A DNA stretch of 64,000 nucleotides from a virus: positions 62,001 to 126,000 of IMG/VR virus record IMGVR_UViG_3300047496_000430; one strand, given 5' to 3'. The position numbers and the translations under genes are program-made. The notes under the pieces are model-generated. The model saw nothing but the letters and a program-made list of their open reading frames with translations. It was not told the DNA's origin and searched no databases. Position 1 is the first letter of the stretch. Each line of letters begins with the position of its first letter. Shown in pieces: positions 1 to 64,000 of this stretch.

Positions 1-729
1 AAGTCTGTTGACGCGCTGGTGAATCTGCTTGGTGCGTGGAACAAGCAGAGTTCGCTCTACAGCGACATCCCCTTCCCCACTGCGCAGGACGTGGGTGAAA
101 CAGAACCACCGGTAGAGCTCGAAGCGAAAGACTACGAGCGCACGGTGAAGCAGCTGCACGTCACCATCGGAAAGCTCGCGGCGCTCGCGGACAAGACGTC
201 GGTCAAGGCACAAAGTCTCCAGAGCCAGAAGAACGCCATCGAGCTCATGCTGACGCGCCACGAAGTCTGGAAGAAGTGCGCAGCTATCTGGAACAAGAAG
301 CGTAGTGAATTCCTAAAGCAGCTCTTGACGGTGCCCAGCACCGCAGGCTTGATGATTCACAAGGTGCCCGCCAAGAAACGCGGTGCGATGTTGCGCGCCA
401 AGCAGGTCACCTTCGCCATCTCAAAGTACGGGCGTGAGGGCCTCAACGAGAAGAGCCTCGACACGGTGTTGGTACTCGAACCCATCCGTAGCAGGGGCAG
501 TTTGCAGCAGCTGATGGGCCGCGTACTGCGCGCGCTCGAGGGCAAGAAGGAGCCGGTCGTCGTGTTCTTCGAAGACGACATCGGACCCTTCATAGGGATG
601 TGCACACGTCTCCGTCAGCATCTGCGCGAATGGTCGCCAGAAGACGGCGGCCCGTTTCACTACGAGCTGCTCGGACACCCAACCAGTAAAGGCAAAGGAA
701 ACACATGGACAACAACGGCGCGTCCCTGA
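1..729 (+). CDS. Superfamily 2 helicase, C-terminal part (partial at window edge)
   Basis: The frame is open from base 1, so the N-terminal half, including Walker A and the DEAD/DEAH box, lies outside the window. The visible end has the helicase C-domain signature: a strand reading 'DTVLVLEP' followed by 'QQLMGRVLRA', which matches motif VI (QxxGRxxR) of SF2 helicases. A charged helical stretch sits between about residues 25 and 110. It heads the replication block and overlaps the next gene by 25 nt. It is probably a DNA-remodelling or branch-migration helicase of the UvsW/RadD kind, but the exact subfamily cannot be set from the C-terminus alone. Confidence 0.75.
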   Translation, partial: KSVDALVNLLGAWNKQSSLYSDIPFPTAQDVGETEPPVELEAKDYERTVKQLHVTIGKLAALADKTSVKAQSLQSQKNAIELMLTRHEVWKKCAAIWNKKRSEFLKQLLTVPSTAGLMIHKVPAKKRGAMLRAKQVTFAISKYGREGLNEKSLDTVLVLEPIRSRGSLQQLMGRVLRALEGKKEPVVVFFEDDIGPFIGMCTRLRQHLREWSPEDGGPFHYELLGHPTSKGKGNTWTTTARP

Positions 730-1199
730 GCGAAGTCAGACACAACGTCAAAGAGAAGTGGGCTGTGTTCGTCTGCGGCAACCGCTGCATCATCGGCCGA
801 CTTCTGCAGTTCGAAGAAGGGGACCGCGCAGAGCTGAGCAACGGCGAGCTCGCCGACGCCGTAGAAGCGACGCCAGTTCTTCGTCTCGGCAGCGCCATCG
901 ACCTCTTCTCGCCGCTCCGCCCTGTTCAAGTGCAAGGCGCAGACGGCAAGCCGGCAATGGCCTTCGCACGCGACCCGGTAGTCACGGCGCTCGACTTCAC
1001 GGTGCACCCCGTCACCGTGAACATGCGGAGCTACGACTTCTTCTACGTCATCGACGAGATGCACGAAGACGACAAGAAGACCTACCTCGGCTTCATCAAG
1101 AACGTCCAGGAGATGTCCCAACGCTCACGCGCAGCGAAGCTCGACATCGTGCTTCCCGGCAACGGTCCATTGCCCCAGCCACCGCAGCGGCGAGGCTGA
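705..1199 (+). CDS. Hypothetical protein, 164 aa
   Basis: I do not recognise this family. It starts at an ATG inside the end of the helicase gene with an AAAGGA-type ribosome site just upstream, and its TGA shares bases with the ATG of the uracil glycosylase gene. The protein is soluble and mixed alpha/beta, with an acidic middle and a 'YDFFYVIDEMHEDDKK' segment. No signal peptide or membrane segment is visible. Its position between a helicase and a repair enzyme suggests a DNA-metabolism role, which is inference only. Confidence 0.7.
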   Translation: MDNNGASLSEVRHNVKEKWAVFVCGNRCIIGRLLQFEEGDRAELSNGELADAVEATPVLRLGSAIDLFSPLRPVQVQGADGKPAMAFARDPVVTALDFTVHPVTVNMRSYDFFYVIDEMHEDDKKTYLGFIKNVQEMSQRSRAAKLDIVLPGNGPLPQPPQRRG

Positions 1200-2053
1200 T
1201 GGTCCCCTCGTACAAGAAGTCGTTACAGGTCCTCTACGACGAGTGGAAGGACTGCAGCGCCTGCGCTCTGGGTGAACAGCGCATCGCGCGCAACGGCCAC
1301 TTTGTCTTCGGGACGGGGACGCTCCGCAGCATCATGTTCATCGGCGAGGGTCCAGGAGACAACGAGGAGCAGGCCGGACAGCCCTTCTGTGGAAAGTCCG
1401 GCACGCTCTTGCGTTCTGTGCTCAAGGCGCTCCAGGTGGAGGACTTCTACCTGACCAATCTGGTGGCGTGCCGGTCCTGCTCTCCACAGGTCGACGCCGC
1501 AGGACAACCAGTCTTCTTCCAACGTCGGCGCGGCCCGCCACGTCAGATGTTCCGCGATGAACCGCCGACCACATCACAAGTGAAGGCATGTCTCCCCCGC
1601 CTCCAGCAGGAAATCTACCTCGTCGACCCCGTCGTCATCGTGGGCCTGGGCGCAGAGTCTACGCGCGCGCTCGCCGGTAGCGGCATCAGCATCACCAAGG
1701 AGCGCGGTGACGACTACCGCATCTCCATCCCGGGCGCTCACTTCAAGCCCGTACTGACAGGCAAGAAGGAATGGGCGCACGGACGCAAGGACGCGCTGAC
1801 CTATCCCGTCGAGCAAGGCGAGGTCGACTACTTGTTCATCCCCACGTTGCACCCCGCATACGTGCTGCGGAAGAAGGACGACAAGGACATCGACAGCCCC
1901 TACCGCCAGTTCGTGACGGACGTGCGAAAGGCCGCGCGCGTCTACGAGGAGTACCTCAAAGAGACACACGGCATTCGCCTGAAGGCACGAGAAACGCCGT
2001 ACACCATCGACGACATCGTCAACATCTCGGAACAAGCACTCGACGACGAGTGA
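1199..2053 (+). CDS. Uracil-DNA glycosylase, family 4-like (Fe-S type)
   Basis: Probably removes uracil from DNA. The frame is open upstream, but the ATG overlapping the previous TGA (ATGA) gives a 284-aa protein that begins exactly where the family homology begins. Near the N-terminus is 'CSACALG', as in the Fe-S cysteines of family 4 enzymes, then the catalytic-site motif 'GEGPGDNE' and 'GQPFCGKSG'. Later come 'TNLVACRS', which holds a further cysteine, and the C-terminal 'HPAYVLR' motif. It is longer than the usual 200-220 aa because of insertions in the middle and C-terminal half. It may protect the phage genome from dUTP misincorporation or deamination. Confidence 0.85.
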   Translation: MVPSYKKSLQVLYDEWKDCSACALGEQRIARNGHFVFGTGTLRSIMFIGEGPGDNEEQAGQPFCGKSGTLLRSVLKALQVEDFYLTNLVACRSCSPQVDAAGQPVFFQRRRGPPRQMFRDEPPTTSQVKACLPRLQQEIYLVDPVVIVGLGAESTRALAGSGISITKERGDDYRISIPGAHFKPVLTGKKEWAHGRKDALTYPVEQGEVDYLFIPTLHPAYVLRKKDDKDIDSPYRQFVTDVRKAARVYEEYLKETHGIRLKARETPYTIDDIVNISEQALDDE

Positions 2054-2061
2054 GGAGCCCC

Positions 2062-2505
2062 ATGGCTGCGAAGAAGCGAGACATCAAGAAGGTCGACATC
2101 ACGGCGGTGCCTGAAGTCGTCGAGTTCGAGAACGCGAAGGCCGAGCTGCAGGGCTTCAAGGAGATGCACGCAGACGTCTTCGCCGAGTACGCCGAGTACG
2201 TCGAGAGGTACAACACGACGCTCGAGGCGGCCGAGCGCGCGTGCCGTGAAAAAGAGGCGAGCTGCGGTGACTTCGACCTCTACCAGTACACGACCAAGTA
2301 CGACGCCGAAGCTCTCTACAACGCCGTCGGGCGCGACGAATTCATGAAGCTCGGTGGGAAAATCGACACTGTCGCCAAGTACAGCGTCGAGAAGGCCCGC
2401 ATCGAAGCTGCCATCGCGCAGGGACTCGTCACACCCGCCGTCGCAGCGGTCGTCCGCAAAGAGGTGCCGAGCTACCACGTTCCAGACAAAGTGGTCCTGG
2501 CGTGA
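2062..2505 (+). CDS. Hypothetical protein, 147 aa, charged, helical
   Basis: The start is the ATG eight bases after the uracil glycosylase stop, with GAGGAG as ribosome site; the upstream extension of this frame is a shadow of the glycosylase gene. The protein is rich in Glu, Lys and Ala with a long helical middle ('EYAEYVERYNTTLEAAERA'), consistent with a coiled coil. No catalytic motif is visible. It overlaps the next gene by four bases (GTGA), so translation is probably coupled. Confidence 0.7.
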   Translation: MAAKKRDIKKVDITAVPEVVEFENAKAELQGFKEMHADVFAEYAEYVERYNTTLEAAERACREKEASCGDFDLYQYTTKYDAEALYNAVGRDEFMKLGGKIDTVAKYSVEKARIEAAIAQGLVTPAVAAVVRKEVPSYHVPDKVVLA

Positions 2506-2810
2506 GGGCCGTGGTGACCGCAGAGAAGAAGGGCGAGAAGCCCGTGGTCTTGCGCGACCAGCAATTCGACCCACTCACCGCGCTCTACACGCCGGGGCCT
2601 GGACCGCACGCCAACATCGGGTTCAACATCGGACGACAGGTCAACTTCGGCGAGCTGTCCATCAAGGCCATCGTCACGGTGCAGTGTGACCAGAACGAGC
2701 AGACTGTTCGTCGCGCTGCGGAAATGGCCTTCGGCATCGCACTCGACTTCATGAACGAGGGCTTCGAGACCTTGATGCCCGTCGCCAGGACGCCCAAGGA
2801 GGGAGCATGA
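2502..2810 (+). CDS. Hypothetical protein, 102 aa
   Basis: GTG start overlapping the previous stop (GTGA). The small protein has a proline/glycine-rich turn ('TPGPGPHANIGFNIG') and then an alpha/beta C-terminal half that looks compact. No known motif is recognised. It ends in an ATGA overlap with the next gene and belongs to the same tightly coupled run. Confidence 0.7.
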   Translation: MRAVVTAEKKGEKPVVLRDQQFDPLTALYTPGPGPHANIGFNIGRQVNFGELSIKAIVTVQCDQNEQTVRRAAEMAFGIALDFMNEGFETLMPVARTPKEGA

Positions 2811-3145
2811 TTCGAGGCACACCGATGTTCGACGCGCTGGTCGTCGGAGACTTCACCTGCGACCTAACAGGCGCCACCGTGGCGCTCGTCGCGAAGGCGG
2901 CGTTCGTCAACCGTGAAACGGGGCACACGCACGGCTGGACACGTCAGACGTCGTGGTCTCCGGCAACGCTGTCGAAGCTCGCAGAGCTCCGCACGCTGAT
3001 GGAAATAGACCTTGGGCGTACGCACCTCATCGACGGAGGTGAGGATGTCTCCGGTAGTCAGTTCGTTCGTCCGCAGCCATCGCAGGGTGACGCAGACGGC
3101 GATGGCGAAGGCGGACTCGGCGCACATCTCGCGACGCCGGCGTAG
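2807..3145 (+). CDS. Hypothetical protein, 112 aa
   Basis: ATG start in an ATGA overlap. The N-terminal two thirds look folded, with a 'GHTHGW' segment; the last 30 residues are low-complexity (Gly, Asp, Gln) and probably disordered. Family not recognised. It closes the first gene run: the next 180 bp are non-coding and hold the inverted repeat and promoter-like boxes in front of the replicative helicase. Confidence 0.6.
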   Translation: MIRGTPMFDALVVGDFTCDLTGATVALVAKAAFVNRETGHTHGWTRQTSWSPATLSKLAELRTLMEIDLGRTHLIDGGEDVSGSQFVRPQPSQGDADGDGEGGLGAHLATPA

Positions 3146-3191
3146 CCGCAATGGATTGTGGTGCCTGTAAGAAACACCACAACAGGTAGTA

Positions 3192-3252
3192 GCGCAGAGC
3201 GGACAGTTGACCTTTGGCCCTTCACCGGCCAAGTTGACCGCCCGCTCTGCGC
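3192..3252 (+). promoter_or_regulatory. Nested inverted repeat upstream of the replicative helicase gene
   Basis: Outer arms GCGCAGAGCGG (3192-3202) and CCGCTCTGCGC (3242-3252) are perfect complements. Inside lies a second pair, TTGGCC and GGCCAA, around a 7-base loop. Between outer and inner arms the same 8-mer, AGTTGACC, appears twice as a direct repeat (3205-3212 and 3232-3239). The right arm ends six bases before the first promoter-like box. This arrangement fits an operator or replication-protein binding site better than a terminator, because no T-run follows. Confidence 0.6.
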
Positions 3253-3257
3253 GTCTC

Positions 3258-3286
3258 CGCAAACAGTTTCTAGCCACCGGGATAAG
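3258..3286 (+). promoter_or_regulatory. Candidate phage promoter A, before the DnaB-like helicase
   Basis: CGCAAA (3258-3263), a 17-nt spacer and GATAAG (3281-3286) lie 38 nt before the helicase start codon. The same pair of boxes with the same spacing occurs in front of ThyX and at other operon heads in this window. A standard sigma-70 minus-35 box is absent. The AAAGGGAG ribosome site follows at about 3314-3321. Confidence 0.5.
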
Positions 3287-3324
3287 ACCAGTGCCCCGCC
3301 ACCTGAACCTCGAAAGGGAGATGG

Positions 3325-4725
3325 ATGTCCGCTGAGTTTTCGCTCATCACGCGTATCTTGACCACCGGCGACATCGAGCCGGTGCTGAAGTTCGGCATCA
3401 CGAAGGACGACTTCGTGCAAGGCGCAGCTCGCACGTACTGGGACTACATCCTCAACTACTACTCGAACCCCGGCACACATGGGTCAGTCATCAACATCCC
3501 CGCGACTGAACGCCACTTCGGCCAGTTCACCGGGGTCGATGCCCATCCGTCGTACACCACAGAAGCACTCTGTTCTGAAGTTCGACGCGCACGCATCTAC
3601 ACGCAAGCCTCCGAAGCACTGGTGGCCTGCTCGAACCGCATCAGCTCTCCGCTAGAGGCGCCAGAAGCCGCGCTTGCAGAGCTGCAGGCGAAGCTGCAAG
3701 GCCTCATCGCACTGGGTAGCCGCGGCAACACCGACGTCTTCATGGCCCCCGCCCTGAGCCGTCTCGTCAACCGCCTGCGCATGATGAAAGACGGGCACGA
3801 CTTCTCCACGATGAAGTGGCCCTGGGAGGTTCTCAACCGCGCCACACAGGGCATCCAGCCCGACGACTACGTGGTGTTCTACGGCCGTCCGAAGAACATG
3901 AAGACGTGGGTCCTGTGCGCCCTCATCGCATGGGCCTTCGAGAACGGGAAGCGCTTCCTCGTCTACACGAAGGAGATGACACCCGACAATCTCTACCAGC
4001 GCGTTGCCGCCTGCATCTGTCGCCTGGACTACTCCGGCATCACCACTGGCACGCTCAGCGATGCGGAGCTGCACGAGCTGGAGATGCTGACCGCGGCGGT
4101 CGAACAGGACTTGCTGATGAGTCAGCAGATGACTGTACTTGCTGGCGCCGACGTTGCGCCCGGCGCAGACACCGTTGCGTGGCTCGAGGGCAAGGTCAAG
4201 CAGTACAAGCCCGACATCCTGTTCGTCGACGGCATGTACCTCCTGTCCGATGAGCAAGCGAAGAAGGGCACTGCTGACCACGTGCGCGTGATGAACATCT
4301 CGCGCGGACTCCGCGCCATGATTCTGCGTACGAAGGTGCCTGTCATCTGCACCCTGCAGGCGAACCGAAAGGCAGCGGGGCATAGCGCCGCGAACCTCGA
4401 GGAAATCGCCTACTCGGACGCCATCGGTCAGGACGCCACACTCGCTGCACGCGTCATCGCCGACAAGAACAGCCCGACGGTGTCCATCTTGGTTGGCGGC
4501 TCGCGCGAGTTCAAACTCCACGGTTTTCGCATCAACGGCGTGCCCGCGCGTGATTTTAGCTACCACTCTGAGCTGACCGAGAGTGACATCCAGAAGGCCC
4601 TTGAAGCGGAAGCCGAAGAGGCCGAGGAGCAAGCAAAGCAGGCGAAGCAAGCGAGGAAGAAGGGGGGCCTCCGTGCACCCGCAGCGGTGCCGAACGCGAA
4701 CATGCGCGAGGTTGGACCACAGTGA
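3325..4725 (+). CDS. Replicative DNA helicase, DnaB-like
   Basis: Probable 5'-3' replicative helicase of the RecA-fold DnaB family. The 466-aa length and layout fit: a helical N-terminal domain (about 1-150), then an ATPase core beginning near residue 165. The Walker A is 'YGRPKNMKT' (Gly at 187), where the usual GKT glycine is Met. Walker B is 'ILFVDGMYL', and 'VICTLQANRKA' fits the motif 3 strand. The C-terminal 50 residues are a charged Glu/Ala/Lys tail. It is the first gene after candidate promoter A and overlaps the primase gene by GTGA, as expected for a helicase-primase pair. Confidence 0.85.
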   Translation: MSAEFSLITRILTTGDIEPVLKFGITKDDFVQGAARTYWDYILNYYSNPGTHGSVINIPATERHFGQFTGVDAHPSYTTEALCSEVRRARIYTQASEALVACSNRISSPLEAPEAALAELQAKLQGLIALGSRGNTDVFMAPALSRLVNRLRMMKDGHDFSTMKWPWEVLNRATQGIQPDDYVVFYGRPKNMKTWVLCALIAWAFENGKRFLVYTKEMTPDNLYQRVAACICRLDYSGITTGTLSDAELHELEMLTAAVEQDLLMSQQMTVLAGADVAPGADTVAWLEGKVKQYKPDILFVDGMYLLSDEQAKKGTADHVRVMNISRGLRAMILRTKVPVICTLQANRKAAGHSAANLEEIAYSDAIGQDATLAARVIADKNSPTVSILVGGSREFKLHGFRINGVPARDFSYHSELTESDIQKALEAEAEEAEEQAKQAKQARKKGGLRAPAAVPNANMREVGPQ

Positions 4726-5744
4726 GCGCAGAAGAAGTCCTGCGCGTCGTCGCGCCGTATCTCTCGAAGTACCGCAGGACGAGCAACGCCGAGCTGAACG
4801 CGGTCTGTCCGTTCCACCGAAAGGCGGACGGCCGCGAAGAGAAGGGCCCGTCTTTCTACCTCAACCTGATGACTGGCCTCTGGTGGTGCCACTCGTGCCA
4901 TCTCGGCGGCGGTCTTCGCAAGTTCCTCCGTGAAGCAGGGGCACCCACCACTGAGTTCACGAGGAATGCGTACTTGCTGGAGGAGGTCGCAAAGAACGCA
5001 CCGCCTCGTCCAGACCCCGCGCGCCCGCGGTCGCCCTCAAGCGATGCGCCTCTCGAAGAGCAGTTCCTCGGTCTCTTCGACACCATTCCGCAGCAACTCC
5101 TCGAGCCGGAGATTGACGACGACGGACGCATCGACGCCCCGTACAGCGCCGAGGTGATACGGCACTTGGACATCGGTCTCGACCGCGTGCACCAGCGCAT
5201 CACCTTCCCGCTGCGTGACATGGACTGCAGGCTTATCGGCATCAGCGGACGCGCCATCGAGAAAGGAGTGAAACCCCGCTACAAAGTCTACGACAAGGAG
5301 TACCTGCGCTGGGGTCTTCCGGAGAGGAAGCTGGAGAAGAGCGCGATGCTCTGGAACTACCAGAACGTGCTGCCGCAGGTTCTGTTCACCGAACCGAAGG
5401 ACCGATACGTTGTCCTCGTCGAGGGCTTCAAGGCCTGCATGCGCCTCGTCGATTCGGGCATAAGGAGCACGGTGGCCCTGCTAGGCTCCTACCTCGCACC
5501 AGAGCAACTGTGGTTGCTCGAACGTCTCGGAGCAACAGTCTTCGTGATGCTCGACAATGACGAAGCCGGATATAACGCCATCCTCCCTACCTGCCTACTG
5601 CTGTCGAAAAGCCTCCCAGTCCGTCTGGTGGGCTACGAAGCAGACCAGCCAAACTACCTGACCGCCGAGGAGATACACACCGCTCTGGACAACGCGCCGT
5701 TCTTCCTGCCCTGGTACATCAGCCAAAAACTTCAACAGAACTGA
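4722..5744 (+). CDS. DNA primase, DnaG-like (zinc finger plus TOPRIM)
   Basis: Synthesises RNA primers. A GTG start overlaps the helicase stop. The zinc-binding domain is at the N-terminus: 'CPFH' (C29, H32) and 'CHSCH' (C56, C59), with 'GPSFYLNL' between, as in DnaG. The TOPRIM signature follows: 'VLVEGFKACMRL' supplies the glutamate and 'FVMLDNDEAG' the DxD. At 340 aa it is short compared with bacterial DnaG (about 580 aa) and has no C-terminal helicase-binding domain, which is usual for phage primases. Confidence 0.87.
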   Translation: MSAEEVLRVVAPYLSKYRRTSNAELNAVCPFHRKADGREEKGPSFYLNLMTGLWWCHSCHLGGGLRKFLREAGAPTTEFTRNAYLLEEVAKNAPPRPDPARPRSPSSDAPLEEQFLGLFDTIPQQLLEPEIDDDGRIDAPYSAEVIRHLDIGLDRVHQRITFPLRDMDCRLIGISGRAIEKGVKPRYKVYDKEYLRWGLPERKLEKSAMLWNYQNVLPQVLFTEPKDRYVVLVEGFKACMRLVDSGIRSTVALLGSYLAPEQLWLLERLGATVFVMLDNDEAGYNAILPTCLLLSKSLPVRLVGYEADQPNYLTAEEIHTALDNAPFFLPWYISQKLQQN

Positions 5745-5753
5745 CGAGGACAC

Positions 5754-6905
5754 ATGGCCTTCGGAAAAGACTCTCGTGGGAAAAGTGCAGTCGGCAACTT
5801 CCGCCAGATGAGTGAGAAGTTCGCGACCAACGGCCGCCCGCAGCGCAGCGGCAAGGGCGGAGTGCCCTACTTCATCAACCAGTACAAGCCGCCTGTCGCA
5901 GAGACGGACCGCATCCGCCTGCGTCCTGGACAGTACCTGCAGCCCGACGTGCGTATTGGCGACGACGGTAAGCCTCTCGTCGTAGACGTCGAGATGCCCT
6001 ACATCAAGTTCATCGAGCACTTCGACGGCGGACGCAACAAGAGTTGCATCTGCAGCGCGGGCGCTCTCGCTGGCTACAAGGACCTTCGGCGGCCGTGCCG
6101 TGGCTGCGACATCTTCTGGGCGACCTGCGCGCGCAACAGCGAAGGCCGTCTCGAGTCGCAGCGCATGAGCAAACAGAACAAGTTCGCGCTCAGCATCTTC
6201 GACTTCGGCAAGTACCACAAGGTCGAGCAACGCGACCCAACCACCGGACAAGTCAAGGTCAGCAGCAGCACCAAGGAGCCGTACTTCAACTGGCTCAAGT
6301 GCGTCGGCCAGGGCTGCCAGTGGTGCCGCGAGAACAAGGAGACCAAGGTCGGTGACGCGCGTCACTGGCCGATGAGCTTCTCCGACTTCCAGGTCATCCG
6401 CAGCATCGACCCGAACGTCGGACGGAGCTGCGCACGCTGCGGCACCGTCGACTGCATCCAGAGCCTCGCGTGGCTGTGCACGAACTGCGGCGAGGCGGTC
6501 ATCGACATGTCATCGACCACGATGACGAACAAGGAGATTCTCGACACAACGGACAAGGACGTCACGTGCGCCCTCTGCCAGAATGTCGGTCTCCTCACGG
6601 AAATCTACGAGTGCCTTCCCTGCTCGCAACGCGGACAAGAGGGCATCCGCGCCTCGGTCTTCGATGTCGACCTCTACGTCACGCTCGTCGACGTGGGGAA
6701 CAACAAGAAGATTCTCCAGGTCTCGCGGTGGTCAGCGCCGTACCTGCTCGGACCGGAGTACAACGACATCGCGAAGCCTGTCGACCTCGTGACGTTGTTC
6801 AAGCCGACGCCGATGGCGACACAGGAGGAGCTCTTCGGTCCGGTGCCGAACACGCAGCCGACTGGGCCTGTCGCTGACCCGGGTACCGGGAAGCAGTACG
6901 CCTGA
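5754..6905 (+). CDS. Cysteine-rich multi-zinc-ribbon protein, possible ssDNA-binding protein
   Basis: A 383-aa protein with a GAGGACAC ribosome site directly before the ATG. It contains several cysteine clusters: 'CICS' with 'CRGCDIFWATC', 'CVGQGCQWC', 'CARCGTVDC' with 'CTNCG', and 'CALCQ' with 'CLPC'. These suggest multiple zinc ribbons. The C-terminus is a flexible Pro/Thr/Gly tail. It sits between primase and polymerase, where a T4 gp32-like single-strand-binding protein would be expected, and gp32 also carries zinc, but no sequence match is claimed. A hairpin terminator follows. Confidence 0.65.
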   Translation: MAFGKDSRGKSAVGNFRQMSEKFATNGRPQRSGKGGVPYFINQYKPPVAETDRIRLRPGQYLQPDVRIGDDGKPLVVDVEMPYIKFIEHFDGGRNKSCICSAGALAGYKDLRRPCRGCDIFWATCARNSEGRLESQRMSKQNKFALSIFDFGKYHKVEQRDPTTGQVKVSSSTKEPYFNWLKCVGQGCQWCRENKETKVGDARHWPMSFSDFQVIRSIDPNVGRSCARCGTVDCIQSLAWLCTNCGEAVIDMSSTTMTNKEILDTTDKDVTCALCQNVGLLTEIYECLPCSQRGQEGIRASVFDVDLYVTLVDVGNNKKILQVSRWSAPYLLGPEYNDIAKPVDLVTLFKPTPMATQEELFGPVPNTQPTGPVADPGTGKQYA

Positions 6906-6913
6906 TGACACAG

Positions 6914-6935
6914 GGGCCCACCTTCGGGTGGGCCC
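6914..6935 (+). terminator. Hairpin with TTCG loop after the zinc-ribbon gene
   Basis: Arms GGGCCCACC (6914-6922) and GGTGGGCCC (6927-6935) pair perfectly around a TTCG tetraloop. No run of T follows, so it may act as a weak terminator, an mRNA-stabilising hairpin or an attenuator before the polymerase gene 19 bases further on. Confidence 0.6.
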
Positions 6936-6953
6936 TCACTTCACGAGGTTTAT

Positions 6954-9017
6954 ATGGCTTGGAACATAGAGCTACCATCTGCCCACTGGTTCGACCTGGG
7001 CAGCGAAGGCCTCGATGGTCTCATTCGTGAGGTGATGGACCAGCCCGTAGTGGCCATCGACACCGAGACTACAGGTCTGTCGATTCACGCGGATGAGCCC
7101 CTCTTCTGGTCACTCTCCTGGGACGAGACGCGCGTGTGCATGCCGGTGTCCACGATGCCGCTCTTTCGTCGTGCCTTCGCCGACACCAACAAGGCCTGGG
7201 TCCTGGCAAACGCGAAGTTCGACATGCACATGCTGGCGAACAACCGCGCCGAGAGCATGGAGCTCGCAGGGCACGTCTACGACATCTCCGTGATGCACGC
7301 GCTGCTGTACGAAGAGGACTCGCACGCGCTCAAGGACATGGCCAAGCAGGTGCTGGGTTGGCGGTGGTCCGACTTCTTCGACACCTTCAAGCCTCAGATG
7401 GTCGTCGACTCTTCCAAGCACAACCGCGTGGTGTCGCGTCCCGGCAAGCCGGATGAAATCATCATCCCGCAACGGCGCGAGTCCGTCGGCGAGATGCTCC
7501 ATCGCGCACACCAGACCAACTTGCCCCTCCTGGTCGAGTACGCCTCGAACGACGCGTACGGCACGATGAAGCTCTTCGAAGCGCTCAAGAAGAAGCTCGA
7601 GGCGACGAACGTCTACAGCCTGTATCCGCAGTGGCTGGCGACGATGTCCGACGTCTTCTTCAAGACAGAGGCGCCCTTCACGCGCGTCCTGTGGGAGTGC
7701 GAGCGCAACGGCGTGTACGTCAATCGGGCGTATATGGAGAGCCTGCGCGGTCCGATGGGCGCAGAGGTAAATGACCTCAACCGTGAGATGGTATTTCTCT
7801 CGGGCAACCCCCTCTTCAACTCGAACTCCAGACAGCACCTCTGTGATTACTTCATCACGAAGAAGGGGCTGCGCCCGCTGACGTCCACGAAGGGCGGCGC
7901 GACCGGCATCAAGCAACCCTCCATCGACAAGGGCTTCCTCGAACACTACGAGCACGAAGAGCCGATGGCAGCGTTGATGCTGCGCCACCGCAAGCTCTCG
8001 AAGCTCATCGGCACGTACATCGACGGAGCGAACAAGCACTACGACTCCCGCGGTCGAATCCACACGCGCTTCAACCAAGACGTCGCACGCACTGGACGCC
8101 TCTCGAGCTCCGACCCGAACCTCCAGAACATCCCGCAGCCGGACAAGGACAAGTTCAAGCTGCGCGGGGGCTTCCAGGCAGAAGACGGGAACATGCTCAT
8201 CGTCGGCGACTACGAGCAGCTCGAGATGCGACTGCTGGCCTGCGCGACGGTGACAGACAAGAACCCCGAGGGTGCTCGGGACATGATTCAGCTCTTCTTG
8301 GACGGCAAAGACATCCACATAGGCAACGCCGCGATGGTGTTCGGCCCGCTCTACAAGAAGCAGTACGACTTCGACTTGACCTACGAATTCATCAAAGAGG
8401 CGAAGAAAATCGATGGGCAGGTCAAGGACGGCAAGCTCTCGAAGGAGGCCAAGACGCGGCTGCACGAGCTCGCGCTCGAAGCACGCAATCGCATCAAGTC
8501 TGTCGCCTTCGGCATGAACTACGGCCTGAAGGAGAACAAGCTCGCGCGGCAGCTGGGCATCACGAAGGACGAAGCGCTCGCCATCATGAGTGCCTACCTC
8601 GAGACCTACCCGGCAGTGCAGCAGTTCTACGACGACGCCATCGGGGAGACGCGCGAGACCGGCTACTCCTTCACGCTCCTCGGCCGCCGACGCTTCCACC
8701 CAGCCATCAACTCGCACAACAACATGGACCGCTGGAGCGAAGAGCGAAAGGCGGTGAACAACCAGATTCAAGGGACTGCCGCTGACGCCGTTCGCCTGGC
8801 GATGCTCGCCTGCCACAGCGCCAAGCTCGACTACCTCTACGGCTGCAAGATGCTCATGCAGGTGCACGACGAGCTCATGTTCGAGTGCCCGGAGGAGACT
8901 GCCCAGGAGGCGCGCGCGCACATCAAGCACATCATGGAGCACCCCTTCCCGACGGAGCTCGCCGTGCCGCTCGACGTCTCCATCGGTATCGGCAAGTCCT
9001 GGAACACGGCCAAATGA
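6954..9017 (+). CDS. DNA polymerase I family (family A) with 3'-5' exonuclease
   Basis: The phage replicative polymerase. The N-terminal proofreading domain shows Exo I 'AIDTETTGL' (D36, E38). The polymerase domain shows motif A 'GDYEQLEMRLLA' (Asp near 419), motif B 'RNRIKSVAFGMNYG' (Lys near 515, Phe near 519) and motif C 'QVHDELMFE' (Asp near 639). The position corresponding to E. coli F762 is Phe. At 687 aa it lacks the 5'-3' exonuclease domain of bacterial Pol I, so primer removal would need another enzyme, possibly the RNase HII encoded at 39 kb. The ATG follows an ACGAGG ribosome site. Confidence 0.95.
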   Translation: MAWNIELPSAHWFDLGSEGLDGLIREVMDQPVVAIDTETTGLSIHADEPLFWSLSWDETRVCMPVSTMPLFRRAFADTNKAWVLANAKFDMHMLANNRAESMELAGHVYDISVMHALLYEEDSHALKDMAKQVLGWRWSDFFDTFKPQMVVDSSKHNRVVSRPGKPDEIIIPQRRESVGEMLHRAHQTNLPLLVEYASNDAYGTMKLFEALKKKLEATNVYSLYPQWLATMSDVFFKTEAPFTRVLWECERNGVYVNRAYMESLRGPMGAEVNDLNREMVFLSGNPLFNSNSRQHLCDYFITKKGLRPLTSTKGGATGIKQPSIDKGFLEHYEHEEPMAALMLRHRKLSKLIGTYIDGANKHYDSRGRIHTRFNQDVARTGRLSSSDPNLQNIPQPDKDKFKLRGGFQAEDGNMLIVGDYEQLEMRLLACATVTDKNPEGARDMIQLFLDGKDIHIGNAAMVFGPLYKKQYDFDLTYEFIKEAKKIDGQVKDGKLSKEAKTRLHELALEARNRIKSVAFGMNYGLKENKLARQLGITKDEALAIMSAYLETYPAVQQFYDDAIGETRETGYSFTLLGRRRFHPAINSHNNMDRWSEERKAVNNQIQGTAADAVRLAMLACHSAKLDYLYGCKMLMQVHDELMFECPEETAQEARAHIKHIMEHPFPTELAVPLDVSIGIGKSWNTAK

Positions 9018-9376
9018 ACAAGAAGACGGTGGCTCGTCTCAAGAGCGACCTCGACGCGCGCACCGCAAGCCAGCTCGGCTTCAGCGCCAAGCATGTTGGT
9101 GCCATCACGCACGCGTTTCTCTACGAAGTGATTCGGGCCTTGGCCGAGGGAGACGCAGTTCATCTCCGCGGCCTCGGCACGGTCTACGCGACCATCCGAA
9201 CGAAGAAGACGTACGAGGCGAACTTGCTACGCGGAGCGAACGCACCGCCGCCGGCAACTCCAACGCGCCTCCGTACGCAGGTCTACCTCACGATGAAGAA
9301 GGGACCCGCCCTGACCGCGGCCATCAGGCAACGGTACGGGCTCAACAAGAAGAAGGGAGTGCGCGATGTCGATTGA
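9014..9376 (+). CDS. HU/IHF-like DNA-binding protein
   Basis: The ATG overlaps the polymerase stop (ATGA), giving 120 aa. The segment 'DAVHLRGLGTVYATIRTKKT' matches the HU/IHF beta-arm region (V-x-L-x-G-F-G-x-F...R), preceded by helices containing 'FSAKHVGAITHAFLYEVI'. The C-terminus extends about 30 residues beyond a normal HU. It probably bends or compacts DNA during replication or packaging. The identification rests on this pattern only. Confidence 0.7.
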   Translation: MNKKTVARLKSDLDARTASQLGFSAKHVGAITHAFLYEVIRALAEGDAVHLRGLGTVYATIRTKKTYEANLLRGANAPPPATPTRLRTQVYLTMKKGPALTAAIRQRYGLNKKKGVRDVD

Positions 9377-9539
9377 CAAGTTCGCAGTAGACGAGGGCAC
9401 GGACGACGAACAGCTTGCAAAGCTGGCGTCACAGGGCTGCCCGAAGTGCGGCAAGCCGCCGGTGAGGCAGGGCCGCGTGCTGCTCTGTCCGGTGCACGGC
9501 TCGGAGCCCTTCGAGCAAGCAACGAAGTCCACCAAGTAG
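9366..9539 (+). CDS. Small zinc-ribbon protein, 57 aa
   Basis: Starts at an ATG overlapping the end of the HU-like gene by 11 nt, with AAGGGAG just upstream, and ends in TAG. The protein has an acidic N-terminus and the pattern 'CPKCGKPP' then 'CPVHG', a treble-clef or zinc-ribbon arrangement (Cys-x2-Cys and Cys-x2-His). The same kind of small zinc protein recurs in the 46-59 kb accessory region. Function unknown. Confidence 0.7.
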   Translation: MSIDKFAVDEGTDDEQLAKLASQGCPKCGKPPVRQGRVLLCPVHGSEPFEQATKSTK

Positions 9540-9573
9540 CTCAACCACCCTCTACGCCAGCCACAGGAACACC

Positions 9574-10854
9574 ATGTCCAAGCCGACACTCGCAGAAATC
9601 AACAAGAAGGTCGCCGCGCTCGAGACGAAGATGAACCGCAACCCCGAGGTGAAGGGCGCGCAGGTGATGGTAGACATCCACGAGGCGCCCAACACCTACT
9701 TCCTCCGGCGTCCGTCAGGCGTGATGTCGCTGGACATCGACACCGGCGGAGGTCTCCCGAGCGGAGGCCTCACGTACCTCTCCGGTCCTGATGGCGCCGG
9801 CAAGACGTTCCTCCTCTACAAGTACATGGCGCTAAACCAGAAGCTCTACGGCAACGCGTCCGTGGTCGCTCTGGGTGTCAGCGAGGCGGCACCAGACCAC
9901 TTCTTCATGCGCAAATGCGGGATGCAGATTGCAATCCCCGAGGACATGATTGAGGAGCGCGTCACCGAGCGGAAACTGCGGGGGTGGCCGCCGTTCTCGA
10001 AGGACGAGCTGAAGAGCTTCCGCGCCAAGACCGTAGGGCGCGTGATGCTGCTTCGTGGTGCCAACGGCGAAGAGCTGCTCGGCGCACTGCTCGACTGCTT
10101 CGAAAGCAAGGCGTTCGACATCTGCGGACTCGACTCCGTCTCCGCCGTTCTTCCCGAGGCCGACGCAGGCAAGGACCTGGACGAAGGCGCCAAGCGTGCC
10201 GCGGCGGCGAGCATGCTCACGCGTTTCTTCCAGCACTACCTCAACGGCACGACCGGGTACTACGGCGTCAACCCGACGACCGTGATTTTCACCTCGCAGG
10301 TGCGCGCCAACGCCAAGAAGGCCGAGGCCCTACCGCACATCCAGAAGTACCTCCCCGACTACGCTCCCGTCGGCGCGTGGGCCGCGAAGCACGGCAAGCT
10401 CATCGACATCCTCATCAAGCCGGGGAGCAAGGAGAAGGAGTCGGTCAACGTCACCGGCGGCGCGCTCAGCGAGGAGAAGCGCACGCGCAGGGTCCAGGTC
10501 GGCAAGAGCGTCGTCTACGAGGTGCTGAAGGGGAAGGCCGGGCTCCACGAGGGCATCACCGGCGAATTCGACTTCCACTTCCCTGCCAACCCTGCCGAAC
10601 GCAACGACCCGAACATCCCGCTCACGTTCGACCAACGCGGTGTCATCGTCGCTGGCATCCAATCCGGCGTCATCCGCGAAGACAGCGCGGGCGTGACCGT
10701 CCTCCACCCCTTCTCTGGAGAGCCGTACCCCGAGCTGGCGAACCTCGCCGGCACCGAGATGCTCGCCGGGATGATGCTGCAAGATTTCGAGCTCGAGCTG
10801 CTAGTCCGCCGTGCGGTGCTGAGCGCGCGGGGTATCGAGTGCGCCTATCGCTGA
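9574..10854 (+). CDS. RecA/UvsX-like recombinase
   Basis: ATP-dependent strand-exchange protein or a close RecA-fold relative. The Walker A 'GPDGAGKT' (residues 71-78) follows 'SLDIDTGGGLPSGGLTYL', a typical RecA lead-in. Walker B is 'FDICGLDSVSAV', and 'TTVIFTSQVRANAKK' corresponds to the strand and L2-loop region. The 426-aa length exceeds UvsX because of a C-terminal extension. It is followed by a resolvase-like nuclease, a Cas4-like nuclease and a UvsY-like mediator, which supports a recombination-dependent replication module. Confidence 0.85.
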   Translation: MSKPTLAEINKKVAALETKMNRNPEVKGAQVMVDIHEAPNTYFLRRPSGVMSLDIDTGGGLPSGGLTYLSGPDGAGKTFLLYKYMALNQKLYGNASVVALGVSEAAPDHFFMRKCGMQIAIPEDMIEERVTERKLRGWPPFSKDELKSFRAKTVGRVMLLRGANGEELLGALLDCFESKAFDICGLDSVSAVLPEADAGKDLDEGAKRAAAASMLTRFFQHYLNGTTGYYGVNPTTVIFTSQVRANAKKAEALPHIQKYLPDYAPVGAWAAKHGKLIDILIKPGSKEKESVNVTGGALSEEKRTRRVQVGKSVVYEVLKGKAGLHEGITGEFDFHFPANPAERNDPNIPLTFDQRGVIVAGIQSGVIREDSAGVTVLHPFSGEPYPELANLAGTEMLAGMMLQDFELELLVRRAVLSARGIECAYR

Positions 10855-11396
10855 CGGTTGAACAGACCCAGGAGCCCTGCGCCGTGTGCGGGACTCCTGG
10901 GGGTCTCTTGTTCGCTTTCGTCGTCGGGGGGCACGCTGGACAGGCTGAGCGCCTATGCGCGCGCTGTCTCTCACGACCCGGAGGCAACGCTCTCGACGTC
11001 GAGCTCGAGCCCCTCGTAACCGGACCCTTGCCGCGTCGCAAAGCTCTCCGAAAGAACCAACGCCTGTCACTAAAGCAGGAGCTGGAACTGGCAGAAGAGC
11101 TTGGGATGCAAAGGCAACCTGGGTCAGGCAACCAGGACAGCGCGAAGAGCGACCTCCGCCTCAAGAACGTCGCCCGCTACGAAGCCAAGTTCACGTACGC
11201 CAACTCGTTCTCCTTGCAGCTCGACGAGCTCTACAAGCTGAACGGCGAACTCCAAGGAGCCGAGCGTCCCGCCTTCATCATCGACTTCCGTGAACGTGGG
11301 TCGAAGTCCCTGCGCGACCGATTTGTGGTCGTACCGTTCGAAGACTTCAAGGAGCTACATGCCGCTCGCGTCAATCGCAGACCTCAACGGGCCTGA
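10839..11396 (+). CDS. Holliday-junction-resolvase-like PDDEXK nuclease with N-terminal zinc ribbon
   Basis: The frame is open further upstream, but a GTG at 10839, preceded by GCGCGGGG, overlaps the recombinase gene by 16 nt and keeps the zinc-binding pair C14-x2-C17 and C40-x2-C43. The C-terminal half fits the phage resolvase pattern of PDDEXK enzymes: 'RQPGSGNQ', Asp in 'AKSDLRL' (D105), the E-x-K pair in 'YEAKFTY' (E115, K117), then 'SFSLQLDEL' and a 'FVVVPFEDF' strand. It probably cleaves branched DNA. A zinc ribbon fused to this nuclease is notable. Start codon moderately certain. Confidence 0.65.
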   Translation: MRLSLTVEQTQEPCAVCGTPGGLLFAFVVGGHAGQAERLCARCLSRPGGNALDVELEPLVTGPLPRRKALRKNQRLSLKQELELAEELGMQRQPGSGNQDSAKSDLRLKNVARYEAKFTYANSFSLQLDELYKLNGELQGAERPAFIIDFRERGSKSLRDRFVVVPFEDFKELHAARVNRRPQRA

Positions 11397-12225
11397 AGAC
11401 GAAATCATCCGAAGAGTGAACCAGGCCAAGCGTCTCTCCGCGATGTACGACGAGTTCGTCGTCGAGGACACCGACGACAAGTACCGGCCCCCGGGCATCC
11501 ACGCCTCTGAGCTCTACCCCTGCATGCGCAAGTCGGTGTACTCGCTGCTTGACTACCCGAAGAACGGGCGCGTTCCGAAGTTCTGGAAGCAGAAGTTCAA
11601 GGTCGGGCACGCCCTGCACAAGATGATGCAGGACGACTTCCACAAGATGGCCAAGCACATGGCCAAGCAGGATGCCCTCGGTCTCGCGCGAGAGTTCGCG
11701 GAGAAAGAGGGACTCGTCATGGAATTCCAAGACGAGGTCCCCTGCGGCCCGGAGCACCAGGCACTCGCAGCACACTACAACATCCAGTCCTCCGCAGACG
11801 GTGTGTTCACCTTCCGCGAGCGCACAACCGGACTGGTGGTGCTGCGCATTGGTCTTGAAATCAAGAGCGAGGCGCCTGACGGCTTCAAGGACCTGAAGGC
11901 CCCGAAGTCCGAGCACGTACGGCAGGTCCACCTCTACATGGCCTGTCTCGACCTGCCGTTGATGTGGTTCTTCTACTTGAACAAGGGGAACAACAACAAC
12001 ACGAACTCGGAGGCACCCTGGCTCATACACTTCCAACCTGCTGTCTGGCGCGAAGTGGAAGCGCGTATCCAAGAAGTGCACGGCTTCGCTGCCCGCAACG
12101 AGCTGCCGGAGCGTGTAGAAACCATCATCTGCGAGTTCTGCCCGTGGGCGCACGTCTGCCAGCCGCGCGCGCTGCTCAACGCGCAGAAGGCACAAAAACC
12201 ACTGACCCTTCGCGTAAACAGGTGA
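11359..12225 (+). CDS. Cas4/RecB-like PD-(D/E)XK exonuclease with Fe-S cluster cysteines
   Basis: ATG at 11359 has AAGGAG at ideal spacing; 288 aa. The nuclease core is visible as His in 'KVGHALH' (H84), Asp in 'SADGVF' (D147) and 'LEIKSE' (E167, K169). Four cysteines in the Cas4/AddB arrangement, one early (C55 in 'LYPCMRKSVY') and three late (C258, C261, C267 in 'CEFCPWAHVC'), would hold a 4Fe-4S cluster. It probably resects DNA ends for the adjacent RecA-like protein. There are no CRISPR genes, so it is not a Cas4 in the adaptation sense. Confidence 0.85.
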   Translation: MPLASIADLNGPEDEIIRRVNQAKRLSAMYDEFVVEDTDDKYRPPGIHASELYPCMRKSVYSLLDYPKNGRVPKFWKQKFKVGHALHKMMQDDFHKMAKHMAKQDALGLAREFAEKEGLVMEFQDEVPCGPEHQALAAHYNIQSSADGVFTFRERTTGLVVLRIGLEIKSEAPDGFKDLKAPKSEHVRQVHLYMACLDLPLMWFFYLNKGNNNNTNSEAPWLIHFQPAVWREVEARIQEVHGFAARNELPERVETIICEFCPWAHVCQPRALLNAQKAQKPLTLRVNR

Positions 12226-12228
12226 CCC

Positions 12229-12864
12229 ATGCGTGAACCCCAAGTTGGCGGTCTCGCTCTACCCAAAGACGTCGGCATCGGCGAAGCAGACACGACCGCC
12301 ATCCAAAACCACTGGCACACCATCGACCGCGTCAACGCATGGCTGGCGTCCAAGGGAATGAAGCCCGCCGTCGAGCCGGATGTCGCGTGTCCAGAGGTCA
12401 CGACGGAGGCGTTGCTCGCGCCCGACATCAAGACGTACACGACCGTCTTCGCGGCGCAGCTGCGCTGGTACAACTACTCTGTTCGCCTTCTGGCCGACAT
12501 TCGCTCGATACTGCTCCAGGTTCGCAACGAGATGGAAGACATCGCCATCAAGAAGCGAACCGGCTTTCGCGAGTACAACAAGACCGCAGCGAAGAACGAG
12601 AAGATGACGGCCTCCGAGATGGAGGACGACATTGGCATGGACCCGCGCTACCGCGCGCTGCGCCTGGAAGAGCAAGAGTACGAACAGAACCGCATCAAGC
12701 TCGATGCGTGGGTCGAGAGCCTGGACCGCAACCTGAAGACCGTCTCGCGCCAAATCGAGAACCGCAAAGCCGAGAGTGAGGGCGGCAACCGAGAAGGCAA
12801 CATGGGACGCGGTGGTGGTCAGGGAGGCCAGAATGACGGGCGCTGGCGAGGGGGAGGTCGCTGA
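12229..12864 (+). CDS. Probable UvsY-like recombination mediator
   Basis: A 211-aa helical protein three bases after the nuclease stop. The core has 'LRWYNYSVRLLADIR', a basic segment, then 'KMTASEMEDDIGMDPRYR' and a long coiled region ending 'LDRNLKTVSRQIENRK', a layout like T4 UvsY and related phage mediators. The last 35 residues are Gly/Arg/Asn-rich, a likely disordered nucleic-acid-binding tail. Position next to recombinase and nuclease supports the call. It could instead be another coiled-coil recombination accessory protein. Confidence 0.5.
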   Translation: MREPQVGGLALPKDVGIGEADTTAIQNHWHTIDRVNAWLASKGMKPAVEPDVACPEVTTEALLAPDIKTYTTVFAAQLRWYNYSVRLLADIRSILLQVRNEMEDIAIKKRTGFREYNKTAAKNEKMTASEMEDDIGMDPRYRALRLEEQEYEQNRIKLDAWVESLDRNLKTVSRQIENRKAESEGGNREGNMGRGGGQGGQNDGRWRGGGR

Positions 12865-13337
12865 TGATTCGGCTCGAGCTTCCGTACTTGCCACCCACCT
12901 CGAACAACGCCTACGAGAACGTCCCGAAGAAGCGACTGCGCAGCGGTCAAATGGTCGGTGGCGGTCGGCGCTTGACCACCGAGGGCACCAAGTTCTTGAC
13001 GGAAACGAAGACACTCATCGCGAGCAAGTTCACTCGGGAGATGCTGTTCTTCAAGCCCAACGTCCCGTACCTGGTTGTCATCCGCTTCTTCTGCCCCGAC
13101 ATCGAGAACAAGGGGTGGGCGCAGGGAAAGGCGGAAAACAGGTACAAGAAGTTTGATGGAGGCAATCTGACAAAACTCCTAGAGGACGCGCTCAAGGACG
13201 TGGGTGGCATCGACGACTCACAAACCTTGCGGTCCTTCTGGGAGAAAGTACAAGGGGCTCCACGAACAGTCCTCTGGGTTTTCAACCTCGAGGAGGAAGC
13301 GACGCCTTTCGATGAACCTCTCCGAGCTCTTAGCTGA
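12864..13337 (+). CDS. RusA-family Holliday junction resolvase
   Basis: ATGA overlap start, 157 aa. The N-terminal 'PYLPPTSNNAY' and the catalytic stretch 'FDGGNLTKLLEDALK' followed by 'GGIDDSQ' match RusA: D98, N101, K104 and the D117-D118 pair. RusA acts as a dimer resolving four-way junctions. It is the second junction nuclease in this operon and one of three in the window, which makes functional division between them likely (branch resolution against genome trimming, for example). Confidence 0.9.
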   Translation: MIRLELPYLPPTSNNAYENVPKKRLRSGQMVGGGRRLTTEGTKFLTETKTLIASKFTREMLFFKPNVPYLVVIRFFCPDIENKGWAQGKAENRYKKFDGGNLTKLLEDALKDVGGIDDSQTLRSFWEKVQGAPRTVLWVFNLEEEATPFDEPLRALS

Positions 13338-13656
13338 ATACAACCACACGGAGCTCTACCAGCTAGCGCGCCGCAGTGACTTGCCCGTCAAGCCGAACAT
13401 GAGCCGCGAGGCGCTCATCCAGGCAGTCCTGGGAGAGATTGAGCTCTCAAACACCCCGCATCCGCTCGATGACTGGCGCCTCGCCATCATGCGGTTTCTC
13501 ATCGACCACCGCCGCGTCGTCGAGAGCCAGCTGACCTGCCCCGCCAAGTCGATGGACCCGCGAGCTTGCTTCAACTGCGTCGACCCGCAGGTCATCAGTT
13601 GTCTCGTTGGACAGGAGAAACACGTACATCTCATCGAACTCCGCAAGAAGAAGTGA
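13312..13656 (+). CDS. Hypothetical protein, 114 aa, SAP-like N-terminus and four cysteines
   Basis: ATG at 13312 lies inside the end of the resolvase gene with AGGAGGAAG upstream. The first 45 residues ('LSELLAEYNHTELYQLARR...MSREALIQAVLG') resemble the helix-turn-helix of SAP-type DNA-binding motifs. The second half has four cysteines in 'LTCPAK', 'ACFNC' and 'ISCLV' that could bind zinc. It may be a small DNA-binding accessory of the recombination module. The SAP resemblance is weak. Confidence 0.6.
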   Translation: MNLSELLAEYNHTELYQLARRSDLPVKPNMSREALIQAVLGEIELSNTPHPLDDWRLAIMRFLIDHRRVVESQLTCPAKSMDPRACFNCVDPQVISCLVGQEKHVHLIELRKKK

Positions 13657-13682
13657 ACGAAGGACCACAGGAGAAATTGGAC

Positions 13683-14456
13683 ATGGCTGACTCGGTAGTG
13701 ACCCCGCAATCTGCACCGCGTGACCTCGACGCCCTCGCCGCACTGACGCCGTTCGTGCAGCGCATGCTGATGCAGAAGCTCGGCGCGATGGCGACGCCGG
13801 AAGAGAACAAGGCCTGGCTCGAGATGACGGGCAACGACGAGCCCAAGCGACGGGTGCGCGCCCAACGCGTGCTTCAGGCGCTCCAGAAGTTCGACGCGGA
13901 GAACGGCGTCGTTCCCAATGCAACGGCGCCCGCGATGGTGCAGACACAACAACCCGTCGGAGCTGCCCCCGGTTCGCCGCCAGCGGTCTCCTCGGAAGGT
14001 CTTGCTGCAGCAGCCGCCGGCGCTACCGGCACCAAGATGCAGACCGCGCGCACGCCACGTACACCTGCGGCGCCGGCCAGCGCAGAAACCAAAGCGCCAG
14101 GCGACCTGGGTGTCGAGGTCATCAACCTCCTCACGCGTCTCCTTGGAGACGTCGGCACCATCACTCCGCAAGTGAATGCGCAGGCCGACAAGCTCTTCGC
14201 ACTGGTCGGCAACCACGAGAAGCAGCAAGGCGCCGTTCTCGACAAGCAGCACGCCGAGCTCATCGTCGCGCTCAAGGACGTCTCGGCTGCGCTCCAGTCG
14301 AACACCCAAATCAGCATGTGGCTTCTCTGCATGCTGCAGCAGTCCATCGCCACGACAAACGGCGTCACCCCGCGCGACGTGCTCGAGATGGCCATCGCCG
14401 ATGCGGCGGCCTTCCAAGGCCAGGTGCGCGAGCTCACCGGCGCGGGAAAAGGCTAG
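13683..14456 (+). CDS. Hypothetical protein, 257 aa, with central Ala/Pro linker
   Basis: ATG at 13683 follows CAGGAGAAA. The protein has a helical N-terminal domain (1-80), a low-complexity Ala/Pro/Thr linker (80-140) and a helical C-terminal domain (140-257) containing 'VINLLTRLLGDVG' and 'MWLLCMLQQS'. No enzyme motif is seen. The two-domain, linker-separated build suggests an adaptor or scaffold. Confidence 0.65.
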   Translation: MADSVVTPQSAPRDLDALAALTPFVQRMLMQKLGAMATPEENKAWLEMTGNDEPKRRVRAQRVLQALQKFDAENGVVPNATAPAMVQTQQPVGAAPGSPPAVSSEGLAAAAAGATGTKMQTARTPRTPAAPASAETKAPGDLGVEVINLLTRLLGDVGTITPQVNAQADKLFALVGNHEKQQGAVLDKQHAELIVALKDVSAALQSNTQISMWLLCMLQQSIATTNGVTPRDVLEMAIADAAAFQGQVRELTGAGKG

Positions 14457-14512
14457 GCGGCGTCTCCGCGGGTCAGTGGCCGTGCACCACGCTGCCAACC
14501 CCGGCTGACCTG

Positions 14513-14659
14513 ATGGACATCAAGGAAGAGTGGCTGATATCTGCGAGCAACGGGTCCATCCTGTCGCTCGCAGAACAGGCTGGTCTCCTGGTGCTCGAGG
14601 AGGCACACGACCCGCAGCTCGTTCGCGAGCGACTTCGACGCAGCGTCTACACGGGATGA
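14513..14659 (+). CDS. Small hypothetical protein, 48 aa
   Basis: Short frame after the 257-aa gene; only one ATG is available and its ribosome site is weak. The protein is acidic and helical ('LSLAEQAGLLVLEEAHD'). Its stop codon lies in the base of the following terminator stem, so it would be the last gene of the rightward operon. Plausible but not certain. Confidence 0.45.
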   Translation: MDIKEEWLISASNGSILSLAEQAGLLVLEEAHDPQLVRERLRRSVYTG

Positions 14660-14697
14660 AGAAGGCCCTCGCCGCAAGGCGGGGGCTCTTCTTTTCT
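14659..14697 (+). terminator. Strong rho-independent terminator of the replication operon
   Basis: A 15-bp stem with one bulge and one G-T pair: left arm 14659-14673, loop GCAA (14674-14677), right arm 14678-14693, followed by CTTTTCT. It separates the rightward replication block from the leftward genes that end at 14700. Confidence 0.85.
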
Positions 14698-14699
14698 AG

Positions 14700-15023
14700 C
14701 TACTTGCTCATTGTGCAGAGCTGCGTGAACGCGCTGGCATCCTCCGCCGCGAGGAAAGTTGTCACCGCTGCTGTCGCGCCAAAGACGAGGGCAGTGAGAC
14801 CGAGACCGAGCTGGACGCTGCGGTTGTCTCCGAAGGCTGCCGACAGCCCACCGACACCACTGAGGGCACCGCTGCCGGCTCCAAGCGCTCCGTAGGTCAT
14901 GTGCGCATCGGAGAGGTGCTGGCACTCCGGGTCTACCGGCGTGCTGCGTGAAGCCATCGACGATGCCGGCATGAGAGGGGTGCACGCAGACAGGAGCAGC
15001 ACGAGCGGCAGCAGCTTCTTCAT
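14700..15023 (-). CDS. Lipoprotein with a transmembrane segment, 107 aa
   Basis: The N-terminus 'MKKLLPLVLLLSAC' is a classical lipoprotein signal with lipobox LSAC, cleaved before C14. A hydrophobic segment ('LGLGLTALVFGATAAVTTFLA') lies near the C-terminus. Such a build, membrane anchor plus lipid anchor, could serve in lysis or superinfection exclusion, but it does not look like a typical o-spanin. It is the last gene of the leftward run and ends at the bidirectional gap beside the replication terminator. Confidence 0.7.
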   Translation of the reverse strand: MKKLLPLVLLLSACTPLMPASSMASRSTPVDPECQHLSDAHMTYGALGAGSGALSGVGGLSAAFGDNRSVQLGLGLTALVFGATAAVTTFLAAEDASAFTQLCTMSK

Positions 15024-15040
15024 CGGAGCAGAGTAGCTAG

Positions 15041-15072
15041 AAAAACAAGAGAGGGGACCTCTCGGCCCCCTC
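15041..15072 (-). terminator. Terminator between the 66-aa gene and the lipoprotein gene
   Basis: Read on the minus strand, GAGGGGGCC and GGTCCCCTC pair around a GAGA loop and are followed by TCTTGTTTTT. The tail continues into CTAGCTAC, a string also found after the terminator at 14.69 kb. It would partly insulate the lipoprotein gene from the ThyX operon. Confidence 0.75.
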
Positions 15073-15079
15073 CCTGGTG

Positions 15080-15280
15080 TCAGTGCGTGTCGATGGCGTG
15101 CTGGAGAGCGTCAAGTCCGTCTCCGAGCACCACCTTCCCTGCATGGTCGAGCTTCTGGAGATGCGGAGAGAGCACGATGACCGCGAGCTTCAGTCCCGCG
15201 CGCACTCCCTCCGCGTACTTCTCCTTGAGCACGTCCGCGGCCGTCGATGCCAGGTCCTTCTTCATCTCTTCTTCGGGCAT
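15080..15280 (-). CDS. Small hypothetical protein, 66 aa
   Basis: ATG preceded by GGAGAGTCC, overlapping the end of the HNH gene by 19 nt. The protein is helical: an acidic-basic N-terminal helix, then 'AGLKLAVIVLSPHLQKL', which is moderately hydrophobic and amphipathic. No recognised family. Confidence 0.6.
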   Translation of the reverse strand: MPEEEMKKDLASTAADVLKEKYAEGVRAGLKLAVIVLSPHLQKLDHAGKVVLGDGLDALQHAIDTH

Positions 15281-15831
15281 GGACTCTCCTTGGTCATACG
15301 GTCCATCCAGTCCGCGATGTGTCGATGCTCTTCTGCCGTACCGGAGTTCTTGAGCGTGTTCGCGCGCAGCGAGATGACGGCCACATTGCCGGGCACGTAC
15401 CCGCGCTCTGGAACGAGGCGGTCAAGAGAGGGACTGTTATCGTGCCGCTTCCGGGTCCCCTTCGCAAGACGGATTCCCAGTACAGGGCAGTGCGTTGGAA
15501 CCACGAGGTCTTCGAACACTAGAGTAAACGCAAGTCCTTTTCGTACGGCCCTGCGGCGTGCGGCCGTAAACGAGTACTTCAGTGCATTTTTCGCGTAGTA
15601 GGCTGCAGACCGTGCCTTCTCCGTCGAAGCGTTTTGTCGGTAGTATCGACGTTTACGGGCCTTTGCCTGCGCAGGCTTGTCCGCCTCATAGCGCTTCTGT
15701 TTCGCGCGTACCGCCTCTGGATGGGTAGCTGCGTAGTGCTTGTCATACGCACGCCGACAGGCACGGCACCAGTTCTTTCCCGGTGCCGTGCCTGTCGGCG
15801 TTCCTGCCGGCGCTTCTGACAGGTACGACAC
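15262..15831 (-). CDS. HNH-type endonuclease, probably frameshifted at its N-terminus
   Basis: The C-terminal domain matches a common phage HNH family: 'HCPVLGIRL', then 'SPSLDRLVPERGYVPGNV' and 'ISLRANTLKN'. The N-terminal part has one CxxC pair ('WCRAC') and a basic helix. The assigned start is a GTG at 15831. However, the ThyX stop overlaps an ATG at 15839 (TAATG) in a different frame, which encodes 'MFVCRTCQKRRQ', the missing first half of a CxxC...CxxC zinc ribbon. The gene is therefore probably one ORF broken by a one-base shift, and the shift lies within or next to the perfect 20-bp inverted repeat at 15751-15801. Homing-type endonucleases like this are often free-standing mobile genes. 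Confidence 0.75.
   Translation of the reverse strand: MSYLSEAPAGTPTGTAPGKNWCRACRRAYDKHYAATHPEAVRAKQKRYEADKPAQAKARKRRYYRQNASTEKARSAAYYAKNALKYSFTAARRRAVRKGLAFTLVFEDLVVPTHCPVLGIRLAKGTRKRHDNSPSLDRLVPERGYVPGNVAVISLRANTLKNSGTAEEHRHIADWMDRMTKESPCPKKR
15751..15801. repeat. Perfect 20-bp inverted repeat inside the HNH gene
   Basis: Arms at 15751-15770 and 15782-15801 are perfect reverse complements with an 11-base spacer (15771-15781). The arm begins ACGCCGACAGG and ends CGGCACC. The repeat is in coding sequence near the gene start and exactly where the two zinc-ribbon halves fall out of frame. It is longer than any other inverted repeat I found in the window. Confidence 0.95.
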
Positions 15832-15838
15832 ACGAACA

Positions 15839-16744
15839 TTAGTCGGTCACACCCATCCAGGGCTGCGGGAACAAATTAGGCCAGTTCTCCACAGCCACGC
15901 GCCGCAACGTACGCGCGAAGCGTTGAATCTCCAAATCGGCCGCGTTGTCCGCGCGTTCCTGAACCATTTTTGCGATGGCCATGGGATTTGTGGTCCACAC
16001 AAAACTAGTCTCGGCCTGGTGCGGGAGGAAGCTCGAGGCCGCTTCGTAGATGCGCTTCTTGTCGAGGCTCGTCGGCTTCTTACCGTGCTTCTCTTCGAAC
16101 GCCAGGACCTCCTGGTTCACCGCCATGCAGTAGGCGTCGTAGGAGGTCTGCATGGCGCGCTCGAAGTGGTCTTGCATCCACTGCGCGTCCGGTGTCGCCT
16201 CGTCCAAGTACCGCGGCGGCATGATGAAGAAGCCGTAGTGGTGTGTGAAGCGCGTCGACTCCTGCGACGGACTGCCCTCCTCGTCGCGGTCGGCACCGAC
16301 GTAGTTGCGGATGATTTCGTGGCTCACTCGGCGCGAGATGCCCCCGAAGAAGAACGACATCTTCGCGTGGTAGAGGATGCTCGAGTGCTTCACCGGGCCG
16401 GACTGTGTGTGCTGGATGTACTCCTTGTTGCCCTTCTTGCCGGCCTTGAGCCCGAAGCTGTCGTAGCACTTGCGGCCCGCGAGCTCGACGAGGAGCTCAT
16501 TCGCCGTGAGCCCGCGCGAGAGCGTCGCACCGCCCTCCTGCTGCGGAGGCACCTCCTCTTCCAGGTCGTGCGGGAAGAGTGCCTTCCAGTTCGAGGCGTC
16601 GTCGGGAAGGCACTCCGGACGGTGGTCTCCCACCCAGCCCATCATCTGCTCGATGCCAAGCGGCATCAGCGACATCTGCGCGATGGGGACAACGGTGGGG
16701 GCGGCGGTGAGGATGGTGACTTTCTTTACGAGCTCTTCGGACAT
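15839..16744 (-). CDS. thyX: Flavin-dependent thymidylate synthase ThyX (divergent)
   Basis: Makes dTMP from dUMP using FAD and methylene-tetrahydrofolate. The protein (301 aa) has the ThyX core 'GISRRVSHEIIRN' and 'PSQESTRF', corresponding to the E-x-S-x-R-[YF] end of the signature, plus 'AETSFVWTTNP'. The canonical RHR triplet reads R146-N147-Y148 here and a six-residue acidic insertion (around 152-157, DRDEEG) separates it from the Ser-Gln-Glu-Ser part. The N-terminal 70 residues are longer than usual. Candidate promoter B lies 34 nt upstream. It may keep activity with altered substrate contacts, which is inference. Confidence 0.85.
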   Translation of the reverse strand: MSEELVKKVTILTAAPTVVPIAQMSLMPLGIEQMMGWVGDHRPECLPDDASNWKALFPHDLEEEVPPQQEGGATLSRGLTANELLVELAGRKCYDSFGLKAGKKGNKEYIQHTQSGPVKHSSILYHAKMSFFFGGISRRVSHEIIRNYVGADRDEEGSPSQESTRFTHHYGFFIMPPRYLDEATPDAQWMQDHFERAMQTSYDAYCMAVNQEVLAFEEKHGKKPTSLDKKRIYEAASSFLPHQAETSFVWTTNPMAIAKMVQERADNAADLEIQRFARTLRRVAVENWPNLFPQPWMGVTD

Positions 16745-16777
16745 GGAACCTCCTGGCGTGTTGTTCGCGCCGAAGCC

Positions 16778-16806
16778 CTTATCCCACGAAGCTCAGTACC
16801 CTTGCG
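16778..16806 (-). promoter_or_regulatory. Candidate phage promoter B, before thyX
   Basis: On the minus strand, CGCAAG (16806-16801), a 17-nt spacer and GATAAG (16783-16778) precede the thyX ATG by 33 nt. The boxes differ by one base from those of promoter A at 3258-3286. The upstream box overlaps the end of the previous gene. An AGGAGG ribosome site follows at about 16749-16754. Confidence 0.55.
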
Positions 16807-17200
16807 GGTAGTAGCCGTATTGCTGCATCGGCGGCTGGGTGAGTGCGCGTTTACCAGCGGAGTAGGCGCGCCCGGCGACTGTGCCGACGAGCGGAGCAGC
16901 CCAACGACTGCCCAGCGCTTTACCGACCGCCGGCGAGATGTGCCCCGCCTGCGCGAGGTAGCGACCGAGATGCTCGAGGCCCTTCGTGGCGGCAACCCCG
17001 GAGACCATCCCACCAAGCGTGTCGCCACGGTCCGAGGACAAGCCACCGGTGGCCGCACCAACGGTCGCTCCTGGGTGTGCCGCCGCGAGCTCGACGCCCT
17101 TGCCGAGCAGGGCGCCGATGTCCACTCCTTCGCGCTCCGCGGCCTCCTTGGCAATGTGGCCGAGCTCGTCCAAGAACGCTGCGTAGTTGATGCGGGTCAT
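16793..17200 (-). CDS. Gly/Ala-rich protein with N-terminal AF-x-DEL motif, 135 aa
   Basis: The N-terminus reads 'MTRINYAAFLDELGHIAKEA', a terminal motif shared with the adjacent helicase and the pyrophosphatase-like protein at 24 kb. The rest is Gly/Ala-rich with possible weak membrane-inserting helices ('GATVGAATGGL', 'WAAPLVGTVAGRAYSAG') and a Tyr/Gln-rich C-terminus. No enzyme motif is present. The start ATG overlaps the helicase stop (ATGA). A virion internal or membrane-penetrating protein is possible; this is inference from the motif and composition. Confidence 0.65.
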   Translation of the reverse strand: MTRINYAAFLDELGHIAKEAAEREGVDIGALLGKGVELAAAHPGATVGAATGGLSSDRGDTLGGMVSGVAATKGLEHLGRYLAQAGHISPAVGKALGSRWAAPLVGTVAGRAYSAGKRALTQPPMQQYGYYPQGY

Positions 17201-18663
17201 GCAGTCCTCTGTTGTGGGAGTAGCTCGCGGAACTGACCAATGAGGTCTTCTTTTTCTTTCGACCGCAGCGCGAGGTACTCGTCTGCGGACAATCCTGGGC
17301 TGCCGATGCCATGGCGCTGGAAGAAGTTCTTGGGGCGCTGCGCGAGGTAGCGCTCGATGAGCACCTTCTGCTCCTCCGGCGGCAGGCCCGAGTGGCTCAT
17401 GTAGCGCGCGCCGCGGCCCTCGACCTGCTTCAACTTCTCAGCATTCCAGTGCGGCTCGAGGAGCTGCATCAAGCGCGTACCCTTCAGGTCGAGACCCTCA
17501 CCCCCGGCCGATGAGAGAAGAAGCGCCCTCAGCTTCCCTTCGTTGTAGTCGCGAACGAGTTGCTGGCGCGCGGCGTCTGGCATCTCGCCCGTGAACTCGC
17601 CGTAAGGAATCTTCGCCGCTTCGAGGCGGCGCTTGTACGGCGCGATGCCTGACTGCAGGTAGTTCGAGTAGACGACAGCCTTGGCGCGCGGGTTGTCGCC
17701 GAGCGTCTTCTGGAGACGCTGGAAGGCCATGTCGATTTTCGGCTCCTCTGCGCTTCCGCCTTCAGGCTGGAAGGGTGCTGTGCTGTTGGTGGTCTGACGC
17801 ACGGCATTCAGGAATGCGTTCAGCTCCGACACCTCGCGCTTGTTGGGCGGGAGCCCCTGCTTCACTTTCTCGATGATGTGTCGAGGTGCCGTCTCCGCCA
17901 GCGCGTCGTAGATGCCGACCTGCTTGCGCGTCATCGGAACGTGGACATCTTGCCGCGTGACCTCGGGGAAGTTCTCCGTCGACCCTGGATGGAAGTCTGT
18001 CCACTTGCCGTAGATTTCGCGCAGCTCACGCGCTTTCCGAGGGTTGAGCACGTCGCGCTCTCCGGGCTGGACCCCGCGAAACACACGGTCCACGAAGCCC
18101 GGCTTCTGGACCTGCGTGGTCACGTACTTAGAATTGAACGCGCGTTCGTCGGCAGGGAGCACATTCTCGCCGGCGGCGATGTTCACCAGCTGTGACAAGT
18201 CACTGGGTCGGTTGTAGAAGGGACTGCCGGTGAGCAGCAGACGCTTCTGCGCATCGCTGTCCGCGACCGCCTTCGCGCCCTTCCCACCGCTCTCTCGAAG
18301 GCGATGCGCCTCATCGACGATGAGCATCGGGTTTGCCGGCAAGGACCCGCGGCGCGCGGCCATCTGTAGCGTCGCAAGCTCTGCTGGCTGCGACTCTCCT
18401 GTCAGGTGCTTGGCGCGCTCCTTCTCATAGTTCTCCCGCAGTGCCGCGGGTACAACGACGGTTGCCGGCATCCGGAGAGCGTCCTGCGCCGCGATGGACG
18501 TGAGCGTCTTGCCTGACCCGAGACCGTGAATGGCGACAAGGCCCGGTTGGTCTTCCCGCTGAAGGCGCGACACGACGCGCTGCTGATGCGGCAGCAACGT
18601 CGTGGTGACCTCTGCAATCTTCGCGAGCTCGTCAGCGAAGGCGGCCAGCAGCACAGCGTTCAT
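17197..18663 (-). CDS. SNF2-type superfamily 2 helicase with N-terminal AF-x-DEL motif
   Basis: Complete 488-aa helicase. Motif I is 'HGLGSGKT' (46-53), motif II 'VDEAH' (116-120), motif III 'LLLTGSPF', motif V 'SSAGGEGLDL', and motif VI 'QVEGRGARYMSH'. The layout resembles SNF2-like NTPases found in virions or in large co-injected phage proteins, and it is smaller than chromatin remodellers. The first 20 residues carry 'LAAFADELAKIAEV'. It lies next to tail genes, not replication genes, which suggests a protein delivered with the genome. ATG start shares one base with the upstream stop. Confidence 0.85.
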   Translation of the reverse strand: MNAVLLAAFADELAKIAEVTTTLLPHQQRVVSRLQREDQPGLVAIHGLGSGKTLTSIAAQDALRMPATVVVPAALRENYEKERAKHLTGESQPAELATLQMAARRGSLPANPMLIVDEAHRLRESGGKGAKAVADSDAQKRLLLTGSPFYNRPSDLSQLVNIAAGENVLPADERAFNSKYVTTQVQKPGFVDRVFRGVQPGERDVLNPRKARELREIYGKWTDFHPGSTENFPEVTRQDVHVPMTRKQVGIYDALAETAPRHIIEKVKQGLPPNKREVSELNAFLNAVRQTTNSTAPFQPEGGSAEEPKIDMAFQRLQKTLGDNPRAKAVVYSNYLQSGIAPYKRRLEAAKIPYGEFTGEMPDAARQQLVRDYNEGKLRALLLSSAGGEGLDLKGTRLMQLLEPHWNAEKLKQVEGRGARYMSHSGLPPEEQKVLIERYLAQRPKNFFQRHGIGSPGLSADEYLALRSKEKEDLIGQFRELLPQQRTA

Positions 18664-19058
18664 CAGGGCTCCTCGGGCGGGGGCGGAGTTGAGTCACCCG
18701 GGAGGGCGATGTTCCACTTTTGCAGTACCGCGAACGAGAGCACGCGGTAGCCCCAACCAGAGAACCACCCAGTCCCGAGCCCGTACAGCAAGCGCGAGAC
18801 CGTTTGAGCAACGACAGCCGGGTACGGAAAGAAGGCGGGAGACACGCACCCGCAGAAGAGAAGTCCCAGGAACGCGGGGAGCGTGGGAAGCACGACACCT
18901 TCCCAGATGCGCTGTACGCGCGTGGTCGGCGTCTTCGACGACAACCCAGGCCACAAGGCCTCGCAGTACTTGCGGATGGTGAAGGATACGATGAAGAGTC
19001 CGAGCGCCAGAAGTGCGGTCGGAAGAACCAGGATGTCCTCGAGCTGATTCATCTTCAT
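18663..19058 (-). CDS. Membrane protein, 131 aa, possible holin
   Basis: Three hydrophobic segments are visible ('LPTALLALGLFIVSFTI', 'LPTLPAFLGLLFCGCV' and a third around 'LLYGLGTGWF'), with a proline-rich acidic C-terminal tail. Size and topology fit a class I holin, and no other holin is evident, but the lysozyme genes are 26-31 kb away, so the assignment is weak. ATG with AGGAGATGA ribosome site. Confidence 0.6.
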   Translation of the reverse strand: MKMNQLEDILVLPTALLALGLFIVSFTIRKYCEALWPGLSSKTPTTRVQRIWEGVVLPTLPAFLGLLFCGCVSPAFFPYPAVVAQTVSRLLYGLGTGWFSGWGYRVLSFAVLQKWNIALPGDSTPPPPEEP

Positions 19059-19155
19059 CTCCTGGCTCGGCTGGGAAGCGTAGAATCACTTCCGCAGCTC
19101 TGTGCCCTACGCTAGGGTCGACTGTACCTGAACGGAAAAACGGAGACCACCTCGC
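19059..19155. other. Divergent intergenic region with CCCTA-CGC-TAGGG repeat
   Basis: About 100 bp between two divergently transcribed genes. It holds a perfect 5-bp inverted repeat, CCCTA and TAGGG, around CGC (19105-19117). No sigma-70 promoter or copy of the GCAA/ATAAG boxes is evident. It should contain promoters for both directions, but I cannot define them. Confidence 0.4.
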
Positions 19156-19713
19156 ATGACCCACGACCCGAGTGCTGTTTTGGGACCGCTGGCTCCTTGC
19201 TCTGAAGCCCTCGTGTGGACGCTGCAATTCCCGACGCTGGAGGCTGCCAACGCAGCCATCACGGACCCGCGCTGGATGCTGTGGTTCTACACTACGGTAT
19301 CGTTCGGAAAGACCACGAGTCCACGCCTCCTGGTAGGCACGCTGCAGAAGCTGCTCAGCCTGCAAGTGAAAGAGCTGCCGCCCGCGGTCGGCGCGCTCTT
19401 CACCAGCGCCCTTACAGGCCTCGACGTCTACGCGCGCGGCGGAAATGTCCCCACACCCGACGCGCAGCTCCCCGCGAATGCCTGCACGGGCGCTCGAGGA
19501 AAAGGAGACGTGCAGACGGCTGCGAACATCGGCCGCGCCATCCTACAGGCACAACGCATCGCCAGTGCCTCGACACTCATCGTCGCCAACGCTGCGGCGC
19601 TCACCTTCGCCAAGATGCTCGTCCTCATCTGCGGTACCGACGCCGCAGCGAGTGCAGTGCTGAAGAGCTTCTTCCCCGATGACGTCTGGACCGCCCTCGT
19701 AGACGCGAGCTGA
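19156..19713 (+). CDS. Hypothetical protein, 185 aa (plus-strand pair, first gene)
   Basis: Not recognised. The protein is Ala/Leu/Thr-rich and helical, with two cysteines. It is transcribed against its neighbours together with the next gene, forming a two-gene island inside the leftward structural region. The ATG has GGAGACC upstream. No signal peptide or membrane helix is clear, although the C-terminal 'TLIVANAAALTFAKMLVLICG' is hydrophobic. Confidence 0.65.
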   Translation: MTHDPSAVLGPLAPCSEALVWTLQFPTLEAANAAITDPRWMLWFYTTVSFGKTTSPRLLVGTLQKLLSLQVKELPPAVGALFTSALTGLDVYARGGNVPTPDAQLPANACTGARGKGDVQTAANIGRAILQAQRIASASTLIVANAAALTFAKMLVLICGTDAAASAVLKSFFPDDVWTALVDAS

Positions 19714-19715
19714 AC

Positions 19716-20324
19716 ATGGCCCTTCAAAAAGACAACTGGCTGACATTTCTCGCGCAGAACCCTGACCTCGCGACCGACTGGGCGAAGCAACAGGACGGCG
19801 TGCTCTCCGCTTGGCAAAACGCCAACAGCGGTCCTTGGCTCTTGGACCTGACCTTCACCCTCGTCACCGACATGGCAACGCGCAACAGCATTCTGCTTGC
19901 GCTCGCTGACGTCATCGCAGCCGAGGACTGGACCGTGAAGGATGAGGGACTGAAGACCTACTTCTTGAAGCTGCTCACGGCGCTGCGCCTGCATCTCGCG
20001 AGCAACGTCGATGGTGGTCTTTCCCTCGCACGCGCACGTAAAGCGCATGCGCAGCTCGACTTCAAGAAGACGGATGCGAGCGAGATGTTCGCGCTCAACG
20101 CGCTATTTCATCTCGCAGCTGCCGCGCTTGAGACAACCACGCGCGTCTCCCCGCAAGTGCAAAGCGTGCTCGGCGCACTTGTCATGCTCCTCATCCGCAC
20201 TGGCCGCTGGACGGGCGTCTGTGACGGCCCGGCCCAGCTGCAGAAGAGCGCGGACGTACTGCGTGGTGCCCTGGCAGCGTACGCAGCAACGCTGCCCGCG
20301 CTCGCAGACAAGAGGACGTTCTAG
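19716..20324 (+). CDS. Hypothetical protein, 202 aa (plus-strand pair, second gene)
   Basis: Follows the previous gene by two bases. It is helical, Leu/Ala-rich and has no recognised motif. Both proteins of this island are similar in size and composition, which may hint at a shared complex. It ends four bases inside the convergent gene at 20321. Confidence 0.65.
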   Translation: MALQKDNWLTFLAQNPDLATDWAKQQDGVLSAWQNANSGPWLLDLTFTLVTDMATRNSILLALADVIAAEDWTVKDEGLKTYFLKLLTALRLHLASNVDGGLSLARARKAHAQLDFKKTDASEMFALNALFHLAAAALETTTRVSPQVQSVLGALVMLLIRTGRWTGVCDGPAQLQKSADVLRGALAAYAATLPALADKRTF

Positions 20325-21028
20325 TAGTCCGGTGCCGACATCGGGATGACGATGATGTGCATCACCGCGCCGACGTGACAGAGCGCACCACCCCAAGAAC
20401 CGGAAATGCCGAGCGCGAAACGGTCAGCACTTCCACCAAGCCCTGTCGTGAAGGGCATGTTGAACAGTGACGGCGTGCCCTTGCCGAACATGAGGTTTTG
20501 CTTCTGTTGGAAGGGCGCGGCGTCGACACCCGCAGGGAAGAACTGCGAGCGTCCCGCAACGTTTGGCGTCCACTGCGTATCGGTGACAGAGACGATGTCC
20601 CATCCTGCGTCTGCGCCGGGAATGGAGTCCGCCCAGAGTTGGTCGGCTTGTCCGAGCGCGGAGGTAACGGCATCGAATCGAAAGTCGACGTCGCCCCCGA
20701 CTGCGCCCGTTGTGACATCCAAGTAGAAGACTTCGAGGTACGCGCCGAGAATTGCGTAGGTCACCCCCGAGACGGGACGCCAGAGCTGCACGCGGTGAAC
20801 AGTCCCGTCCAGCGCCGCCGTATACGAGAGGGGGCAGTGGAGGGCAGTAAGGCTGCTCCCATCAGCAAAGAGGTTTGCGTTCGACGTCCACACATCGAAC
20901 GTAGTGCCCGGCGCAGAGGAGTCGTATGGCGTCGCAAGGTCGCCAGGCCACCCCGTGATGAGCAGGTCCTGGTCTTCGCCGGCGTAGTCCTGAAGCGGGA
21001 TGGCGGCTGTGCGAACTCGACGAGACAT
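20321..21028 (-). CDS. Virion structural protein, probable, 235 aa
   Basis: The frame extends to a TTG at 21040, but TTGGAG is itself the ribosome site for the ATG at 21028, so the start is placed there. The protein is beta-rich with many Gly/Ala/Asp turns ('SAPGTTFDVWTSNANL') and no enzyme motif, typical of tail or decoration proteins. It is the last gene of the leftward tail cluster. Confidence 0.65.
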   Translation of the reverse strand: MSRRVRTAAIPLQDYAGEDQDLLITGWPGDLATPYDSSAPGTTFDVWTSNANLFADGSSLTALHCPLSYTAALDGTVHRVQLWRPVSGVTYAILGAYLEVFYLDVTTGAVGGDVDFRFDAVTSALGQADQLWADSIPGADAGWDIVSVTDTQWTPNVAGRSQFFPAGVDAAPFQQKQNLMFGKGTPSLFNMPFTTGLGGSADRFALGISGSWGGALCHVGAVMHIIVIPMSAPDY

Positions 21029-21040
21029 GGTGCGCTCCAA

Positions 21041-23290
21041 TCACTCGGTGTAGCGGGTAACCGACCAGAAGACGCGGTCCTTGGCGACCACTCCCTCATA
21101 GACGTCCCAATAGTACGTGGCGGCGCCATCTCCGATGGGCGACAAAAGGGCATCGGTTCCGCTGAAGACCGAGGTGTAGCCCGTGACCGTGAAGCTCACG
21201 CCGTTGACGCGGCTGGTGTTCGTTCGGCGGATGGCGACAGTGAGCCGTCCCGAGTCGTAGTTGATGCCTGACGTGGATGCGTACGCAAAGTTGTTGAAAG
21301 TCATCCCGACGGTGCTTGCGCCCACCGGGTTGGTGCCATCGAGCAGCCACCGAATGATGCCGCCGTTACTGCCCGATGTCGCCAGGTTGATGACGGGCGC
21401 ACTACCCCCCGTCACTTCGTGAAGGCCCGACCGAATAAAGGCGACGTCGAGCCCTTTGGTGACCTCGAAGCCATCCTTGGCGAGCGGCACATGTGCACCA
21501 CTGCTGTTGAACTCCACCGCCCCGTCAAAATTGGCGGCGCCGTGTGCCGTGAGCGTTCCAAAAACGTCGAGCGTGTCTTGGACCGATACCGCTGAAGAGG
21601 GACCGAAGGTCGCATTGCCGAAGACATCTAGCGCGCCGAGGATGTTGGCACTGCCGTCACCCAGCAAGTAGCTGTACTCGATGTACTTGAAGCCAGAAGC
21701 GATGCCGCCGGACTGGTTGTAGCCGCCCCATGCGAAGGCCGCGCTGGTGCCGTCATCGCTGCGCGCAAAGAAGCGCGCGTACTCACTGTCGTTGACCGCT
21801 GAGACAGAGGCGTTCGGCAGCGAGGACCAGAAGAATCCACGGAAGTCCGTCGTCGGAGCAGGAAGGCCGAGCTTGAGCGCTCGGTAGCCTGCACCGCCGT
21901 CCGACGTGAACATCTCTGTACGCACCCACTCAACGATGGTTGCTGCCGTCGCCGGCGGGAAGTTCGGCGTCGAACCGTCGAGGAAAGCCATCGTGCCGGC
22001 AAGCGCGCTCGACAACGAGAGCATCGTCACGTTGTAGAGCACGCCTCCGACGTTCAATCGGATGATGTCGACGCCCTGCGCAAAGGCAGACATCGGCACG
22101 AGGCTCTCGAGGATGTAGAAGTGGTCGTTCGGACCGTTGAGCACCAACCCTGCGGCGTTGAGAGTCACTGAGGCGCCAGCACTGAGAACGGTGCGCGTCG
22201 TCAACGAAGCGCCCGTCGTCACGCGCCGAGAGCCGGCGTAGAAGCCGAACATTCCAGGTGTGTTGAGGAAGGGCTCTGTCTCCGTCGTGATGCGCCCGCC
22301 AAGAGCCACGAAGCCCGCCGAAACAGCTGCGCGGTCACCCGCCGCGGCGACGGCGACCTGGTCTTGTAGGACAGAGCCCCAAAGACCTCCGAGGACGTGC
22401 TCGCTGGTACCGAAGGATGTCGGTCCTGCCGACGCGATGGTGGAATAGCCGGTGACTCCGGGCCCTCCTGCCGTCGTGCGTGTGAACCAGCCTCCAGCAC
22501 CCGCCGTATCGAGGGCATTTGCTGCGGGGTGGTACGCGGGGTAGCCGACATCCTTCGCTGTCGCGTGTCTGTAGCGCTCGTCGAGACCTCCCCACGCGAG
22601 GTCATAGAGCGTGGTCGTCGGCGCCGCGTTCCACGGGATGCCCGCTGAGATGGGCCCCTGGATGGCGGCGAAGACCTCTTCGACCTGCGCATCAACAGCA
22701 ATGGTGCTGCGGATGCGCATCGTAGTGAGGAAGTCTGCCGGCAGCGTCGCGAGGTTCGTACGTTCGCCGTAGTAGAGGCTGTAGAGCGTCGTGTCGGGGA
22801 TGGAGAGGTTGAACGTGACGGTGACGTTACCCAGCGAGAAGCCCCCGCCGACGACGACGAGGCCGGAGTCGACCGCGGACGTCACGACGACCTTCGTGCC
22901 CCCGACGACGATGTCGTCGCCGTTCTGGTCGGTCAGGTGAAAGAGGTCCTCAAGCGTATCGCCGATGCCGCCCATGAAGACGCCGGGACCGGTGATGAGG
23001 ATGCTCGGAACGGGGCCCACCGCCGTGCCGTCGAGACGCACAGGAAGCGCCAAATCGCGATGCATCAGGTCATCGAGGAAGTCGGTGTTCTGTGCAAGCG
23101 CGAGCGCAGGACGATTCGCATCAGCGCTCGTCGCGTCCTCCCCGAAGGCGATGAAGTACGAGCCAACGTTCGGTCCACCGCCCTTCTGTCCGTCTGCAAA
23201 TGCGGGTGTGCCGGAGACTGCGTTGTTGATGTAGTCGTACCCGCCAGGGAGACCACCGAAGTAACTCGGAATTGCCAGCCGATGGAACAT
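21041..23290 (-). CDS. Tail fibre or baseplate structural protein, 749 aa
   Basis: Large beta-rich protein with many Gly, Ala, Thr and Ser residues. Near residues 570-620 there is a short repetitive stretch alternating 'LDVFGNATFG', 'LDVFGTLTAHG' and 'ANFDGAVEF', each unit about 16-19 residues, typical of beta-helical or fibre-shaft repeats. No peptidase or chaperone domain is recognised at the C-terminus. It lies 12 nt downstream of the 216-aa gene. Confidence 0.7.
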   Translation of the reverse strand: MFHRLAIPSYFGGLPGGYDYINNAVSGTPAFADGQKGGGPNVGSYFIAFGEDATSADANRPALALAQNTDFLDDLMHRDLALPVRLDGTAVGPVPSILITGPGVFMGGIGDTLEDLFHLTDQNGDDIVVGGTKVVVTSAVDSGLVVVGGGFSLGNVTVTFNLSIPDTTLYSLYYGERTNLATLPADFLTTMRIRSTIAVDAQVEEVFAAIQGPISAGIPWNAAPTTTLYDLAWGGLDERYRHATAKDVGYPAYHPAANALDTAGAGGWFTRTTAGGPGVTGYSTIASAGPTSFGTSEHVLGGLWGSVLQDQVAVAAAGDRAAVSAGFVALGGRITTETEPFLNTPGMFGFYAGSRRVTTGASLTTRTVLSAGASVTLNAAGLVLNGPNDHFYILESLVPMSAFAQGVDIIRLNVGGVLYNVTMLSLSSALAGTMAFLDGSTPNFPPATAATIVEWVRTEMFTSDGGAGYRALKLGLPAPTTDFRGFFWSSLPNASVSAVNDSEYARFFARSDDGTSAAFAWGGYNQSGGIASGFKYIEYSYLLGDGSANILGALDVFGNATFGPSSAVSVQDTLDVFGTLTAHGAANFDGAVEFNSSGAHVPLAKDGFEVTKGLDVAFIRSGLHEVTGGSAPVINLATSGSNGGIIRWLLDGTNPVGASTVGMTFNNFAYASTSGINYDSGRLTVAIRRTNTSRVNGVSFTVTGYTSVFSGTDALLSPIGDGAATYYWDVYEGVVAKDRVFWSVTRYTE

Positions 23291-23302
23291 GGAGGTCTCC
23301 CG

Positions 23303-23953
23303 TCAGAAGCGAATCGTCCACGCGACCTCGAGCTGAAAAGCCGAGGTCTTACTGAGCGTATCGAACGTGTCGTAGGCGATGCCCGTGTTGTTGTACACGT
23401 TGGGATTCGCCACAGCTGTGACGAGAAGAATCTCGGACAGCGGCACCGTGAGGAACGGATTGTAGCTGACGTCCAGCTGCCCGAAGAGGCGACTGAAGGT
23501 CACCTGCGTCGACGTCACGTGCACCGGAGGCGCCTGCACCTGCCCGAGCCACACGTCTGGCGCGAGACCAGGATAGGGGGCTGAAGAACCCGAGATGCGC
23601 ACTGGGCGTTCGAGACTGGTGACGGTTGGGTCGGTGTCCGTCTGGAGATTCGAGCCGGGGTACGCCGTGACGAGTGGCGGCGCGTTTGCTGTCGTGAGTG
23701 CGAGTTGCTGCGTCCCGCCGATGCCGAGACCCATGTACTTCACACGGTCGTTGCGCTCAGGAACGTCTGGACCGAACGACGTGTAGCCCAGCAAGCTCGC
23801 AAGGTACTCGCGCCCGAGATTGAGCCAGATGTTGTGGCCTTCACGCCGCTGGACAATCTTCCCGCGCTCGCGCGCGATGATGCTGAGGTTGTTGCGAACC
23901 TCGATGTCCGTGGCGGTCGAGTAGCGAATGCCCCTGCGGCGTTTCGTCGTCAT
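23303..23953 (-). CDS. Virion structural protein, probable, 216 aa
   Basis: A basic N-terminus (first eight residues MTTKRRRG) is followed by a beta-rich body with 'NDRVKYMGLGIGG' and 'SRLFGQLDVSYNP', similar in style to tail or baseplate proteins. The ATG overlaps the stop of the next upstream gene by one base. No specific family recognised. Confidence 0.65.
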   Translation of the reverse strand: MTTKRRRGIRYSTATDIEVRNNLSIIARERGKIVQRREGHNIWLNLGREYLASLLGYTSFGPDVPERNDRVKYMGLGIGGTQQLALTTANAPPLVTAYPGSNLQTDTDPTVTSLERPVRISGSSAPYPGLAPDVWLGQVQAPPVHVTSTQVTFSRLFGQLDVSYNPFLTVPLSEILLVTAVANPNVYNNTGIAYDTFDTLSKTSAFQLEVAWTIRF

Positions 23954-24432
23954 CAGACGCTCCCTTGCGCGAGTCTACCGAGTTCGTCGAAGAACGCCGA
24001 GAGCGACGCTCCGGAGATTTTGACGAGGGGCTTCTTCTCCGCCACCAGCGCCTTCAAGCGGTCGATGGGGACCTGCGAGATGGGCCCGAGGAACTTCGGG
24101 TCGTTGTAGTGCGCGAGGTAGAGCTTCTTCGCCTCCTCTTCGCTGCGTACACCCAAAATCACCTTGTCTTCGTCGTAACCCTTGCCGGTGTGCTTGTGCT
24201 GATGGACGACGAAAGCGTGCGGGGCGTCTTTCACCGGACCGACGTAGGCGTCTACTTCTTCTCCATCGGCACCGCGCGTTCCCTGGATGTAGCCGTAAGG
24301 CGCTTTCATCACGGTTCGCCACGGCTTCCCATCGCGGTCGACACCGGAGCGCACCGAGCCCTTCCGATTCTCAATGGCGATGCGTAGCCCTTGGTGTGTC
24401 GTGTGGCCGTGAAGTTTGTGCTCTTTAGACAT
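23953..24432 (-). CDS. Inorganic pyrophosphatase-like (InPase) domain protein with C-terminal AF-x-DEL motif
   Basis: The body matches the InPase domain described in phage polyvalent proteins: 'APYGYIQGTRGADGEEVDAY' then 'VGP', 'VVHQHKHTGKGYDEDKVILG', and an 'EEAKKLYLAHY' helix. In polyvalent proteins this domain is part of co-injected proteins thought to protect incoming DNA. Here it stands alone (159 aa) and ends 'LSAFFDELGRLAQGSV', the terminal motif shared with the 135-aa protein and the SNF2 helicase. It lies between tail genes. The catalytic role (pyrophosphate or nucleotide hydrolysis) is uncertain. Confidence 0.75.
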   Translation of the reverse strand: MSKEHKLHGHTTHQGLRIAIENRKGSVRSGVDRDGKPWRTVMKAPYGYIQGTRGADGEEVDAYVGPVKDAPHAFVVHQHKHTGKGYDEDKVILGVRSEEEAKKLYLAHYNDPKFLGPISQVPIDRLKALVAEKKPLVKISGASLSAFFDELGRLAQGSV

Positions 24433-24435
24433 GGC

Positions 24436-27400
24436 TCAAAGGCTCCTGTACGCGCAGTACGTGCCTGCGGGAAGTGCGGTGTCGTACGCCCAAGAGACGG
24501 CCTGCCCGAGCGAGACCAGAACGCTGTTGAAGAAGACATCGAGCGCGTTGCCGGTGCTGGACCGGATGAACGCCGTGAGGATGTCGCCACCAAGGACTGG
24601 GATGGCAGCTCCGACTGCCGTGGTGAAGCCGCCCGTGTTCAGCGTGAAGGGCGTCGTCGAGACCAACACGTCGTTCTGGTAGATGTCGAGGAAGTACGTG
24701 TTCGGAGTACCTTCATCATCCGCGTTGAGCGCGAGCTGGATGGTGTTGATGGTACCAGGAGCACCGACAGTCACCGGGTCACCGACTTGAAGACCGGGTG
24801 CTGCCGGAACACTCAACACATCCCCCACGGAGAACTCCGCGTCATCGCCCGTGAAGACAGGCTCATCGAACTGGAAGATGGAGTCCATCGTCGGCAGGGT
24901 TGGTGCGATGAAGGTCGTGCAGAGCGTGGCGTAGGCGTCCTCCTCGGGACAGAGGAGCTCCTTGTCGTAGGCCCAGATGATGGGATTCTGCGGCGTCGGG
25001 TAGACCGGCACGATGTCGGGGGCTGCTCCGCCGTCGAAGCGGTTCCACCATCCACCGCCACCGGCGCGCGGCTGGTCGAACATCGTCGACGTGCCCCCGA
25101 GGCACGGCGTGTCGTTGAGGAGCAGCGTGCCGCCGAGGTCAACTTCATCACTCACAGAAACGTCAGAAGGGTCGACCTGCGCGCGCACGACGAAGAGCGG
25201 GTACGTGTACGTCGGCTTGATGCGCAGCACGAAGCTCTGGGCGAAGAGCAGCGCATTGAGGTTGAAGGCAGCGCTGTCGACACGCACCAGGAACTTGAAG
25301 AACTTCTCGACCTCGAGCATCGCACCCTGCTCGAGATAGCCCTGAAACCACGTCGGGTTCTTGATGTAGTCAAGCACCTCGACACCTGTGACCAACGGAG
25401 CGAACTGCTCCACCGTATCGCCCACGACGTAGGGCAACGAGGTCGTCGGATTCACCTCGAGCGACAGCGACGCGGGATACATGTACGAACGTACGATTTC
25501 TGGACGTGCGATGTCGCGTACGAGAATGCGCCCGTTGGTTGTCGAGAAGTCATCACGTAGCTCAATGATGGTGCCACGCTCCTCCGCGAAGGGCAGCCCA
25601 AGAAGAATCTGCGTTCCGGCACGCAAGTTGAAGACAGTCGGACCGTTGAAGTAGGCGTACCAGAGTCCTTGGACTGACGAGAGGTAGTCGATGTTCGACG
25701 GAAGCTGCGCAAGGTCGTCGAGAGTGAAGCTCGCCGGAATGCCGAAATTCCCCTCAATGCTCGGACGGTTGTCCAGGTACGAGAACTCAGCCCAGAGCAT
25801 CGGCGGTGGCTTCAAACCTTCCCAAACATCAGGACCGCCAGTCGAGCTCACGACAAGGCGCAGACACGGCAAAGAGCGGAACGTTTCGATGAAATAGTCA
25901 ACATTTCGTCGAAGCGTGCGCGTGTCATCCGTCTGGTCGATGAGCTCCTGCAACAACGGAACATCAAGGATGAGTGGGTCGATGGGGATATACTTCCTAC
26001 GCGTGACACTCTGGAGGTAGACCCCGTAGCGCGTCGGCTGCGTTAGGTAGAGCGCGACGAGTGTGGTGTCCGCCAGCAGTGTTCCCGGACTCGAAGGCGC
26101 GGCACCGTAGGTCTGGGCGTCGAAGGTGACTACTGCCTGCGACTGCAGGTCAATGACCTCGTACGTTGTGACATCGTTGATGGAGACCAGGCCGTTGTAG
26201 AAGTCGAGGTCTGGGGACGTGACCTGCCCCGGAATCACCCAGTTCGGGCTCGCAGGGACCGGGAGGTCATCGAGCAGCGTGACGCGCGTCGAGAGCAACG
26301 TGTCTGTCGGGTCCGTGACGATGTTCGCGATGCGGTACGCGACGCCGTCGACGCAGAGGAAATCGCCCGTGCCGAGGTCGTACTGCGCGAGGCTTCGGTC
26401 GACACGATACGTGCGCACACCCAGAGCGACGCCACCGGCGCCCGCAAGAGGCCCGTTCGCCGTGCCAGCTACCCATGCCGACGTCGCCGTTGTCGTCGAA
26501 AGCACGGTGATTGAGAAGGGCGCGTCGATGCGCACCTGCGCCTGTCCTGTGCTGTCCGGAAGCAAGCGAACAACGATGCGCGGGTCGATGGCCGCGAGTG
26601 CCGAGACGAGCACGCCCTGCATCTCCGTCGGCGTGTAGAGCCCCGCGGGCGGACCTGAGAAGTTGATGACCGTAGGCGCGCCGCGCGTTCCGAGCTGCAA
26701 GTCGAGATGCTGGCCGCCAATGCCGTAGGTCACAGCGCGTCGCGACTCGAGCCCGCCGTAGACAGAATAGACCGTCGTCAGCTCGACCTGTGTGGTGTCC
26801 TCTACGAGCAGGGGGTCGTAGTGCAGCCACTTGCGCTGGAAGGTGCGCTGGATGTCGCGGAGGCTCTTCGAGTACTCGACCTGCCACAGCCGCAGCAGCT
26901 CGGCAGCAGTCACCTGCGCAAGGCTGCCCCAGAAGACCTCGATGCGCTCTGGGTCCTCGAGAAGGCGCCAGAAGTCGGAGAGGTAGTTCCAGATGAACGA
27001 GAGGTCTGGCGTGCAGCCGCGCGAGACTGCAGAGTCAACAACATTGGCAATGACGAAGGCAGGTTCCGAGAAGAGTCCGCCAGCCTGCACGATGAGCTGG
27101 AAACGAAAGATGCCCAGCACATCCGGATAGAACGTGGGCTTCGCCGTCGTCGGAGCATCCAGACCGTTCTGTCTCAAATAGATGAAGGACCCGTTTGTGA
27201 CGTCGTCGGGGAGGTCGTAGCCGTTCACCCGTACGAAGAAGCCGTTTCCATCCGTGCCCGTGCCTGTGATGACGAAGGGGGCACCAAGCAATGTGAGCAC
27301 ATCGCCGGCGGCAATCGGCTCCACAGCATTCAACGTTTGCAGGCTCGCGGAGTAGAGGCGGTCGGTGAAGCCTGTGGGAAGGGGCAGTGGGTAGGTGTAC

Positions 27401-28335
27401 CCGTCAGACTCTTCGAAGACGAACTGACTCGTGCTAGGCCCGCCGATGAGTAACCACTGGTAGAGCAGCGCGCCCCCTTGCGGGTCGAAGCTCTTGGAGC
27501 CATCGAGCTCGAGGATGCTGCAGAATTGAAGTGCCTGGTCGTTGCCTGCGTCCGCGCGCGGTGGATACGCAGGGATGATGGCCCCTGTGCCGAGACAAAT
27601 GCTGCTGATGGATGCAAGCACTGGCGCGTGAACACCGCGCGCAAGAATCTGCGTCTCATTCGGCGGCACCTGCGCGGCGCTTGAAGAAGGAATCGAGGGC
27701 AGGACGTAGCGAAGCTGGTGGCCGACGCTCAGCAAGTCCGCCGTCTTGGTGACGTAGACGTAGACGACGCCGGTGGCGAAGCTGACCGCGATACGGACCG
27801 TCCAGAAGTCAGTTTCGCTGACCAGCAGCTGACTGTTCGGCAACGCCTGCAGAGGCGTATCGAGAACAAGATTCCCGCCCTCAACGTGCACCGAGCCTGT
27901 GTACGCCAGCCCTGCTTTCGAGAAGAACAAGCCGGCGCAGGCACCTGCGGAACTTGAAGCACCGAAGTAGATATGGTCGGTGATGATGTTGCTGAAGTTC
28001 GCAGGCAGCTCTGACGTCTGCACCGTGAACTCGAGCGTGAAAGAGTCGGGGACATCAACGCTGATGACCACCTGCGCCTGCGTCGATGGGAGAGACCCGC
28101 CACTACCCACGTCCTGATTCATCGTCAGGCCGTCAATGGGGTAGTGCAGTGGGTCGCCCACGGCGTCCACTTCTGGATGAGTCAACAGCTGTGCGATGGG
28201 TCCACAAGGACCGACGCAGTACACGTCGAAGGGAGGAACGGCGGGAAGGGGACCGCCACCTGCAGGAAGCACAACGCCTCCCCACGGCAGCAGTCCCCAG
28301 CTCCCCGACCCCCAACCCGCGAGAGTGCAGTCCAT
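24436..28335 (-). CDS. Large baseplate/tail protein with PKD-like domain, 1299 aa
   Basis: The N-terminus 'GWGSGSWGLLPWGG' is a Trp/Gly-rich opening seen in some phage baseplate proteins. A lectin-like beta region follows, then a PKD/Ig-like domain ('PRADAGNDQ...ELDGSKSFDPQGG', about residues 255-330) and a helical segment 'FIWNYLSDFWRLLEDPER' typical of baseplate assembly proteins, then more beta-rich sequence. It probably forms part of the baseplate or tail tip that contacts the host. Only one segment (the PKD-like one) is confidently recognised. Confidence 0.75.
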   Translation of the reverse strand: MDCTLAGWGSGSWGLLPWGGVVLPAGGGPLPAVPPFDVYCVGPCGPIAQLLTHPEVDAVGDPLHYPIDGLTMNQDVGSGGSLPSTQAQVVISVDVPDSFTLEFTVQTSELPANFSNIITDHIYFGASSSAGACAGLFFSKAGLAYTGSVHVEGGNLVLDTPLQALPNSQLLVSETDFWTVRIAVSFATGVVYVYVTKTADLLSVGHQLRYVLPSIPSSSAAQVPPNETQILARGVHAPVLASISSICLGTGAIIPAYPPRADAGNDQALQFCSILELDGSKSFDPQGGALLYQWLLIGGPSTSQFVFEESDGYTYPLPLPTGFTDRLYSASLQTLNAVEPIAAGDVLTLLGAPFVITGTGTDGNGFFVRVNGYDLPDDVTNGSFIYLRQNGLDAPTTAKPTFYPDVLGIFRFQLIVQAGGLFSEPAFVIANVVDSAVSRGCTPDLSFIWNYLSDFWRLLEDPERIEVFWGSLAQVTAAELLRLWQVEYSKSLRDIQRTFQRKWLHYDPLLVEDTTQVELTTVYSVYGGLESRRAVTYGIGGQHLDLQLGTRGAPTVINFSGPPAGLYTPTEMQGVLVSALAAIDPRIVVRLLPDSTGQAQVRIDAPFSITVLSTTTATSAWVAGTANGPLAGAGGVALGVRTYRVDRSLAQYDLGTGDFLCVDGVAYRIANIVTDPTDTLLSTRVTLLDDLPVPASPNWVIPGQVTSPDLDFYNGLVSINDVTTYEVIDLQSQAVVTFDAQTYGAAPSSPGTLLADTTLVALYLTQPTRYGVYLQSVTRRKYIPIDPLILDVPLLQELIDQTDDTRTLRRNVDYFIETFRSLPCLRLVVSSTGGPDVWEGLKPPPMLWAEFSYLDNRPSIEGNFGIPASFTLDDLAQLPSNIDYLSSVQGLWYAYFNGPTVFNLRAGTQILLGLPFAEERGTIIELRDDFSTTNGRILVRDIARPEIVRSYMYPASLSLEVNPTTSLPYVVGDTVEQFAPLVTGVEVLDYIKNPTWFQGYLEQGAMLEVEKFFKFLVRVDSAAFNLNALLFAQSFVLRIKPTYTYPLFVVRAQVDPSDVSVSDEVDLGGTLLLNDTPCLGGTSTMFDQPRAGGGGWWNRFDGGAAPDIVPVYPTPQNPIIWAYDKELLCPEEDAYATLCTTFIAPTLPTMDSIFQFDEPVFTGDDAEFSVGDVLSVPAAPGLQVGDPVTVGAPGTINTIQLALNADDEGTPNTYFLDIYQNDVLVSTTPFTLNTGGFTTAVGAAIPVLGGDILTAFIRSSTGNALDVFFNSVLVSLGQAVSWAYDTALPAGTYCAYRSL

Positions 28336-28354
28336 CAGCTGCGACTATCGCACA

Positions 28355-28717
28355 TCAAGCACGGGCGTTCAGGAAAGTCTGAATCCCCATCAATCGCGCG
28401 AGAACAAGCGCGAGGTCCGCAGGGACTGCTGCACCTGTCACGCCGTAGGCGTCGAGAGAAACCGCCTGCGAGAGTTGCGCGGAGGTCAACTTGGCGACAC
28501 CGAACGTCGTCGCGAGGTCTGCGTTCGACAGCTGCTTTGCAAGCGCGTACACGGCGGTCGCCTTGCTGACGATGAGCGCGCGCGCCGATGCCTTGTCGGC
28601 GTCAGACGTGCACGAGGTGTAGAGCGCCTGCGCTTGTGCAAGCTGATTGCGCAGGGCGCCGAGCGATGCTTGAGAGGAAGGTTGCGAGGGCGTTGCGAAG
28701 TTCGGGGGTGCAGACAT
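28355..28717 (-). CDS. Hypothetical helical protein, 120 aa
   Basis: Ala/Leu/Ser-rich helical protein between two very large tail proteins, with a Pro/Ser N-terminus. It could be a small baseplate or chaperone-like protein. GGAGAACGCC precedes the ATG. No family recognised. Confidence 0.65.
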   Translation of the reverse strand: MSAPPNFATPSQPSSQASLGALRNQLAQAQALYTSCTSDADKASARALIVSKATAVYALAKQLSNADLATTFGVAKLTSAQLSQAVSLDAYGVTGAAVPADLALVLARLMGIQTFLNARA

Positions 28718-28732
28718 GGCGTTCTCCTTGTA

Positions 28733-31700
28733 TCAACCGAGGTCACGAAGGATGGGAAATGTGCCGGGGCCGGCGGGGTCGGTGTGTTGAATCAACGCTA
28801 GACCAACATGCCCCGGCGGCACAGTGAGCGGGTTTGCAGGAAAGTCGACGAAGGTGAGGGTCACGGGCAGGGCCGTTGTGTTGATGTAGTACGCGTGCCA
28901 CCCGGGAAGAACACCACCTGTCTGGTGCGGTACTTCAATGCTTGTTGCGCCGACAAGAAGAGCCGGGTCGACATCAATGGTCAGCGTGCCGACTTCAATG
29001 CTGGCGTACGGCAACACCCATGCAGCGCCAACAAGCGCGCCACCGGCTCCACGAGAGCCGTAGTAGGAATCATCAAGACTTGAGGCTTGCACCTGCCCAG
29101 CGATGATGCGCGTAGAGCCCAACTGGGCGATGACTGCCTGGTCAGAGACCAGCTGATTTCTGCCAGGACCGAACTGGATAGCCAGAACAAAGTTCGCTGC
29201 GCCAACGCTGACACCTGGATAGCTCCCTGCGTCTGCGCCTGAGAGAAGAAGTAGGCCGTCACCCGGCAAGATGTCTGCTGCGAGGTCCTGACGGAGACCG
29301 GAGAAGTACAGCGGCGTGTCGATGCCTGCGAGCGTAGCGGACGGCCAACCCCCAGGTGCCTGGTACTGCAGCACGCGCAGGCCGTGCGCGTCGAGTCCTC
29401 CTGTGTTGAAGTCCATGACGATGCTGACGGCAGGAGGCGCGGGCCCATCACCGACGGCGATTTTCAGCGGGGCTGCGGTGACAAACGTGAAGATGGCATT
29501 CCCGCTGAGGTCGTAAGTGGGCGCCACTACCTCGATGTCCGAACCACTTGGCTGCGCAACCGGAGCTAACACATTGGCGATGTTTTGGGGGCCTTCGCCG
29601 TAAACCAACGTCTTTGTTCCCGGCTGGACCGTGAACCACGTCCCCCCGTCAAAATCGCGAAACACCGTGATGGGCGGGTATGTCGCCGGCAGGTTCGAGG
29701 TGTCGATGACACGCAGCGACGCTGCGCCGGTGCCGAGCGGAACATACGCAGCAGTGGCACCAGTCGGGTCACTGTCTGTCAGCACCAGCACCAGCTGGTC
29801 CTGTGGAGTGGCGGAAATACCGTAGAACACGCGCGCACCGACACCCGTTGTGACACCTGCCGGGATGCCAAAGACCGGCGGCGTTACGGTCGGGAAAACC
29901 GTGAAGAGACCGTCGCTCTCGCGATGAACCTCCGTCGCAAACACGGTGCCGACGTACAACACAGGCATCGGCGTGACGTCCCCGAACGTGGGCGGATTGT
30001 GCGGGTCAATGCCCGTATTGAACACGTACGCGAGCTCGCTACTGGCAGTGACGCCGTCGAAACCACCCAGGTCCCAGCGGTGGTGTCGAAAGCCGTTGAG
30101 CGGTGCGACGCTATTGTTCACGCCCAGCCAGATGCCGTCCTTGTACAGCGGCCAAGTAGTGTCCGGGTTGGTGAGAATACCGATGGGAGAAACCCACGAT
30201 TCACTCAGCGGTAGCCACACCATTCCGAAGAAGGTGTCGTTTGCATCCGCCACAGCGAGCACGCCGCCGTTGTAGAGAAACTGCCCATCTGCTGCACCGG
30301 AGGTGACGCAGAAGGCGCCTGCAGGCCCCCAGTAGATGCGCCCCGGCGTAAAGCCTCCAGGAAGCGCAAAGTCAAGCACCGGCGGGTTCCAGTCCACGGC
30401 CGAGTACACGTTCAAGGTCGTCAGAAATGCAGAAGGCCCCGTAAAGCCGGGACTCACGCTCTGCGAAACTTCGACATCGAGCCCATTCTCACCAGGCGAA
30501 AGAATCGTATCCTGCTGCAGGGTCAGAGGGCCGAAGCTGTACGTGGAAAGGTGCGTGGAGGAAACCGCGTAGACCGCCGTGAGGTCCTGCCCACCGAACG
30601 CGCAAGCAGTGACGAACTCCGGAGTAGAAATCGTGTCTACGGTGGTCGTGTTGGGAACGGGGTAGTCACTCATCGTCGTGCGCATCGAATACTGCTGGAG
30701 CTCGTACGAGCCGGCGCCATTGTCGTATCCGACATAGATGGCATCCCCGTTGTTGAGATTGAACTCGGAGATGCTGGCAGGCAGACCGAACACACCGCCA
30801 CCCGAAGACACAATGCCCACCACAGCCGCCGAATTCGGGAGGTCCAGCCCCTGCGATGTGTAGTTGAACAACTGCGGCAGTGTGCGGTCTTCGATGATGA
30901 AAATCTCAGTGCCATCTGCCGACAAGGCCAGAACGCGAACTGAAAAGCTGTGGGCGATGGCCACATCCGGGGAGTACGCCGGACAGGTACGCAGTGCCTG
31001 AATCGCCGGCAAGCCGGACATCACCGTTTTGCTGATGACGCGCGGCGCACGCGTCTGGTTCGAGAAGAAGAACTTGTAGAGCGTCGGCGACGCACCCTGT
31101 GTGATGGCGTAGAAGATGCCGGATACAGACGAATCCAGCGTACGGCACATCGACGCAAAAGGCGGAAAAGGCGTCACGCTCAACGTGAGTGCTTCACCAT
31201 TCGAGGCCGTCGTGGGGTCAGGAAGTGGAACGTTCTGAAGACTCCGAACCACCGTGGCATCGGGCGAGCCTCCAGTGACATCGCCGTACGCCAGAAAGTT
31301 GAAGTACGCCGGCCGCCACTGCTTGTTGCTGAAGACGTTCTGGTCCCCAATGCGCTGCATGGGAATACCCTGCCGCGGCAGCTGCGGGTCATCTGCCACC
31401 ACGTACGTCGTGGAGTAAGCGTCACCCTCTCCTGTGACGTAGTCGTACTGGAGGTAGAAGCCGTCAGGAAGAAGTGGGTTGAACGCCGCGAATTGAATAC
31501 CGCCAGCCACGCGTGCGGGCTGCAAGCCGAAGGCAGTGTTCGTGTAGATGAGCTCGGTGTCCTCGGTAAGAACAGCCATACCCACTTCACGGTGATTGGG
31601 CCCGACCTCTGTACTAAACGCAGCGAGGGTAGAAATCGAATGCCAACCACCGACGCCATCAGCTGCGAAGAAGGTCGGAACGTCGATGGCGTCCGGAAAC

Positions 31701-31735
31701 GTCTCAATCGGCCCAGGAAGCGGGATGTTCGGCAT
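28733..31735 (-). CDS. Tail fibre/baseplate structural protein, 1000 aa
   Basis: Very long beta-rich protein without enzyme motifs. Regularly spaced short blocks such as 'AVYAVSSTHLSTYSFG' and 'DAIYVGYDNGAGSYELQQY' look like beta-propeller blades, and several 'FFGMVWLPLS'-type strands follow. The last 150 residues differ in composition and end 'TDPAGPGTFPILRDLG'. It probably forms a tail-associated receptor-binding or fibre component. Identification rests on size, composition and context. Confidence 0.7.
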   Translation of the reverse strand: MPNIPLPGPIETFPDAIDVPTFFAADGVGGWHSISTLAAFSTEVGPNHREVGMAVLTEDTELIYTNTAFGLQPARVAGGIQFAAFNPLLPDGFYLQYDYVTGEGDAYSTTYVVADDPQLPRQGIPMQRIGDQNVFSNKQWRPAYFNFLAYGDVTGGSPDATVVRSLQNVPLPDPTTASNGEALTLSVTPFPPFASMCRTLDSSVSGIFYAITQGASPTLYKFFFSNQTRAPRVISKTVMSGLPAIQALRTCPAYSPDVAIAHSFSVRVLALSADGTEIFIIEDRTLPQLFNYTSQGLDLPNSAAVVGIVSSGGGVFGLPASISEFNLNNGDAIYVGYDNGAGSYELQQYSMRTTMSDYPVPNTTTVDTISTPEFVTACAFGGQDLTAVYAVSSTHLSTYSFGPLTLQQDTILSPGENGLDVEVSQSVSPGFTGPSAFLTTLNVYSAVDWNPPVLDFALPGGFTPGRIYWGPAGAFCVTSGAADGQFLYNGGVLAVADANDTFFGMVWLPLSESWVSPIGILTNPDTTWPLYKDGIWLGVNNSVAPLNGFRHHRWDLGGFDGVTASSELAYVFNTGIDPHNPPTFGDVTPMPVLYVGTVFATEVHRESDGLFTVFPTVTPPVFGIPAGVTTGVGARVFYGISATPQDQLVLVLTDSDPTGATAAYVPLGTGAASLRVIDTSNLPATYPPITVFRDFDGGTWFTVQPGTKTLVYGEGPQNIANVLAPVAQPSGSDIEVVAPTYDLSGNAIFTFVTAAPLKIAVGDGPAPPAVSIVMDFNTGGLDAHGLRVLQYQAPGGWPSATLAGIDTPLYFSGLRQDLAADILPGDGLLLLSGADAGSYPGVSVGAANFVLAIQFGPGRNQLVSDQAVIAQLGSTRIIAGQVQASSLDDSYYGSRGAGGALVGAAWVLPYASIEVGTLTIDVDPALLVGATSIEVPHQTGGVLPGWHAYYINTTALPVTLTFVDFPANPLTVPPGHVGLALIQHTDPAGPGTFPILRDLG

Positions 31736-31744
31736 GGTTGTTCC

Positions 31745-32689
31745 TCACGCGCTCACAAGACGTGTCGTACCGATACTGGCGTAGCTGGTGCGCCACACAT
31801 TGCAGGGCACCGGAGTGGTGATGGGCCCGACCACGATGTTGCGCGTGACGTTAGAGGCCACCTTCGTCATGCCACCCGGAAGAATTCCAGGGCTTCCACT
31901 GGGCGACAGAACGAACGTCGGGTCGCCCAGCGATGCGGCCAGTACGAAGAAGATGTACGCGCCTGGAGCAGTGCACACGAGCGGGTCAATCTGGATGCCG
32001 CGTCCGAGCTGGAGAGCACTTCCACCGCTCGGCTGCGCCGGGAGCGCGTCGATGAACGCCTGGTCGTAGAAGCCAGGGTCCGCCTGTACCCCCCACACTA
32101 TGTCGGCGGCGAATGAGACGCTGGTTGTTCTGCTTGCACTCGCAGCACCCTTAGTAGCCGCGAGCGTCCAGATGATGCTCGGCGTCGTCGGCGGCCACGT
32201 GCCATCAGGTGTGTACGTGTTGGGGTCTACCGCGCTGTTGTACGGAGACGCGAGCGTAGCGACGAGACCGTGCACCGAGCTAGAGAGCGTCGCTGCCGTC
32301 GGGAGGGCCGAGTAGGACGCGGAGAACGCCGGCGTGGCGATGACTGTTCCTACGCGCGCAACGAGCGGTCGCGACGGCGAAAAGCCGAAGGTGTTCACGA
32401 CGAAAGGCACAGGGAGAGCAAAGGGAGCCATCACGTGCTTCGTTCCGTCGAACTGCCAAACGTCCCCAACGTCCGGAGCGCTGAAGGATGTGGGGTCGAC
32501 CACGAGGCCACGCACTGCACGCAAACGGTTGTTCGGTCCCGACCCAACGAGCTCGACATCACCTTGGAAGGACGCGGCGCCACCGGGGCCAGGAACGAAC
32601 TCAATGACCACCGTCGACTGCGCCGGTCCGGGCCCAGGAAGACTAGGTTCGACAACGAAGACTGACCCGTCCGCGAGGTGAATCGGCAT
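31745..32689 (-). CDS. Tail fibre protein, 314 aa, paralogue of the 61.4 kb gene
   Basis: The N-terminal part differs, but the C-terminal 140 residues share a layout with the product of 61428-62354: a Trp/Phe-Thr-Leu strand, a '[VY]x-G-x-x-x-D-P-G' element, a long loop, 'P-G-[AN]-Y/W-x-F', and 'G-S-P-x-x-x-P-G-G' ahead of a final beta segment with 'N-x-x-x'. Both therefore seem to carry the same fibre module. The ATG follows a weak ribosome site. Confidence 0.7.
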   Translation of the reverse strand: MPIHLADGSVFVVEPSLPGPGPAQSTVVIEFVPGPGGAASFQGDVELVGSGPNNRLRAVRGLVVDPTSFSAPDVGDVWQFDGTKHVMAPFALPVPFVVNTFGFSPSRPLVARVGTVIATPAFSASYSALPTAATLSSSVHGLVATLASPYNSAVDPNTYTPDGTWPPTTPSIIWTLAATKGAASASRTTSVSFAADIVWGVQADPGFYDQAFIDALPAQPSGGSALQLGRGIQIDPLVCTAPGAYIFFVLAASLGDPTFVLSPSGSPGILPGGMTKVASNVTRNIVVGPITTPVPCNVWRTSYASIGTTRLVSA

Positions 32690-32732
32690 GGCGGTCAGGG
32701 TAGCAACTTCACGGCAAGCACTCTAGGCGCCG

Positions 32733-33491
32733 TCAGAGCGGCGTACGCCACTCCGTGCCGTTGAAGCGGAACTCCGTCTTCGTCCAGGGCGTTGTGAGAA
32801 CCGTAGGCGCCGGCGCACCGTTGGTGTTGAGCGGGGCCACTCCATTCGGTCCGACCGTGACACTGTTGAGCAGCGCATCGGACCATGTCCACACGTTGAT
32901 GCCATCACCCGGCGCGGGATTCTGCGACTGTAGGATTGTGAAGGGACCGCCTCCTGGGGCGAAGACATCGACCGTGCCGAGCCCCGAAGGCACTGTGAAC
33001 GGTGAGTCTCCCAGCGCCGGCGTAAGGCAACGATTCGATATGCCGCCCGCAAGTAGGTCGTCGATGATGGCTTCGAAGTCAGGCGCATAGCCGCGCGTAT
33101 TGCCGGCGAAGTTGTCCTCGTTCGACTGCTCACCAAAAGCAGGCAAGAGCCATCCGCGCCGGATGAGGTTGCCGAACGTGTCGTAGCGCACAGCAGCCAC
33201 GAGAATTTGGATGTTCCCCGGTCCACCGCCATTGGTGACGAGCTGGAGGCGGTACGTGCCGGGCAGGTCTGGCACCCAGTCCGTCTGTGCGAGTGTGGGA
33301 GTAAGGAGTGTCGTTGCTGAGCCCGGCGGCGCGGCCAAGAGGGTCCACGCAAACGAGGCGTTGCCCGCTGTCGTACACCGCGCTGTAGCTGTCTGCGCCA
33401 GCCACAAGTCTTTTCGTGCAACGCCGGGGCTGCCGTACGAGGGACCGCCCGGCGGCTGCACTTGGTCGATGGCGATGATGGCACCAGGCAT
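32733..33491 (-). CDS. Virion protein with Ig-like fold, 252 aa
   Basis: The N-terminal 110 residues read like a PKD/Ig domain: 'FAWTLLAAPPGSATTLL' and 'WVPDLPGTYRLQLV'. The C-terminal half ends in 'KTEFRFNGTEWRTPL', a beta strand motif common at phage fibre ends. An overlapping minus-strand frame of similar length is Arg/Ser-rich and is taken as its shadow. Start ATG preceded by AGGAGAACAAGAAG. Confidence 0.7.
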   Translation of the reverse strand: MPGAIIAIDQVQPPGGPSYGSPGVARKDLWLAQTATARCTTAGNASFAWTLLAAPPGSATTLLTPTLAQTDWVPDLPGTYRLQLVTNGGGPGNIQILVAAVRYDTFGNLIRRGWLLPAFGEQSNEDNFAGNTRGYAPDFEAIIDDLLAGGISNRCLTPALGDSPFTVPSGLGTVDVFAPGGGPFTILQSQNPAPGDGINVWTWSDALLNSVTVGPNGVAPLNTNGAPAPTVLTTPWTKTEFRFNGTEWRTPL

Positions 33492-33530
33492 CTTCTTGTT
33501 CTCCTCTACACGCCGCCGTACTGTTTGCCC

Positions 33531-33821
33531 ATGAAGTTCATCCCGATGGACCCAGAACTCGCACGAAAGGCCATCGAAGGCTACTCAAACGTACTGCGCC
33601 CCGAGATAGAGCAGCTCGAAGCCTTCTACCGTCAGTTTCGCTGCTTGCGCTGCCGAAGCGCGTGTCAGAAGGAGCAAGCTGCAGGACACGTCTTCGACCC
33701 GACAGGAGGCATCCTGGTGCCTCGAAGTCTCCTCCGCTGCACCGTGTGTCGCTTCTTGTTTGACCCGCATACCGGCCTCGTTGTGGAAGTTGGTGAGAAG
33801 CGCGAGCCGCCTCCGCTCTAG
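33531..33821 (+). CDS. Zinc-ribbon protein, 96 aa, plus-strand singleton
   Basis: ATG at 33531 is chosen over an upstream in-frame ATG because the upstream part overlaps the divergent gene. Two cysteine pairs are visible ('FRCLRCRSAC' and 'LRCTVCRFLF'), about 35 residues apart. It is a lone plus-strand gene inside a long leftward tail cluster and overlaps the convergent baseplate gene by four bases, the typical position of a moron-type accessory gene. Confidence 0.65.
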   Translation: MKFIPMDPELARKAIEGYSNVLRPEIEQLEAFYRQFRCLRCRSACQKEQAAGHVFDPTGGILVPRSLLRCTVCRFLFDPHTGLVVEVGEKREPPPL

Positions 33822-36800
33822 GAGATGCGTCGTGCGATGTTCAGCACGTCCGGCACAAAGGCAGCCAAGCGACCGGTATTGAGCTGGTTCTGGCTGCTCT
33901 CGATGGAGATGCTGCGGTCAGGGTTGTGAACGACGGCTACCAGCGTGATGGGGTTGTCGACCGACCGTGCGTTGTTGTTCAAGAAGATTTGCTCGAGGTC
34001 ACTGACGTTGAACGGTACGTCTGGCGCGAGCGCGAGGATGAAGTTCTCAACGAGGGGCTCGACAACATCGGTGCCCGAGCCGCCGACATAGCTCGCGTCA
34101 AAGCGAACGAAGTACGGAGTGAGGTGCCTTGCGAGAGGGCTCTCGTTGATGACGCGTTCAGTGTCCGACAGGATGTAGTTGTTCACGCTGTCGGTCAGTG
34201 ACGACCGCTCGTAGTTGAGCTGGATGTTCTGCCCAGCCAGCTGTGTCGCGTTGTCAGGGTCGTCCGAAACACCAATCTCGAGCATCGACTTCGAAATGTG
34301 CAGTTGCGGACGCTCCACCGGCGAGAAGCTCAGGTTTGGGTCATCCGTCGACAAGAAGTAGCCGTCGGACCTGTAGCCAACGACCGTCATCGGGACGTTG
34401 GCCACGACGTTGTACGCATCACCGGTGCCCTGTGAGAGCAGCTCGACGTCGAAGTAGTAGAGGCTTGCGATGCCGACCTGTGTCGCCATCACAGTGGAGG
34501 AGATGCGCTGCAGGCTCGCGCGGAAGACCTTGAACTGTTGTGAAGATGCAGCCGTCGGGAAGTCCGGCGCGTCGATGACGAGGCGGTTCACGTTCCCACC
34601 CGGCGCGGTCTGGAAGACAGTGTACGTGCCCTTGTTCGGCGAGTCATTGTTCTGGTCAACGCCGTTCACCGTGGAGAAGCCGAGAAGCGCGTTAGCACTG
34701 GTCCCTGCACTCGAGCCGCGCACGATGACCGAAGCATCGGGATTGAACTCGAGCAGGTTGCCTGCGGTAAGCTGGCAGATGACCTGTCCGACGGCCTTAT
34801 TGATTTGGTCGACAGCGCCCTGGCGCGTGACATCGGTCGCGGCGATACCGGCGTTGTCGTGGATGAAGATGATGGTCTTGTCGATGCCGCCACCGATACT
34901 CAGCGTGATGTTCTTCACGTTGAGACCTGCAATGGGGTCGGTGAGGACAACAGTGCCGTCGAGAGGCACGTAGTCGATGACGAGTTGGTCGCCCTTTTGA
35001 ATGCCCTTCGCGAGGAAGTCCGTCGACAACGACTCGAAGGTGAAGGGAGGAATTGCCCCACCCGTGTTGCCGTCGAGCGGCTTTGCACCGCTCGGAAGCG
35101 AGGGGATGCGCTGGTAGCTGTTCGTGGGGTCTGGGAAGTAATTGAGGACCGAGCCATCAGACTGTGTGACGGTGAAGAGGCTCGCAGCGTCGACCTCGAA
35201 GCTCGTGGGGTCGAGGAAGTAGACACGTGCCGTGCCGAGGGAGCGCGCGCCAACTTGAAGGTGGCGCCGAACCTCGGGATTGAAGTCCTCCGACGTCTGC
35301 AACGGGTCGTACTGCGCCCCGTTGAAGGGGTAGTTCGGCACGGTGAGGCCGCCATAGAACCCAACCTGGAGACCGTCGAGGACTTGCGCCACATCGAAGG
35401 TGGCATCAAGGCGCGGCTTCAACGAAGCCCAGCCTCCGAGCTGGAAGACCTCGAGCGAGTTGATGTCGCGCGAGGTGATGTCTTTGTCGTTGAAGCCGAA
35501 CAGCGGCAACGCGGCGGTGCTGACCGCACGCACCGTTGTGTTGGTTGAAACAGGGATGATGCCCAGGCGTGTGCCGTTGTCGAGGACAACGGCGACCTCG
35601 GAGATAGCGCCTCCTGTTGCAGCCGCTACGGAGGCATTCAGCTGCAGAACGAGGTCTGTCAGTGCAAGAGGATTCACGCCCACGAACGTAGTGGAGATGT
35701 CCGCGATGTGGTCCCAATACAGGATGAACGTGAGACCTGCCACGTTGGCGGCCTCTCCGGCGAAGGGCAACGAGACGATGCCGAGCGTGGCATCCGTGAC
35801 GTCGCTCTTGATGCCGTGCGCCGAGTTCGCGAAGCCGTTGGTGCGCACATCGACGGGCTTCGCGTAGGGAATCGTTGCGCCCACCGGCTGCCCAGACGTG
35901 TCGAGCAGGTCGATGGTGTCGATACGCACCAATGGCAGAAGAAGACCGCCCGCCGCGTTCGGCGTGAAGATGTAGTACTGCGCGCCGTTGACCGTTGCCG
36001 GCAGCGGGCGGTCAACTTGCAGGTGCGTGAAGAGCGGCGACAGCACCTGCACGATGGTGTAGTCCGCGACAATGAGACCACCGGTGACGATGCGCAAAAT
36101 GTCATTGGGCCCAACGCCGTAGGTGTCGAAATCGGCACCTCCACCCGTTGTAACGATGTTCGTGCCGAGAACGGTATCAAGGTCCGAACCCTTGATTTTC
36201 GTGTCCTTTGGCTCAAGAAGGTCGATGTCGATAGTATTTGTCAACTTCCATCGATAGTGCGTGCCCGGCGTGACCGCGAGCGTGGGCGTCACCGTCAGCA
36301 CCGGCGGCAGACCTGCAGTCTGTGTGAGGTCGAGAACGCGGTAGCTACCGGCATTGGGCGGGTCGAGCAACTGGAGGGAGAGCCCATTCTCCAACGCATT
36401 CACGAGCGCTAGGTAGGTGCTGTCGCCTACGGAGTAGTTGGCGCCTGCACCAGGTGCCAAGACGAGGTCGTAGAGCACTAGCTGGGTCGCACTTGCTGTC
36501 TCTGCGTCAAGCCCCTGGAGCAACGGAGAGTCCGCCGTGATGCTGTTGATGACGAGCGTCGCAGGGTCGAAGGCCGCGCCTCTCACGTAGATGTCGGTCG
36601 CGCCGCCAATGTGGACGGCGTCGTTCTGGATGGTGACCGTGCCATCTGGGTTGTTGGGAAATAGAATGCCGCCAGGGATGCCGGAGAGCGTGAGCGTGCT
36701 GGCACGCAGCACCCAAGGCACGTTGGCCGCAACCGGAGAGAGAACCTGGTCTTGGAGGTCAAGCGTTCGCGTATCGACGACGCGCAAAATCTTCAGGTCG

Positions 36801-37855
36801 CGTACGAGAGGAAGCGACGCCAAAGGGAAAGCGCCGTGCAGCGTGACCACAAAGCCAGCCGGCAGGCTGCCTGTCGGACCGATGAGCGCGGTGAAGTCGA
36901 CAGCTTCGGAAAGGTCGACCTGCAGCCGACGCGTCAGCACTGCGTTCTCCCCATCAGGGATGGCGTAGACCTTCACACCGGCTGCGAGGATTGCACCGAG
37001 ACCGCCACCACGCAGCACATCACGCTGCATCTCTGGGTCTTGGAAACCGACGACGCTGAGCTGTGTGAGCTCGGGGAAGTCGCCGGTGAGGCGTGCTGTG
37101 ATGCCGCGCTGGGTGACGAGCGAACGCTCGGTGAGCTCCTGTCCGATGCGGTCGACGTACGTGACCGTGTCCTCATCTGCTGTGCCGTAGCGGAAACGCG
37201 CCTTGTTGGTGACGCGCACAGCACTACCCATGTTCGCAACCGACGCGAGCTCGTTGACGTCGAGGTTGTACGCGTCGCCCGCAGCTTCAGCGATGAGTGA
37301 GACGTCGAAGTAGTAGAGCGACTGCTCCGTGTTGAGCAGCATCTCGCTCATCGCGATGCTCTGCGTCTGCGTCGGATAGAAGTGCAACCCGCTGCGACTC
37401 GTGAAGAAGTTTGCTGGCGTCACGGTCGCGTTCTGGGCTTGCGCGAAGTAGATGCGTCCCGTTCCACGCGCAAAGTCGCCGACGTTGCGGGGTGCGAAGA
37501 GATTCGCGCCGAGCGCCTCTGCTTCATCCGTCGTAAGGATGGTTGGGTCCTTGAACGACAGGTTGTTCTGGACTCGAGAGACTTCGCGAACCAGCGGGTT
37601 CCAGAGGAGAATGGCCGCCTTGATGAGGAGGTCCGCGATGGCGTCGCCCTCCTTCGTCGGCATGTCCGGGAACGTCTGGTTCAGTCGCGTCTGAATGAAG
37701 AGCCCAATGTCGATGGTGAAGGGGTCGGTACCGAGTCGCCGAAGAATCGGCTGGATGAGCTGCACATCGACGGGCGACCCAGACGTCGTGTCTGCGTTCG
37801 GGTCGTACTGCGCAAAGCGCTCGATGATGAATTGCTGCAGGTCGTTCGAAGCCAT
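33818..37855 (-). CDS. Baseplate-J-like protein, 1345 aa
   Basis: Large baseplate component. The N-terminus 'NDLQQFIIERFAQYDPN' and 'GDAIADLLIKAAILL', then 'SLYYFDVSLIAEAAGDAYN' and 'YVDRIGQELTERSLVTQRG', match the gpJ/baseplate wedge architecture of contractile-tail phages, with a long beta-rich extension. The frame extends to a TTG at 37861, but GAGGG sits eight bases before the ATG at 37855, so that start is preferred. This gene is the strongest evidence that the virion is myovirus-like. Confidence 0.78.
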   Translation of the reverse strand: MASNDLQQFIIERFAQYDPNADTTSGSPVDVQLIQPILRRLGTDPFTIDIGLFIQTRLNQTFPDMPTKEGDAIADLLIKAAILLWNPLVREVSRVQNNLSFKDPTILTTDEAEALGANLFAPRNVGDFARGTGRIYFAQAQNATVTPANFFTSRSGLHFYPTQTQSIAMSEMLLNTEQSLYYFDVSLIAEAAGDAYNLDVNELASVANMGSAVRVTNKARFRYGTADEDTVTYVDRIGQELTERSLVTQRGITARLTGDFPELTQLSVVGFQDPEMQRDVLRGGGLGAILAAGVKVYAIPDGENAVLTRRLQVDLSEAVDFTALIGPTGSLPAGFVVTLHGAFPLASLPLVRDLKILRVVDTRTLDLQDQVLSPVAANVPWVLRASTLTLSGIPGGILFPNNPDGTVTIQNDAVHIGGATDIYVRGAAFDPATLVINSITADSPLLQGLDAETASATQLVLYDLVLAPGAGANYSVGDSTYLALVNALENGLSLQLLDPPNAGSYRVLDLTQTAGLPPVLTVTPTLAVTPGTHYRWKLTNTIDIDLLEPKDTKIKGSDLDTVLGTNIVTTGGGADFDTYGVGPNDILRIVTGGLIVADYTIVQVLSPLFTHLQVDRPLPATVNGAQYYIFTPNAAGGLLLPLVRIDTIDLLDTSGQPVGATIPYAKPVDVRTNGFANSAHGIKSDVTDATLGIVSLPFAGEAANVAGLTFILYWDHIADISTTFVGVNPLALTDLVLQLNASVAAATGGAISEVAVVLDNGTRLGIIPVSTNTTVRAVSTAALPLFGFNDKDITSRDINSLEVFQLGGWASLKPRLDATFDVAQVLDGLQVGFYGGLTVPNYPFNGAQYDPLQTSEDFNPEVRRHLQVGARSLGTARVYFLDPTSFEVDAASLFTVTQSDGSVLNYFPDPTNSYQRIPSLPSGAKPLDGNTGGAIPPFTFESLSTDFLAKGIQKGDQLVIDYVPLDGTVVLTDPIAGLNVKNITLSIGGGIDKTIIFIHDNAGIAATDVTRQGAVDQINKAVGQVICQLTAGNLLEFNPDASVIVRGSSAGTSANALLGFSTVNGVDQNNDSPNKGTYTVFQTAPGGNVNRLVIDAPDFPTAASSQQFKVFRASLQRISSTVMATQVGIASLYYFDVELLSQGTGDAYNVVANVPMTVVGYRSDGYFLSTDDPNLSFSPVERPQLHISKSMLEIGVSDDPDNATQLAGQNIQLNYERSSLTDSVNNYILSDTERVINESPLARHLTPYFVRFDASYVGGSGTDVVEPLVENFILALAPDVPFNVSDLEQIFLNNNARSVDNPITLVAVVHNPDRSISIESSQNQLNTGRLAAFVPDVLNIARRIS

Positions 37856-37865
37856 AGGCAAGCCC

Positions 37866-38522
37866 TCAGACGGTGAGATTCGCGGTTGCCGCGCTACCGG
37901 CCTGCGAAGTGATTTCGACGCCTACGATGAGAGCGCCTTCGTTCGCGTTGAAGCTGGCATTGAGCACCTGTGCGGAGAGCAATCGCTCATCCGGTGGGAT
38001 GCTTGGGTCGCGCGCCTGGAGCGCGATGACTTGGCGCTGCGTCGTGTTCACGGCAACGACAAAGTCCGCAACGAGGTTGCTCCCGTCCTTCGTCCCGACC
38101 GTTGCACCGATGCCCTTCAACGCGCCGGCGCCAATGACCGGAGCAAAGATGTCCGAACCTGCCGAGGTGAATAGAATCTTCAGAAAGAGCTGCACCAAGC
38201 GCAGGATGCCCGAGACCTTTTTCGGCGAAGGGCCGAGCTGGAAGCGCAGCAAGCTCTTCCCGTTGAGGCTCAGCGAGTTCGAGATGACCGTGACCGACGT
38301 GAGCGTCGCGCGCTGAAGAAGCGTCGGTACCTGTGCGAAGAGGCGCGTTCTGCTCACCACGATGACGTTGGGCGAGGCCACATCGTTGATGAGCACCTGG
38401 TCGAGGTACCGAAAGTCGGTGCCGATGATATCGAGCGAGCGCGGCGTCACGCCTTGAAGCGTGCGCACCTGTGACAGCGGCACGACAACTTGTGGAAAAA
38501 TGACCTGGATGTCGACGGCCAC
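37866..38522 (-). CDS. Baseplate-associated structural protein, 218 aa
   Basis: The N-terminal 90 residues look like an Ig/IPT fold ('VTPRSLDIIGTDFRYLDQVLI' is the key stretch), followed by 'LRLVQLFLKILFTSAGSDIF', loosely like gp25-type baseplate proteins ('ILxTxxG'). It lies directly upstream of the baseplate-J-like gene in the same operon and downstream (in transcription order) of the tRNA-like element and its terminator. The gp25 resemblance is tentative. Confidence 0.6.
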   Translation of the reverse strand: MAVDIQVIFPQVVVPLSQVRTLQGVTPRSLDIIGTDFRYLDQVLINDVASPNVIVVSRTRLFAQVPTLLQRATLTSVTVISNSLSLNGKSLLRFQLGPSPKKVSGILRLVQLFLKILFTSAGSDIFAPVIGAGALKGIGATVGTKDGSNLVADFVVAVNTTQRQVIALQARDPSIPPDERLLSAQVLNASFNANEGALIVGVEITSQAGSAATANLTV

Positions 38523-38561
38523 CTTCGTCTCCTCGCAGCGGGCATCCTACATCAGAGGCTA

Positions 38562-38589
38562 GAAAAAGCGACGGGCCCCGAAGGGCCCG
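38562..38589 (-). terminator. Terminator after the tRNA-like element
   Basis: On the minus strand, CGGGCCC and GGGCCCG pair around a TTCG loop (38583-38589 with 38572-38578) and are followed by TCGCTTTTTCTAG. It lies 11 bases after the tRNA-like 3' end, which suggests that the transcript ends there and that the tail operon has its own start. Confidence 0.8.
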
Positions 38590-38599
38590 CGCTGTCATG

Positions 38600-38712
38600 T
38601 CGGGAGCTGAGGAGTTGAACCTCGATTCCGCGCCTCAGCACCAGCCGTCACCGGCATCGACGCGGTCCCCCTGGTCCGCCAGGGTCCTCTGTCCGCCGAG
38701 GACACGCTCCCG
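38600..38712 (-). tRNA. tRNA-like element, possibly degenerate tRNA-Ser(GGA)
   Basis: On the minus strand a 7-bp acceptor stem is perfect (CGGGAGC at 38712-38706 with GCTCCCG at 38607-38601). The T arm has the loop TTCAACT with four good stem pairs and one C-A mismatch. A D-like hairpin with GG in the loop follows the acceptor. The anticodon arm is abnormal: CCCTGG and CCAGGG close a four-base loop, or a poorer seven-base loop would read GGA without U33. The variable region is about 44 nt, and total length is 113 nt. CCA is not encoded. Terminator follows. Could be a pseudogene, a tRNA with an insertion or an RNA that mimics tRNA. Confidence 0.5.
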
Positions 38713-38718
38713 GAATCA

Positions 38719-39345
38719 CTACTCCGGTGAGAAGACTACCGCGACCTCGTTGGAAGAGTCCCACGTTTGAAGCGACGCGCGCTTGTTCGCTACCCAGCCA
38801 TCGAGTGCCTTCTGGAACTCCTCGACGCTCTCCGGCTCGAGGACGGGGTGTTCATCGAGCTCGTAGTCCTGGCTCTCGAGCAAGCGCGTGAGCACGTCCT
38901 CGGCGTTGAGCTCCAAGTTCCGCTCTTTGCGGCCCCACACGAAACCCGGAAGGTCGACGCCTTCTTGTTCGCAGTGGTCGAGTACTTCATCGACGTCGGC
39001 GAAGTACCCATCGCCCAGAGACCCCGAGTGTCCCTCCCAGTAGACGGGGTCGCTCCACTCTTCGGCCTTGACCTTCTTCGCCTTGTCGAAGCGTGCTCCT
39101 TCCTTTTCTAGCTCCCACTGCTGGCGGCAGTTCTCGCAGAAGCGCAGGTGGTGACCGGGCGTTGGGTCAGGGCACCGCTCGCACCTCCGTGGAGTGCAGT
39201 GCTCTCGCGCACGTGCGTACGCTGCCGCACGTGCCTCCTCACTGAGCGCGCTAGCGAGCGGGAGGACCGCACCGCATGTTCCGCAGGCGAGGGCCACCGT
39301 CTTGTCGTGACCACGAATCTGCAACTCGAAGGGTTCAGCGCTCAT
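38719..39345 (-). CDS. Hypothetical protein with N-terminal zinc ribbon, 208 aa
   Basis: Cysteines at the N-terminus, 'ACGTCGAVLP' and 'RRCERCPD' with 'RFCENCRQQW', form two or three CxxC pairs. The C-terminal 110 residues are acidic ('EEWSDPVYWEGHSGSLG' is one characteristic segment) and probably a separate domain. The ATG overlaps the RNase HII stop by four bases. No family known to me. Confidence 0.65.
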   Translation of the reverse strand: MSAEPFELQIRGHDKTVALACGTCGAVLPLASALSEEARAAAYARAREHCTPRRCERCPDPTPGHHLRFCENCRQQWELEKEGARFDKAKKVKAEEWSDPVYWEGHSGSLGDGYFADVDEVLDHCEQEGVDLPGFVWGRKERNLELNAEDVLTRLLESQDYELDEHPVLEPESVEEFQKALDGWVANKRASLQTWDSSNEVAVVFSPE

Positions 39346-39941
39346 GTCGCGTTTTTCTCCAACGCCTCACGAATGGGGCGGTAGGACTTCCTGTGGATGG
39401 GCGTGACGCCGTACTGGGCCAAGGCTGCCGTGTGCGCCGCACTGCCGTACCCCTTGTTACTCGCGAATCCGTACGCCGGATAGAGCTTGGAGTGCTCCCG
39501 CATCTCAGCGTCACGATTCACCTTTGCGAGGACGCTCGCTGCCATTACCGCGGGGTAGGTTCCGTCAGCCTTCGGTACGCAGCGTGTTCCGGGTGGGAGC
39601 TCCTGCACGGCCTCCTTGTTGTAGCTGGCGACCTCGCCATCAATGATGACGTCGCTGCCGGGAAACTGGGCGTAGAGCGTCTTCACCGCAGCTGCGTGGA
39701 GCGCGAAGAGGACAGGTCCCATCCCGTAGTGGTCGATGGCCGCTACAGACCCGAAGACGAGCGCGCAGATGACCTGCGGCCGCACACGCATGTAGACCTC
39801 CGAGCGCTTCACCTCAGTGAGCTTCTTGGAGTCGTTGAGGCCCTCGCAACGCCAGCCGACTGGGGCTGCGACCGCACAGACGTAGATGGGTCCTGCCCAC
39901 GCGCCTGTCCCGACTTCATCCGAGCCGATGACGTACTTCAC
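39342..39941 (-). CDS. rnhB: Ribonuclease HII
   Basis: Cuts RNA in RNA-DNA hybrids, so it may remove primers or single ribonucleotides. The 199-aa protein has 'IGSDEVGTGAWAGP' (the DE of motif I), 'LNDSKKLTEVKR', the active-site Asp in 'VIIDGEVASYNKE', and 'ADGTYPAVMAASVLAKVNRD'. All are in RNase HII order. It would complement a phage polymerase that lacks 5' nuclease activity. Overlaps both neighbours by four bases. Confidence 0.92.
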   Translation of the reverse strand: MKYVIGSDEVGTGAWAGPIYVCAVAAPVGWRCEGLNDSKKLTEVKRSEVYMRVRPQVICALVFGSVAAIDHYGMGPVLFALHAAAVKTLYAQFPGSDVIIDGEVASYNKEAVQELPPGTRCVPKADGTYPAVMAASVLAKVNRDAEMREHSKLYPAYGFASNKGYGSAAHTAALAQYGVTPIHRKSYRPIREALEKNAT

Positions 39942-40267
39942 GTCGTCGCGGGCTCTTCTGGCGGGTTCACGTCGCGGTCAGGGTCCGCTGCCGCGAAGGC
40001 AGAGTCCGGCAGCGCCTTCAGCTGCGCGACCGAATCCTGCACGCCCTTGAGCACCTTCTGGATGCGGTCGAGCGGACACGGACGGAGGGCCGAGGTCGGC
40101 TTAGTGATACGGTCTATCTGCTGCTGCAGGGCATCCTCGAAGGTGAAGGCAGCGAAGGACTGCGTGGTCTTCTGCCCCTCGACAGCGGCGTAGGCGTCGC
40201 TCAGTGCCGTGCGTAGCTCGATGTTCTGCGACTGGAGCGCCGGGTCGTCTCGCTTGTCAGTGGCCAT
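39938..40267 (-). CDS. Hypothetical protein, 109 aa, helical
   Basis: Helical and charged, with a Pro/Asp-rich C-terminal tail ('DPDRDVNPPEEPATT'). The start overlaps the next upstream gene by 11 bases. No motif recognised. Confidence 0.6.
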   Translation of the reverse strand: MATDKRDDPALQSQNIELRTALSDAYAAVEGQKTTQSFAAFTFEDALQQQIDRITKPTSALRPCPLDRIQKVLKGVQDSVAQLKALPDSAFAAADPDRDVNPPEEPATT

Positions 40268-40778
40268 CGATTGTCTCCTTCGGCGGCGGGTACGCGCGCA
40301 GCAACTTGCCCAGAGCCTCCCGGCCTTCGAAGGCGACGCGCCGTACGTGGTGCACGCCCGTCGGACGGATGTTGTCTTTGTTCAGGTCCGCGCGCAGCCG
40401 GTCGATGACCTCTTGCTGCGTGTCGAAGTCGACGATGCTGTGCTCGTCATTCTCCTCGTACGCGTACATGTACACGTCCGAGACCGACGGCTCTCCTTCG
40501 ACGGGCAGAGCCATCGGACGGCTCATCGCGTAGAGCTCCGGTAGCGTCGCCGCGAGCTGCCCGCCGCGCATCACCTTGTGCCCTGTGAGGATGACCGAGC
40601 CGTCCATGCGGTGCATCTGGCCAGTGATGGTGAAGCCCTCGCTGCTGAGCGTCGTCAGCGCTGCTTGCAGCTCCTCTGCGAACTCCTTTGGTTCTCGAGA
40701 CGTGACCGCGATGACGCGGTAGACAGCGGGGCCCACCAGCGGCATAGGAACAGGGGCACGCAGTGGACGAGGATTCAC
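40257..40778 (-). CDS. Hypothetical protein, 173 aa, paralogous domain with 41071-41283
   Basis: A GTG at 40778 overlapping the upstream stop (GTGA) marks the start; the longer frame upstream is a shadow of its neighbour. Residues near 20-70 ('YRVIAVTSREPKEFAEELQ' and 'GFTITGQMHRMDGSVILTG') match, position by position, the small protein at 41071-41283 ('RAVPVESTSDVKKFAADLE', 'KFEVQEVIKPALRRETG'). This is a small alpha/beta ferredoxin-like domain. The rest is unknown. Confidence 0.65.
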   Translation of the reverse strand: MNPRPLRAPVPMPLVGPAVYRVIAVTSREPKEFAEELQAALTTLSSEGFTITGQMHRMDGSVILTGHKVMRGGQLAATLPELYAMSRPMALPVEGEPSVSDVYMYAYEENDEHSIVDFDTQQEVIDRLRADLNKDNIRPTGVHHVRRVAFEGREALGKLLRAYPPPKETIDGH

Positions 40779-41074
40779 GGCTTCTTCTCTCCAGTGCTCG
40801 GCGTCTCGCACATCTGGTTCTCCGTGTCCTTGAGGTCGAAGTCTACATCTTCCTCGAGCGGCGTGTTGCGGCGAACGAGCTGTCCACCCGCCACGTAGAG
40901 AAGCGTTCGCTTGCCCGGGAAGGGCACGGCGGGTGGGGCAGGCATCTCGTCCTTCGCGCGGTCTTGGTACGTCGACATCAACACCTTGATGCGCTCCTGC
41001 GACGCGTTTTTCTCGCCGCACACGGCGCGCTCGAGTGCGGCCAGCTGCTGTTGCTCCTTCTTCGGGTTGCTCAT
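40775..41074 (-). CDS. Hypothetical protein, 99 aa
   Basis: Helical N-terminal 45 residues ('LAALERAVCGEKNASQERI'), a Pro-rich middle and an acidic C-terminus. It lies between the two paralogous small proteins and overlaps both. No motif recognised. Confidence 0.6.
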   Translation of the reverse strand: MSNPKKEQQQLAALERAVCGEKNASQERIKVLMSTYQDRAKDEMPAPPAVPFPGKRTLLYVAGGQLVRRNTPLEEDVDFDLKDTENQMCETPSTGEKKP

Positions 41075-41283
41075 CCTGCCGGACCTCCCGTAGCTGGGAA
41101 GCGTCGAGGCTTCCTGCCCAGAATCACCAAGCCCGTCTCGCGACGAAGGGCGGGCTTGATGACTTCTTGGACTTCGAACTTCTCTTCCTCGAGCTGGTTG
41201 AGGGCCGTCTCGAGGTCCGCCGCGAACTTCTTCACATCAGATGTGCTCTCGACGGGGACTGCACGCCAGTGAAAACTACCCAT
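41071..41283 (-). CDS. Small alpha/beta protein, 70 aa, paralogue of the 40.3 kb gene
   Basis: Begins 'MGSFHWRAVPVES' with a beta strand, then a helix 'DVKKFAADLETALNQLEEE', then 'KFEVQEVI', and ends with a basic Gly/Pro tail. The same beta-alpha-beta pattern recurs in the gene two positions further on. It may have arisen by duplication. Confidence 0.65.
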   Translation of the reverse strand: MGSFHWRAVPVESTSDVKKFAADLETALNQLEEEKFEVQEVIKPALRRETGLVILGRKPRRFPATGGPAG

Positions 41284-41295
41284 GGTTCGCCTCGG

Positions 41296-41856
41296 CTAGG
41301 AGGAGAACCTCCTGGCCAGTTGATAGAGCGCCTCCCAGCCGCCGAGGCGATTGAGGTGCGTCCCCTTGTTGTGCAGGTGCGGCCAGACCCAGGCCTGGCC
41401 CTGTGGATTCGCTTCTTGCCACTCGATGACGTGGCTCGGCTTGTCGTCGACGAGGATGTCCCCGCGCACCATGAACTTCTTGTGCGTGAAGATGACGTCG
41501 TCGCTCTTGAAGTACTTCAAGATGGCTGCTTCGCGCTCACCCATCCAGGTGAGGGAGCCTCTGAACTGAGCGGTGACGAAAGTCACATTCGCGACCTCGC
41601 GTAGACGCTGCACTCCCTCGATGGCGCCTGGATAGACCGGGATGCGCGTGCAACCGCCCGGCGCTTTCACCACTCCATAGACCTTGTCGCGCAGCAGCCT
41701 GTATTCAGGGAGACAGTCAAAGACCTCCCACTCGATGAAGCGGTCCGGCGAGATGGGCGCACAGTTCGTGAACTCCTCGATAAGCAGCGCCGCCTCTTGA
41801 TGGAAGTCGAAGACCACGCCGTCGCAGTCGAGGAGTACTTCCGGCTTGCGCATCAC
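41296..41856 (-). CDS. HAD-superfamily 5'(3')-deoxyribonucleotidase-like phosphatase
   Basis: The N-terminus 'VLLDCDGVVFDFH' is the DxDG/V motif of HAD nucleotidases. 'VTFVTAQF' corresponds to motif II (Thr), and 'GDILVDDKPSHVIEW' to motif III/IV with the DD pair. The protein has 186 aa, like NT5C-type nucleotidases that dephosphorylate dNMPs. The neighbouring MazG-like gene and thyX suggest a role in nucleotide pool control. Overlap with next gene ATGA. Confidence 0.85.
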   Translation of the reverse strand: MMRKPEVLLDCDGVVFDFHQEAALLIEEFTNCAPISPDRFIEWEVFDCLPEYRLLRDKVYGVVKAPGGCTRIPVYPGAIEGVQRLREVANVTFVTAQFRGSLTWMGEREAAILKYFKSDDVIFTHKKFMVRGDILVDDKPSHVIEWQEANPQGQAWVWPHLHNKGTHLNRLGGWEALYQLARRFSS

Positions 41857-42482
41857 GCCTTCTTGCCGCCGTGGCGATAGGAACGGCCGGCGTTGTACTT
41901 CTCCTTCTCCTCGATGGCCGCCCAGATGTCGATGCCGTTCATCTTGCAGAACGAGAAGAGCGCATTGAGCGCGTCAGCAAGGCCCTGCACCTTTCCATCA
42001 CCAGCGAGGAAACCCGCAGCGGTGTACGCCAGGAAGGACTGCGAAACGCGCAGATGCAGAACGGCCAACAGCAGCTCGAAGCTGGGGGTGTGCACGGGGA
42101 TGGCAACAGAGATGTAGCGCACCAACGTTCCAGTCCATCCCTCGGTTCCACACTGCTGGCAGACTCTGATGACGAAGTCCGCCAACTCCACAGGAATTCC
42201 TGCGGGCTTTGCTCCCTCAGACCCAGCGGCCGTCGAGGACTGTTCCGCCGCTTCGCGCGTCGCGAACTTCGCGCCGTTGGTGTCCTCGTAGTAGACCTCG
42301 TCGAGTGCGCGATGCGCACGATAGTCCTCGAGCGCTTCTGACAACTCAGACTGCATCAGGACAGTCATCAACGGGTAGGGGCGCGGCTTGTCTAGCCACC
42401 CCTTCTCTTTCGCAACGGTGTGCGCGCGTTCGCAAAGGGACTCGATGTTGTGGGTGGGGTGGCCGGCGACGTCAGTCAACAT
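41853..42482 (-). CDS. MazG-like nucleotide pyrophosphohydrolase
   Basis: All-alpha NTP pyrophosphatase fold: 'LMTVLMQSELSEALEDYR' gives the E-x-x-E pair and 'GIPVELADFVIRV' the E-x-x-D pair that bind Mg. The 209-aa protein is like other phage MazG-type proteins with an insertion between the motifs. It hydrolyses (d)NTPs to monophosphates and may modify nucleotide pools or the (p)ppGpp response. Paired with the adjacent nucleotidase. Confidence 0.83.
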   Translation of the reverse strand: MLTDVAGHPTHNIESLCERAHTVAKEKGWLDKPRPYPLMTVLMQSELSEALEDYRAHRALDEVYYEDTNGAKFATREAAEQSSTAAGSEGAKPAGIPVELADFVIRVCQQCGTEGWTGTLVRYISVAIPVHTPSFELLLAVLHLRVSQSFLAYTAAGFLAGDGKVQGLADALNALFSFCKMNGIDIWAAIEEKEKYNAGRSYRHGGKKA

Positions 42483-43048
42483 GTAGAACTCCTCGTGACG
42501 TAGGTTCGTAGTTTCTCGATGCGCGCGGGGTCGTCTTCGAGAAGACCCAGCGCTCGGTTGCAGTTGCCACAGAGAAAGCCCCGCGGCTTTCCTGTCTTGT
42601 GGTCATGGTCCAGATGAAGACCGCCTTCAGCTCCGCAGACGGCGCAGCCTTCTGTCTTCTGACGCTGCAACCATGCGCGCGCCATCTCCTCGGTGAAGCC
42701 GTATTTCTTTACCCACTCGTAGATGAAGTAGCAGTCCTTGCAGTGCGTTTGCAGCCCTGATGACGTCTTGTTCGATTTGTGGAAGAGGCTGATAGGCCGG
42801 GGTGCTCGGCACTTCGAACAACGGCGCATCCCCTCTTCAACAGGCACGCGAGACCCTTGATTGTGCGCAACAAGCCGCTCTGCGCGCAGACAGCCGCACG
42901 ACTTGTGTTCTCCCGAACGCAGTTTGCCCGTTCGAACGTAGCGGGTGTTGCCGCAGTCGCAGCGCACCTCCCAGATGGACCCCGAAGGCGTCTTGTCCCA
43001 CAAGCGGACTACTACGAGTCGTTCGAAACGCTGCCCCGTCAGGTCCAT
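42476..43048 (-). CDS. Recombination endonuclease VII-like HNH nuclease with N-terminal zinc module
   Basis: The C-terminal 60 residues carry the endonuclease VII signature: 'CAVCG' (C135, C138), 'HLDHDHKTGKPRGFLCGNCN' (H145-H150, C160, C163), then 'ALGLLEDDPARIEKL'. The N-terminal 110 residues contain 'VRCDCGNTRYV' with 'KSCGCL', a zinc module often attached to phage HNH enzymes, and a second pair 'RRCSKCRAP' with 'THCKDCYF'. Endonuclease VII resolves DNA branches during packaging. It is the third junction-nuclease family in the window. The N-terminal module also fits a homing nuclease. Confidence 0.85.
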   Translation of the reverse strand: MDLTGQRFERLVVVRLWDKTPSGSIWEVRCDCGNTRYVRTGKLRSGEHKSCGCLRAERLVAHNQGSRVPVEEGMRRCSKCRAPRPISLFHKSNKTSSGLQTHCKDCYFIYEWVKKYGFTEEMARAWLQRQKTEGCAVCGAEGGLHLDHDHKTGKPRGFLCGNCNRALGLLEDDPARIEKLRTYVTRSSTC

Positions 43049-43086
43049 AGGGCTTACTTAGCCCCATTCGGCTTACCGCGCAAGTC

Positions 43087-43917
43087 TCAGACGGCACCTA
43101 GCGCTTCTGCGCTCTGCTGGACGGTCTTCAGGTTGTCTTCGAGGGACTTGATGGTCTTCTGGGCTTCGTCGAGGAGGGACACCACCCTCTCCAGGTTCTG
43201 TGTGCCGAGCTCGTTGTTGCGGAGGAGCAGGAGGAACATCTCCTCGAGGTCAGAGCGCTCAATAGTCTTGAGGGTCTCTTCGCCGCGTTTCTCGGTCTCC
43301 TGCGGGAGCAGCGCGTACGCCGCGCTGAAGCGCTGCTGGAGTGCGCAAAGCAAGTCGGCCTCGTCAGGTGAGTAGCCATAGCCGCCACCTTCGGGGTCGT
43401 GCTGGATGGCCGCTAGCAGCTCATAGAACTCCTCCTGCGCGAGGTCGTCATCACTCGTACCGCGCGCAATGGAGATGTTCAGCTGGTCAACGACCTCGTT
43501 TTTCTCATCACGGTCCCCCTCGAAGTCGTCACGAGCAAGGTCCGCAACCTGGTCGTCGCGCACGGATTTCAAGTACTCGAGCGCGTGGTACGGGTGCCAT
43601 ACCCTGCGCAGGAACTTCTCGCAGAGGTAGTCTTCACCAAGCTGGCCAGCGAACCACTCAAGGCCGTAACCAAAATCACTGATGACGCCGTTCTTACAAC
43701 TTCGCACGGAGACGTCACCAACAATGACGATGCCTTCGGGCGAGAAGATGAAGCACGTGGTCAGCATCCGACGACCTGGGCGCGTGCCGCGCAGCGTCAC
43801 GTCCGGCGGATGAAGGTAGAAAATGCGCGTGCCCGCGACGAGGGCAGGCACTTCAGTCAGAACATGCTTTTCGAGCAGACGCCGCGTCGAGGCGTGAACG
43901 AAACTACTACTTGCCAT
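43087..43917 (-). CDS. Hypothetical protein, 276 aa
   Basis: The N-terminal 130 residues look like a beta-rich domain ('TTCFIFSPEGIVIVGDVSVR') and the C-terminal part a long coiled coil ('LDEAQKTIKSLEDNLKTVQQ'). Acidic overall. No catalytic motif or signal peptide. Overlaps the upstream gene by 11 bases. Confidence 0.7.
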   Translation of the reverse strand: MASSSFVHASTRRLLEKHVLTEVPALVAGTRIFYLHPPDVTLRGTRPGRRMLTTCFIFSPEGIVIVGDVSVRSCKNGVISDFGYGLEWFAGQLGEDYLCEKFLRRVWHPYHALEYLKSVRDDQVADLARDDFEGDRDEKNEVVDQLNISIARGTSDDDLAQEEFYELLAAIQHDPEGGGYGYSPDEADLLCALQQRFSAAYALLPQETEKRGEETLKTIERSDLEEMFLLLLRNNELGTQNLERVVSLLDEAQKTIKSLEDNLKTVQQSAEALGAV

Positions 43918-44308
43918 CCAGGTCTCCGATGCGTTGCTCCATCATGTACTTCTCCGTGCAGAGGGCATCAGCGCAGACACTGCCTACCGCTCGTCGGTGT
44001 GTCTTCCAGTACCGTGCGGTGCACCGCGCCACTGCTTGATGCCCAGAGGTCTCGGCTGCGTGCGCGGTCCAGTCTTCAACGGCTGCGAGCTTCCAGGTGC
44101 CGCTGGCGTGGTGGAAGAACGGCCAAACTTTCAGCTCATCGCGAACGCGCACGAGGACATCGCTTTCCTCGTACGGCATCTCCGCCCTGTACCAGAACGG
44201 CCACTTGCCGTTCGTGATGTATTCCCAGAGGTAGTACTCCGCCCAGCCGCCGCCTCCGTACGCGCCGATGAGCTCAATGGCGCGCACAACATCCGGGTGA
44301 TTCTCCAT
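43907..44308 (-). CDS. Hypothetical protein, 133 aa, first gene after promoter E
   Basis: The frame is open further upstream, but the ATG at 44308 has GGAAAGGA at normal spacing. The Trp/Tyr/Gly-rich region 'GWAEYYLWEYITNGKWPFWYR' is broken by short turns; the C-terminal part has two cysteines. No family recognised. Its leader holds an inverted repeat and candidate promoter E. Confidence 0.65.
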   Translation of the reverse strand: MENHPDVVRAIELIGAYGGGGWAEYYLWEYITNGKWPFWYRAEMPYEESDVLVRVRDELKVWPFFHHASGTWKLAAVEDWTAHAAETSGHQAVARCTARYWKTHRRAVGSVCADALCTEKYMMEQRIGDLDGK

Positions 44309-44319
44309 CTCAGTCCTTT

Positions 44320-44373
44320 CCGTAGGGAGTGCCCCGCCAAGGGACTTATGCCCCCTACGGGAGTCTGTTTTCC
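44320..44373 (-). promoter_or_regulatory. Candidate promoter E with overlapping inverted repeat
   Basis: On the minus strand CATAAG (44350-44345) lies 17 nt after GGAAAA (44373-44368), a weaker match to the shared box pair. The downstream box ends 36 nt before the start codon. The arms CCGTAGGG (44320-44327) and CCCTACGG (44353-44360) form a perfect inverted repeat that overlaps the spacer and leader. The repeat could be an operator or an RNA hairpin before the ribosome site. Confidence 0.45.
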
Positions 44374-44381
44374 TGTGAGCG

Positions 44382-44570
44382 TCAGGGCTTCCACGTGGGC
44401 GGTACATACGTCCACGGCAAGGTCAACTTCGTGAATTCGTCCAGCTCCGCCGTCAGCTGCCTCTGCAACGCCGCGCGCTCACGAATGAGCCCGAACGTTG
44501 GAGAAGGTGCCGTAGCGATGCGCTTGTCGAGCTCACAAAGTTGAACCGCACGTGTGTCGATGATGCTCAT
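44382..44570 (-). CDS. Small hypothetical protein, 62 aa
   Basis: Helical protein ('AALQRQLTAELDEFTKL') with a Pro/Trp-rich C-terminal tail. AGGAGAG lies before the ATG. It ends 21 bases from the inverted repeat of promoter E. Unknown family. Confidence 0.6.
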   Translation of the reverse strand: MSIIDTRAVQLCELDKRIATAPSPTFGLIRERAALQRQLTAELDEFTKLTLPWTYVPPTWKP

Positions 44571-44614
44571 GGAAACACTCTCCTGGATGTCGTGTCAGCG
44601 CGCTGAAATGAGGA

Positions 44615-45298
44615 CTACTTGCACTGCTCCCCACGGAGCCAGCGCGCCTTCAAGTCGCCCAGGGTGCCCCGGAACCAGCTGAAGTCTGCGTCGACGCCGT
44701 TGGGCAGAGCGAGGCCACCGTCACCGTCGAACTGCCAGGCTGCGGCAGCGAGCCACGGCTTGGGGACGGTCGGAGCCGTGATGTTCGCGTACTGGGCCAC
44801 CCAGAGGTCGCAGTGCGTTGCGATGTCGGCCATGCGCGCCGGCGCAGCTTCGTAGAGCATCTGGATGAAGTACACGTACGAGTAGAAGATGGGAGGGGTG
44901 CCCCACAGGTCGATGGTCTTGTTGATGAAGACCTGGAGGCGAAGCACTGCGTCCGCAGGCGCCACGCCGCCGATGGTCTCGAAGTCGACCACCGGCTTCA
45001 TCTTGACCAGCTTCTCGGTGGTCGCAGCGTAGTGCGTGGCCTGCCCCACCGCATCGAACTTCGGGTTGAAGAAGTGGTAGCTGCCAACGACCTCGAGGGC
45101 CTGGTCGGCACGGTGCTGATTCTGGAAGAAGAGCGGGTCGATGTAGCCCGTCCCTTCCGTGGCCTTGATGATGGCGAACTGAACTCCGGCCTTCGTCTTC
45201 AGTGCATCGAAGTCGACGACCCCCTGGTTATCGGATGTATCGACACCCAGGGTCCAGCCCTCGTGTACAGGGTATTTGGTGGAGTTCAGCTGCGTCAT
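44615..45298 (-). CDS. GH25 endolysin (lysozyme)
   Basis: Hydrolyses the glycan strands of peptidoglycan. Start placed at ATG 45298 because AAGGAGC sits seven bases before it; a TTG six bases upstream is less likely. The protein (227 aa) shows the GH25 layout: 'GVDTSDNQGVVDF' (D20), 'GVQFAIIKATEGTG', 'VGSYHFFNP', the catalytic D-F-E at 105-107 in 'PVVDFETIG', and 'LWVAQYAN'. No signal peptide, so a holin is needed for access to the wall. Neighbours the lipoprotein gene. Confidence 0.93.
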   Translation of the reverse strand: MTQLNSTKYPVHEGWTLGVDTSDNQGVVDFDALKTKAGVQFAIIKATEGTGYIDPLFFQNQHRADQALEVVGSYHFFNPKFDAVGQATHYAATTEKLVKMKPVVDFETIGGVAPADAVLRLQVFINKTIDLWGTPPIFYSYVYFIQMLYEAAPARMADIATHCDLWVAQYANITAPTVPKPWLAAAAWQFDGDGGLALPNGVDADFSWFRGTLGDLKARWLRGEQCK

Positions 45299-45314
45299 GG
45301 TCAAGCTCCTTGGT

Positions 45315-45824
45315 TCACTTCGCCGTGGCGTTCACGCGCGAACGCTGCACCAGCTTGAGCGAAACCTGAAGCTCGGGGAAGCCAAGCGGTTCAGGGGGCG
45401 CAACAGAAGCAGAACCGACGGTCGCCGACGCGGGCACCTTGGTCTTCAGGTCATTGACAATGGCGACAACTTTCGTGACCGCGTCGGTGACATCGCCGAT
45501 GAGCTTCGAGAAGTCCGGGTTGGGGGTCTGCGCCTCGAGGGCTGCCTGGACTCCGTCGTCTAGCGCGCCCAGCGCGGTGTTCACCGCCAGGACGGCCTTG
45601 TTGTAGTCGGCCTGTGCCGTGACGAGTTCCGCTGCCGGCAAATAGACCTTCAAGCTGTTCCAGGCGACGTCGGCGATGCCGAGTGTGATGCGCGCCCCCT
45701 CCTCGAACGTCTGCACCTGCGCGACGGGATTGTTCTTGAAGTTCTGCCACCACGCCGCACCACACGCAGGAGTGACGCAGACGGTAGTGACGAGGAGCGA
45801 GAGCGCAACGAGCTTCTTCAACAT
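45315..45824 (-). CDS. Lipoprotein, 169 aa, next to the endolysin
   Basis: ATG at 45824 with GGAGACTCC; the upstream extension is a shadow of the exonuclease gene. The signal 'MLKKLVALSLLVTTVCVTPAC' is too long to quote in full, but its lipobox ends TPAC before the mature Gly-Ala-Ala. The mature part is helical ('AVLAVNTALGALDDGVQAAL'). Position beside the lysozyme suggests a lysis or envelope role, and an outer-membrane spanin-like role is conceivable but unproven. Confidence 0.7.
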   Translation of the reverse strand: MLKKLVALSLLVTTVCVTPACGAAWWQNFKNNPVAQVQTFEEGARITLGIADVAWNSLKVYLPAAELVTAQADYNKAVLAVNTALGALDDGVQAALEAQTPNPDFSKLIGDVTDAVTKVVAIVNDLKTKVPASATVGSASVAPPEPLGFPELQVSLKLVQRSRVNATAK

Positions 45825-45834
45825 GGAGTCTCCT

Positions 45835-46437
45835 TCAACGACCGAACCGCGAACGGTTCGCGTACTCCGCCTGCCCCAAGAGCTCGCGGAATGCGGACTC
45901 TTCGGCAGGGAAATTCCTAACCTTGTGCATCGCCAAGAAGATGTTGCCTGCGGTGCGCGCATCCACGGCGGCACGATGCGCATCTTCCTGCGCGACACCG
46001 TAGCGCCCGGCGACGTCGCCGAGCTTGTTGACCCGCGCGTTGTCGAAGTAGCGCGCGAGCTGCAGCGTGCACGCAGTCATGGAGGGGCTCAGCGCGCTGT
46101 GGCCCAACCGTGCGAGCTCCTGGTTGAGCATCTTCAGGTCAAACTCGGCGTTGTGCGCGACCCAGAGCGCGGACGCGAGCTCGAGCTGGAGCTCCATCAC
46201 GATGTCTGCGAAGTCAGGCTTGCCCTCGAGGTCCGCCACGTTGATGTGGTTGATGGCGAGCGCCTCCTGGACGCGAGAGTTGCCCCAGTCGACGTTCTTC
46301 GGCTTCAGGAGCCGCGACCACTCGTTGACGACCTGTCCCCCTTCGAAGGTGACCACCGCCACTTCGAGGATGCGCGCTTCGGGGCCGAAGCCCGTGGTTT
46401 CCGTATCGATGGCGACGAAGCTGTCGTGATAGTTCAT
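45835..46437 (-). CDS. DnaQ-like 3'-5' exonuclease (DEDDh)
   Basis: Start at ATG 46437. Exo I is 'VAIDTETTGFG' (D11, E13), Exo II has 'HNAEFDLKML', and Exo III carries the His-Asp pair in 'HRAAVDARTAG'. These are the DEDDh family residues, as in the epsilon subunit of Pol III or RNase T/exonuclease X proteins. The phage polymerase has its own proofreading domain, so this 200-aa enzyme probably acts in repair or RNA/DNA turnover. Confidence 0.9.
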   Translation of the reverse strand: MNYHDSFVAIDTETTGFGPEARILEVAVVTFEGGQVVNEWSRLLKPKNVDWGNSRVQEALAINHINVADLEGKPDFADIVMELQLELASALWVAHNAEFDLKMLNQELARLGHSALSPSMTACTLQLARYFDNARVNKLGDVAGRYGVAQEDAHRAAVDARTAGNIFLAMHKVRNFPAEESAFRELLGQAEYANRSRFGR

Positions 46438-46445
46438 CGGCTCTC

Positions 46446-46988
46446 TCAACTGGCACGCGGAGGCAATAGCTCCAGGTGCTCGGTGTTCTGTTTGTGCACG
46501 CCACGACGTTTGCAACGGCGACAGCGTCCGCCTCTGTCTGCGTCTGCACGAATCTCAAACATCTCGCGCGCGGCGCGAAGCATGCTGGCATCTCCTGGAA
46601 CAACACCCATCGCGCGCTCGGTGAGCGTGATGCCCAACTCGACGTCGTTGTTGCCGGCCAAGAAGGCGCTGGCGTACGTCGCACCGAGACGGAAGGGAAG
46701 TGAGTCTTCGTTCAGCGCGCGCAGCACACGCTCATGGAACCGGGGTAAGTCCTGACAGCACGCCGCGCCGATGATGAGGTGCAGCGGCTCAAGCGAGCGA
46801 GTACCGCGCAGTCCCTGAAGAATCGCCCCTCTCAATGCGTCGAAGCCGTGCCGCCTGTGAAGCGCAGCTGCCGCGTTGAGCGCGATGTACCGCTTTGCGT
46901 GGTCCTCGCCGAGAGTCCCATCTTGTTTTCGCAGCTCATACCAGTGCTGCAGGACGCAGAGCAGCCGGGGGACGAACGACTCGGCCAT
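46446..46988 (-). CDS. Hypothetical protein, 180 aa, TPR-like helices and C-terminal CxxC
   Basis: Repeated helical pairs ('ALNAAAALHRRHGFDALRGA', 'LHLIIGAACCQDLPRF') recall helical repeat proteins. The C-terminal 'GRCRRCKRRGVHKQ' gives a CxxC in a basic context that may bind nucleic acid or zinc. It lies eight bases upstream of the exonuclease gene. Function unknown. Confidence 0.65.
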   Translation of the reverse strand: MAESFVPRLLCVLQHWYELRKQDGTLGEDHAKRYIALNAAAALHRRHGFDALRGAILQGLRGTRSLEPLHLIIGAACCQDLPRFHERVLRALNEDSLPFRLGATYASAFLAGNNDVELGITLTERAMGVVPGDASMLRAAREMFEIRADADRGGRCRRCKRRGVHKQNTEHLELLPPRAS

Positions 46989-47030
46989 GTGGACGGGCGG
47001 AGCCTACTGCGTCGGGAATCTGGGGGATAG

Positions 47031-47062
47031 AAAGACAGGCGCACCCCGCAGGGCACGCCCAC
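47031..47062 (-). terminator. Possible terminator after the winged-helix-like gene
   Basis: On the minus strand a hairpin is formed by GGCG and CGCC with an inner GGG-CCC pair around a four-base loop and a symmetric CA internal loop, followed by TGTCTTTCT. It is moderate in quality. It would end the operon that starts at 49.3 kb. Confidence 0.4.
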
Positions 47063-47065
47063 CTC

Positions 47066-47353
47066 TCACAGCGCGCTGAAGAGGACCGAGGGTCCTGGCG
47101 TGCGCGAGATGACCTTCTTGGCTACCAAGCGCCGAAGGCGGCCACGCAAACTGCCCGAGTCGATGGTAGTACCGAGTGCCTGTGCGAGGTCACGTGTCGA
47201 GGAGAAGGGCTTTTTCTTGATGGCCTCGATGATGGCCTTCTCGGTGACGCGCGGTGCCTTGTATGGATGCCGAGGGTCTTTCGGCAGCGGGGTCGCGACG
47301 GTCGCGTTCGAGGTCTTCGGAGCAGTCGCTTGGCGGTTGTTCTGGTAGCTCAT
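47066..47353 (-). CDS. Winged-helix-like DNA-binding protein, 95 aa
   Basis: Start at ATG 47353. The N-terminus 'MSYQNNRQATAPKT' is flexible and resembles that of the gene at 49986. The C-terminal 60 residues ('TEKAIIEAIKKKPFSSTRDL', 'GSLRGRLRRLVAKKVISRT') fit a winged helix: two helices, a recognition helix and a wing. A small transcription or DNA-binding regulator is likely, but the specific function is unknown. Confidence 0.6.
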   Translation of the reverse strand: MSYQNNRQATAPKTSNATVATPLPKDPRHPYKAPRVTEKAIIEAIKKKPFSSTRDLAQALGTTIDSGSLRGRLRRLVAKKVISRTPGPSVLFSAL

Positions 47354-47405
47354 CTCGCTGTCCCTCCTGAGACGAGAAGAGTTGTTCCGCACCTTCTTCT
47401 TCTCG

Positions 47406-47639
47406 TCAAGGACTTCTTTCGCCCAGAACCTCGAGACCGAGCCACTGACGCCCCGCGTCTGTTGCGTGATACGTCGCACCGACCGACGAAGCGCCCACTT
47501 CCTGCACGAATCCCTTATTCTTCAGCGCCAACGTCGTCGCGTTGAAGAGGGCGTAGAGCCCCGCTGGTCGTGCCGACTTGCGCAGGAACGTCTCTTGCGT
47601 GCCGCTCAACTGCTCCTTCTTCTGACCCTTCGCCATCAT
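47406..47639 (-). CDS. Small hypothetical protein, 77 aa
   Basis: Starts at a double ATG with CAGGAGAA. The protein contains 'GLYALFNATTLALKNKGFV' and 'VGATYHATDAGRQWLGL', which resemble a winged-helix with a beta hairpin. Unrecognised otherwise. It overlaps the zinc-ribbon gene upstream by four bases. Confidence 0.6.
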   Translation of the reverse strand: MMAKGQKKEQLSGTQETFLRKSARPAGLYALFNATTLALKNKGFVQEVGASSVGATYHATDAGRQWLGLEVLGERSP

Positions 47640-47839
47640 TTCTCCTGAACATAGAAGTTCGACTCACCCTCGGGACACTCGCTTTTGAGAAGCATGAGGC
47701 ACCGCGTGATGCTGCGCTCGCCGGTACCGAACGACTCGGTGCAGTGGTCGCAGCGACTGCACTTCACACGAACGCCGGGCTGCTCGCCACCGCGGTCGTT
47801 CTCAACCATCACCTCTTCGACTTCGCACTCAACCTTCAC
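47636..47839 (-). CDS. Small zinc-binding protein, 67 aa
   Basis: GTG start at 47839 in a GTGA overlap; the longer frame upstream is a shadow. The start 'VKVECEVEEVMVEND' and 'RVKCSRCDHCTESFGTGERS' are followed by 'RCLMLLKSECP'. The CxxC-x2-C pattern and the two later cysteines probably bind one zinc. Function unknown. Confidence 0.7.
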   Translation of the reverse strand: MKVECEVEEVMVENDRGGEQPGVRVKCSRCDHCTESFGTGERSITRCLMLLKSECPEGESNFYVQEK

Positions 47840-48084
47840 GACTTCCTCTTTTTCTTGTCTTGCGCGTGGTGGCAGTCGAAGCACCAACGGTAGCGCGACT
47901 TCTTCTTGCAGCTGACGCACTTGTGTTCGGCGCGCTTCGGCGTCGGCGTGATGTCTAACGCAGCGAACTTCCCGAGCACCGTGCGTAAGGCGAGCTGACG
48001 TTCCACCGAGGTATTGGGTAGGACACGGCTGAGAGCCCAGACGACCTCCTGGGCCTCGGCCACGGTGAGGTTGAGCTGCTTCAT
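47836..48084 (-). CDS. Small zinc-ribbon protein, 82 aa
   Basis: N-terminal helical half ('LTVAEAQEVVWALSRVL') and C-terminal zinc finger 'KCVSCKKKSRYRWCFDCHH', then a strongly basic tail, consistent with nucleic-acid binding. Overlaps both neighbours by four bases. Confidence 0.7.
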   Translation of the reverse strand: MKQLNLTVAEAQEVVWALSRVLPNTSVERQLALRTVLGKFAALDITPTPKRAEHKCVSCKKKSRYRWCFDCHHAQDKKKRKS

Positions 48085-48362
48085 GTACCGGCAGGCCTCG
48101 GTGGCAGGAGGTGCCGCGTGAAGGAGGTCTGCTTCAGACGCATCCGAATGTGCTCACCCATGTACCAGCCCAACAGCGCCTGTGACGCAGCACGCATTGC
48201 CGGCGTTCGCCATCGATACGCCACCTGCACTGTGAGGCGTCCGAGCGGCATGCGCAAGAAGGCACGGGTCGCGTGCTTCAGTTGCGAAAGCGTCTTCGGG
48301 GCAAGTGGAGGTTTGGGGGCTACGAGGCGATGAAAGAGGTCATTGAGCGCGTTGGCGGGCAC
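48081..48362 (-). CDS. Hypothetical basic protein, 93 aa
   Basis: A GTG at 48362 with GGAGG is the most plausible start. The protein is basic and helical, with many Arg and Leu ('ATRAFLRMPLGRLTVQVAYR'), and has no cysteines. It may bind nucleic acid. Family unknown. Confidence 0.6.
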   Translation of the reverse strand: MPANALNDLFHRLVAPKPPLAPKTLSQLKHATRAFLRMPLGRLTVQVAYRWRTPAMRAASQALLGWYMGEHIRMRLKQTSFTRHLLPPRPAGT

Positions 48363-48540
48363 GGAGCCTCCTGAAGGCAGCGTTCTCGTCCATCCGACGA
48401 ATCTTCGCATCGATGACCGCGATGGCAGTCTGGTGACCGGCCTTGCTGTCGAGCAGCTCGCAGCGGGCACACTTCGACCAGGAGTACACCTCCTTGCGAA
48501 GAATCGGCTTGTCGCAGCGACTACATTTGCCCGCGACCAT
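48340..48540 (-). CDS. Small zinc-ribbon protein, 66 aa
   Basis: Starts at ATG 48540 in a TGATG overlap. 'GKCSRCDKPILRKEVYSWSK' then 'CARCELLD' gives two CxxC pairs, 19 residues apart. The C-terminal helix is basic ('FRRLRARQRAQ'). Function unknown. Confidence 0.7.
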   Translation of the reverse strand: MVAGKCSRCDKPILRKEVYSWSKCARCELLDSKAGHQTAIAVIDAKIRRMDENAAFRRLRARQRAQ

Positions 48541-49028
48541 CACGACTTCTTCTTTCCGCTGCGCGCTTTGTACGGTTGGAAGGTCAGCTTCATCGCCTCT
48601 AGCTCTCGCGGCTTCCAGAAAGTCGACCCGTTGGTCACGCGGAACTGTGCCTGGGAAGAGGGGCGCCACACGTCCCCTTGCTTGTCGTACCACGTCAACG
48701 GTTCACCCTCTGGAGTGAATAGCGGACTGAAGTGCACGTTGAATTTGTCGAACAGCTGGATGTCGACGCGGGGGTGAGGCACGCATTTCCGACAGACGTC
48801 GTTCTGGTAGAACTCGAGCAACTCGTTGAACTTCCCCGTCACCGGGAGCGTGCGTAGAGCGAGCAGGTCGAAGAAGGACATCTCGACGCTGCACGCAGGA
48901 CACGTGACTTGGGGCTTGTTCCACTCCAACACGTTGGCCAGCCGCAGCTGCGTCTCGACGGGCGCGCCCTCGTTCAAGATGACGCGAATCTCGAGCTCGA
49001 CGACTTCACCACTGCACTTGTTGCTCAT
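48540..49028 (-). CDS. Hypothetical zinc protein, 162 aa
   Basis: Cysteines in 'VTCPACSVEM' and 'NDVCRKCVPHP' make a likely zinc site. The C-terminal half has 'FDKFNVHFSPLFTPEG' and 'GDVWRPSSQAQFRV', a beta-rich domain. Overlaps its neighbours by four bases or fewer. No family recognised. Confidence 0.65.
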   Translation of the reverse strand: MSNKCSGEVVELEIRVILNEGAPVETQLRLANVLEWNKPQVTCPACSVEMSFFDLLALRTLPVTGKFNELLEFYQNDVCRKCVPHPRVDIQLFDKFNVHFSPLFTPEGEPLTWYDKQGDVWRPSSQAQFRVTNGSTFWKPRELEAMKLTFQPYKARSGKKKS

Positions 49029-49276
49029 CGCCCACGCCTCTGTGTCCGTCCGTCCGCATCTGCGGAGTCAGCGCCGTCTTGCGGAAACGCGCGCAACAGC
49101 AGGCCGTCGTTCCATGACAACGTCACACCGACGTTGAGTCTGACGGCCAGTGAGCCGTCGCGATTCAGCCAGCAAACACCGAGGCGATTGCCGTGCTTCG
49201 CGTTGCCGAGACGGCCCATCAACACGTGCGTCGGCTTGGTCGAAGTCTGGTCATCGTCACCGAAATCTACTGCCAT
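49025..49276 (-). CDS. Small hypothetical protein, 83 aa, first gene after promoter C
   Basis: Beta-rich: 'THVLMGRLGNAKHGNRLGVC' and 'GSLAVRLNVGVTLSWNDG', with an acidic N-terminus and a basic tail. It looks like a compact beta-barrel. GGAGAAGAAG precedes the ATG, and candidate promoter C lies 36 nt upstream. Confidence 0.65.
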   Translation of the reverse strand: MAVDFGDDDQTSTKPTHVLMGRLGNAKHGNRLGVCWLNRDGSLAVRLNVGVTLSWNDGLLLRAFPQDGADSADADGRTQRRGR

Positions 49277-49311
49277 CTTCTTCTCCTCTGGGCGATTCTT
49301 CCGCCCCTACT

Positions 49312-49340
49312 CTTGTACTCGAAAATGACTTGTTCTTGCC
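49312..49340 (-). promoter_or_regulatory. Candidate phage promoter C
   Basis: On the minus strand, GGCAAG (49340-49335), 17 nt, then TACAAG (49317-49312), 35 nt before the ATG at 49276. A perfect inverted repeat GTTCT-TGCC-AGAAC (49332-49345) overlaps the upstream box and also lies before the divergent plus-strand transglycosylase gene at 49366, so it could be an operator for both directions. Confidence 0.5.
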
Positions 49341-49365
49341 AGAACCAGTGGCTACGGTGCGCGCC

Positions 49366-49833
49366 ATGACGCCGACCACCCTCCTCGCCTTCCTCACCGC
49401 GTTCGCGTTGTCGCTCTCGAACGGGAAGTACATCCCAAAAGACCGACTCGACGAGAACGTGCGTGCGGTGCAGACAGTCGTCACCGAAGACGGCGCCATC
49501 GACTTCCCTGGAAGCACGCCGGCCGAAGATGTTACGAAGACCGAAGAACTCATGCTCGTGATGGCCAACTACGAGACGGCCTTCGACAAAAGCCCAGTTG
49601 GCGACGGGGGCCGCTCGTGCGGTCCAATGCAGACGAACCCGTTCTATGCGCATCTCACGTGTGACGAGCTGAAAGGCAGCTATGTCGTGGGGTACCGCGC
49701 GGGGCTCAAGATGCTGAAGCACCACATTGAAATCTGCCGCGGCATCGAGAAGGGTCTGGGGCGCTACGCAACGGGCACCTGCGGCGGGGCTCCAAAGCTC
49801 GTGAAGTTCCGACTCAGCCTCATCGGACGCTAG
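49366..49833 (+). CDS. Secreted lytic-transglycosylase-like lysis protein, 155 aa
   Basis: ATG at 49366 begins a signal-like N-terminus ('MTPTTLLAFLTAFALSLS'). The region 'LMLVMANYETAFDKS' with catalytic-type Glu (E70), then 'GDGGRSCGPMQTNPF' and 'CRGIEKGLGRYATGTCGG', matches the soluble lytic transglycosylase/lysozyme-like fold. It is a singleton on the plus strand with a terminator directly after it. It probably degrades peptidoglycan, either for lysis or entry. The second wall-degrading enzyme in the window. Confidence 0.78.
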   Translation: MTPTTLLAFLTAFALSLSNGKYIPKDRLDENVRAVQTVVTEDGAIDFPGSTPAEDVTKTEELMLVMANYETAFDKSPVGDGGRSCGPMQTNPFYAHLTCDELKGSYVVGYRAGLKMLKHHIEICRGIEKGLGRYATGTCGGAPKLVKFRLSLIGR

Positions 49834-49844
49834 AAGAGAAGAGG

Positions 49845-49863
49845 GGCCGGGTCACTCCCGGCC
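49845..49863 (+). terminator. Terminator after the transglycosylase-like gene
   Basis: GGCCGGG (49845-49851) and CCCGGCC (49857-49863) pair around TCACT, followed by TTCCTCATTTT. It lies 12 bases after the stop and also lies at the end of the convergent minus-strand small gene. Confidence 0.7.
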
Positions 49864-49867
49864 TTCC

Positions 49868-50008
49868 TCATTTTGGGGCTTCGATGGCGTTGAACAGTGC
49901 CCAGGCGATGAAGCTCAACGCCGCGAGAGTGAAGGTCAGGAAGAGGTGCGCGAAGAAGCGACCCCGCCGCTCCTTCCATCGACGGTCAGCCGCCGGCGGC
50001 CCGTACAC
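49868..50008 (-). CDS. Small single-pass membrane protein, 46 aa
   Basis: A GTG at 50008 overlaps the upstream gene by 23 nt, with GGAGGG before it. The protein has a basic N-terminus ('RRWKERRGRFF') and one hydrophobic helix ('FTLAALSFIAWALFNAI'), ending in a short tail. Topology would be N-in. It lies beside a lysis gene, so a holin or antiholin role is possible, which is inference. Too short for many gene finders. Confidence 0.6.
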   Translation of the reverse strand: MYGPPAADRRWKERRGRFFAHLFLTFTLAALSFIAWALFNAIEAPK

Positions 50009-50195
50009 TGAGGCCCTCCGCCTGACATTTCACGCAGCGTCCGCCGATGGCACTCAGACGTTGCTGAAGCCCATGCTTCGGACAGTTCTCCTCCCACCAG
50101 CCATTTCGTGAGCCTGGTGGAGAGGGCGGCATGCGCCTGGTGGTCTCACGTCGCTCCTGTGCCTGCGCACGTTGGTTGTTCGCTTGGTAGCCCAT
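49986..50195 (-). CDS. Small zinc-binding protein, 69 aa, with MxYQ-type N-terminus
   Basis: Start at ATG 50195 (TGATG overlap). The N-terminus 'MGYQANNQRAQAQERRE' resembles that of the winged-helix-like protein at 47353 ('MSYQNNRQATAP'). The zinc-like part is 'ENCPKHGLQQRL' and 'GRCVKCQAEG'. A plus-strand frame over the same bases is taken as its shadow. Confidence 0.65.
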   Translation of the reverse strand: MGYQANNQRAQAQERRETTRRMPPSPPGSRNGWWEENCPKHGLQQRLSAIGGRCVKCQAEGLSVRAAGG

Positions 50196-50458
50196 CAACT
50201 GCCCTCCTCGTCCATGCACTCCACCAAGAGGTCGTGGAACTTCTGGCAGAGGCGCTCCGCGCGCGCAGGGTTGATGTCGCCCACCACGGGCACCATCACC
50301 GCGGTGCGCAGCTCATCGTCTGCAGAGTACGCGAGCACGGGCCTGCCGTGCACGAGGTAGAGGCCCACCTGGATGGTCCTCGGCGCGCGTGCCTTCCGCG
50401 CAGCCGCGAGGTCGATGACGTTCCCGGGCTTCGTGTCGCGGTCCCCTCGGTCAGCCAT
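50195..50458 (-). CDS. Hypothetical protein, 87 aa
   Basis: Start at ATG 50458. A basic N-terminus ('NVIDLAAARKARAPRTIQ') is followed by 'VGLYLVHGRPVLAYSADDELR' split by a beta turn, then an amphipathic helix 'ARAERLCQKFHDLLVECM'. It looks like a small alpha/beta domain. No family recognised. Confidence 0.6.
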   Translation of the reverse strand: MADRGDRDTKPGNVIDLAAARKARAPRTIQVGLYLVHGRPVLAYSADDELRTAVMVPVVGDINPARAERLCQKFHDLLVECMDEEGS

Positions 50459-50699
50459 CCGGCTTCTCGGCGTTGCCCAGGTACTCGAAGACGTCAATGC
50501 GCGCCTCCACAGGGTCACCGCCGATGCCCTCGAGCGCCTTGGTCACGAGGTTCAGGGCGTGCTGCCGAAGCGCCATCTTCACCTCGTCAGCCGTGCTCAC
50601 CGGGAAGCTGCCCGTGACCTCGAGGACCAGCTTCGCGCTGAGCGTCACCTTCGCGCGCTTCTTGTTCTTCTCCGCCGGCGGCGCCGACAGCTTCTTCAT
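50451..50699 (-). CDS. Hypothetical protein, 82 aa
   Basis: Start at ATG 50699. It has a basic Lys-rich opening ('KKLSAPPAEKNKKRAKV') followed by 'LSAKLVLEVTGSFPVSTADE' and a helix 'VKMALRQHALNLVTKALEGI'. Possibly a small alpha/beta protein. Overlaps both neighbours. Confidence 0.6.
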   Translation of the reverse strand: MKKLSAPPAEKNKKRAKVTLSAKLVLEVTGSFPVSTADEVKMALRQHALNLVTKALEGIGGDPVEARIDVFEYLGNAEKPDG

Positions 50700-51046
50700 T
50701 GGAAGACCTCCACCAGCTTGTTCCTCGCACGAGCCTGCCTCACCACGTGCATCGTGCCCGTCGAAATGCCGTCCCAGAAGGCCACCATGCGCGTGCACTC
50801 CTCGGCGATGGTGATGTTGCGGATGAGCGGAGCCCTGGGACCGTACAAGTCGTAGTTCGGCTTGTGGATGCGGACTTCCATCCCGAGCTGGCGCGCTGCT
50901 TCTTCCGCCGCCGTGTCCACCCCGACAGCACCACCCGAGAGGATGATGGTGCCGTTGGGGAGGAACGAGACGTAGTCCTGGACTTCATGAAGCCGCGCCT
51001 TCGGCCACCCACGAGAGCCGACGATGGCGACGACCTCTTGGGTCAC
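50696..51046 (-). CDS. SLOG-domain protein (YspA/DprA-like Rossmann fold)
   Basis: Compact 116-aa protein with the SLOG signature: 'VVAIVGSRGWPKA' opening the Rossmann fold and 'ILSGGAVGVDTAAEEAARQ' as the phosphate-binding GGxxGxD loop. 'ITIAEECTRMVAFWDGISTG' follows the usual order. SLOG proteins bind or cleave nucleotide-derived ligands and take part in signalling or nucleotide salvage. The actual ligand is unknown. Confidence 0.82.
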   Translation of the reverse strand: MTQEVVAIVGSRGWPKARLHEVQDYVSFLPNGTIILSGGAVGVDTAAEEAARQLGMEVRIHKPNYDLYGPRAPLIRNITIAEECTRMVAFWDGISTGTMHVVRQARARNKLVEVFQ

Positions 51047-51360
51047 CGCGCCTTCTCGCAGTACAGCTTCAGTGGAGCTTTGCTGTCTGCGTAGCCGGCA
51101 GCCACCACGCAGTGGATGAGCCCCATACAGACAGCACTGCGCATGCCGAAGAAGGTGTAGTCACCGTCGCGGGAGTAGTGCATCTCCTGTGATGGAGGAC
51201 GATGCGCCCAGTAGGACAAGCGCGAGTTGACCACGAAAGCGCCGAGGTAGAGCGCGAAGTGTGGCTCGCCGAACCAGTGTCGCGTATGGTCTTCTGTCTC
51301 CGTACAGTTGGCCTCTCCCGTCGACAGCAACAGGGAGAGGAGTGACGCGAAGAAGACCAT
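51043..51360 (-). CDS. Secreted or membrane protein, 105 aa
   Basis: Start at ATG 51360 (TGATG overlap). Signal-like N-terminus 'MVFFASLLSLLLSTGEANC', then a mixed mature part with three cysteines, 'MGLIHCVVAAGYADS' being moderately hydrophobic. It may be exported. Function unknown. Confidence 0.6.
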   Translation of the reverse strand: MVFFASLLSLLLSTGEANCTETEDHTRHWFGEPHFALYLGAFVVNSRLSYWAHRPPSQEMHYSRDGDYTFFGMRSAVCMGLIHCVVAAGYADSKAPLKLYCEKAR

Positions 51361-51629
51361 CACTCTCGACAGGCCTCCTCCGCCCACTGTTCCGCCGTGA
51401 GGAAGTGGAACTCCGCCAACTTGCCGTGACCGTAAGCACCGACGTCGATGCGCGTGAATGCCTCCCAGTGCTGCAGCATCGCGAGGAAGTCCTCGCCCTT
51501 GCCCTGGAAGCACTTAGAGTCGTATGCGGCGACCGGACCGTCTACGCGCTTGAACCAGTTGGTCCATGTCGCAGTCTCTACCTTGTACTCGAAGAGCACG
51601 TAGCACTTGGTTGCGTCGATGTCGGTCAC
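51360..51629 (-). CDS. Hypothetical protein, 89 aa
   Basis: GTG start at 51629 preceded by AAGGAACACAAC. The protein has 'CYVLFEYKVETATWTNWFKR' and an acidic C-terminus. No motif is recognised. First gene of a leftward run; faces the plus-strand singleton at 51691. Confidence 0.6.
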   Translation of the reverse strand: MTDIDATKCYVLFEYKVETATWTNWFKRVDGPVAAYDSKCFQGKGEDFLAMLQHWEAFTRIDVGAYGHGKLAEFHFLTAEQWAEEACRE

Positions 51630-51690
51630 GTTGTGTTCCTTTCAAGAGTCACGCTTCCGGGCGCGGGTACTTCGCTGGTATCTTGGGAGC

Positions 51691-52128
51691 ATGAACAGCT
51701 CGACCATCTACGGCGCCACAGGACCCACCCGCGAACACCTCGTCGTTGCCGGCGTTGGTGCCGAGGTCGCGAAACTACGACGAGACACCGAGAAGACCAC
51801 GGGGTCCGGTGTTCAAGTGATTTCCATCACCGACGGGTCCGCCGTACCGGAGCTCACGACTTCCGGAACGAGTGTGGTTTTGAACACGAGTGGCCTCAGC
51901 CCTAGTGTGCCCCTGCCGAACGGTGCCGACGGCGATGAGAAGGAAGTAGTGAACGGCGCGAACGGCCAAGGGGCCGGCGGCTTCATCTTCCTCGTGTGCA
52001 ACAACAACATCGGCAATGACGCGTACGACCTACCGTACGGCGCGGCCGTGAAGCTGCGTTGGGTCACCGCTCTCGGCGGCTGGGTAGCGACGAACTACTG
52101 CGCGAACGTCAACGCTTACTGGGACTGA
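51691..52128 (+). CDS. Beta-rich hypothetical protein, 145 aa, plus-strand singleton
   Basis: ATG at 51691 with TTGGGAG. Sequence is Gly/Thr/Asn-rich ('SITDGSAVPELTTSGTSVVL', 'VCNNNIGNDAYDLPYG') with a C-terminal 'KLRWVTALGGWVATNYCAN', typical of phage tail or surface proteins. It is isolated on the plus strand between leftward genes. Family unknown. Confidence 0.65.
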   Translation: MNSSTIYGATGPTREHLVVAGVGAEVAKLRRDTEKTTGSGVQVISITDGSAVPELTTSGTSVVLNTSGLSPSVPLPNGADGDEKEVVNGANGQGAGGFIFLVCNNNIGNDAYDLPYGAAVKLRWVTALGGWVATNYCANVNAYWD

Positions 52129-52129
52129 C

Positions 52130-52336
52130 CTACTCGTGCGGGGGCGGCACGGGTTCCTTGACGGGAGCCAGCGGCAGTGGCGCAGCAGCCGGAGGCACTC
52201 CTGTTCCTTGTGCAGTGAAGCAGACCTCGCGGTCAGTTCCGGTCACACGAACGAGGATGGTGCCTTCCGGCTGCTTGGTGGGGTCGACGGGCGTCTTGGT
52301 CGCATCACCCTGCACGTAGACGAACTTGGTGGCCAT
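52130..52336 (-). CDS. Small hypothetical protein, 68 aa, with Pro-rich tail
   Basis: Beta strands 'TKFVYVQGDATKT' and 'GTILVRVTGTDREVCFTA', then a Pro/Ala-rich tail. Convergent with the plus-strand gene with one base between. Not recognised. Confidence 0.6.
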   Translation of the reverse strand: MATKFVYVQGDATKTPVDPTKQPEGTILVRVTGTDREVCFTAQGTGVPPAAAPLPLAPVKEPVPPPHE

Positions 52337-52376
52337 ACGGTGAGGCTACCAGAGGTTCGCCCTCTGCTTCCAGTGC

Positions 52377-52790
52377 TCAGAGCTCGATGCGCAGAGCATG
52401 CGTGCGCGACATGAACGCGTGGTCCTGCAGAAACACCGGACGACGCGTGACCAGCTCTTCTTCTTCCAGCATTTTGACGTCCACGGGCTCGTCAGCGTAG
52501 TTGCCTTTCTTGTTGCCGTTCTTCAGGAATACTTGCGGCTTTCCAAAGCCAAATCCGAAGCGCCCGCGCGTCACGGAGAAGTTGAAGTGTACCGACGGGT
52601 GACTGGGAAGGTTCGCACGGTCGTGTACTAGCCTCTCGTCCGACAGCGCGAACAAGTAGGTCGGTACGTGGAGGCGCACGATGACCTCCCCACCGCACGA
52701 CTCCAGCGTCGGTTTCTGCTTCCGGCGCCCCTCCTTCTCCTTTGCGTAGCCTTTCTGATATTGTGCCGCCCACATGTACAAGCCGAGCAT
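52377..52790 (-). CDS. Hypothetical protein, 137 aa
   Basis: N-terminal segment 'GLYMWAAQYQKGYAKEK' and a basic stretch, then beta-rich 'VIVRLHVPTYLFALSDERL' and 'HFNFSVTRGRFGFGFG', ending 'HAFMSRTHALRIEL'. Single cysteine. No family recognised. Shares one base with the upstream stop. Confidence 0.65.
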   Translation of the reverse strand: MLGLYMWAAQYQKGYAKEKEGRRKQKPTLESCGGEVIVRLHVPTYLFALSDERLVHDRANLPSHPSVHFNFSVTRGRFGFGFGKPQVFLKNGNKKGNYADEPVDVKMLEEEELVTRRPVFLQDHAFMSRTHALRIEL

Positions 52791-53704
52791 CAGACCACCT
52801 TGCCCTTCGCACGCAGCGGCTTCTTGCCGGCGAGCTTGAGCTTCTGGAGCGCCGTCTTGAACGTGGTCGCGACATTGGCACTGACCGTCAGCTCGTCCTT
52901 CTCGAAGTGCCGCAGCAGCTCGACGGCTGCGTCGTTCTGGCCAAACTTCACGTGCTCGCCGACCCGGCGGGTCATCGCGTCCATCGCCGTCGCGCGCTCG
53001 AAGTGCTCTCGCACCACGGTCACGACAGCATCCGACAGGCCGGGCAGCCCTTGGTAGAGCCGCTTGTAAACTTCGCTCTCGAGACGCGCACCCTCTTCGC
53101 CGAGGTCGTTGAGTCGGTCGATGAGCGTTCGGCGACGCTTCTCACGGTCCTTCACCATGGTGCGGAACTCGAGCATCGTCATCGTGTCGGGGAGCTCGGA
53201 GATGATGATGGTCTGGGTCACCTCGTTCAGCTCCTCGAGGTTCTTGTTCCCCTGTTCCTTGAGCACCTCCAGACGCGCGAGCTTCTTCGCCGTCTCGACA
53301 TCGATGACAGCCACGGCGTCCTTCAGTGTCGGGAGGTTGGTGAGGACTTCATCAGCGCGCTCCTGCGCGAGTGTTTCGAGCTCCTCCACGCGGCGACCGC
53401 CCACACTCGACACGCGGTAGCAGTGTCTGCGCGCATCGTCCTCGGTAAGAAACTCGTTCGAATTGAAGTAGTCTGAACGTCCCTCCTTCGCACGAATCAC
53501 GTGCTTCGGTCCAATGAAGTGTCGACGCTCTGCCGTCTCGAGGATGATGTACGCGGCGCGGAGCAGGATGTAGCGCGAGGCCTGTGACCGGTCCGCGAAG
53601 GTCCGCACGAACTCGTTCTGACGGGTCTCGCTCCATGTGGCGAGCGCGGTTGTCGGAAGAGCCTGGGTCATGGCGGTGACTTCGTCGTGCGACGTGCTGT
53701 TCAT
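52790..53704 (-). CDS. Hypothetical helical protein, 304 aa
   Basis: The upstream frame is a shadow; the ATG at 53704 has GAGAGAACACT. Almost entirely helical and charged, with coiled-coil-like stretches 'LEVLKEQGNKNLEELNEVTQ' and 'LIDRLNDLGEEGARLESEV'. C-terminus is basic (tail 'GKKPLRAKGKVV'). It may be a structural or assembly factor. Unknown family. Confidence 0.65.
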   Translation of the reverse strand: MNSTSHDEVTAMTQALPTTALATWSETRQNEFVRTFADRSQASRYILLRAAYIILETAERRHFIGPKHVIRAKEGRSDYFNSNEFLTEDDARRHCYRVSSVGGRRVEELETLAQERADEVLTNLPTLKDAVAVIDVETAKKLARLEVLKEQGNKNLEELNEVTQTIIISELPDTMTMLEFRTMVKDREKRRRTLIDRLNDLGEEGARLESEVYKRLYQGLPGLSDAVVTVVREHFERATAMDAMTRRVGEHVKFGQNDAAVELLRHFEKDELTVSANVATTFKTALQKLKLAGKKPLRAKGKVV

Positions 53705-53744
53705 AGTGTTCTCTCTTTTCTCTGGTGGTGGTTGGCGGTGTACT

Positions 53745-54224
53745 TCAACGCTCGATGTGCGCGCGGTACAAAGAGACCACGAACTTGGGCGCGGAGTTGT
53801 TCTTGATTTGTGTGGACGCGACAGCAGTGCTCTCGCCTGTCGCGCGGAACGCCTCAACGTAGCTGTCGACGTGTTCTTTTCTTGAAGACGTGCCTGACAC
53901 CCCCGTCCACATTTCGATAACTGCCACGGCATGCTCCGCAGCCTTGCGCGGGTCCGCGAAAACGCGAACGGAGTCCACGCCGTCGTACGGCCCGTCGTCT
54001 TTTTCTCGTCGGCCGCCGACGAGGTCGCGTGCCCGCGTAGTAACGACGAACGCCACGGTCGGTGACCAGTACTTGTCGTAGGCGTCCTCGAGAACACTCC
54101 TGCTTCTGTTCTCGTCACTACAGTCCAGGCACAAGGCCAGGCCGAGGTAGTGGCCGATGGCGGGCTTACCGCACGGTGATTCAGCTCCTCGAGCGACGCG
54201 TGCGCACTTCAATTCCACGGGCAC
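53745..54224 (-). CDS. Hypothetical protein with N-terminal zinc site, 159 aa
   Basis: GTG at 54224 has GGAG six bases upstream; the longer frame is a shadow of the GNAT gene. Four cysteines ('KCARVA', 'SPCGKP', 'LCLDCSDE') probably bind zinc. The C-terminal part is alpha/beta with 'VAFVVTTRARDLVGG' and 'AAEHAVAVIEMW'. Unknown function. Confidence 0.6.
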   Translation of the reverse strand: MPVELKCARVARGAESPCGKPAIGHYLGLALCLDCSDENRSRSVLEDAYDKYWSPTVAFVVTTRARDLVGGRREKDDGPYDGVDSVRVFADPRKAAEHAVAVIEMWTGVSGTSSRKEHVDSYVEAFRATGESTAVASTQIKNNSAPKFVVSLYRAHIER

Positions 54225-54750
54225 GGTCTTTCTCCTCTGGCCACCAGATGTACGAGCGCGGTTCTTCCGTGCCCACGGGTTCGAATCCCAACTTCTCGAG
54301 CTTCCATCCGAAGCGCGGGTCCAAGACGTTCTCGACGTAGATGGGCAACGTCGGGTGCTCTGCGCGGATGCGCTGGACCAGGCGCGTGAATACGCCCGTG
54401 CCTCGCTTCTTCTCCGCAACAGTGACGTTGGCGATGTCGAGCATCGGCGTGCCCGGGTAGTGCTTGTCGGCACCAACGCTGATTTGCCTGTGTGACTTGC
54501 GCACGTAGAGCCCCTCGAAGTCGGGCTCCTTCACGTACTCGTTGCGCAGGCTGTCGGTGCGGAGGAAGCGTTCGAGCGTCGGCTGGCGCCAGTGACTGTG
54601 CCGCATCGACGGCAGGTGCTTCGGACGCTCGCCAGCCTCCACACGCTCCTTCATCCAGTTTGCCCGGCAGGCCGAGCACTGCATACAGTTGCCGCCGCAC
54701 GCAAGGTGACCACACCACGCGCACCGCAGCCGTTTCACCTGGTCCGCCAC
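54181..54750 (-). CDS. GNAT-family acetyltransferase with N-terminal zinc knuckles
   Basis: The first 35 residues contain CxxC pairs ('RCAWCGHLACGG', 'MQCSACRANW'). The GNAT core is recognised by 'MLDIANVTVAEKKRGTG', where K-R-G-T-G is the acetyl-CoA pyrophosphate loop, followed by helix 'VFTRLVQRIRAEHP' and 'FGWKLEKLGFEPVG'. It would transfer an acetyl group to an unknown amine. The fused zinc domain may select the target. Confidence 0.78.
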   Translation of the reverse strand: MADQVKRLRCAWCGHLACGGNCMQCSACRANWMKERVEAGERPKHLPSMRHSHWRQPTLERFLRTDSLRNEYVKEPDFEGLYVRKSHRQISVGADKHYPGTPMLDIANVTVAEKKRGTGVFTRLVQRIRAEHPTLPIYVENVLDPRFGWKLEKLGFEPVGTEEPRSYIWWPEEKDRARGIEVRTRRSRS

Positions 54751-54947
54751 TGCTGCAGGAGCTCAGGGAAATGCTCAACTGCGAAGAAGCCGGCCGCTGC
54801 AGCAACCGCACAGATGAACACGAAACGTGCGATGAGGAAGGTCATCTCGCTTTCTTCTGCGCATTTCGAACAGGCCATGTCCTCGCTGAATTCCACACGA
54901 TGACGGCGACATTCCGGGCGCGCACCGTCGGGGTCATCTTCAGGCAT
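54735..54947 (-). CDS. Small zinc-like and membrane protein, 70 aa
   Basis: Start at ATG 54947. A charged N-terminus with 'ECRRHRVEF' and 'ACSKCAEE' forms a zinc-like site, followed by one transmembrane helix ('FLIARFVFICAVAAAAGFF'). Overlaps the GNAT gene by 16 nt and the zinc gene by 8. May be a membrane-anchored adaptor. Confidence 0.6.
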   Translation of the reverse strand: MPEDDPDGARPECRRHRVEFSEDMACSKCAEESEMTFLIARFVFICAVAAAAGFFAVEHFPELLQQWRTR

Positions 54948-55446
54948 CGATAGTTCTCCTCGACACACAGCTGCACGTGCCGCTGGTGTCCTTGCAGTTG
55001 AGACAGACGAGTTCGACAACGCGGAGTAGGAACTGTTCTCGCTCCCCCGCGGTCATGTCCTGCAGCGCATCGTGGAATCGCTGGACCTCTGTCGAGACGA
55101 GGTGCTCGCGCCGCCACACTTCGCACGCGTTGAGCGTGCAAGTTCTATTCGGCGCAACGGTGATGACCTTGCAGCATCGACAGCGGAAGAGCGTCTTGCC
55201 GCTGGGCGAGGTCCTTGATTGCGGGAGAGTCTCCCAGCGCTCTCGCCACGTCTCATCAGGTTCTGGGCGAATGCTCATGTAGTCGTGCACCTCTCCACAG
55301 ACGATGCAGCACGGCTTGGCGTCCAGCTCGTCGGTCGCGAAGACAGGTGTGACCTCTTCGTCTTCCACGTCGACACTGTCGGGCAAGCAGCCCGTGCAGT
55401 AGTACGCCTCGTGGTACCAGACGACCTGGAAGTCATGTCCCTTCAT
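54940..55446 (-). CDS. Multi-zinc protein, 168 aa
   Basis: Several cysteine pairs: 'YCTGCLP', 'PCCIVCGEV', 'FRCRCCKV', 'CLNCKDTSGTCSC'. These make three zinc-binding sites plausible. The middle has 'DETWRERWETLPQS'. The family is not recognised. It belongs to the run of small zinc proteins in this region. Confidence 0.65.
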   Translation of the reverse strand: MKGHDFQVVWYHEAYYCTGCLPDSVDVEDEEVTPVFATDELDAKPCCIVCGEVHDYMSIRPEPDETWRERWETLPQSRTSPSGKTLFRCRCCKVITVAPNRTCTLNACEVWRREHLVSTEVQRFHDALQDMTAGEREQFLLRVVELVCLNCKDTSGTCSCVSRRTIDA

Positions 55447-56083
55447 CAGGCTTCTCCGGTCGGAAGAAGGCGCGTGTCCCTGCCTGGACTTGTTTCATGT
55501 CGCGCTTCTCGTAATCGCTCGGCAGTGTCAGTGGGGCCGTCGCCGCCTGGAACCACGCGGGGTCTCTCTTGAGGTCTTCGAGGAGGTTATTGTCGAAGTA
55601 GTGGCCGCGCAGCGTTTTGTCCGACACGAGTCCGACCATCTGCAGCTCGACGCTCAGGAGCTGGTCGCGCCACCAGTCGTCTGCGCTCACGGCAGGCCAG
55701 GCATCAAGCACCTTGTCTTTGCCGACGCACGGAGGCTGCGCCACCCAGACACGGACGGTGGAGTCCCGTGCCCTTTGTTCTTGTTCCCGTTCCTTGACCG
55801 AACTGTCCGTCAGCTCGATGTTCGGCACAGGCAGCCCGATGGCCTCACAGAGCTTCTTCGCCTCTGCCTCTTGGAAGGTGCGGAAGTTGATGCCATCTGG
55901 GGCGCAAAGCATTGGCATGAACGGGATGGCGGCCATCAACGAGAAGGTGTCGCCCTTCTTGATGAAGCCGCCGGAAGGAAGGGATGAGAAGCGCACTTCC
56001 AGCTTTCGCGATGACGCACTCAGCAGCTGCGTGTGAACCAGCATCTCCAAGACCTTCCTGACGAGCGGTGTCTGCGCCATCAC
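55433..56083 (-). CDS. Hypothetical protein, 216 aa
   Basis: Starts at a double M (MMAQ). The protein is helical at both ends, with a conserved-looking middle 'FIKKGDTFSLMAAIPFMPM' and 'LCAPDGINFRTFQEAEAKK'. No catalytic motif. Overlaps the SET gene by four bases. Confidence 0.6.
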   Translation of the reverse strand: MMAQTPLVRKVLEMLVHTQLLSASSRKLEVRFSSLPSGGFIKKGDTFSLMAAIPFMPMLCAPDGINFRTFQEAEAKKLCEAIGLPVPNIELTDSSVKEREQEQRARDSTVRVWVAQPPCVGKDKVLDAWPAVSADDWWRDQLLSVELQMVGLVSDKTLRGHYFDNNLLEDLKRDPAWFQAATAPLTLPSDYEKRDMKQVQAGTRAFFRPEKPDEGT

Positions 56084-56502
56084 TTGTGCTGCCAGAACTC
56101 CATCTTCTTCTTGGACAGCGTGCTCGGTCCATAGTTGATGAAGAGCTCGTCACCGGCGACGATGCGCTTGCGCGCCCGGAACGTGATGAGCTCGCTGCGC
56201 TTGTCCATCGCGAACTCGAGGTTCGGCGTCGCACTGTGGTTGTAGAGCGAGCCGAAGCCGAGAGCCAGCGCGTCGTAGACGTCCGACCAGGCGAAGACGT
56301 AGTAGTACGCTTTCGTCTGCTCCGTCTGGTCCCGCGATGGCAGGAGGAGAACGGGCGCCTCCTCGACGAGCGCACCCTTCTCGTAGTTGACCAGCGCGAA
56401 GACGCCGCGCCCGTGCGTAGGGCTGACGCCAACGCGGATGCCGCAGGCCGGCAACACCGAGTGGAGTGGTGTGCCGTCCGCCATTCTCTTCGCGCGGGCC
56501 AT
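56080..56502 (-). CDS. SET-domain protein (putative lysine methyltransferase)
   Basis: Complete 140-aa SET domain. The GxG motif is 'THGRGVFAL' (30-37), the S-adenosylmethionine-binding 'LYNHSATPNLEF' (86-97) holds N-H-S, and the C-terminal 'GDELFINYG' (117-125) has the catalytic Tyr. The post-SET cysteine cluster of eukaryotic enzymes is absent, as in the chlorovirus vSET. It may methylate phage or host proteins. Rare in phages. Confidence 0.85.
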   Translation of the reverse strand: MARAKRMADGTPLHSVLPACGIRVGVSPTHGRGVFALVNYEKGALVEEAPVLLLPSRDQTEQTKAYYYVFAWSDVYDALALGFGSLYNHSATPNLEFAMDKRSELITFRARKRIVAGDELFINYGPSTLSKKKMEFWQHK

Positions 56503-56819
56503 CAGGTCTTCCGCTCGCTGAGCGCGTGCTTGAAGGACTCCTGAAGGCGCAGGACAACAACGCTCTGCGGCAGCTTTCGCCAGTTGAAGGCGGTGTCGTC
56601 GAGAAGGAGCCCGAGGCCGTGGATGATGGTCGCGATTTCACTCGCCGTGCAGCAGAAGGTCACCTCGCACATGCGCCTGGGGTCGGCACCCTCGAGCTTC
56701 TGCTTGACGCCCGCGAGGAAGACTAGCTCCGCCTGGCTGAGCTCTTGGTGGACAGGGGGGTACTCAAGCTTTTTGAGCAGCACCGAAACTTCTTCTAGTT
56801 CTAGGTCGAGCTTGGGCAT
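56502..56819 (-). CDS. Hypothetical protein, 105 aa, tandem paralogue 1
   Basis: Begins 'MPKLDLELEEVSVLLKKLEY' and shares its N-terminal pattern MP-[KR]-LD-x3-E-E with the next gene, followed by related helices. Alpha-helical, with two cysteines in 'VTFCCTAS'. It shares one base with the SET gene start (TGATG). Unknown function. Confidence 0.65.
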   Translation of the reverse strand: MPKLDLELEEVSVLLKKLEYPPVHQELSQAELVFLAGVKQKLEGADPRRMCEVTFCCTASEIATIIHGLGLLLDDTAFNWRKLPQSVVVLRLQESFKHALSERKT

Positions 56820-57101
56820 CTACTGTTTCTCCAATGCGTCGGTGAGTACCTTCGCCAGGCTGTCGACCGCGTCTCTGTCGTCTTGGTCGTTGTCGCGATT
56901 CTCCGTGAACCCGGAGAGAACACTGAGACAAGCCTCCAGCTGGAACGCCATCAGGCGGTAGCCATCGAGGTTGATGGTCCGCTTCCTGGCCGCTTGGTGG
57001 AGCTTCTTCTGCAGCTCCGCATCCAGGCGACCGGCGCTCTTTGTCTTGAGGCACTCCATCAACCGACCGAGTTCCTCCTCGGTCACATCAAGTCTGGGCA
57101 T
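56820..57101 (-). CDS. Hypothetical protein, 93 aa, tandem paralogue 2
   Basis: Begins 'MPRLDVTEEELGRLMECLK'; the opening and the helix 'LDAELQKKLHQAARK' resemble the gene downstream. The two lie directly adjacent, which suggests tandem duplication with divergence. Helical, no enzyme motif. Confidence 0.65.
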   Translation of the reverse strand: MPRLDVTEEELGRLMECLKTKSAGRLDAELQKKLHQAARKRTINLDGYRLMAFQLEACLSVLSGFTENRDNDQDDRDAVDSLAKVLTDALEKQ

Positions 57102-57789
57102 CGGTCTTCTCCTTCTCGCCGGGCTTCAGGTACGACAACATCCCCGTGAGCTTGTCACGCATGGACGTCTCTTCTGGAGACATCTCGAAGCCTTCGTGCG
57201 CCGTCGAGAGGTTCTTGATGAGCAGGCGCACCTCCTCGAAGGAAAAGCGCGGATGGAACAACCACTTCGCCGCAATCTTCGCGACGGCCTCCGGACGCAA
57301 TGTGAAGACGTGTTTGTCGAGGTCGTCACCGACCAGCCAGCCATCGCGCGCAGCACGAACCCAGTCCGGCTTGCAGAAGGGATTGCGCATCAAGTTGTAG
57401 AGCCACCCTTCGTGGCCGTACTTCTGCATCACCTCGCCGAGCTCCTTGCTAGGCAGAGAGCGCCACGTGTTGGTGGTCTTCTGGAGCGCGAAGACGATGA
57501 TTGCCGCCGAGAGCTCGGTCTCTGCAGAGCCCAGCGTGTCGACGAACGGAATGGGCGCGAGGTAGAGCTCGGACGGGTAGCAGTAGATGCCGTTGTTCAT
57601 CATTTCCTCTTGTTGCCGCTGGCGGCGGTACTCATCCAAGAACTCGTCAGACAGCTCGCGCGGTGGGAACTTCTGGCGTACCAGGGCGTTCACCAGCCGG
57701 TTCTCGTGTATGTGGCGGGTCATCTGCATCGCGAGCACCACGCGCCCCTCTTTCGAGAGCAGCTTCTTCTCGAACTCTTTGTCAGCCAT
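57088..57789 (-). CDS. Hypothetical protein, 233 aa
   Basis: Helical N-terminus ('RHIHENRLVNALVRQKF' then 'RRQRQQEEMM'), alpha/beta middle 'GIYCYPSELYLAPIPF', and 'PEAVAKIAAKWLFHPRFSFEE'. No known motif. It overlaps the paralogue gene by 14 nt. The ATG has ATGGCTGACAAAG as its opening. Confidence 0.65.
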   Translation of the reverse strand: MADKEFEKKLLSKEGRVVLAMQMTRHIHENRLVNALVRQKFPPRELSDEFLDEYRRQRQQEEMMNNGIYCYPSELYLAPIPFVDTLGSAETELSAAIIVFALQKTTNTWRSLPSKELGEVMQKYGHEGWLYNLMRNPFCKPDWVRAARDGWLVGDDLDKHVFTLRPEAVAKIAAKWLFHPRFSFEEVRLLIKNLSTAHEGFEMSPEETSMRDKLTGMLSYLKPGEKEKTDAQT

Positions 57790-57791
57790 GC

Positions 57792-57944
57792 TCAGTCCTC
57801 GTCAGGAAGGATGTCGTCGAGAGCGATGGCGAGCTCTTGGTACAGCTCGCGCTCACGGATGGAGTCGCTGATGTGCGGACTGGTCCTGTTGGTGATGCAG
57901 GCCTCGGTCCACTCCTTGAGCGAGGCGATGATTCGCGCGCACAT
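57792..57944 (-). CDS. Small helical ORF, 50 aa, or the shifted C-terminus of the 58.0 kb gene
   Basis: ATG at 57944 lies inside the end of the gene at 57853-58380 in another frame. It encodes 'MCARIIASLKEWTEACITNR' and continues as an acidic helix ending 'ILPDED'. The ribosome site is poor, and the same frame also stays open upstream. The composition looks more protein-like here than the other frame. Either a small overlapping gene or the true C-terminus after a frameshift near 57950. Confidence 0.5.
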   Translation of the reverse strand: MCARIIASLKEWTEACITNRTSPHISDSIRERELYQELAIALDDILPDED

Positions 57945-58380
57945 TCGGAGGCTTCGCCTCGGAGGGAGGTTCGTCGTCTCCGCGTAGGAACGAGAAAACC
58001 GCGGCTGGTAACCGCGGCTTTCTCTGGACAGTCCGGAGTAGTTCGACCGACTCGTTGACAGCGTCGCAGTCCGCGGTCCGGCCGCGTGCCTCCAAGACCA
58101 CCCGCTTCGCAGCGTGTGCAGGATGGGCGCAGCGTGAGACAACGTCAACGTGTCCTTGCACGCAAGGAGGCAGCCCCATGGTCTGCACTTCATCGCGCTG
58201 TCGCTGCGGGCAGCGGCGCAGCGCATCACGAACCAAGTCCGCTGCAGCATCGTCAGTCTCGAAGCGCGCGCACTCATCGCACCTCTCGACGTAGGCGAAG
58301 TCCGTGCGCCCACTGGACGCCATCGGGAAGACCGCACCGGGCACCAGCGCCATGCGGCAGTACTCACACCAACGCGGCAT
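57853..58380 (-). CDS. Zinc-ribbon protein, 175 aa, possibly frameshifted near its end
   Basis: The first half is clear: 'PRWCEYCRMALVPG' and 'VERCDECARFETDD' form two CxxC pairs, followed by 'GLPPCVQGHVDVVSRCAHPAH'-type residues (quoted here only in part). The last 40 residues ('HRLAQGVDRGLHHQQDQ') look like a shadow of the helix encoded in the other frame. A small stem with GAGGC and GCCTC arms at about 57948-57960 lies where the frames switch. GAGGATTC precedes the ATG and candidate promoter D lies 61 nt upstream. Confidence 0.6.
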   Translation of the reverse strand: MPRWCEYCRMALVPGAVFPMASSGRTDFAYVERCDECARFETDDAAADLVRDALRRCPQRQRDEVQTMGLPPCVQGHVDVVSRCAHPAHAAKRVVLEARGRTADCDAVNESVELLRTVQRKPRLPAAVFSFLRGDDEPPSEAKPPNVRANHRLAQGVDRGLHHQQDQSAHQRLHP

Positions 58381-58440
58381 GAATCCTCCAGAACGACGAG
58401 CTTCCCAGCCCGCGGGATGCGGAGGGGCGTCGTCACTTCT

Positions 58441-58469
58441 CTTATGCCCTGGAGGGCGTTGTGGTTGCT
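58441..58469 (-). promoter_or_regulatory. Candidate phage promoter D
   Basis: On the minus strand AGCAAC (58469-58464), 17 nt, then CATAAG (58446-58441), 60 nt before the start at 58380. It begins just at the stop of the 52-aa gene. It is the fourth copy of the GCAA/ATAAG box pair, and the only one with a longer leader. Confidence 0.45.
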
Positions 58470-58626
58470 AGTAGACGCCGGTGGCCCGACAGTTGTGGAA
58501 CGAGCCCACGACCACCCGAAAGCCGTAGCGCTTGAAGAACGCCAACCAGCGAGCGCCCGGGAGCGGGAACACGAGGCGCCCGTAGCTCCAGGTGGTGTGG
58601 TGCACGCAGTCGGTAGGCAGGTTCAT
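58468..58626 (-). CDS. Small hypothetical protein, 52 aa
   Basis: ATG at 58626 overlaps the glycosyltransferase stop (TGATG), ends in TAG at 58468. The protein, opening 'MNLPTDCVHHTTWSYGRLVF', continues with 'RWLAFFKRYGFRVVVGSFHN' and looks like a compact alpha/beta domain. It was too short for standard ORF cut-offs. Function unknown. Confidence 0.7.
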   Translation of the reverse strand: MNLPTDCVHHTTWSYGRLVFPLPGARWLAFFKRYGFRVVVGSFHNCRATGVY

Positions 58627-59615
58627 CACTCGTCCCGCAAGTCGTCTTCGAGCCGCGCGCGGTTGTAGTTGCGGATGGCGATTTCGAGCTGGGGCTTGTT
58701 TCCCTTCAGGCGCACGAGGCCGCTCTCGTCCCAGATGAGGTCCGTGTCGGGGTCGAACTGGTGCTCGGCGAGCGCCTTCCAGCGGCTCTCGTACTTGCGG
58801 TTCGGACGCCCACCGTGGAAGTTGTGCTCGATGTGCCCGTACGAGCAGCCGACCTCACCGTGCGTGAGCTGCAGCGCGCGGTCCTGCCACTCGAGGATGC
58901 GGCGGCGGTAGCCGCCGTTGATGGTGCTGTTAAGGCTCTTGCCGCCCTCGCCGATGGCCGAGTACGCCATGTGCCAGTCGCCGGCGCCGAGGATGGCGAA
59001 GTCCATCAGCCCGCCGACGCGCTCGTAGAACTTGCGCGTGCACGCCCAGGCGTAGCCGGTGTGACCGTTGCCGTAGGGGCCATCGAGCCGCAGCTGGTCG
59101 TGTCGAAGCCCGCGCGATTGGCAGACGTAGCCGAAGCTGTTGACCATGCGCTGCGCGCGCCCACGGAAGCCGAGGTCGACAGCGCTCTCCCACGGCTGGA
59201 TGAGGTGGAAGTGCTGGAGCTGGTGCATCGCCTCGAGCGCCCACTTCGGGTCTCGGAAGAGGATGTCCATGTCGACCCAAGCGAGGTACTTCCAGTCGCG
59301 CGGAAGCAGATGCTTCACACCGAGGTTCACCATCGACTCCTTTATCCAGCACTGGCTCTCAGTGCGCAGATGCAGGTGCCGCGAGTGTCCCATCTCGACG
59401 ATTTCGTGATGCCTGTCGCCGTACGCCGTTTCGACGACGTAGGCCGCCACGTTGGGCGTCTCTTCCATCTGCGCGACCCAATCGCGCGCATGTCGGTAGC
59501 GCGCCTGGAAGCGCTCCGGGTTCGAGACCACACCGATGACGTGCAACGTGCTGTCGGTGACCAGGTCTGGATGTCTGACGTGCTGAACGAGGTGCTCTCG
59601 GTGCGTGCTGCTCAT
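58626..59615 (-). CDS. Putative glycosyltransferase, GT-A fold, 329 aa
   Basis: The sequence 'HVIGVVSNPERFQARY' opens the nucleotide-binding fold, 'YLAWVDMDILFRDPKWAL' carries the D-x-D metal motif, and 'LILGAGDWHMAYSAIG'-like residues follow. The layout fits phage-type GT-A glycosyltransferases. It might glycosylate phage DNA, tail fibres or host surface. It lies directly before the tail-fibre genes, so fibre or receptor modification is plausible but only inferred. Confidence 0.72.
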   Translation of the reverse strand: MSSTHREHLVQHVRHPDLVTDSTLHVIGVVSNPERFQARYRHARDWVAQMEETPNVAAYVVETAYGDRHHEIVEMGHSRHLHLRTESQCWIKESMVNLGVKHLLPRDWKYLAWVDMDILFRDPKWALEAMHQLQHFHLIQPWESAVDLGFRGRAQRMVNSFGYVCQSRGLRHDQLRLDGPYGNGHTGYAWACTRKFYERVGGLMDFAILGAGDWHMAYSAIGEGGKSLNSTINGGYRRRILEWQDRALQLTHGEVGCSYGHIEHNFHGGRPNRKYESRWKALAEHQFDPDTDLIWDESGLVRLKGNKPQLEIAIRNYNRARLEDDLRDE

Positions 59616-59689
59616 GTCCCCTGAACCTCCGGCAGGAGACAGTAGCGCCCGTGCCGCGGCTTGTCATGTGACTACTGCGTGCTGCGCGT

Positions 59690-61426
59690 TTAGAAGCTCG
59701 GGGTCGAGAAGCGCGCACCCGTCGTTAGGTCCAGCGCGGCGTAGACGCCGTCGGTCGAGAAGTTCGCAGTGAGCTGCGCCCACGTCGTACAAGCCTGTGC
59801 GGGCAACGTTGGAACACCCGACACAAGAGGCGGAAGAGACGTCTTACCCCCGATGGACAGTTCTGTTGTTCCGGTGATTGTCGGAACAACGCCGAAGTCT
59901 GCCTGCACATTCGCGCCGGAATCAACGGCCAATCCGACGTCGTTGCCCGCGCCGAAGATAGTTGCCCCGCTGAAGAACTGCACAGTTGCGCCCTGACCGG
60001 CGAACATCCCACCTGGTGTATTTGCAGACCCGAGGTGCGCACCGAAGATGCTCAGACGTCCAGAGATGTCGAGCAGGGAGTTACCCCCATAGACGGCATA
60101 ACCGCCACCTGCAGCACCGCTTCCGAAGAAGGCGGTGTCATGCGTCTCAACTGTCGCGCCAGTGACCTCCAACAGGCAGTTGAAGAAAGTGCAGCCCGCG
60201 AACGCCCAGTACCCAAGGTTGACCTTGAAGAGGCCGCCATCGATAGTCGAGGTAGTGATGCAGCCCAAAAGGTTGCCTCCGGACCCGAAGGGCGTGCCGG
60301 TGATTTCGCATCCTTGAAAGATGTCGTCGTTGACGTTCTCAAGGCCAACGAGGGGACGCACCTTCACGTTTGAATAGATGACCTGCGTGTTCTGCGCATG
60401 CGAGCATGTGCGGTTGATTTGCACGGGGTCAACGAACTGCACCGTGTCGCCTGGCTGCGGATTGTCCAGCACTCCAGACGTCGGGACAACCCACTCCCCC
60501 GTCAAGTAGGACAGAAGACCGCCGCCAGTGAGATAGCCGACACAACGCACCGCGGGGCCGGCCCCAACAAGACAAATGACCTTCTGATAGCTGGTACCCA
60601 GCGGCGGTCCCGCCCCTACGAAGGCGATGGTGTTGGCGAGTGGCCCGGCGCCGGGTGTGTAGCTCGAAACAATTTGCGTGCTATCGACGTTGACCTGCCC
60701 TTGAAGGGTAAGCGTGATGAACGACAACGCCGGGTCGGCGCTCTGGAAGAGCCACATCGGTCGGTCTGCCCCCGGAAGGTCAGACAGGATGGTGATGGTG
60801 GTGCTTTGATAGAACTCACCAGACGTTCGGCGGTCAATCTCCGCCATCGTGCGAACAGGCGAACCTGGGTGTCCGTTCGCTTCGTCATTGCCTGAAGCAG
60901 GGTCCACCGTCCAAGAAGCCTGTGACTGCCATGTGACCGAGGGGATAGGCACCCAAATCCAGAAGCCACTCGTCGACACATCAGCGAAGACTGTTGTCGG
61001 GCCAACAACCGCGCCTGCTGGAAGTGCACCAGGGCTCCACTTGAACCACCTATCAAGCGACGCAACAAAGGCCTGCTGCCCTGCCCGAAGACCCGAAGCG
61101 TCCACGGCGGCAAGTCCGGCCACGTTCGCAAATGAGTACGACACTGGCGTCGTGGACAAGTTGACCGGTGTCCATGTCACCAAGTCGGCTGAGAGCTTGT
61201 AGAGCTGCGCCGGCGAACCGGGCTGCGACTCATCAGCAACAACGAGCGCGTGGCTGTTTAGTTTGCGCGTCGCAGGGATGATGGTCGTTCCATCTGTCAG
61301 CGAAGCAAAGGTAGGAACAGGGCGCAGCCCTCCCTTGAACCAGATGTCTTCCAGAAGGTACTTGTCCCCTCCACCGAGCGGCTCGAGGAACGAACTGACG
61401 AGTGTGGCGCCGGGCGTATTGGGCAT
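59690..61426 (-). CDS. Beta-helical tail fibre protein, 578 aa
   Basis: The N-terminal 180 residues form a separate domain ('GDKYLLEDIWFKGGLRPVP' and 'WTVDPASGNDEANGHPGSPV' are key). The rest has repeated short strands with Gly/Asn/Thr turns ('GNLLGCITTSTIDGGLFKVN', 'GCTFFNCLLEVTGATVETHD'), typical of a right-handed parallel beta-helix like P22-type spikes. The C-terminus ends in an Ala/Leu-rich beta cap. Likely receptor-binding or depolymerase-like. No catalytic residues identified. Confidence 0.75.
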   Translation of the reverse strand: MPNTPGATLVSSFLEPLGGGDKYLLEDIWFKGGLRPVPTFASLTDGTTIIPATRKLNSHALVVADESQPGSPAQLYKLSADLVTWTPVNLSTTPVSYSFANVAGLAAVDASGLRAGQQAFVASLDRWFKWSPGALPAGAVVGPTTVFADVSTSGFWIWVPIPSVTWQSQASWTVDPASGNDEANGHPGSPVRTMAEIDRRTSGEFYQSTTITILSDLPGADRPMWLFQSADPALSFITLTLQGQVNVDSTQIVSSYTPGAGPLANTIAFVGAGPPLGTSYQKVICLVGAGPAVRCVGYLTGGGLLSYLTGEWVVPTSGVLDNPQPGDTVQFVDPVQINRTCSHAQNTQVIYSNVKVRPLVGLENVNDDIFQGCEITGTPFGSGGNLLGCITTSTIDGGLFKVNLGYWAFAGCTFFNCLLEVTGATVETHDTAFFGSGAAGGGYAVYGGNSLLDISGRLSIFGAHLGSANTPGGMFAGQGATVQFFSGATIFGAGNDVGLAVDSGANVQADFGVVPTITGTTELSIGGKTSLPPLVSGVPTLPAQACTTWAQLTANFSTDGVYAALDLTTGARFSTPSF

Positions 61427-61427
61427 C

Positions 61428-62354
61428 TCACACCCCCTTCATGTTGATGGGACCGAGGCCGAAGTTGAACGTACGGTTGAGGATGTACACCACGTCAATC
61501 CCGTTTGTAGGAACTACAACACTTCCAACTTGGATGACGCCGCCTGGGTACAAGGGCGACCCTGGATTCGGGTAAACGAACCAGTTGGACGGTGTACCGA
61601 GCGGGACTGGGATGGCGACAAAGCCGTAGTTCGAGGCACCGGTATCCATCTGCGCGTCGATGCCATAGCTCGTTTGAAGACTGTTCGCGCCGAGGCCCGT
61701 CACGAACGCCGCGTCGTAGGAACCCGGGTCAACGGATGCACCATAGTAGATGCGCGCACCGGCAATGGTTTGCCCGACTGCCGTCTTGGTGTCCGCCCCG
61801 AACACAGCAGAAAGGGTGAAGACCTCTGTGCCCAATACCGCCGGAATGGAGATGAGCGTGCCATAGTTCCAGCTCGTGAAAGGCGTCGAGAGTGCCTGCG
61901 CAGGCGGATGGCCAGCGCGCAGCACCGACACGCTGTCTGGCGTCCCTGCGTAGCTCGCTGTTCCTGTCGCCGCGAATGAAGCGCCGACCTCAACTAGGGA
62001 AGGCAGCACACTCCACTCCGTGATGCCGAGGGCAGGCACCGAACCCGGAACGGCAAAGACAATCTTCGAGCCGTCCCAGGTCAGCACACTTCCTGGTGGT
62101 CGGGTCGCGAAGGACACGGGGTCAAAGGGAAGACCGAGGGCTGCAACCACGCGCGCGACGCCAGAAGTAACAGTCACATCTCCGCTGGTGATGCCGCCTA
62201 GTGCCATCGCAAAGACGGCGTCGAAGGCGCTCCCGAGCTCCTGCCGCAGCTCATAGAAAAGACCGCCCCACCCTTGGCCTGGCTTCACCAGGCTCACGGA
62301 CGAAGCAGTCAGCTTGCTGCTACTCGGCTTCGACGAGAAGAACGGGTTGCCCAT
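61428..62354 (-). CDS. Tail fibre protein, 308 aa, paralogue of the 31.7 kb gene
   Basis: The C-terminal 140 residues share the arrangement of strands and turns with the product of 31745-32689: 'FTLSAVFGADTK', 'IYYGASVDPGSYDAAFVTGL', a loop, 'NYGFVAIPVPLGTPSNWFVY', and 'GSPLYPGGVIQVGS'. The N-terminal part is helical ('GWGGLFYELRQELGSAFDAV'). The ATG is followed by Ser/Pro-rich sequence. Confidence 0.72.
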   Translation of the reverse strand: MGNPFFSSKPSSSKLTASSVSLVKPGQGWGGLFYELRQELGSAFDAVFAMALGGITSGDVTVTSGVARVVAALGLPFDPVSFATRPPGSVLTWDGSKIVFAVPGSVPALGITEWSVLPSLVEVGASFAATGTASYAGTPDSVSVLRAGHPPAQALSTPFTSWNYGTLISIPAVLGTEVFTLSAVFGADTKTAVGQTIAGARIYYGASVDPGSYDAAFVTGLGANSLQTSYGIDAQMDTGASNYGFVAIPVPLGTPSNWFVYPNPGSPLYPGGVIQVGSVVVPTNGIDVVYILNRTFNFGLGPINMKGV

Positions 62355-62397
62355 GCATCGAGACTACCACCGCACCGTGTTGGCCTGGAATCGACGC

Positions 62398-62541
62398 CTA
62401 CACCTTCCCCACCACACGACGCTCCATCGCGCCATTTTGCCCGACCTGGCGGAAGTACACCGTAGCAGGAGGAAGTGCTGCGAGCTGCTCCTTCGTGAGC
62501 AGCTTGCCCTTCTCGTCATAGAAGCGAACCGTGAAGTCCAT
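62398..62541 (-). CDS. Small hypothetical protein, 47 aa, between fibre genes
   Basis: ATG at 62541 with no strong ribosome site, stop TAG at 62398. It encodes 'MDFTVRFYDEKGKLLTKEQL' then 'AALPPATVYFRQVGQ' and a basic end. It looks like a small beta-alpha-beta domain. Conserved-looking and in the tight spacing of this cluster, it may be a fibre chaperone or accessory. Confidence 0.65.
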   Translation of the reverse strand: MDFTVRFYDEKGKLLTKEQLAALPPATVYFRQVGQNGAMERRVVGKV

Positions 62542-62555
62542 CTAATTTTTGCCTT

Positions 62556-63995
62556 TCACGCGACACGCCACCACTGCGTGCCATCAGACTCCAAGGTCAC
62601 CGATTGGTAGTCACCCATGAAGAAGTTGGGTGTTGCACCGTTGACCACGTTGTAGATGTTCTGCCCCCCACTGGTGAAAACTTGTAGCGAGCCCGTTCCC
62701 CCCTTTGTGATGCGAACGCGCGGAAAGCCAAGCGTTGCGTCGGGAAGGTTGATGACGTTGGTGGCGACAAGATTCGCAGTGTACGAAATCCAATCCGCCG
62801 AATGCGCGGTGACAGTTGCGCCATCTACGGGGGTAACAGAGTTCCAACCCAGCGCACCGATGACGGGGGTGGGCCCCGTCAGTGTATCGAGCGACGGATT
62901 CCGCCACACGCTCGAGAGCGCGTAGGGACACGTGCCCGTCTTGTTGATGGTGCCGAACGCAGCACCACCTTGGTAGAGCGTGCAGTGCGAGATAGTCAGC
63001 GAATCCGTACCGCTGTTCGTGGTCGAAACGATTGAAGGACAGAATCCACCTTCAATCGTCACTTTCCCGGCGGCGTGCGTGAGAAGCCCAAGCCCTTCGG
63101 TGTCGACAAGAAGAAGCGCGCAGTTCACCGTCGATTGCGTAATCGTCGCACCCCCTCGTGTGCGCCACATCGAGACCTGTGAATTCGCAGCAGGTGCTCC
63201 GCCGATACTAACGGGACCGCTGATGGTGCAGTCAGTGAACTCATGCCACCGAGCCCACGCACCCGTGAATTGGATGCCCCCACCACCCTCGAATCCAACG
63301 TTCGAGAAGTAGTTGCGCCCTGCACTTGAGTCGATGAGGTCAGGCTGCGTGCCGCCTGGGTACGCGAACTTGATGTCTTTGACCCGCACGTGCGTCGCGG
63401 TGCCTGAAATCGTCAAGTTCCCGGTGACGACGATGTTCTGTGAATCCTTCGGCGTCGGTTGGAACGCCGCCAGATACAGACCCCCGTTGTAGTTGTTGAT
63501 GACGAGATTTTCATTGTACGTGCCGGCATGCACGATGATTGCGGCGTTCGCGACACCCAGCGCGATTGCCGCGTTGATGCCCGCCTGGATGGTCGTGTAC
63601 GGATGCGCGTAGCTGCCATCGGAGACACCAGAGTACGACCCCCAAACATGAACCTCCCAGTAGCCAACACCGGTGATGAACTTGCCCGTGCCGACAGGAG
63701 CGAGCGTGCTGTTGGCGTAACTCGCACCACGGAGGTCGACGGTGACGCCGTCACCTGCCGTGATGACGCTTGCGCCTGCGCCGTTGAAGAGGTTGCCGAA
63801 CAGCTTGGCACCACCCCAGTCGACTACAAGCCCTGCGGGGTCGGCAGTCTCGACCGCCAGCGCGCCGGCAATGGTGCCGCCACCGAGGCAGAAGAATGCC
63901 GGGCCAAGCATTGGCGCAGGAAAAGCCGTCATGTCGGGGAACTGCACCTGCGAGGCATTTCCTGGGCCAAAGACGGACCCGAGGAGGCCCTGCAC
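62556..63995 (-). CDS. Tail spike/fibre with pectate-lyase-like beta-helix, 479 aa (frame open to window edge)
   Basis: A GTG at 63995 is the first start in view, but the frame stays open to the window edge, so the gene may be longer. 'DGSYAHPYTTIQAGINAAIA' is the entry signature of right-handed beta-helix proteins, followed by repeated Asn/Gly/Thr turns ('NNYNGGLYLAAFQ', 'DCTISGPVSIGG'). The C-terminus ends 'TLESDGTQWWRVA'. It is presumably a tail spike that binds or cleaves host glycans. Catalytic residues are not assigned. Confidence 0.75.
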   Translation of the reverse strand: MQGLLGSVFGPGNASQVQFPDMTAFPAPMLGPAFFCLGGGTIAGALAVETADPAGLVVDWGGAKLFGNLFNGAGASVITAGDGVTVDLRGASYANSTLAPVGTGKFITGVGYWEVHVWGSYSGVSDGSYAHPYTTIQAGINAAIALGVANAAIIVHAGTYNENLVINNYNGGLYLAAFQPTPKDSQNIVVTGNLTISGTATHVRVKDIKFAYPGGTQPDLIDSSAGRNYFSNVGFEGGGGIQFTGAWARWHEFTDCTISGPVSIGGAPAANSQVSMWRTRGGATITQSTVNCALLLVDTEGLGLLTHAAGKVTIEGGFCPSIVSTTNSGTDSLTISHCTLYQGGAAFGTINKTGTCPYALSSVWRNPSLDTLTGPTPVIGALGWNSVTPVDGATVTAHSADWISYTANLVATNVINLPDATLGFPRVRITKGGTGSLQVFTSGGQNIYNVVNGATPNFFMGDYQSVTLESDGTQWWRVA

Positions 63996-64000
63996 GCCTA

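Follow-up and report, generated by a model that had tools for sequence, protein, structure and literature searches.

The window, a stretch of 64,000 nucleotides corresponding to positions 62001-126000 of a 177-kb phage genome, carries three minus-strand genes whose products share the pattern AFxDELxx[IL]A at one of their ends, Table 1. The InPase domain of the third product was assigned with an E-value of 1.5e-41 (Pfam), and its copy of the pattern ends four residues before the C-terminus. InPase homologs retain a degenerate F-x-[DE]-E-L-x-x-I at the equivalent C-terminal place, and the C-terminal tag on this protein is therefore no accident. The original prediction had placed all three genes among tail genes. 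This is correct for the InPase gene, which has tail and baseplate genes around it; the remaining two are at the border of that block and adjoin a ThyX gene. The tie between the tag and the tail genes is weak, and the relevant partner is the head-assembly module.

Table 1 Tagged proteins and their tags (window coordinates unless marked as genome positions)
Feature	Position	Strand	Evidence
135-aa protein, Gly-rich middle, N-terminal tag	16793..17200	-	ORF, motif, no Pfam family
Tag AFLDELGHIA, N-terminal, in 135-aa protein	17150..17179	-	
488-aa SNF2-type helicase, N-terminal tag	17197..18663	-	Pfam PF00176 (SNF2), PF00271 (Helicase_C)
Tag AFADELAKIA, N-terminal, in SNF2 helicase	18613..18642	-	
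159-aa inorganic pyrophosphatase (InPase) domain protein, C-terminal tag	23953..24432	-	InPase PF18823
Tag AFFDELGRLA, C-terminal, in InPase protein	23968..23997	-	
Four further tags, all N-terminal	genome 57900, 151619, 162722, 163239		

Distribution of the tag

A scan of the whole 177-kb genome returned seven matches, six of them strict and one with S in place of the last A, and all seven lie at protein ends. From composition, 0.0009 occurrences of AFxDELxx[IL]A would be expected in the called proteome of 54,600 amino acids. The motif common to the termini of three proteins is thus confirmed, and its extent is greater than first reported. For the tagged protein at genome positions 150981-151640, searches of Pfam, PHROGs and PDB sequences for a T4 Alt-like ART family came back empty; R-S-E-like motifs were seen in it by eye only, and its structure model was unusable (pLDDT 43).

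We scanned 25 related IMG/VR records, all of which have one capsid protein family and the giant RNA polymerase in common, with an unbiased pattern and with the reversed peptide as a control. The pattern gave two to nine matches per record, 118 in total, whereas the reversed control gave none in any of the 25 records, which speaks against the chance frequency that the original prediction had itself raised as an objection. The matches are strongly confined in position: 111 of the 118 begin 3-16 codons past an in-frame start, with a peak at 8, compared with 48% of random F residues when any start is counted, and a minority of the tags among these records and the InPase homologs are C-terminal. 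The 149 tagged proteins fall into 110 sequence clusters, with more than 100 unrelated protein bodies, so that the motif is both located at the ends and independent of the domain it is attached to, as had been proposed. Nearly all tagged proteins of the lineage are without known function. One match, in a transketolase (L068), was discarded as a coincidence within a conserved enzyme.

In records whose capsid proteins share as little as about 29% identity, the tag still has its core residues F, D, E, L, K, I and A, and the sequence around them varies. With homologous bodies excluded, the flanks of the tag resemble one another more within a genome (7.57) than between genomes (-0.32; 0 of 200 permutations), and this matching suggests a co-evolving receptor. 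Tagged genes lie on the same strand as the capsid gene in 111 of 118 cases, which is weak evidence because about 79% of the coding sequence in the genome of the window is on that strand, and many of them are located away from the head operon. The tag was restricted to the lineage tested, with whole-record pattern scans finding it absent from Arash, Pseudanabaena phage PA-SR01, Vibrio phage D69 and Bacillus phage G; a comparison of a 20-aa tag consensus with cultured phages gave no match, the query being too short for significance. A full-text literature search found neither the motif string nor a lineage-wide tag of this kind.

A putative cleavage-site pattern in the head module

The final L-x-K-I-A of the tag looks like a candidate prohead-protease site of the lineage, as judged from the sequence pattern hydrophobic-x-K-x-A, which is enriched 4- to 9-fold in the core proteins encoded beside the capsid gene and not in terminase or tail proteins. 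Observed and shuffled counts were 83/18, 80/17, 139/32, 119/13 and 23/3.5 in five core families, compared with 2/4 in TerL and 3/3 in another neighbour. In the genome of the window itself, the corresponding counts were 29 versus 6.2 for the head module and 3 versus 1.9 for the tail proteins, and in Arash they were 82 versus 49 for proteins found in virions by MS and 25 versus 26 for non-virion proteins. Of 23 capsid protein homologs found, 20 keep an N-terminal K-x-A, with an imperfect P5, and three from distant records lack it. Since the C-terminal tags mostly lack K-x-A, cleavage would hold at best for the N-terminal ones. No published prohead-protease code for the lineage was found in the literature.

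A 575-aa core protein, which has an invariant H and S as well as an invariant K-x-A near residue 30, is a candidate for the protease itself. Both top PDB matches of its AlphaFold model are T4 gp21 (5jbl), with probabilities of 0.91 and 0.77 and the next match at 0.14; the resemblance is a modest one, with E 0.013 and a low TM-score. The protease relative is encoded at no fewer than 560 IMG/VR loci. Of the 25 records, 13 have the InPase domain: in six it lies within the candidate gp21-like protease as a fusion, in another six it is end-tagged (two of them degenerate) and in one it is neither. In relatives the helicase, InPase and other cargo modules are joined in one protein. Within the head operon, the gene for a small tagged protein separates the scaffold-like gene from the next core gene.

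The tagged helicase aligns from residue 23 with Gp217 of phage Arash (39% identity), which is without the tagged extension and is an abundant virion protein (PMC10585845), detected with 38 unique peptides and 1148 spectra, compared with 1333 spectra for the capsid protein. Arash thus packages its helicase without this tag, which means that the tag is not the sole route.

Interpretation of the tag

AFxDELxKIA probably serves one large phage lineage as a capsid (prohead-core) targeting sequence, its most likely role being that of an address for loading cargo into the forming head, akin to the T4 capsid targeting sequence (CTS) but written in a different code. The connection to the head is drawn from several independent lines: the L-x-K-x-A of the tag fills the prohead-core proteins, a small tagged protein is encoded in the head operon, InPase is fused into the candidate gp21-like protease of six relatives, and Arash virions contain the helicase homolog in abundance. 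They lend support to the packaging tag of the original prediction, although packaging itself is something we infer. Mechanistically, the tag would form an amphipathic helix of about ten residues, with the core x-F-x-D-E-L-x-x-I, that docks cargo onto the scaffold or core (or the inner shell) of the forming prohead. For N-terminal tags, which end in the predicted protease site L-x-K-I-A, head maturation would remove about 13-25 residues as a leader; the cargo would then remain inside the head and enter the next host cell along with the ejected DNA. This cargo would include the SNF2 helicase, the pyrophosphatase, GNAT acetyltransferases, a C92-type amidase, a MazG-like protein and Gly-zipper proteins.

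One could also speculate that the tag attaches its cargo to a different assembly of the virion, chiefly the giant virion-type RNA polymerase or else the tail, and that the cargo is carried into the particle along with it, the likeness of K-I-A to head-core sites being secondary. All tagged records encode the polymerase, the Arash helicase gene follows the beta' gene with both products abundant in virions, and the location of many tagged genes outside the head operon would fit as well. We nevertheless regard this as unlikely, since the tag bears a pattern whose enrichment is seen in head-core proteins but not in TerL or tail proteins, the fusion partner of InPase is the candidate protease and neither polymerase nor tail, and one tagged gene does lie inside the head operon. 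Somewhat less likely still is an address or stability signal acting within the infected cell, directed at a membrane, the replication compartment or a host factor, on proteins that are not packaged. Amphipathic terminal helices generally serve in such roles, and the matched flanks only indicate some co-evolving receptor, but this would leave unexplained why the tag matches the predicted protease site, why InPase is fused to the candidate protease and why Arash virions contain so much of the helicase homolog. That a single mobile leader was spread by gene duplication and recombination with no targeting role appears improbable: near-identical leaders do recur in some genomes (MNHFEFGFFDELxKIA), but the core residues are kept while their surroundings have changed, and C-terminal versions exist. 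A chance likeness of short amphipathic helices, which accounts for a few single matches such as the transketolase, is ruled out as the origin of the tag by the reversed-peptide control and the composition estimate.

Beyond the targeting role itself, we lean slightly towards a broader proposal, in which a two-part address (docking helix and maturation-protease site), usable at either terminus and near-universal, defines the injected protein set of the entire lineage, with cargo domains switching between tagged and protease-fused forms and each genome keeping its tag flanks matched to its own receptor. If the targeting reading of the tag is right, one short pattern would reveal from sequence which proteins uncultured phages inject, for hundreds of genomes, and could lead to the discovery of new host-takeover and anti-defence proteins. 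It would also offer a ready means of packing foreign proteins into large phage heads, with hydrophobic-x-K-x-A as the predicted prohead-protease code of the lineage.

Encapsulin cargo-loading peptides, which dock to an HK97-fold shell, are likewise short, terminal and found on unrelated cargo, but encapsulins are not phage heads and are not known to have a maturation protease. In T4, the CTS of IPI-III and Alt is an N-terminal leader of 10-20 residues on diverse cargo that associates with the prohead core and is removed by the prohead protease (PMC5694885, PMC3012670). The present tag resembles it in being a short terminal leader common to unrelated proteins, mostly N-terminal and of similar predicted length; the candidate protease bears a modest likeness to gp21. 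The tag differs in its code, F-x-D-E-L-x-K-I-A with hydrophobic-x-K-x-A where the T4-type site ends in E, in occurring also at C-termini, in being near-invariant over a large lineage, and in having its cargo partly swapped with direct protease fusion. In the giant phages SPN3US and phiKZ, N-terminal propeptides of packaged head proteins, proposed to act in prohead targeting, are cut by a gp21-like protease, again with many sites per core protein, but these propeptides are mostly 111-254 residues long (two are 20-24) and no single docking motif on unrelated proteins is described in those studies (PMC5694885, PMC10052503). The phage polyvalent proteins, thought to be packaged and injected, draw on the same domain set as the cargo here, including a PF18823-type InPase; in the passages of that study consulted, a shared address tag was not found (Iyer et al. 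2017, PMC5512222). For P1 DarB, a virion-packaged protein, the N-terminal region sends a reporter to the capsid (PMC9024508); such a region is reported there for a single protein, whereas here a short motif is carried by many unrelated ones.

A terminal signal in one phage lineage

The original prediction had placed a shared motif, AFxDELxx[IL]A, at the ends of a 135-aa protein, an SNF2 helicase and a pyrophosphatase-like protein (InPase) of the window, and all three locations were confirmed in the sequence. In the whole 177,425-base source record (G000), the reading frames of 60 codons or more contain seven matches, six of them strict and one ending in S; all lie on the same strand and each at a protein end (six N-terminal, one C-terminal). 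From composition, 0.0009 strict matches would be predicted for the called proteome.

The signal is general. With degenerate codons for AFxDELxKIA, a scan of IMG/VR gave at least 119 matching stretches, against 43 in total for the reversed peptide, a control of the same composition and degeneracy. The forward matches listed lie overwhelmingly a few residues past a start codon, on contigs that are mostly large and often carry several. Scanning 25 whole records by codons for F-x-D-E-[LMIFV]-x-x-I-[AS], which avoids selection on the K and first A, gave 118 matches and none for the reversed control; there were 2 to 9 per record, counts that are not a census of phages, the records having been picked for carrying at least one strict match. 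With gene starts assigned by rule and one duplicate row taken out, a start codon lay 3 to 16 codons upstream in 111 of the 118, most commonly at 8. For random F residues of the same DNA the proportion was 48% versus 94% for tags (ATG only, 23% versus 78%).

Grouped on the sequence behind the tag, the 149 tagged proteins that the fetched loci yielded form 110 clusters. The majority belong to no family; the domains recognised include SNF2 helicase, GNAT acetyltransferase, permuted papain-like amidase (C92), MazG-like, glyoxalase-like and Gly-zippers. The tagged helicase recurs in several genomes, and its homolog in the cultured Salmonella phage Arash lacks the tagged extension and starts exactly with the helicase domain. 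In G000 the genes of the tagged 135-aa protein and helicase are immediately adjoined by a thymidylate synthase gene (table). In a further tagged protein, of 219 aa, the segments YRG, SSWSTSE and EGEYLI look by eye like those of an R-S-E ADP-ribosyltransferase (the class to which T4 Alt belongs), a resemblance that neither sequence search nor structure confirmed.

The capsid proteins of all 25 records, which were selected by tag, form one family, with 29 to 86% identity to that of G000. Each record also encodes an RNA polymerase whose beta and beta-prime domains share a single frame, mostly of 1,900 to 2,500 residues; a frame similar to that of G000 occurs in all 24 others, once split across record ends. 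No fewer than 560 IMG/VR loci carry the gene for the 575-aa head protein of this lineage, which may coincide in part with the RNAP-encoding Caudovirales that Weinheimer and Aylward described (PMC7481178). Arash, in which the tag was not found, encodes a related polymerase and capsid protein, and none of the records searched was a tagged phage in culture.

Coordinates of individual features
Feature	Source	Position	Fetched locus
Window	G000	62001-126000	
ThyX-type thymidylate synthase	window	15839-16744	
RNA polymerase, 2193-aa frame	G000	43222-49803	L003:5222-11803
Tagged 219-aa protein	G000	150981-151640	L006:7981-8640
Candidate protease gene containing inteins	G005		L197:3037-5862
Candidate protease gene containing at least two inteins	G006		L198:1250-6274
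1013-aa fused frame	IMGVR_UViG_3300042731_004843		L187, around 2001-2411

A repeated K-x-A pattern and a candidate protease

The pattern hydrophobic-x-K-x-A, a predicted prohead-protease site, was first spotted in head proteins of Arash, whose virion proteome comprises 116 proteins by mass spectrometry (PMC10585845), and afterwards tested on other genomes. Arash virion proteins contain 82 such sites versus 49 ± 7 after shuffling, and non-virion proteins 25 versus 26. The enrichment is stronger in the tagged lineage. Among families encoded between the terminase and capsid genes, observed and shuffled counts were 83 and 18 (257-aa scaffold-like family), 80 and 17 (453-aa), 139 and 32 (575-aa), 119 and 13 (356-aa) and 23 and 3.5 (121-aa), with 2 and 4 for terminase and 3 and 3 for another neighbour family; the shuffled controls ignore family relatedness, so that z-scores overstate the independent evidence and effect sizes are unaffected. 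R, E and reversed variants gave no comparable enrichment, barring h-x-K-x-E in the capsid family (67/10), which comes from one conserved stretch. Within G000, 29 sites fall in the head module (6 when shuffled) and 3 in the tail proteins of the window (2 when shuffled).

The tag itself ends in L-x-K-I-A, and its second half appears to match this head-maturation code. Tags chosen on FxDEL alone carry K at position 6 in 152 of 171 cases and A at position 8 in 134, in loci mostly fetched by K-I-A.

In the 575-aa protein, H118 (HHxNK), S174 (VSMG) and a K-x-A near residue 30 are invariant in every aligned homolog, a pattern to be expected if the protein is a protease and removes its own leader. Sequence-profile searches found nothing. 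An AlphaFold model of its domain (pLDDT 77.5) has as its two best PDB matches the T4 capsid assembly protease gp21 (5jbl, chains A and B; probability 0.91 and 0.77, the next being 0.14); as E is only 0.013 and TM-scores are low, the match is supportive, not conclusive, of a gp21-like protease. The inteins in two of these genes are marked by Hint, intein-splicing and LAGLIDADG domains. Relatives also lie on contigs binned into bacterial genomes (L375, Deltaproteobacteria; L377, Dependentiae; L378, Bilophila), in which 17-kb stretches were read and showed no tag; the L375 match (58% identity, almost full length) weakly hints at a host.

Cargo, head and the variable flank

Cargo and head appear to be linked through gene arrangement. 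The InPase lies inside the 575-aa family protein, surrounded by K-x-A sites, in G003, G011, G013, G014, G016 and G017 (a 758-aa frame of G003 contains a second one), forms a protein of its own with a C-terminal tag in G000, G005, G018 and G022 (degenerate in the last two), and follows an N-terminal tag in G015 and G019; G009 is the only InPase record with neither tag nor protease fusion. The head operons of G013, G016 and G017 include, between the scaffold-like and 453-aa genes, one for a small tagged protein that has an NY[ST]xV box. Packaging of phage InPase domains was proposed by Iyer et al. in a passage citing a portal-protein fusion (PMC5512222). The 1013-aa frame of L187 joins SNF2 helicase, InPase and JAB-like modules, separate tagged proteins in G000, through K-S-A/K-I-A-like linkers.

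These regularities are observed; from them we infer docking, cutting, packaging and ejection. The tag helix would bind the prohead core, the shell would close, and the protease would then cleave at K-x-A, dismantling the core and taking off N-terminal tags; cargo would remain with the DNA and later be ejected. Because C-terminal tags often lack K-x-A, docking and cutting may be separable functions. The precedent is T4, whose internal proteins and Alt enter the core via a capsid-targeting sequence of 10-20 residues that gp21 removes and that can package foreign proteins (PMC5694885, PMC3012670).

The six residues before F were compared by mean BLOSUM62 with permutations, leaving out proteins with similar bodies. 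Flanks scored 7.57 within a genome versus -0.32 between genomes (0 of 200 permutations), and the matching persisted (0 of 500) once the five genomes that were most homogeneous had been set aside; within genomes and between them, the core residues L, K, I and A are equally conserved. This would fit either a receptor that varies between genomes, without indicating which protein that is, or local copying of leaders. In G024 (L372, L373), six tagged genes form two clusters, and five carry the near-identical leader MNxFEFGFFDELxKIA or close to it, which we read as recent local spread of the tag.
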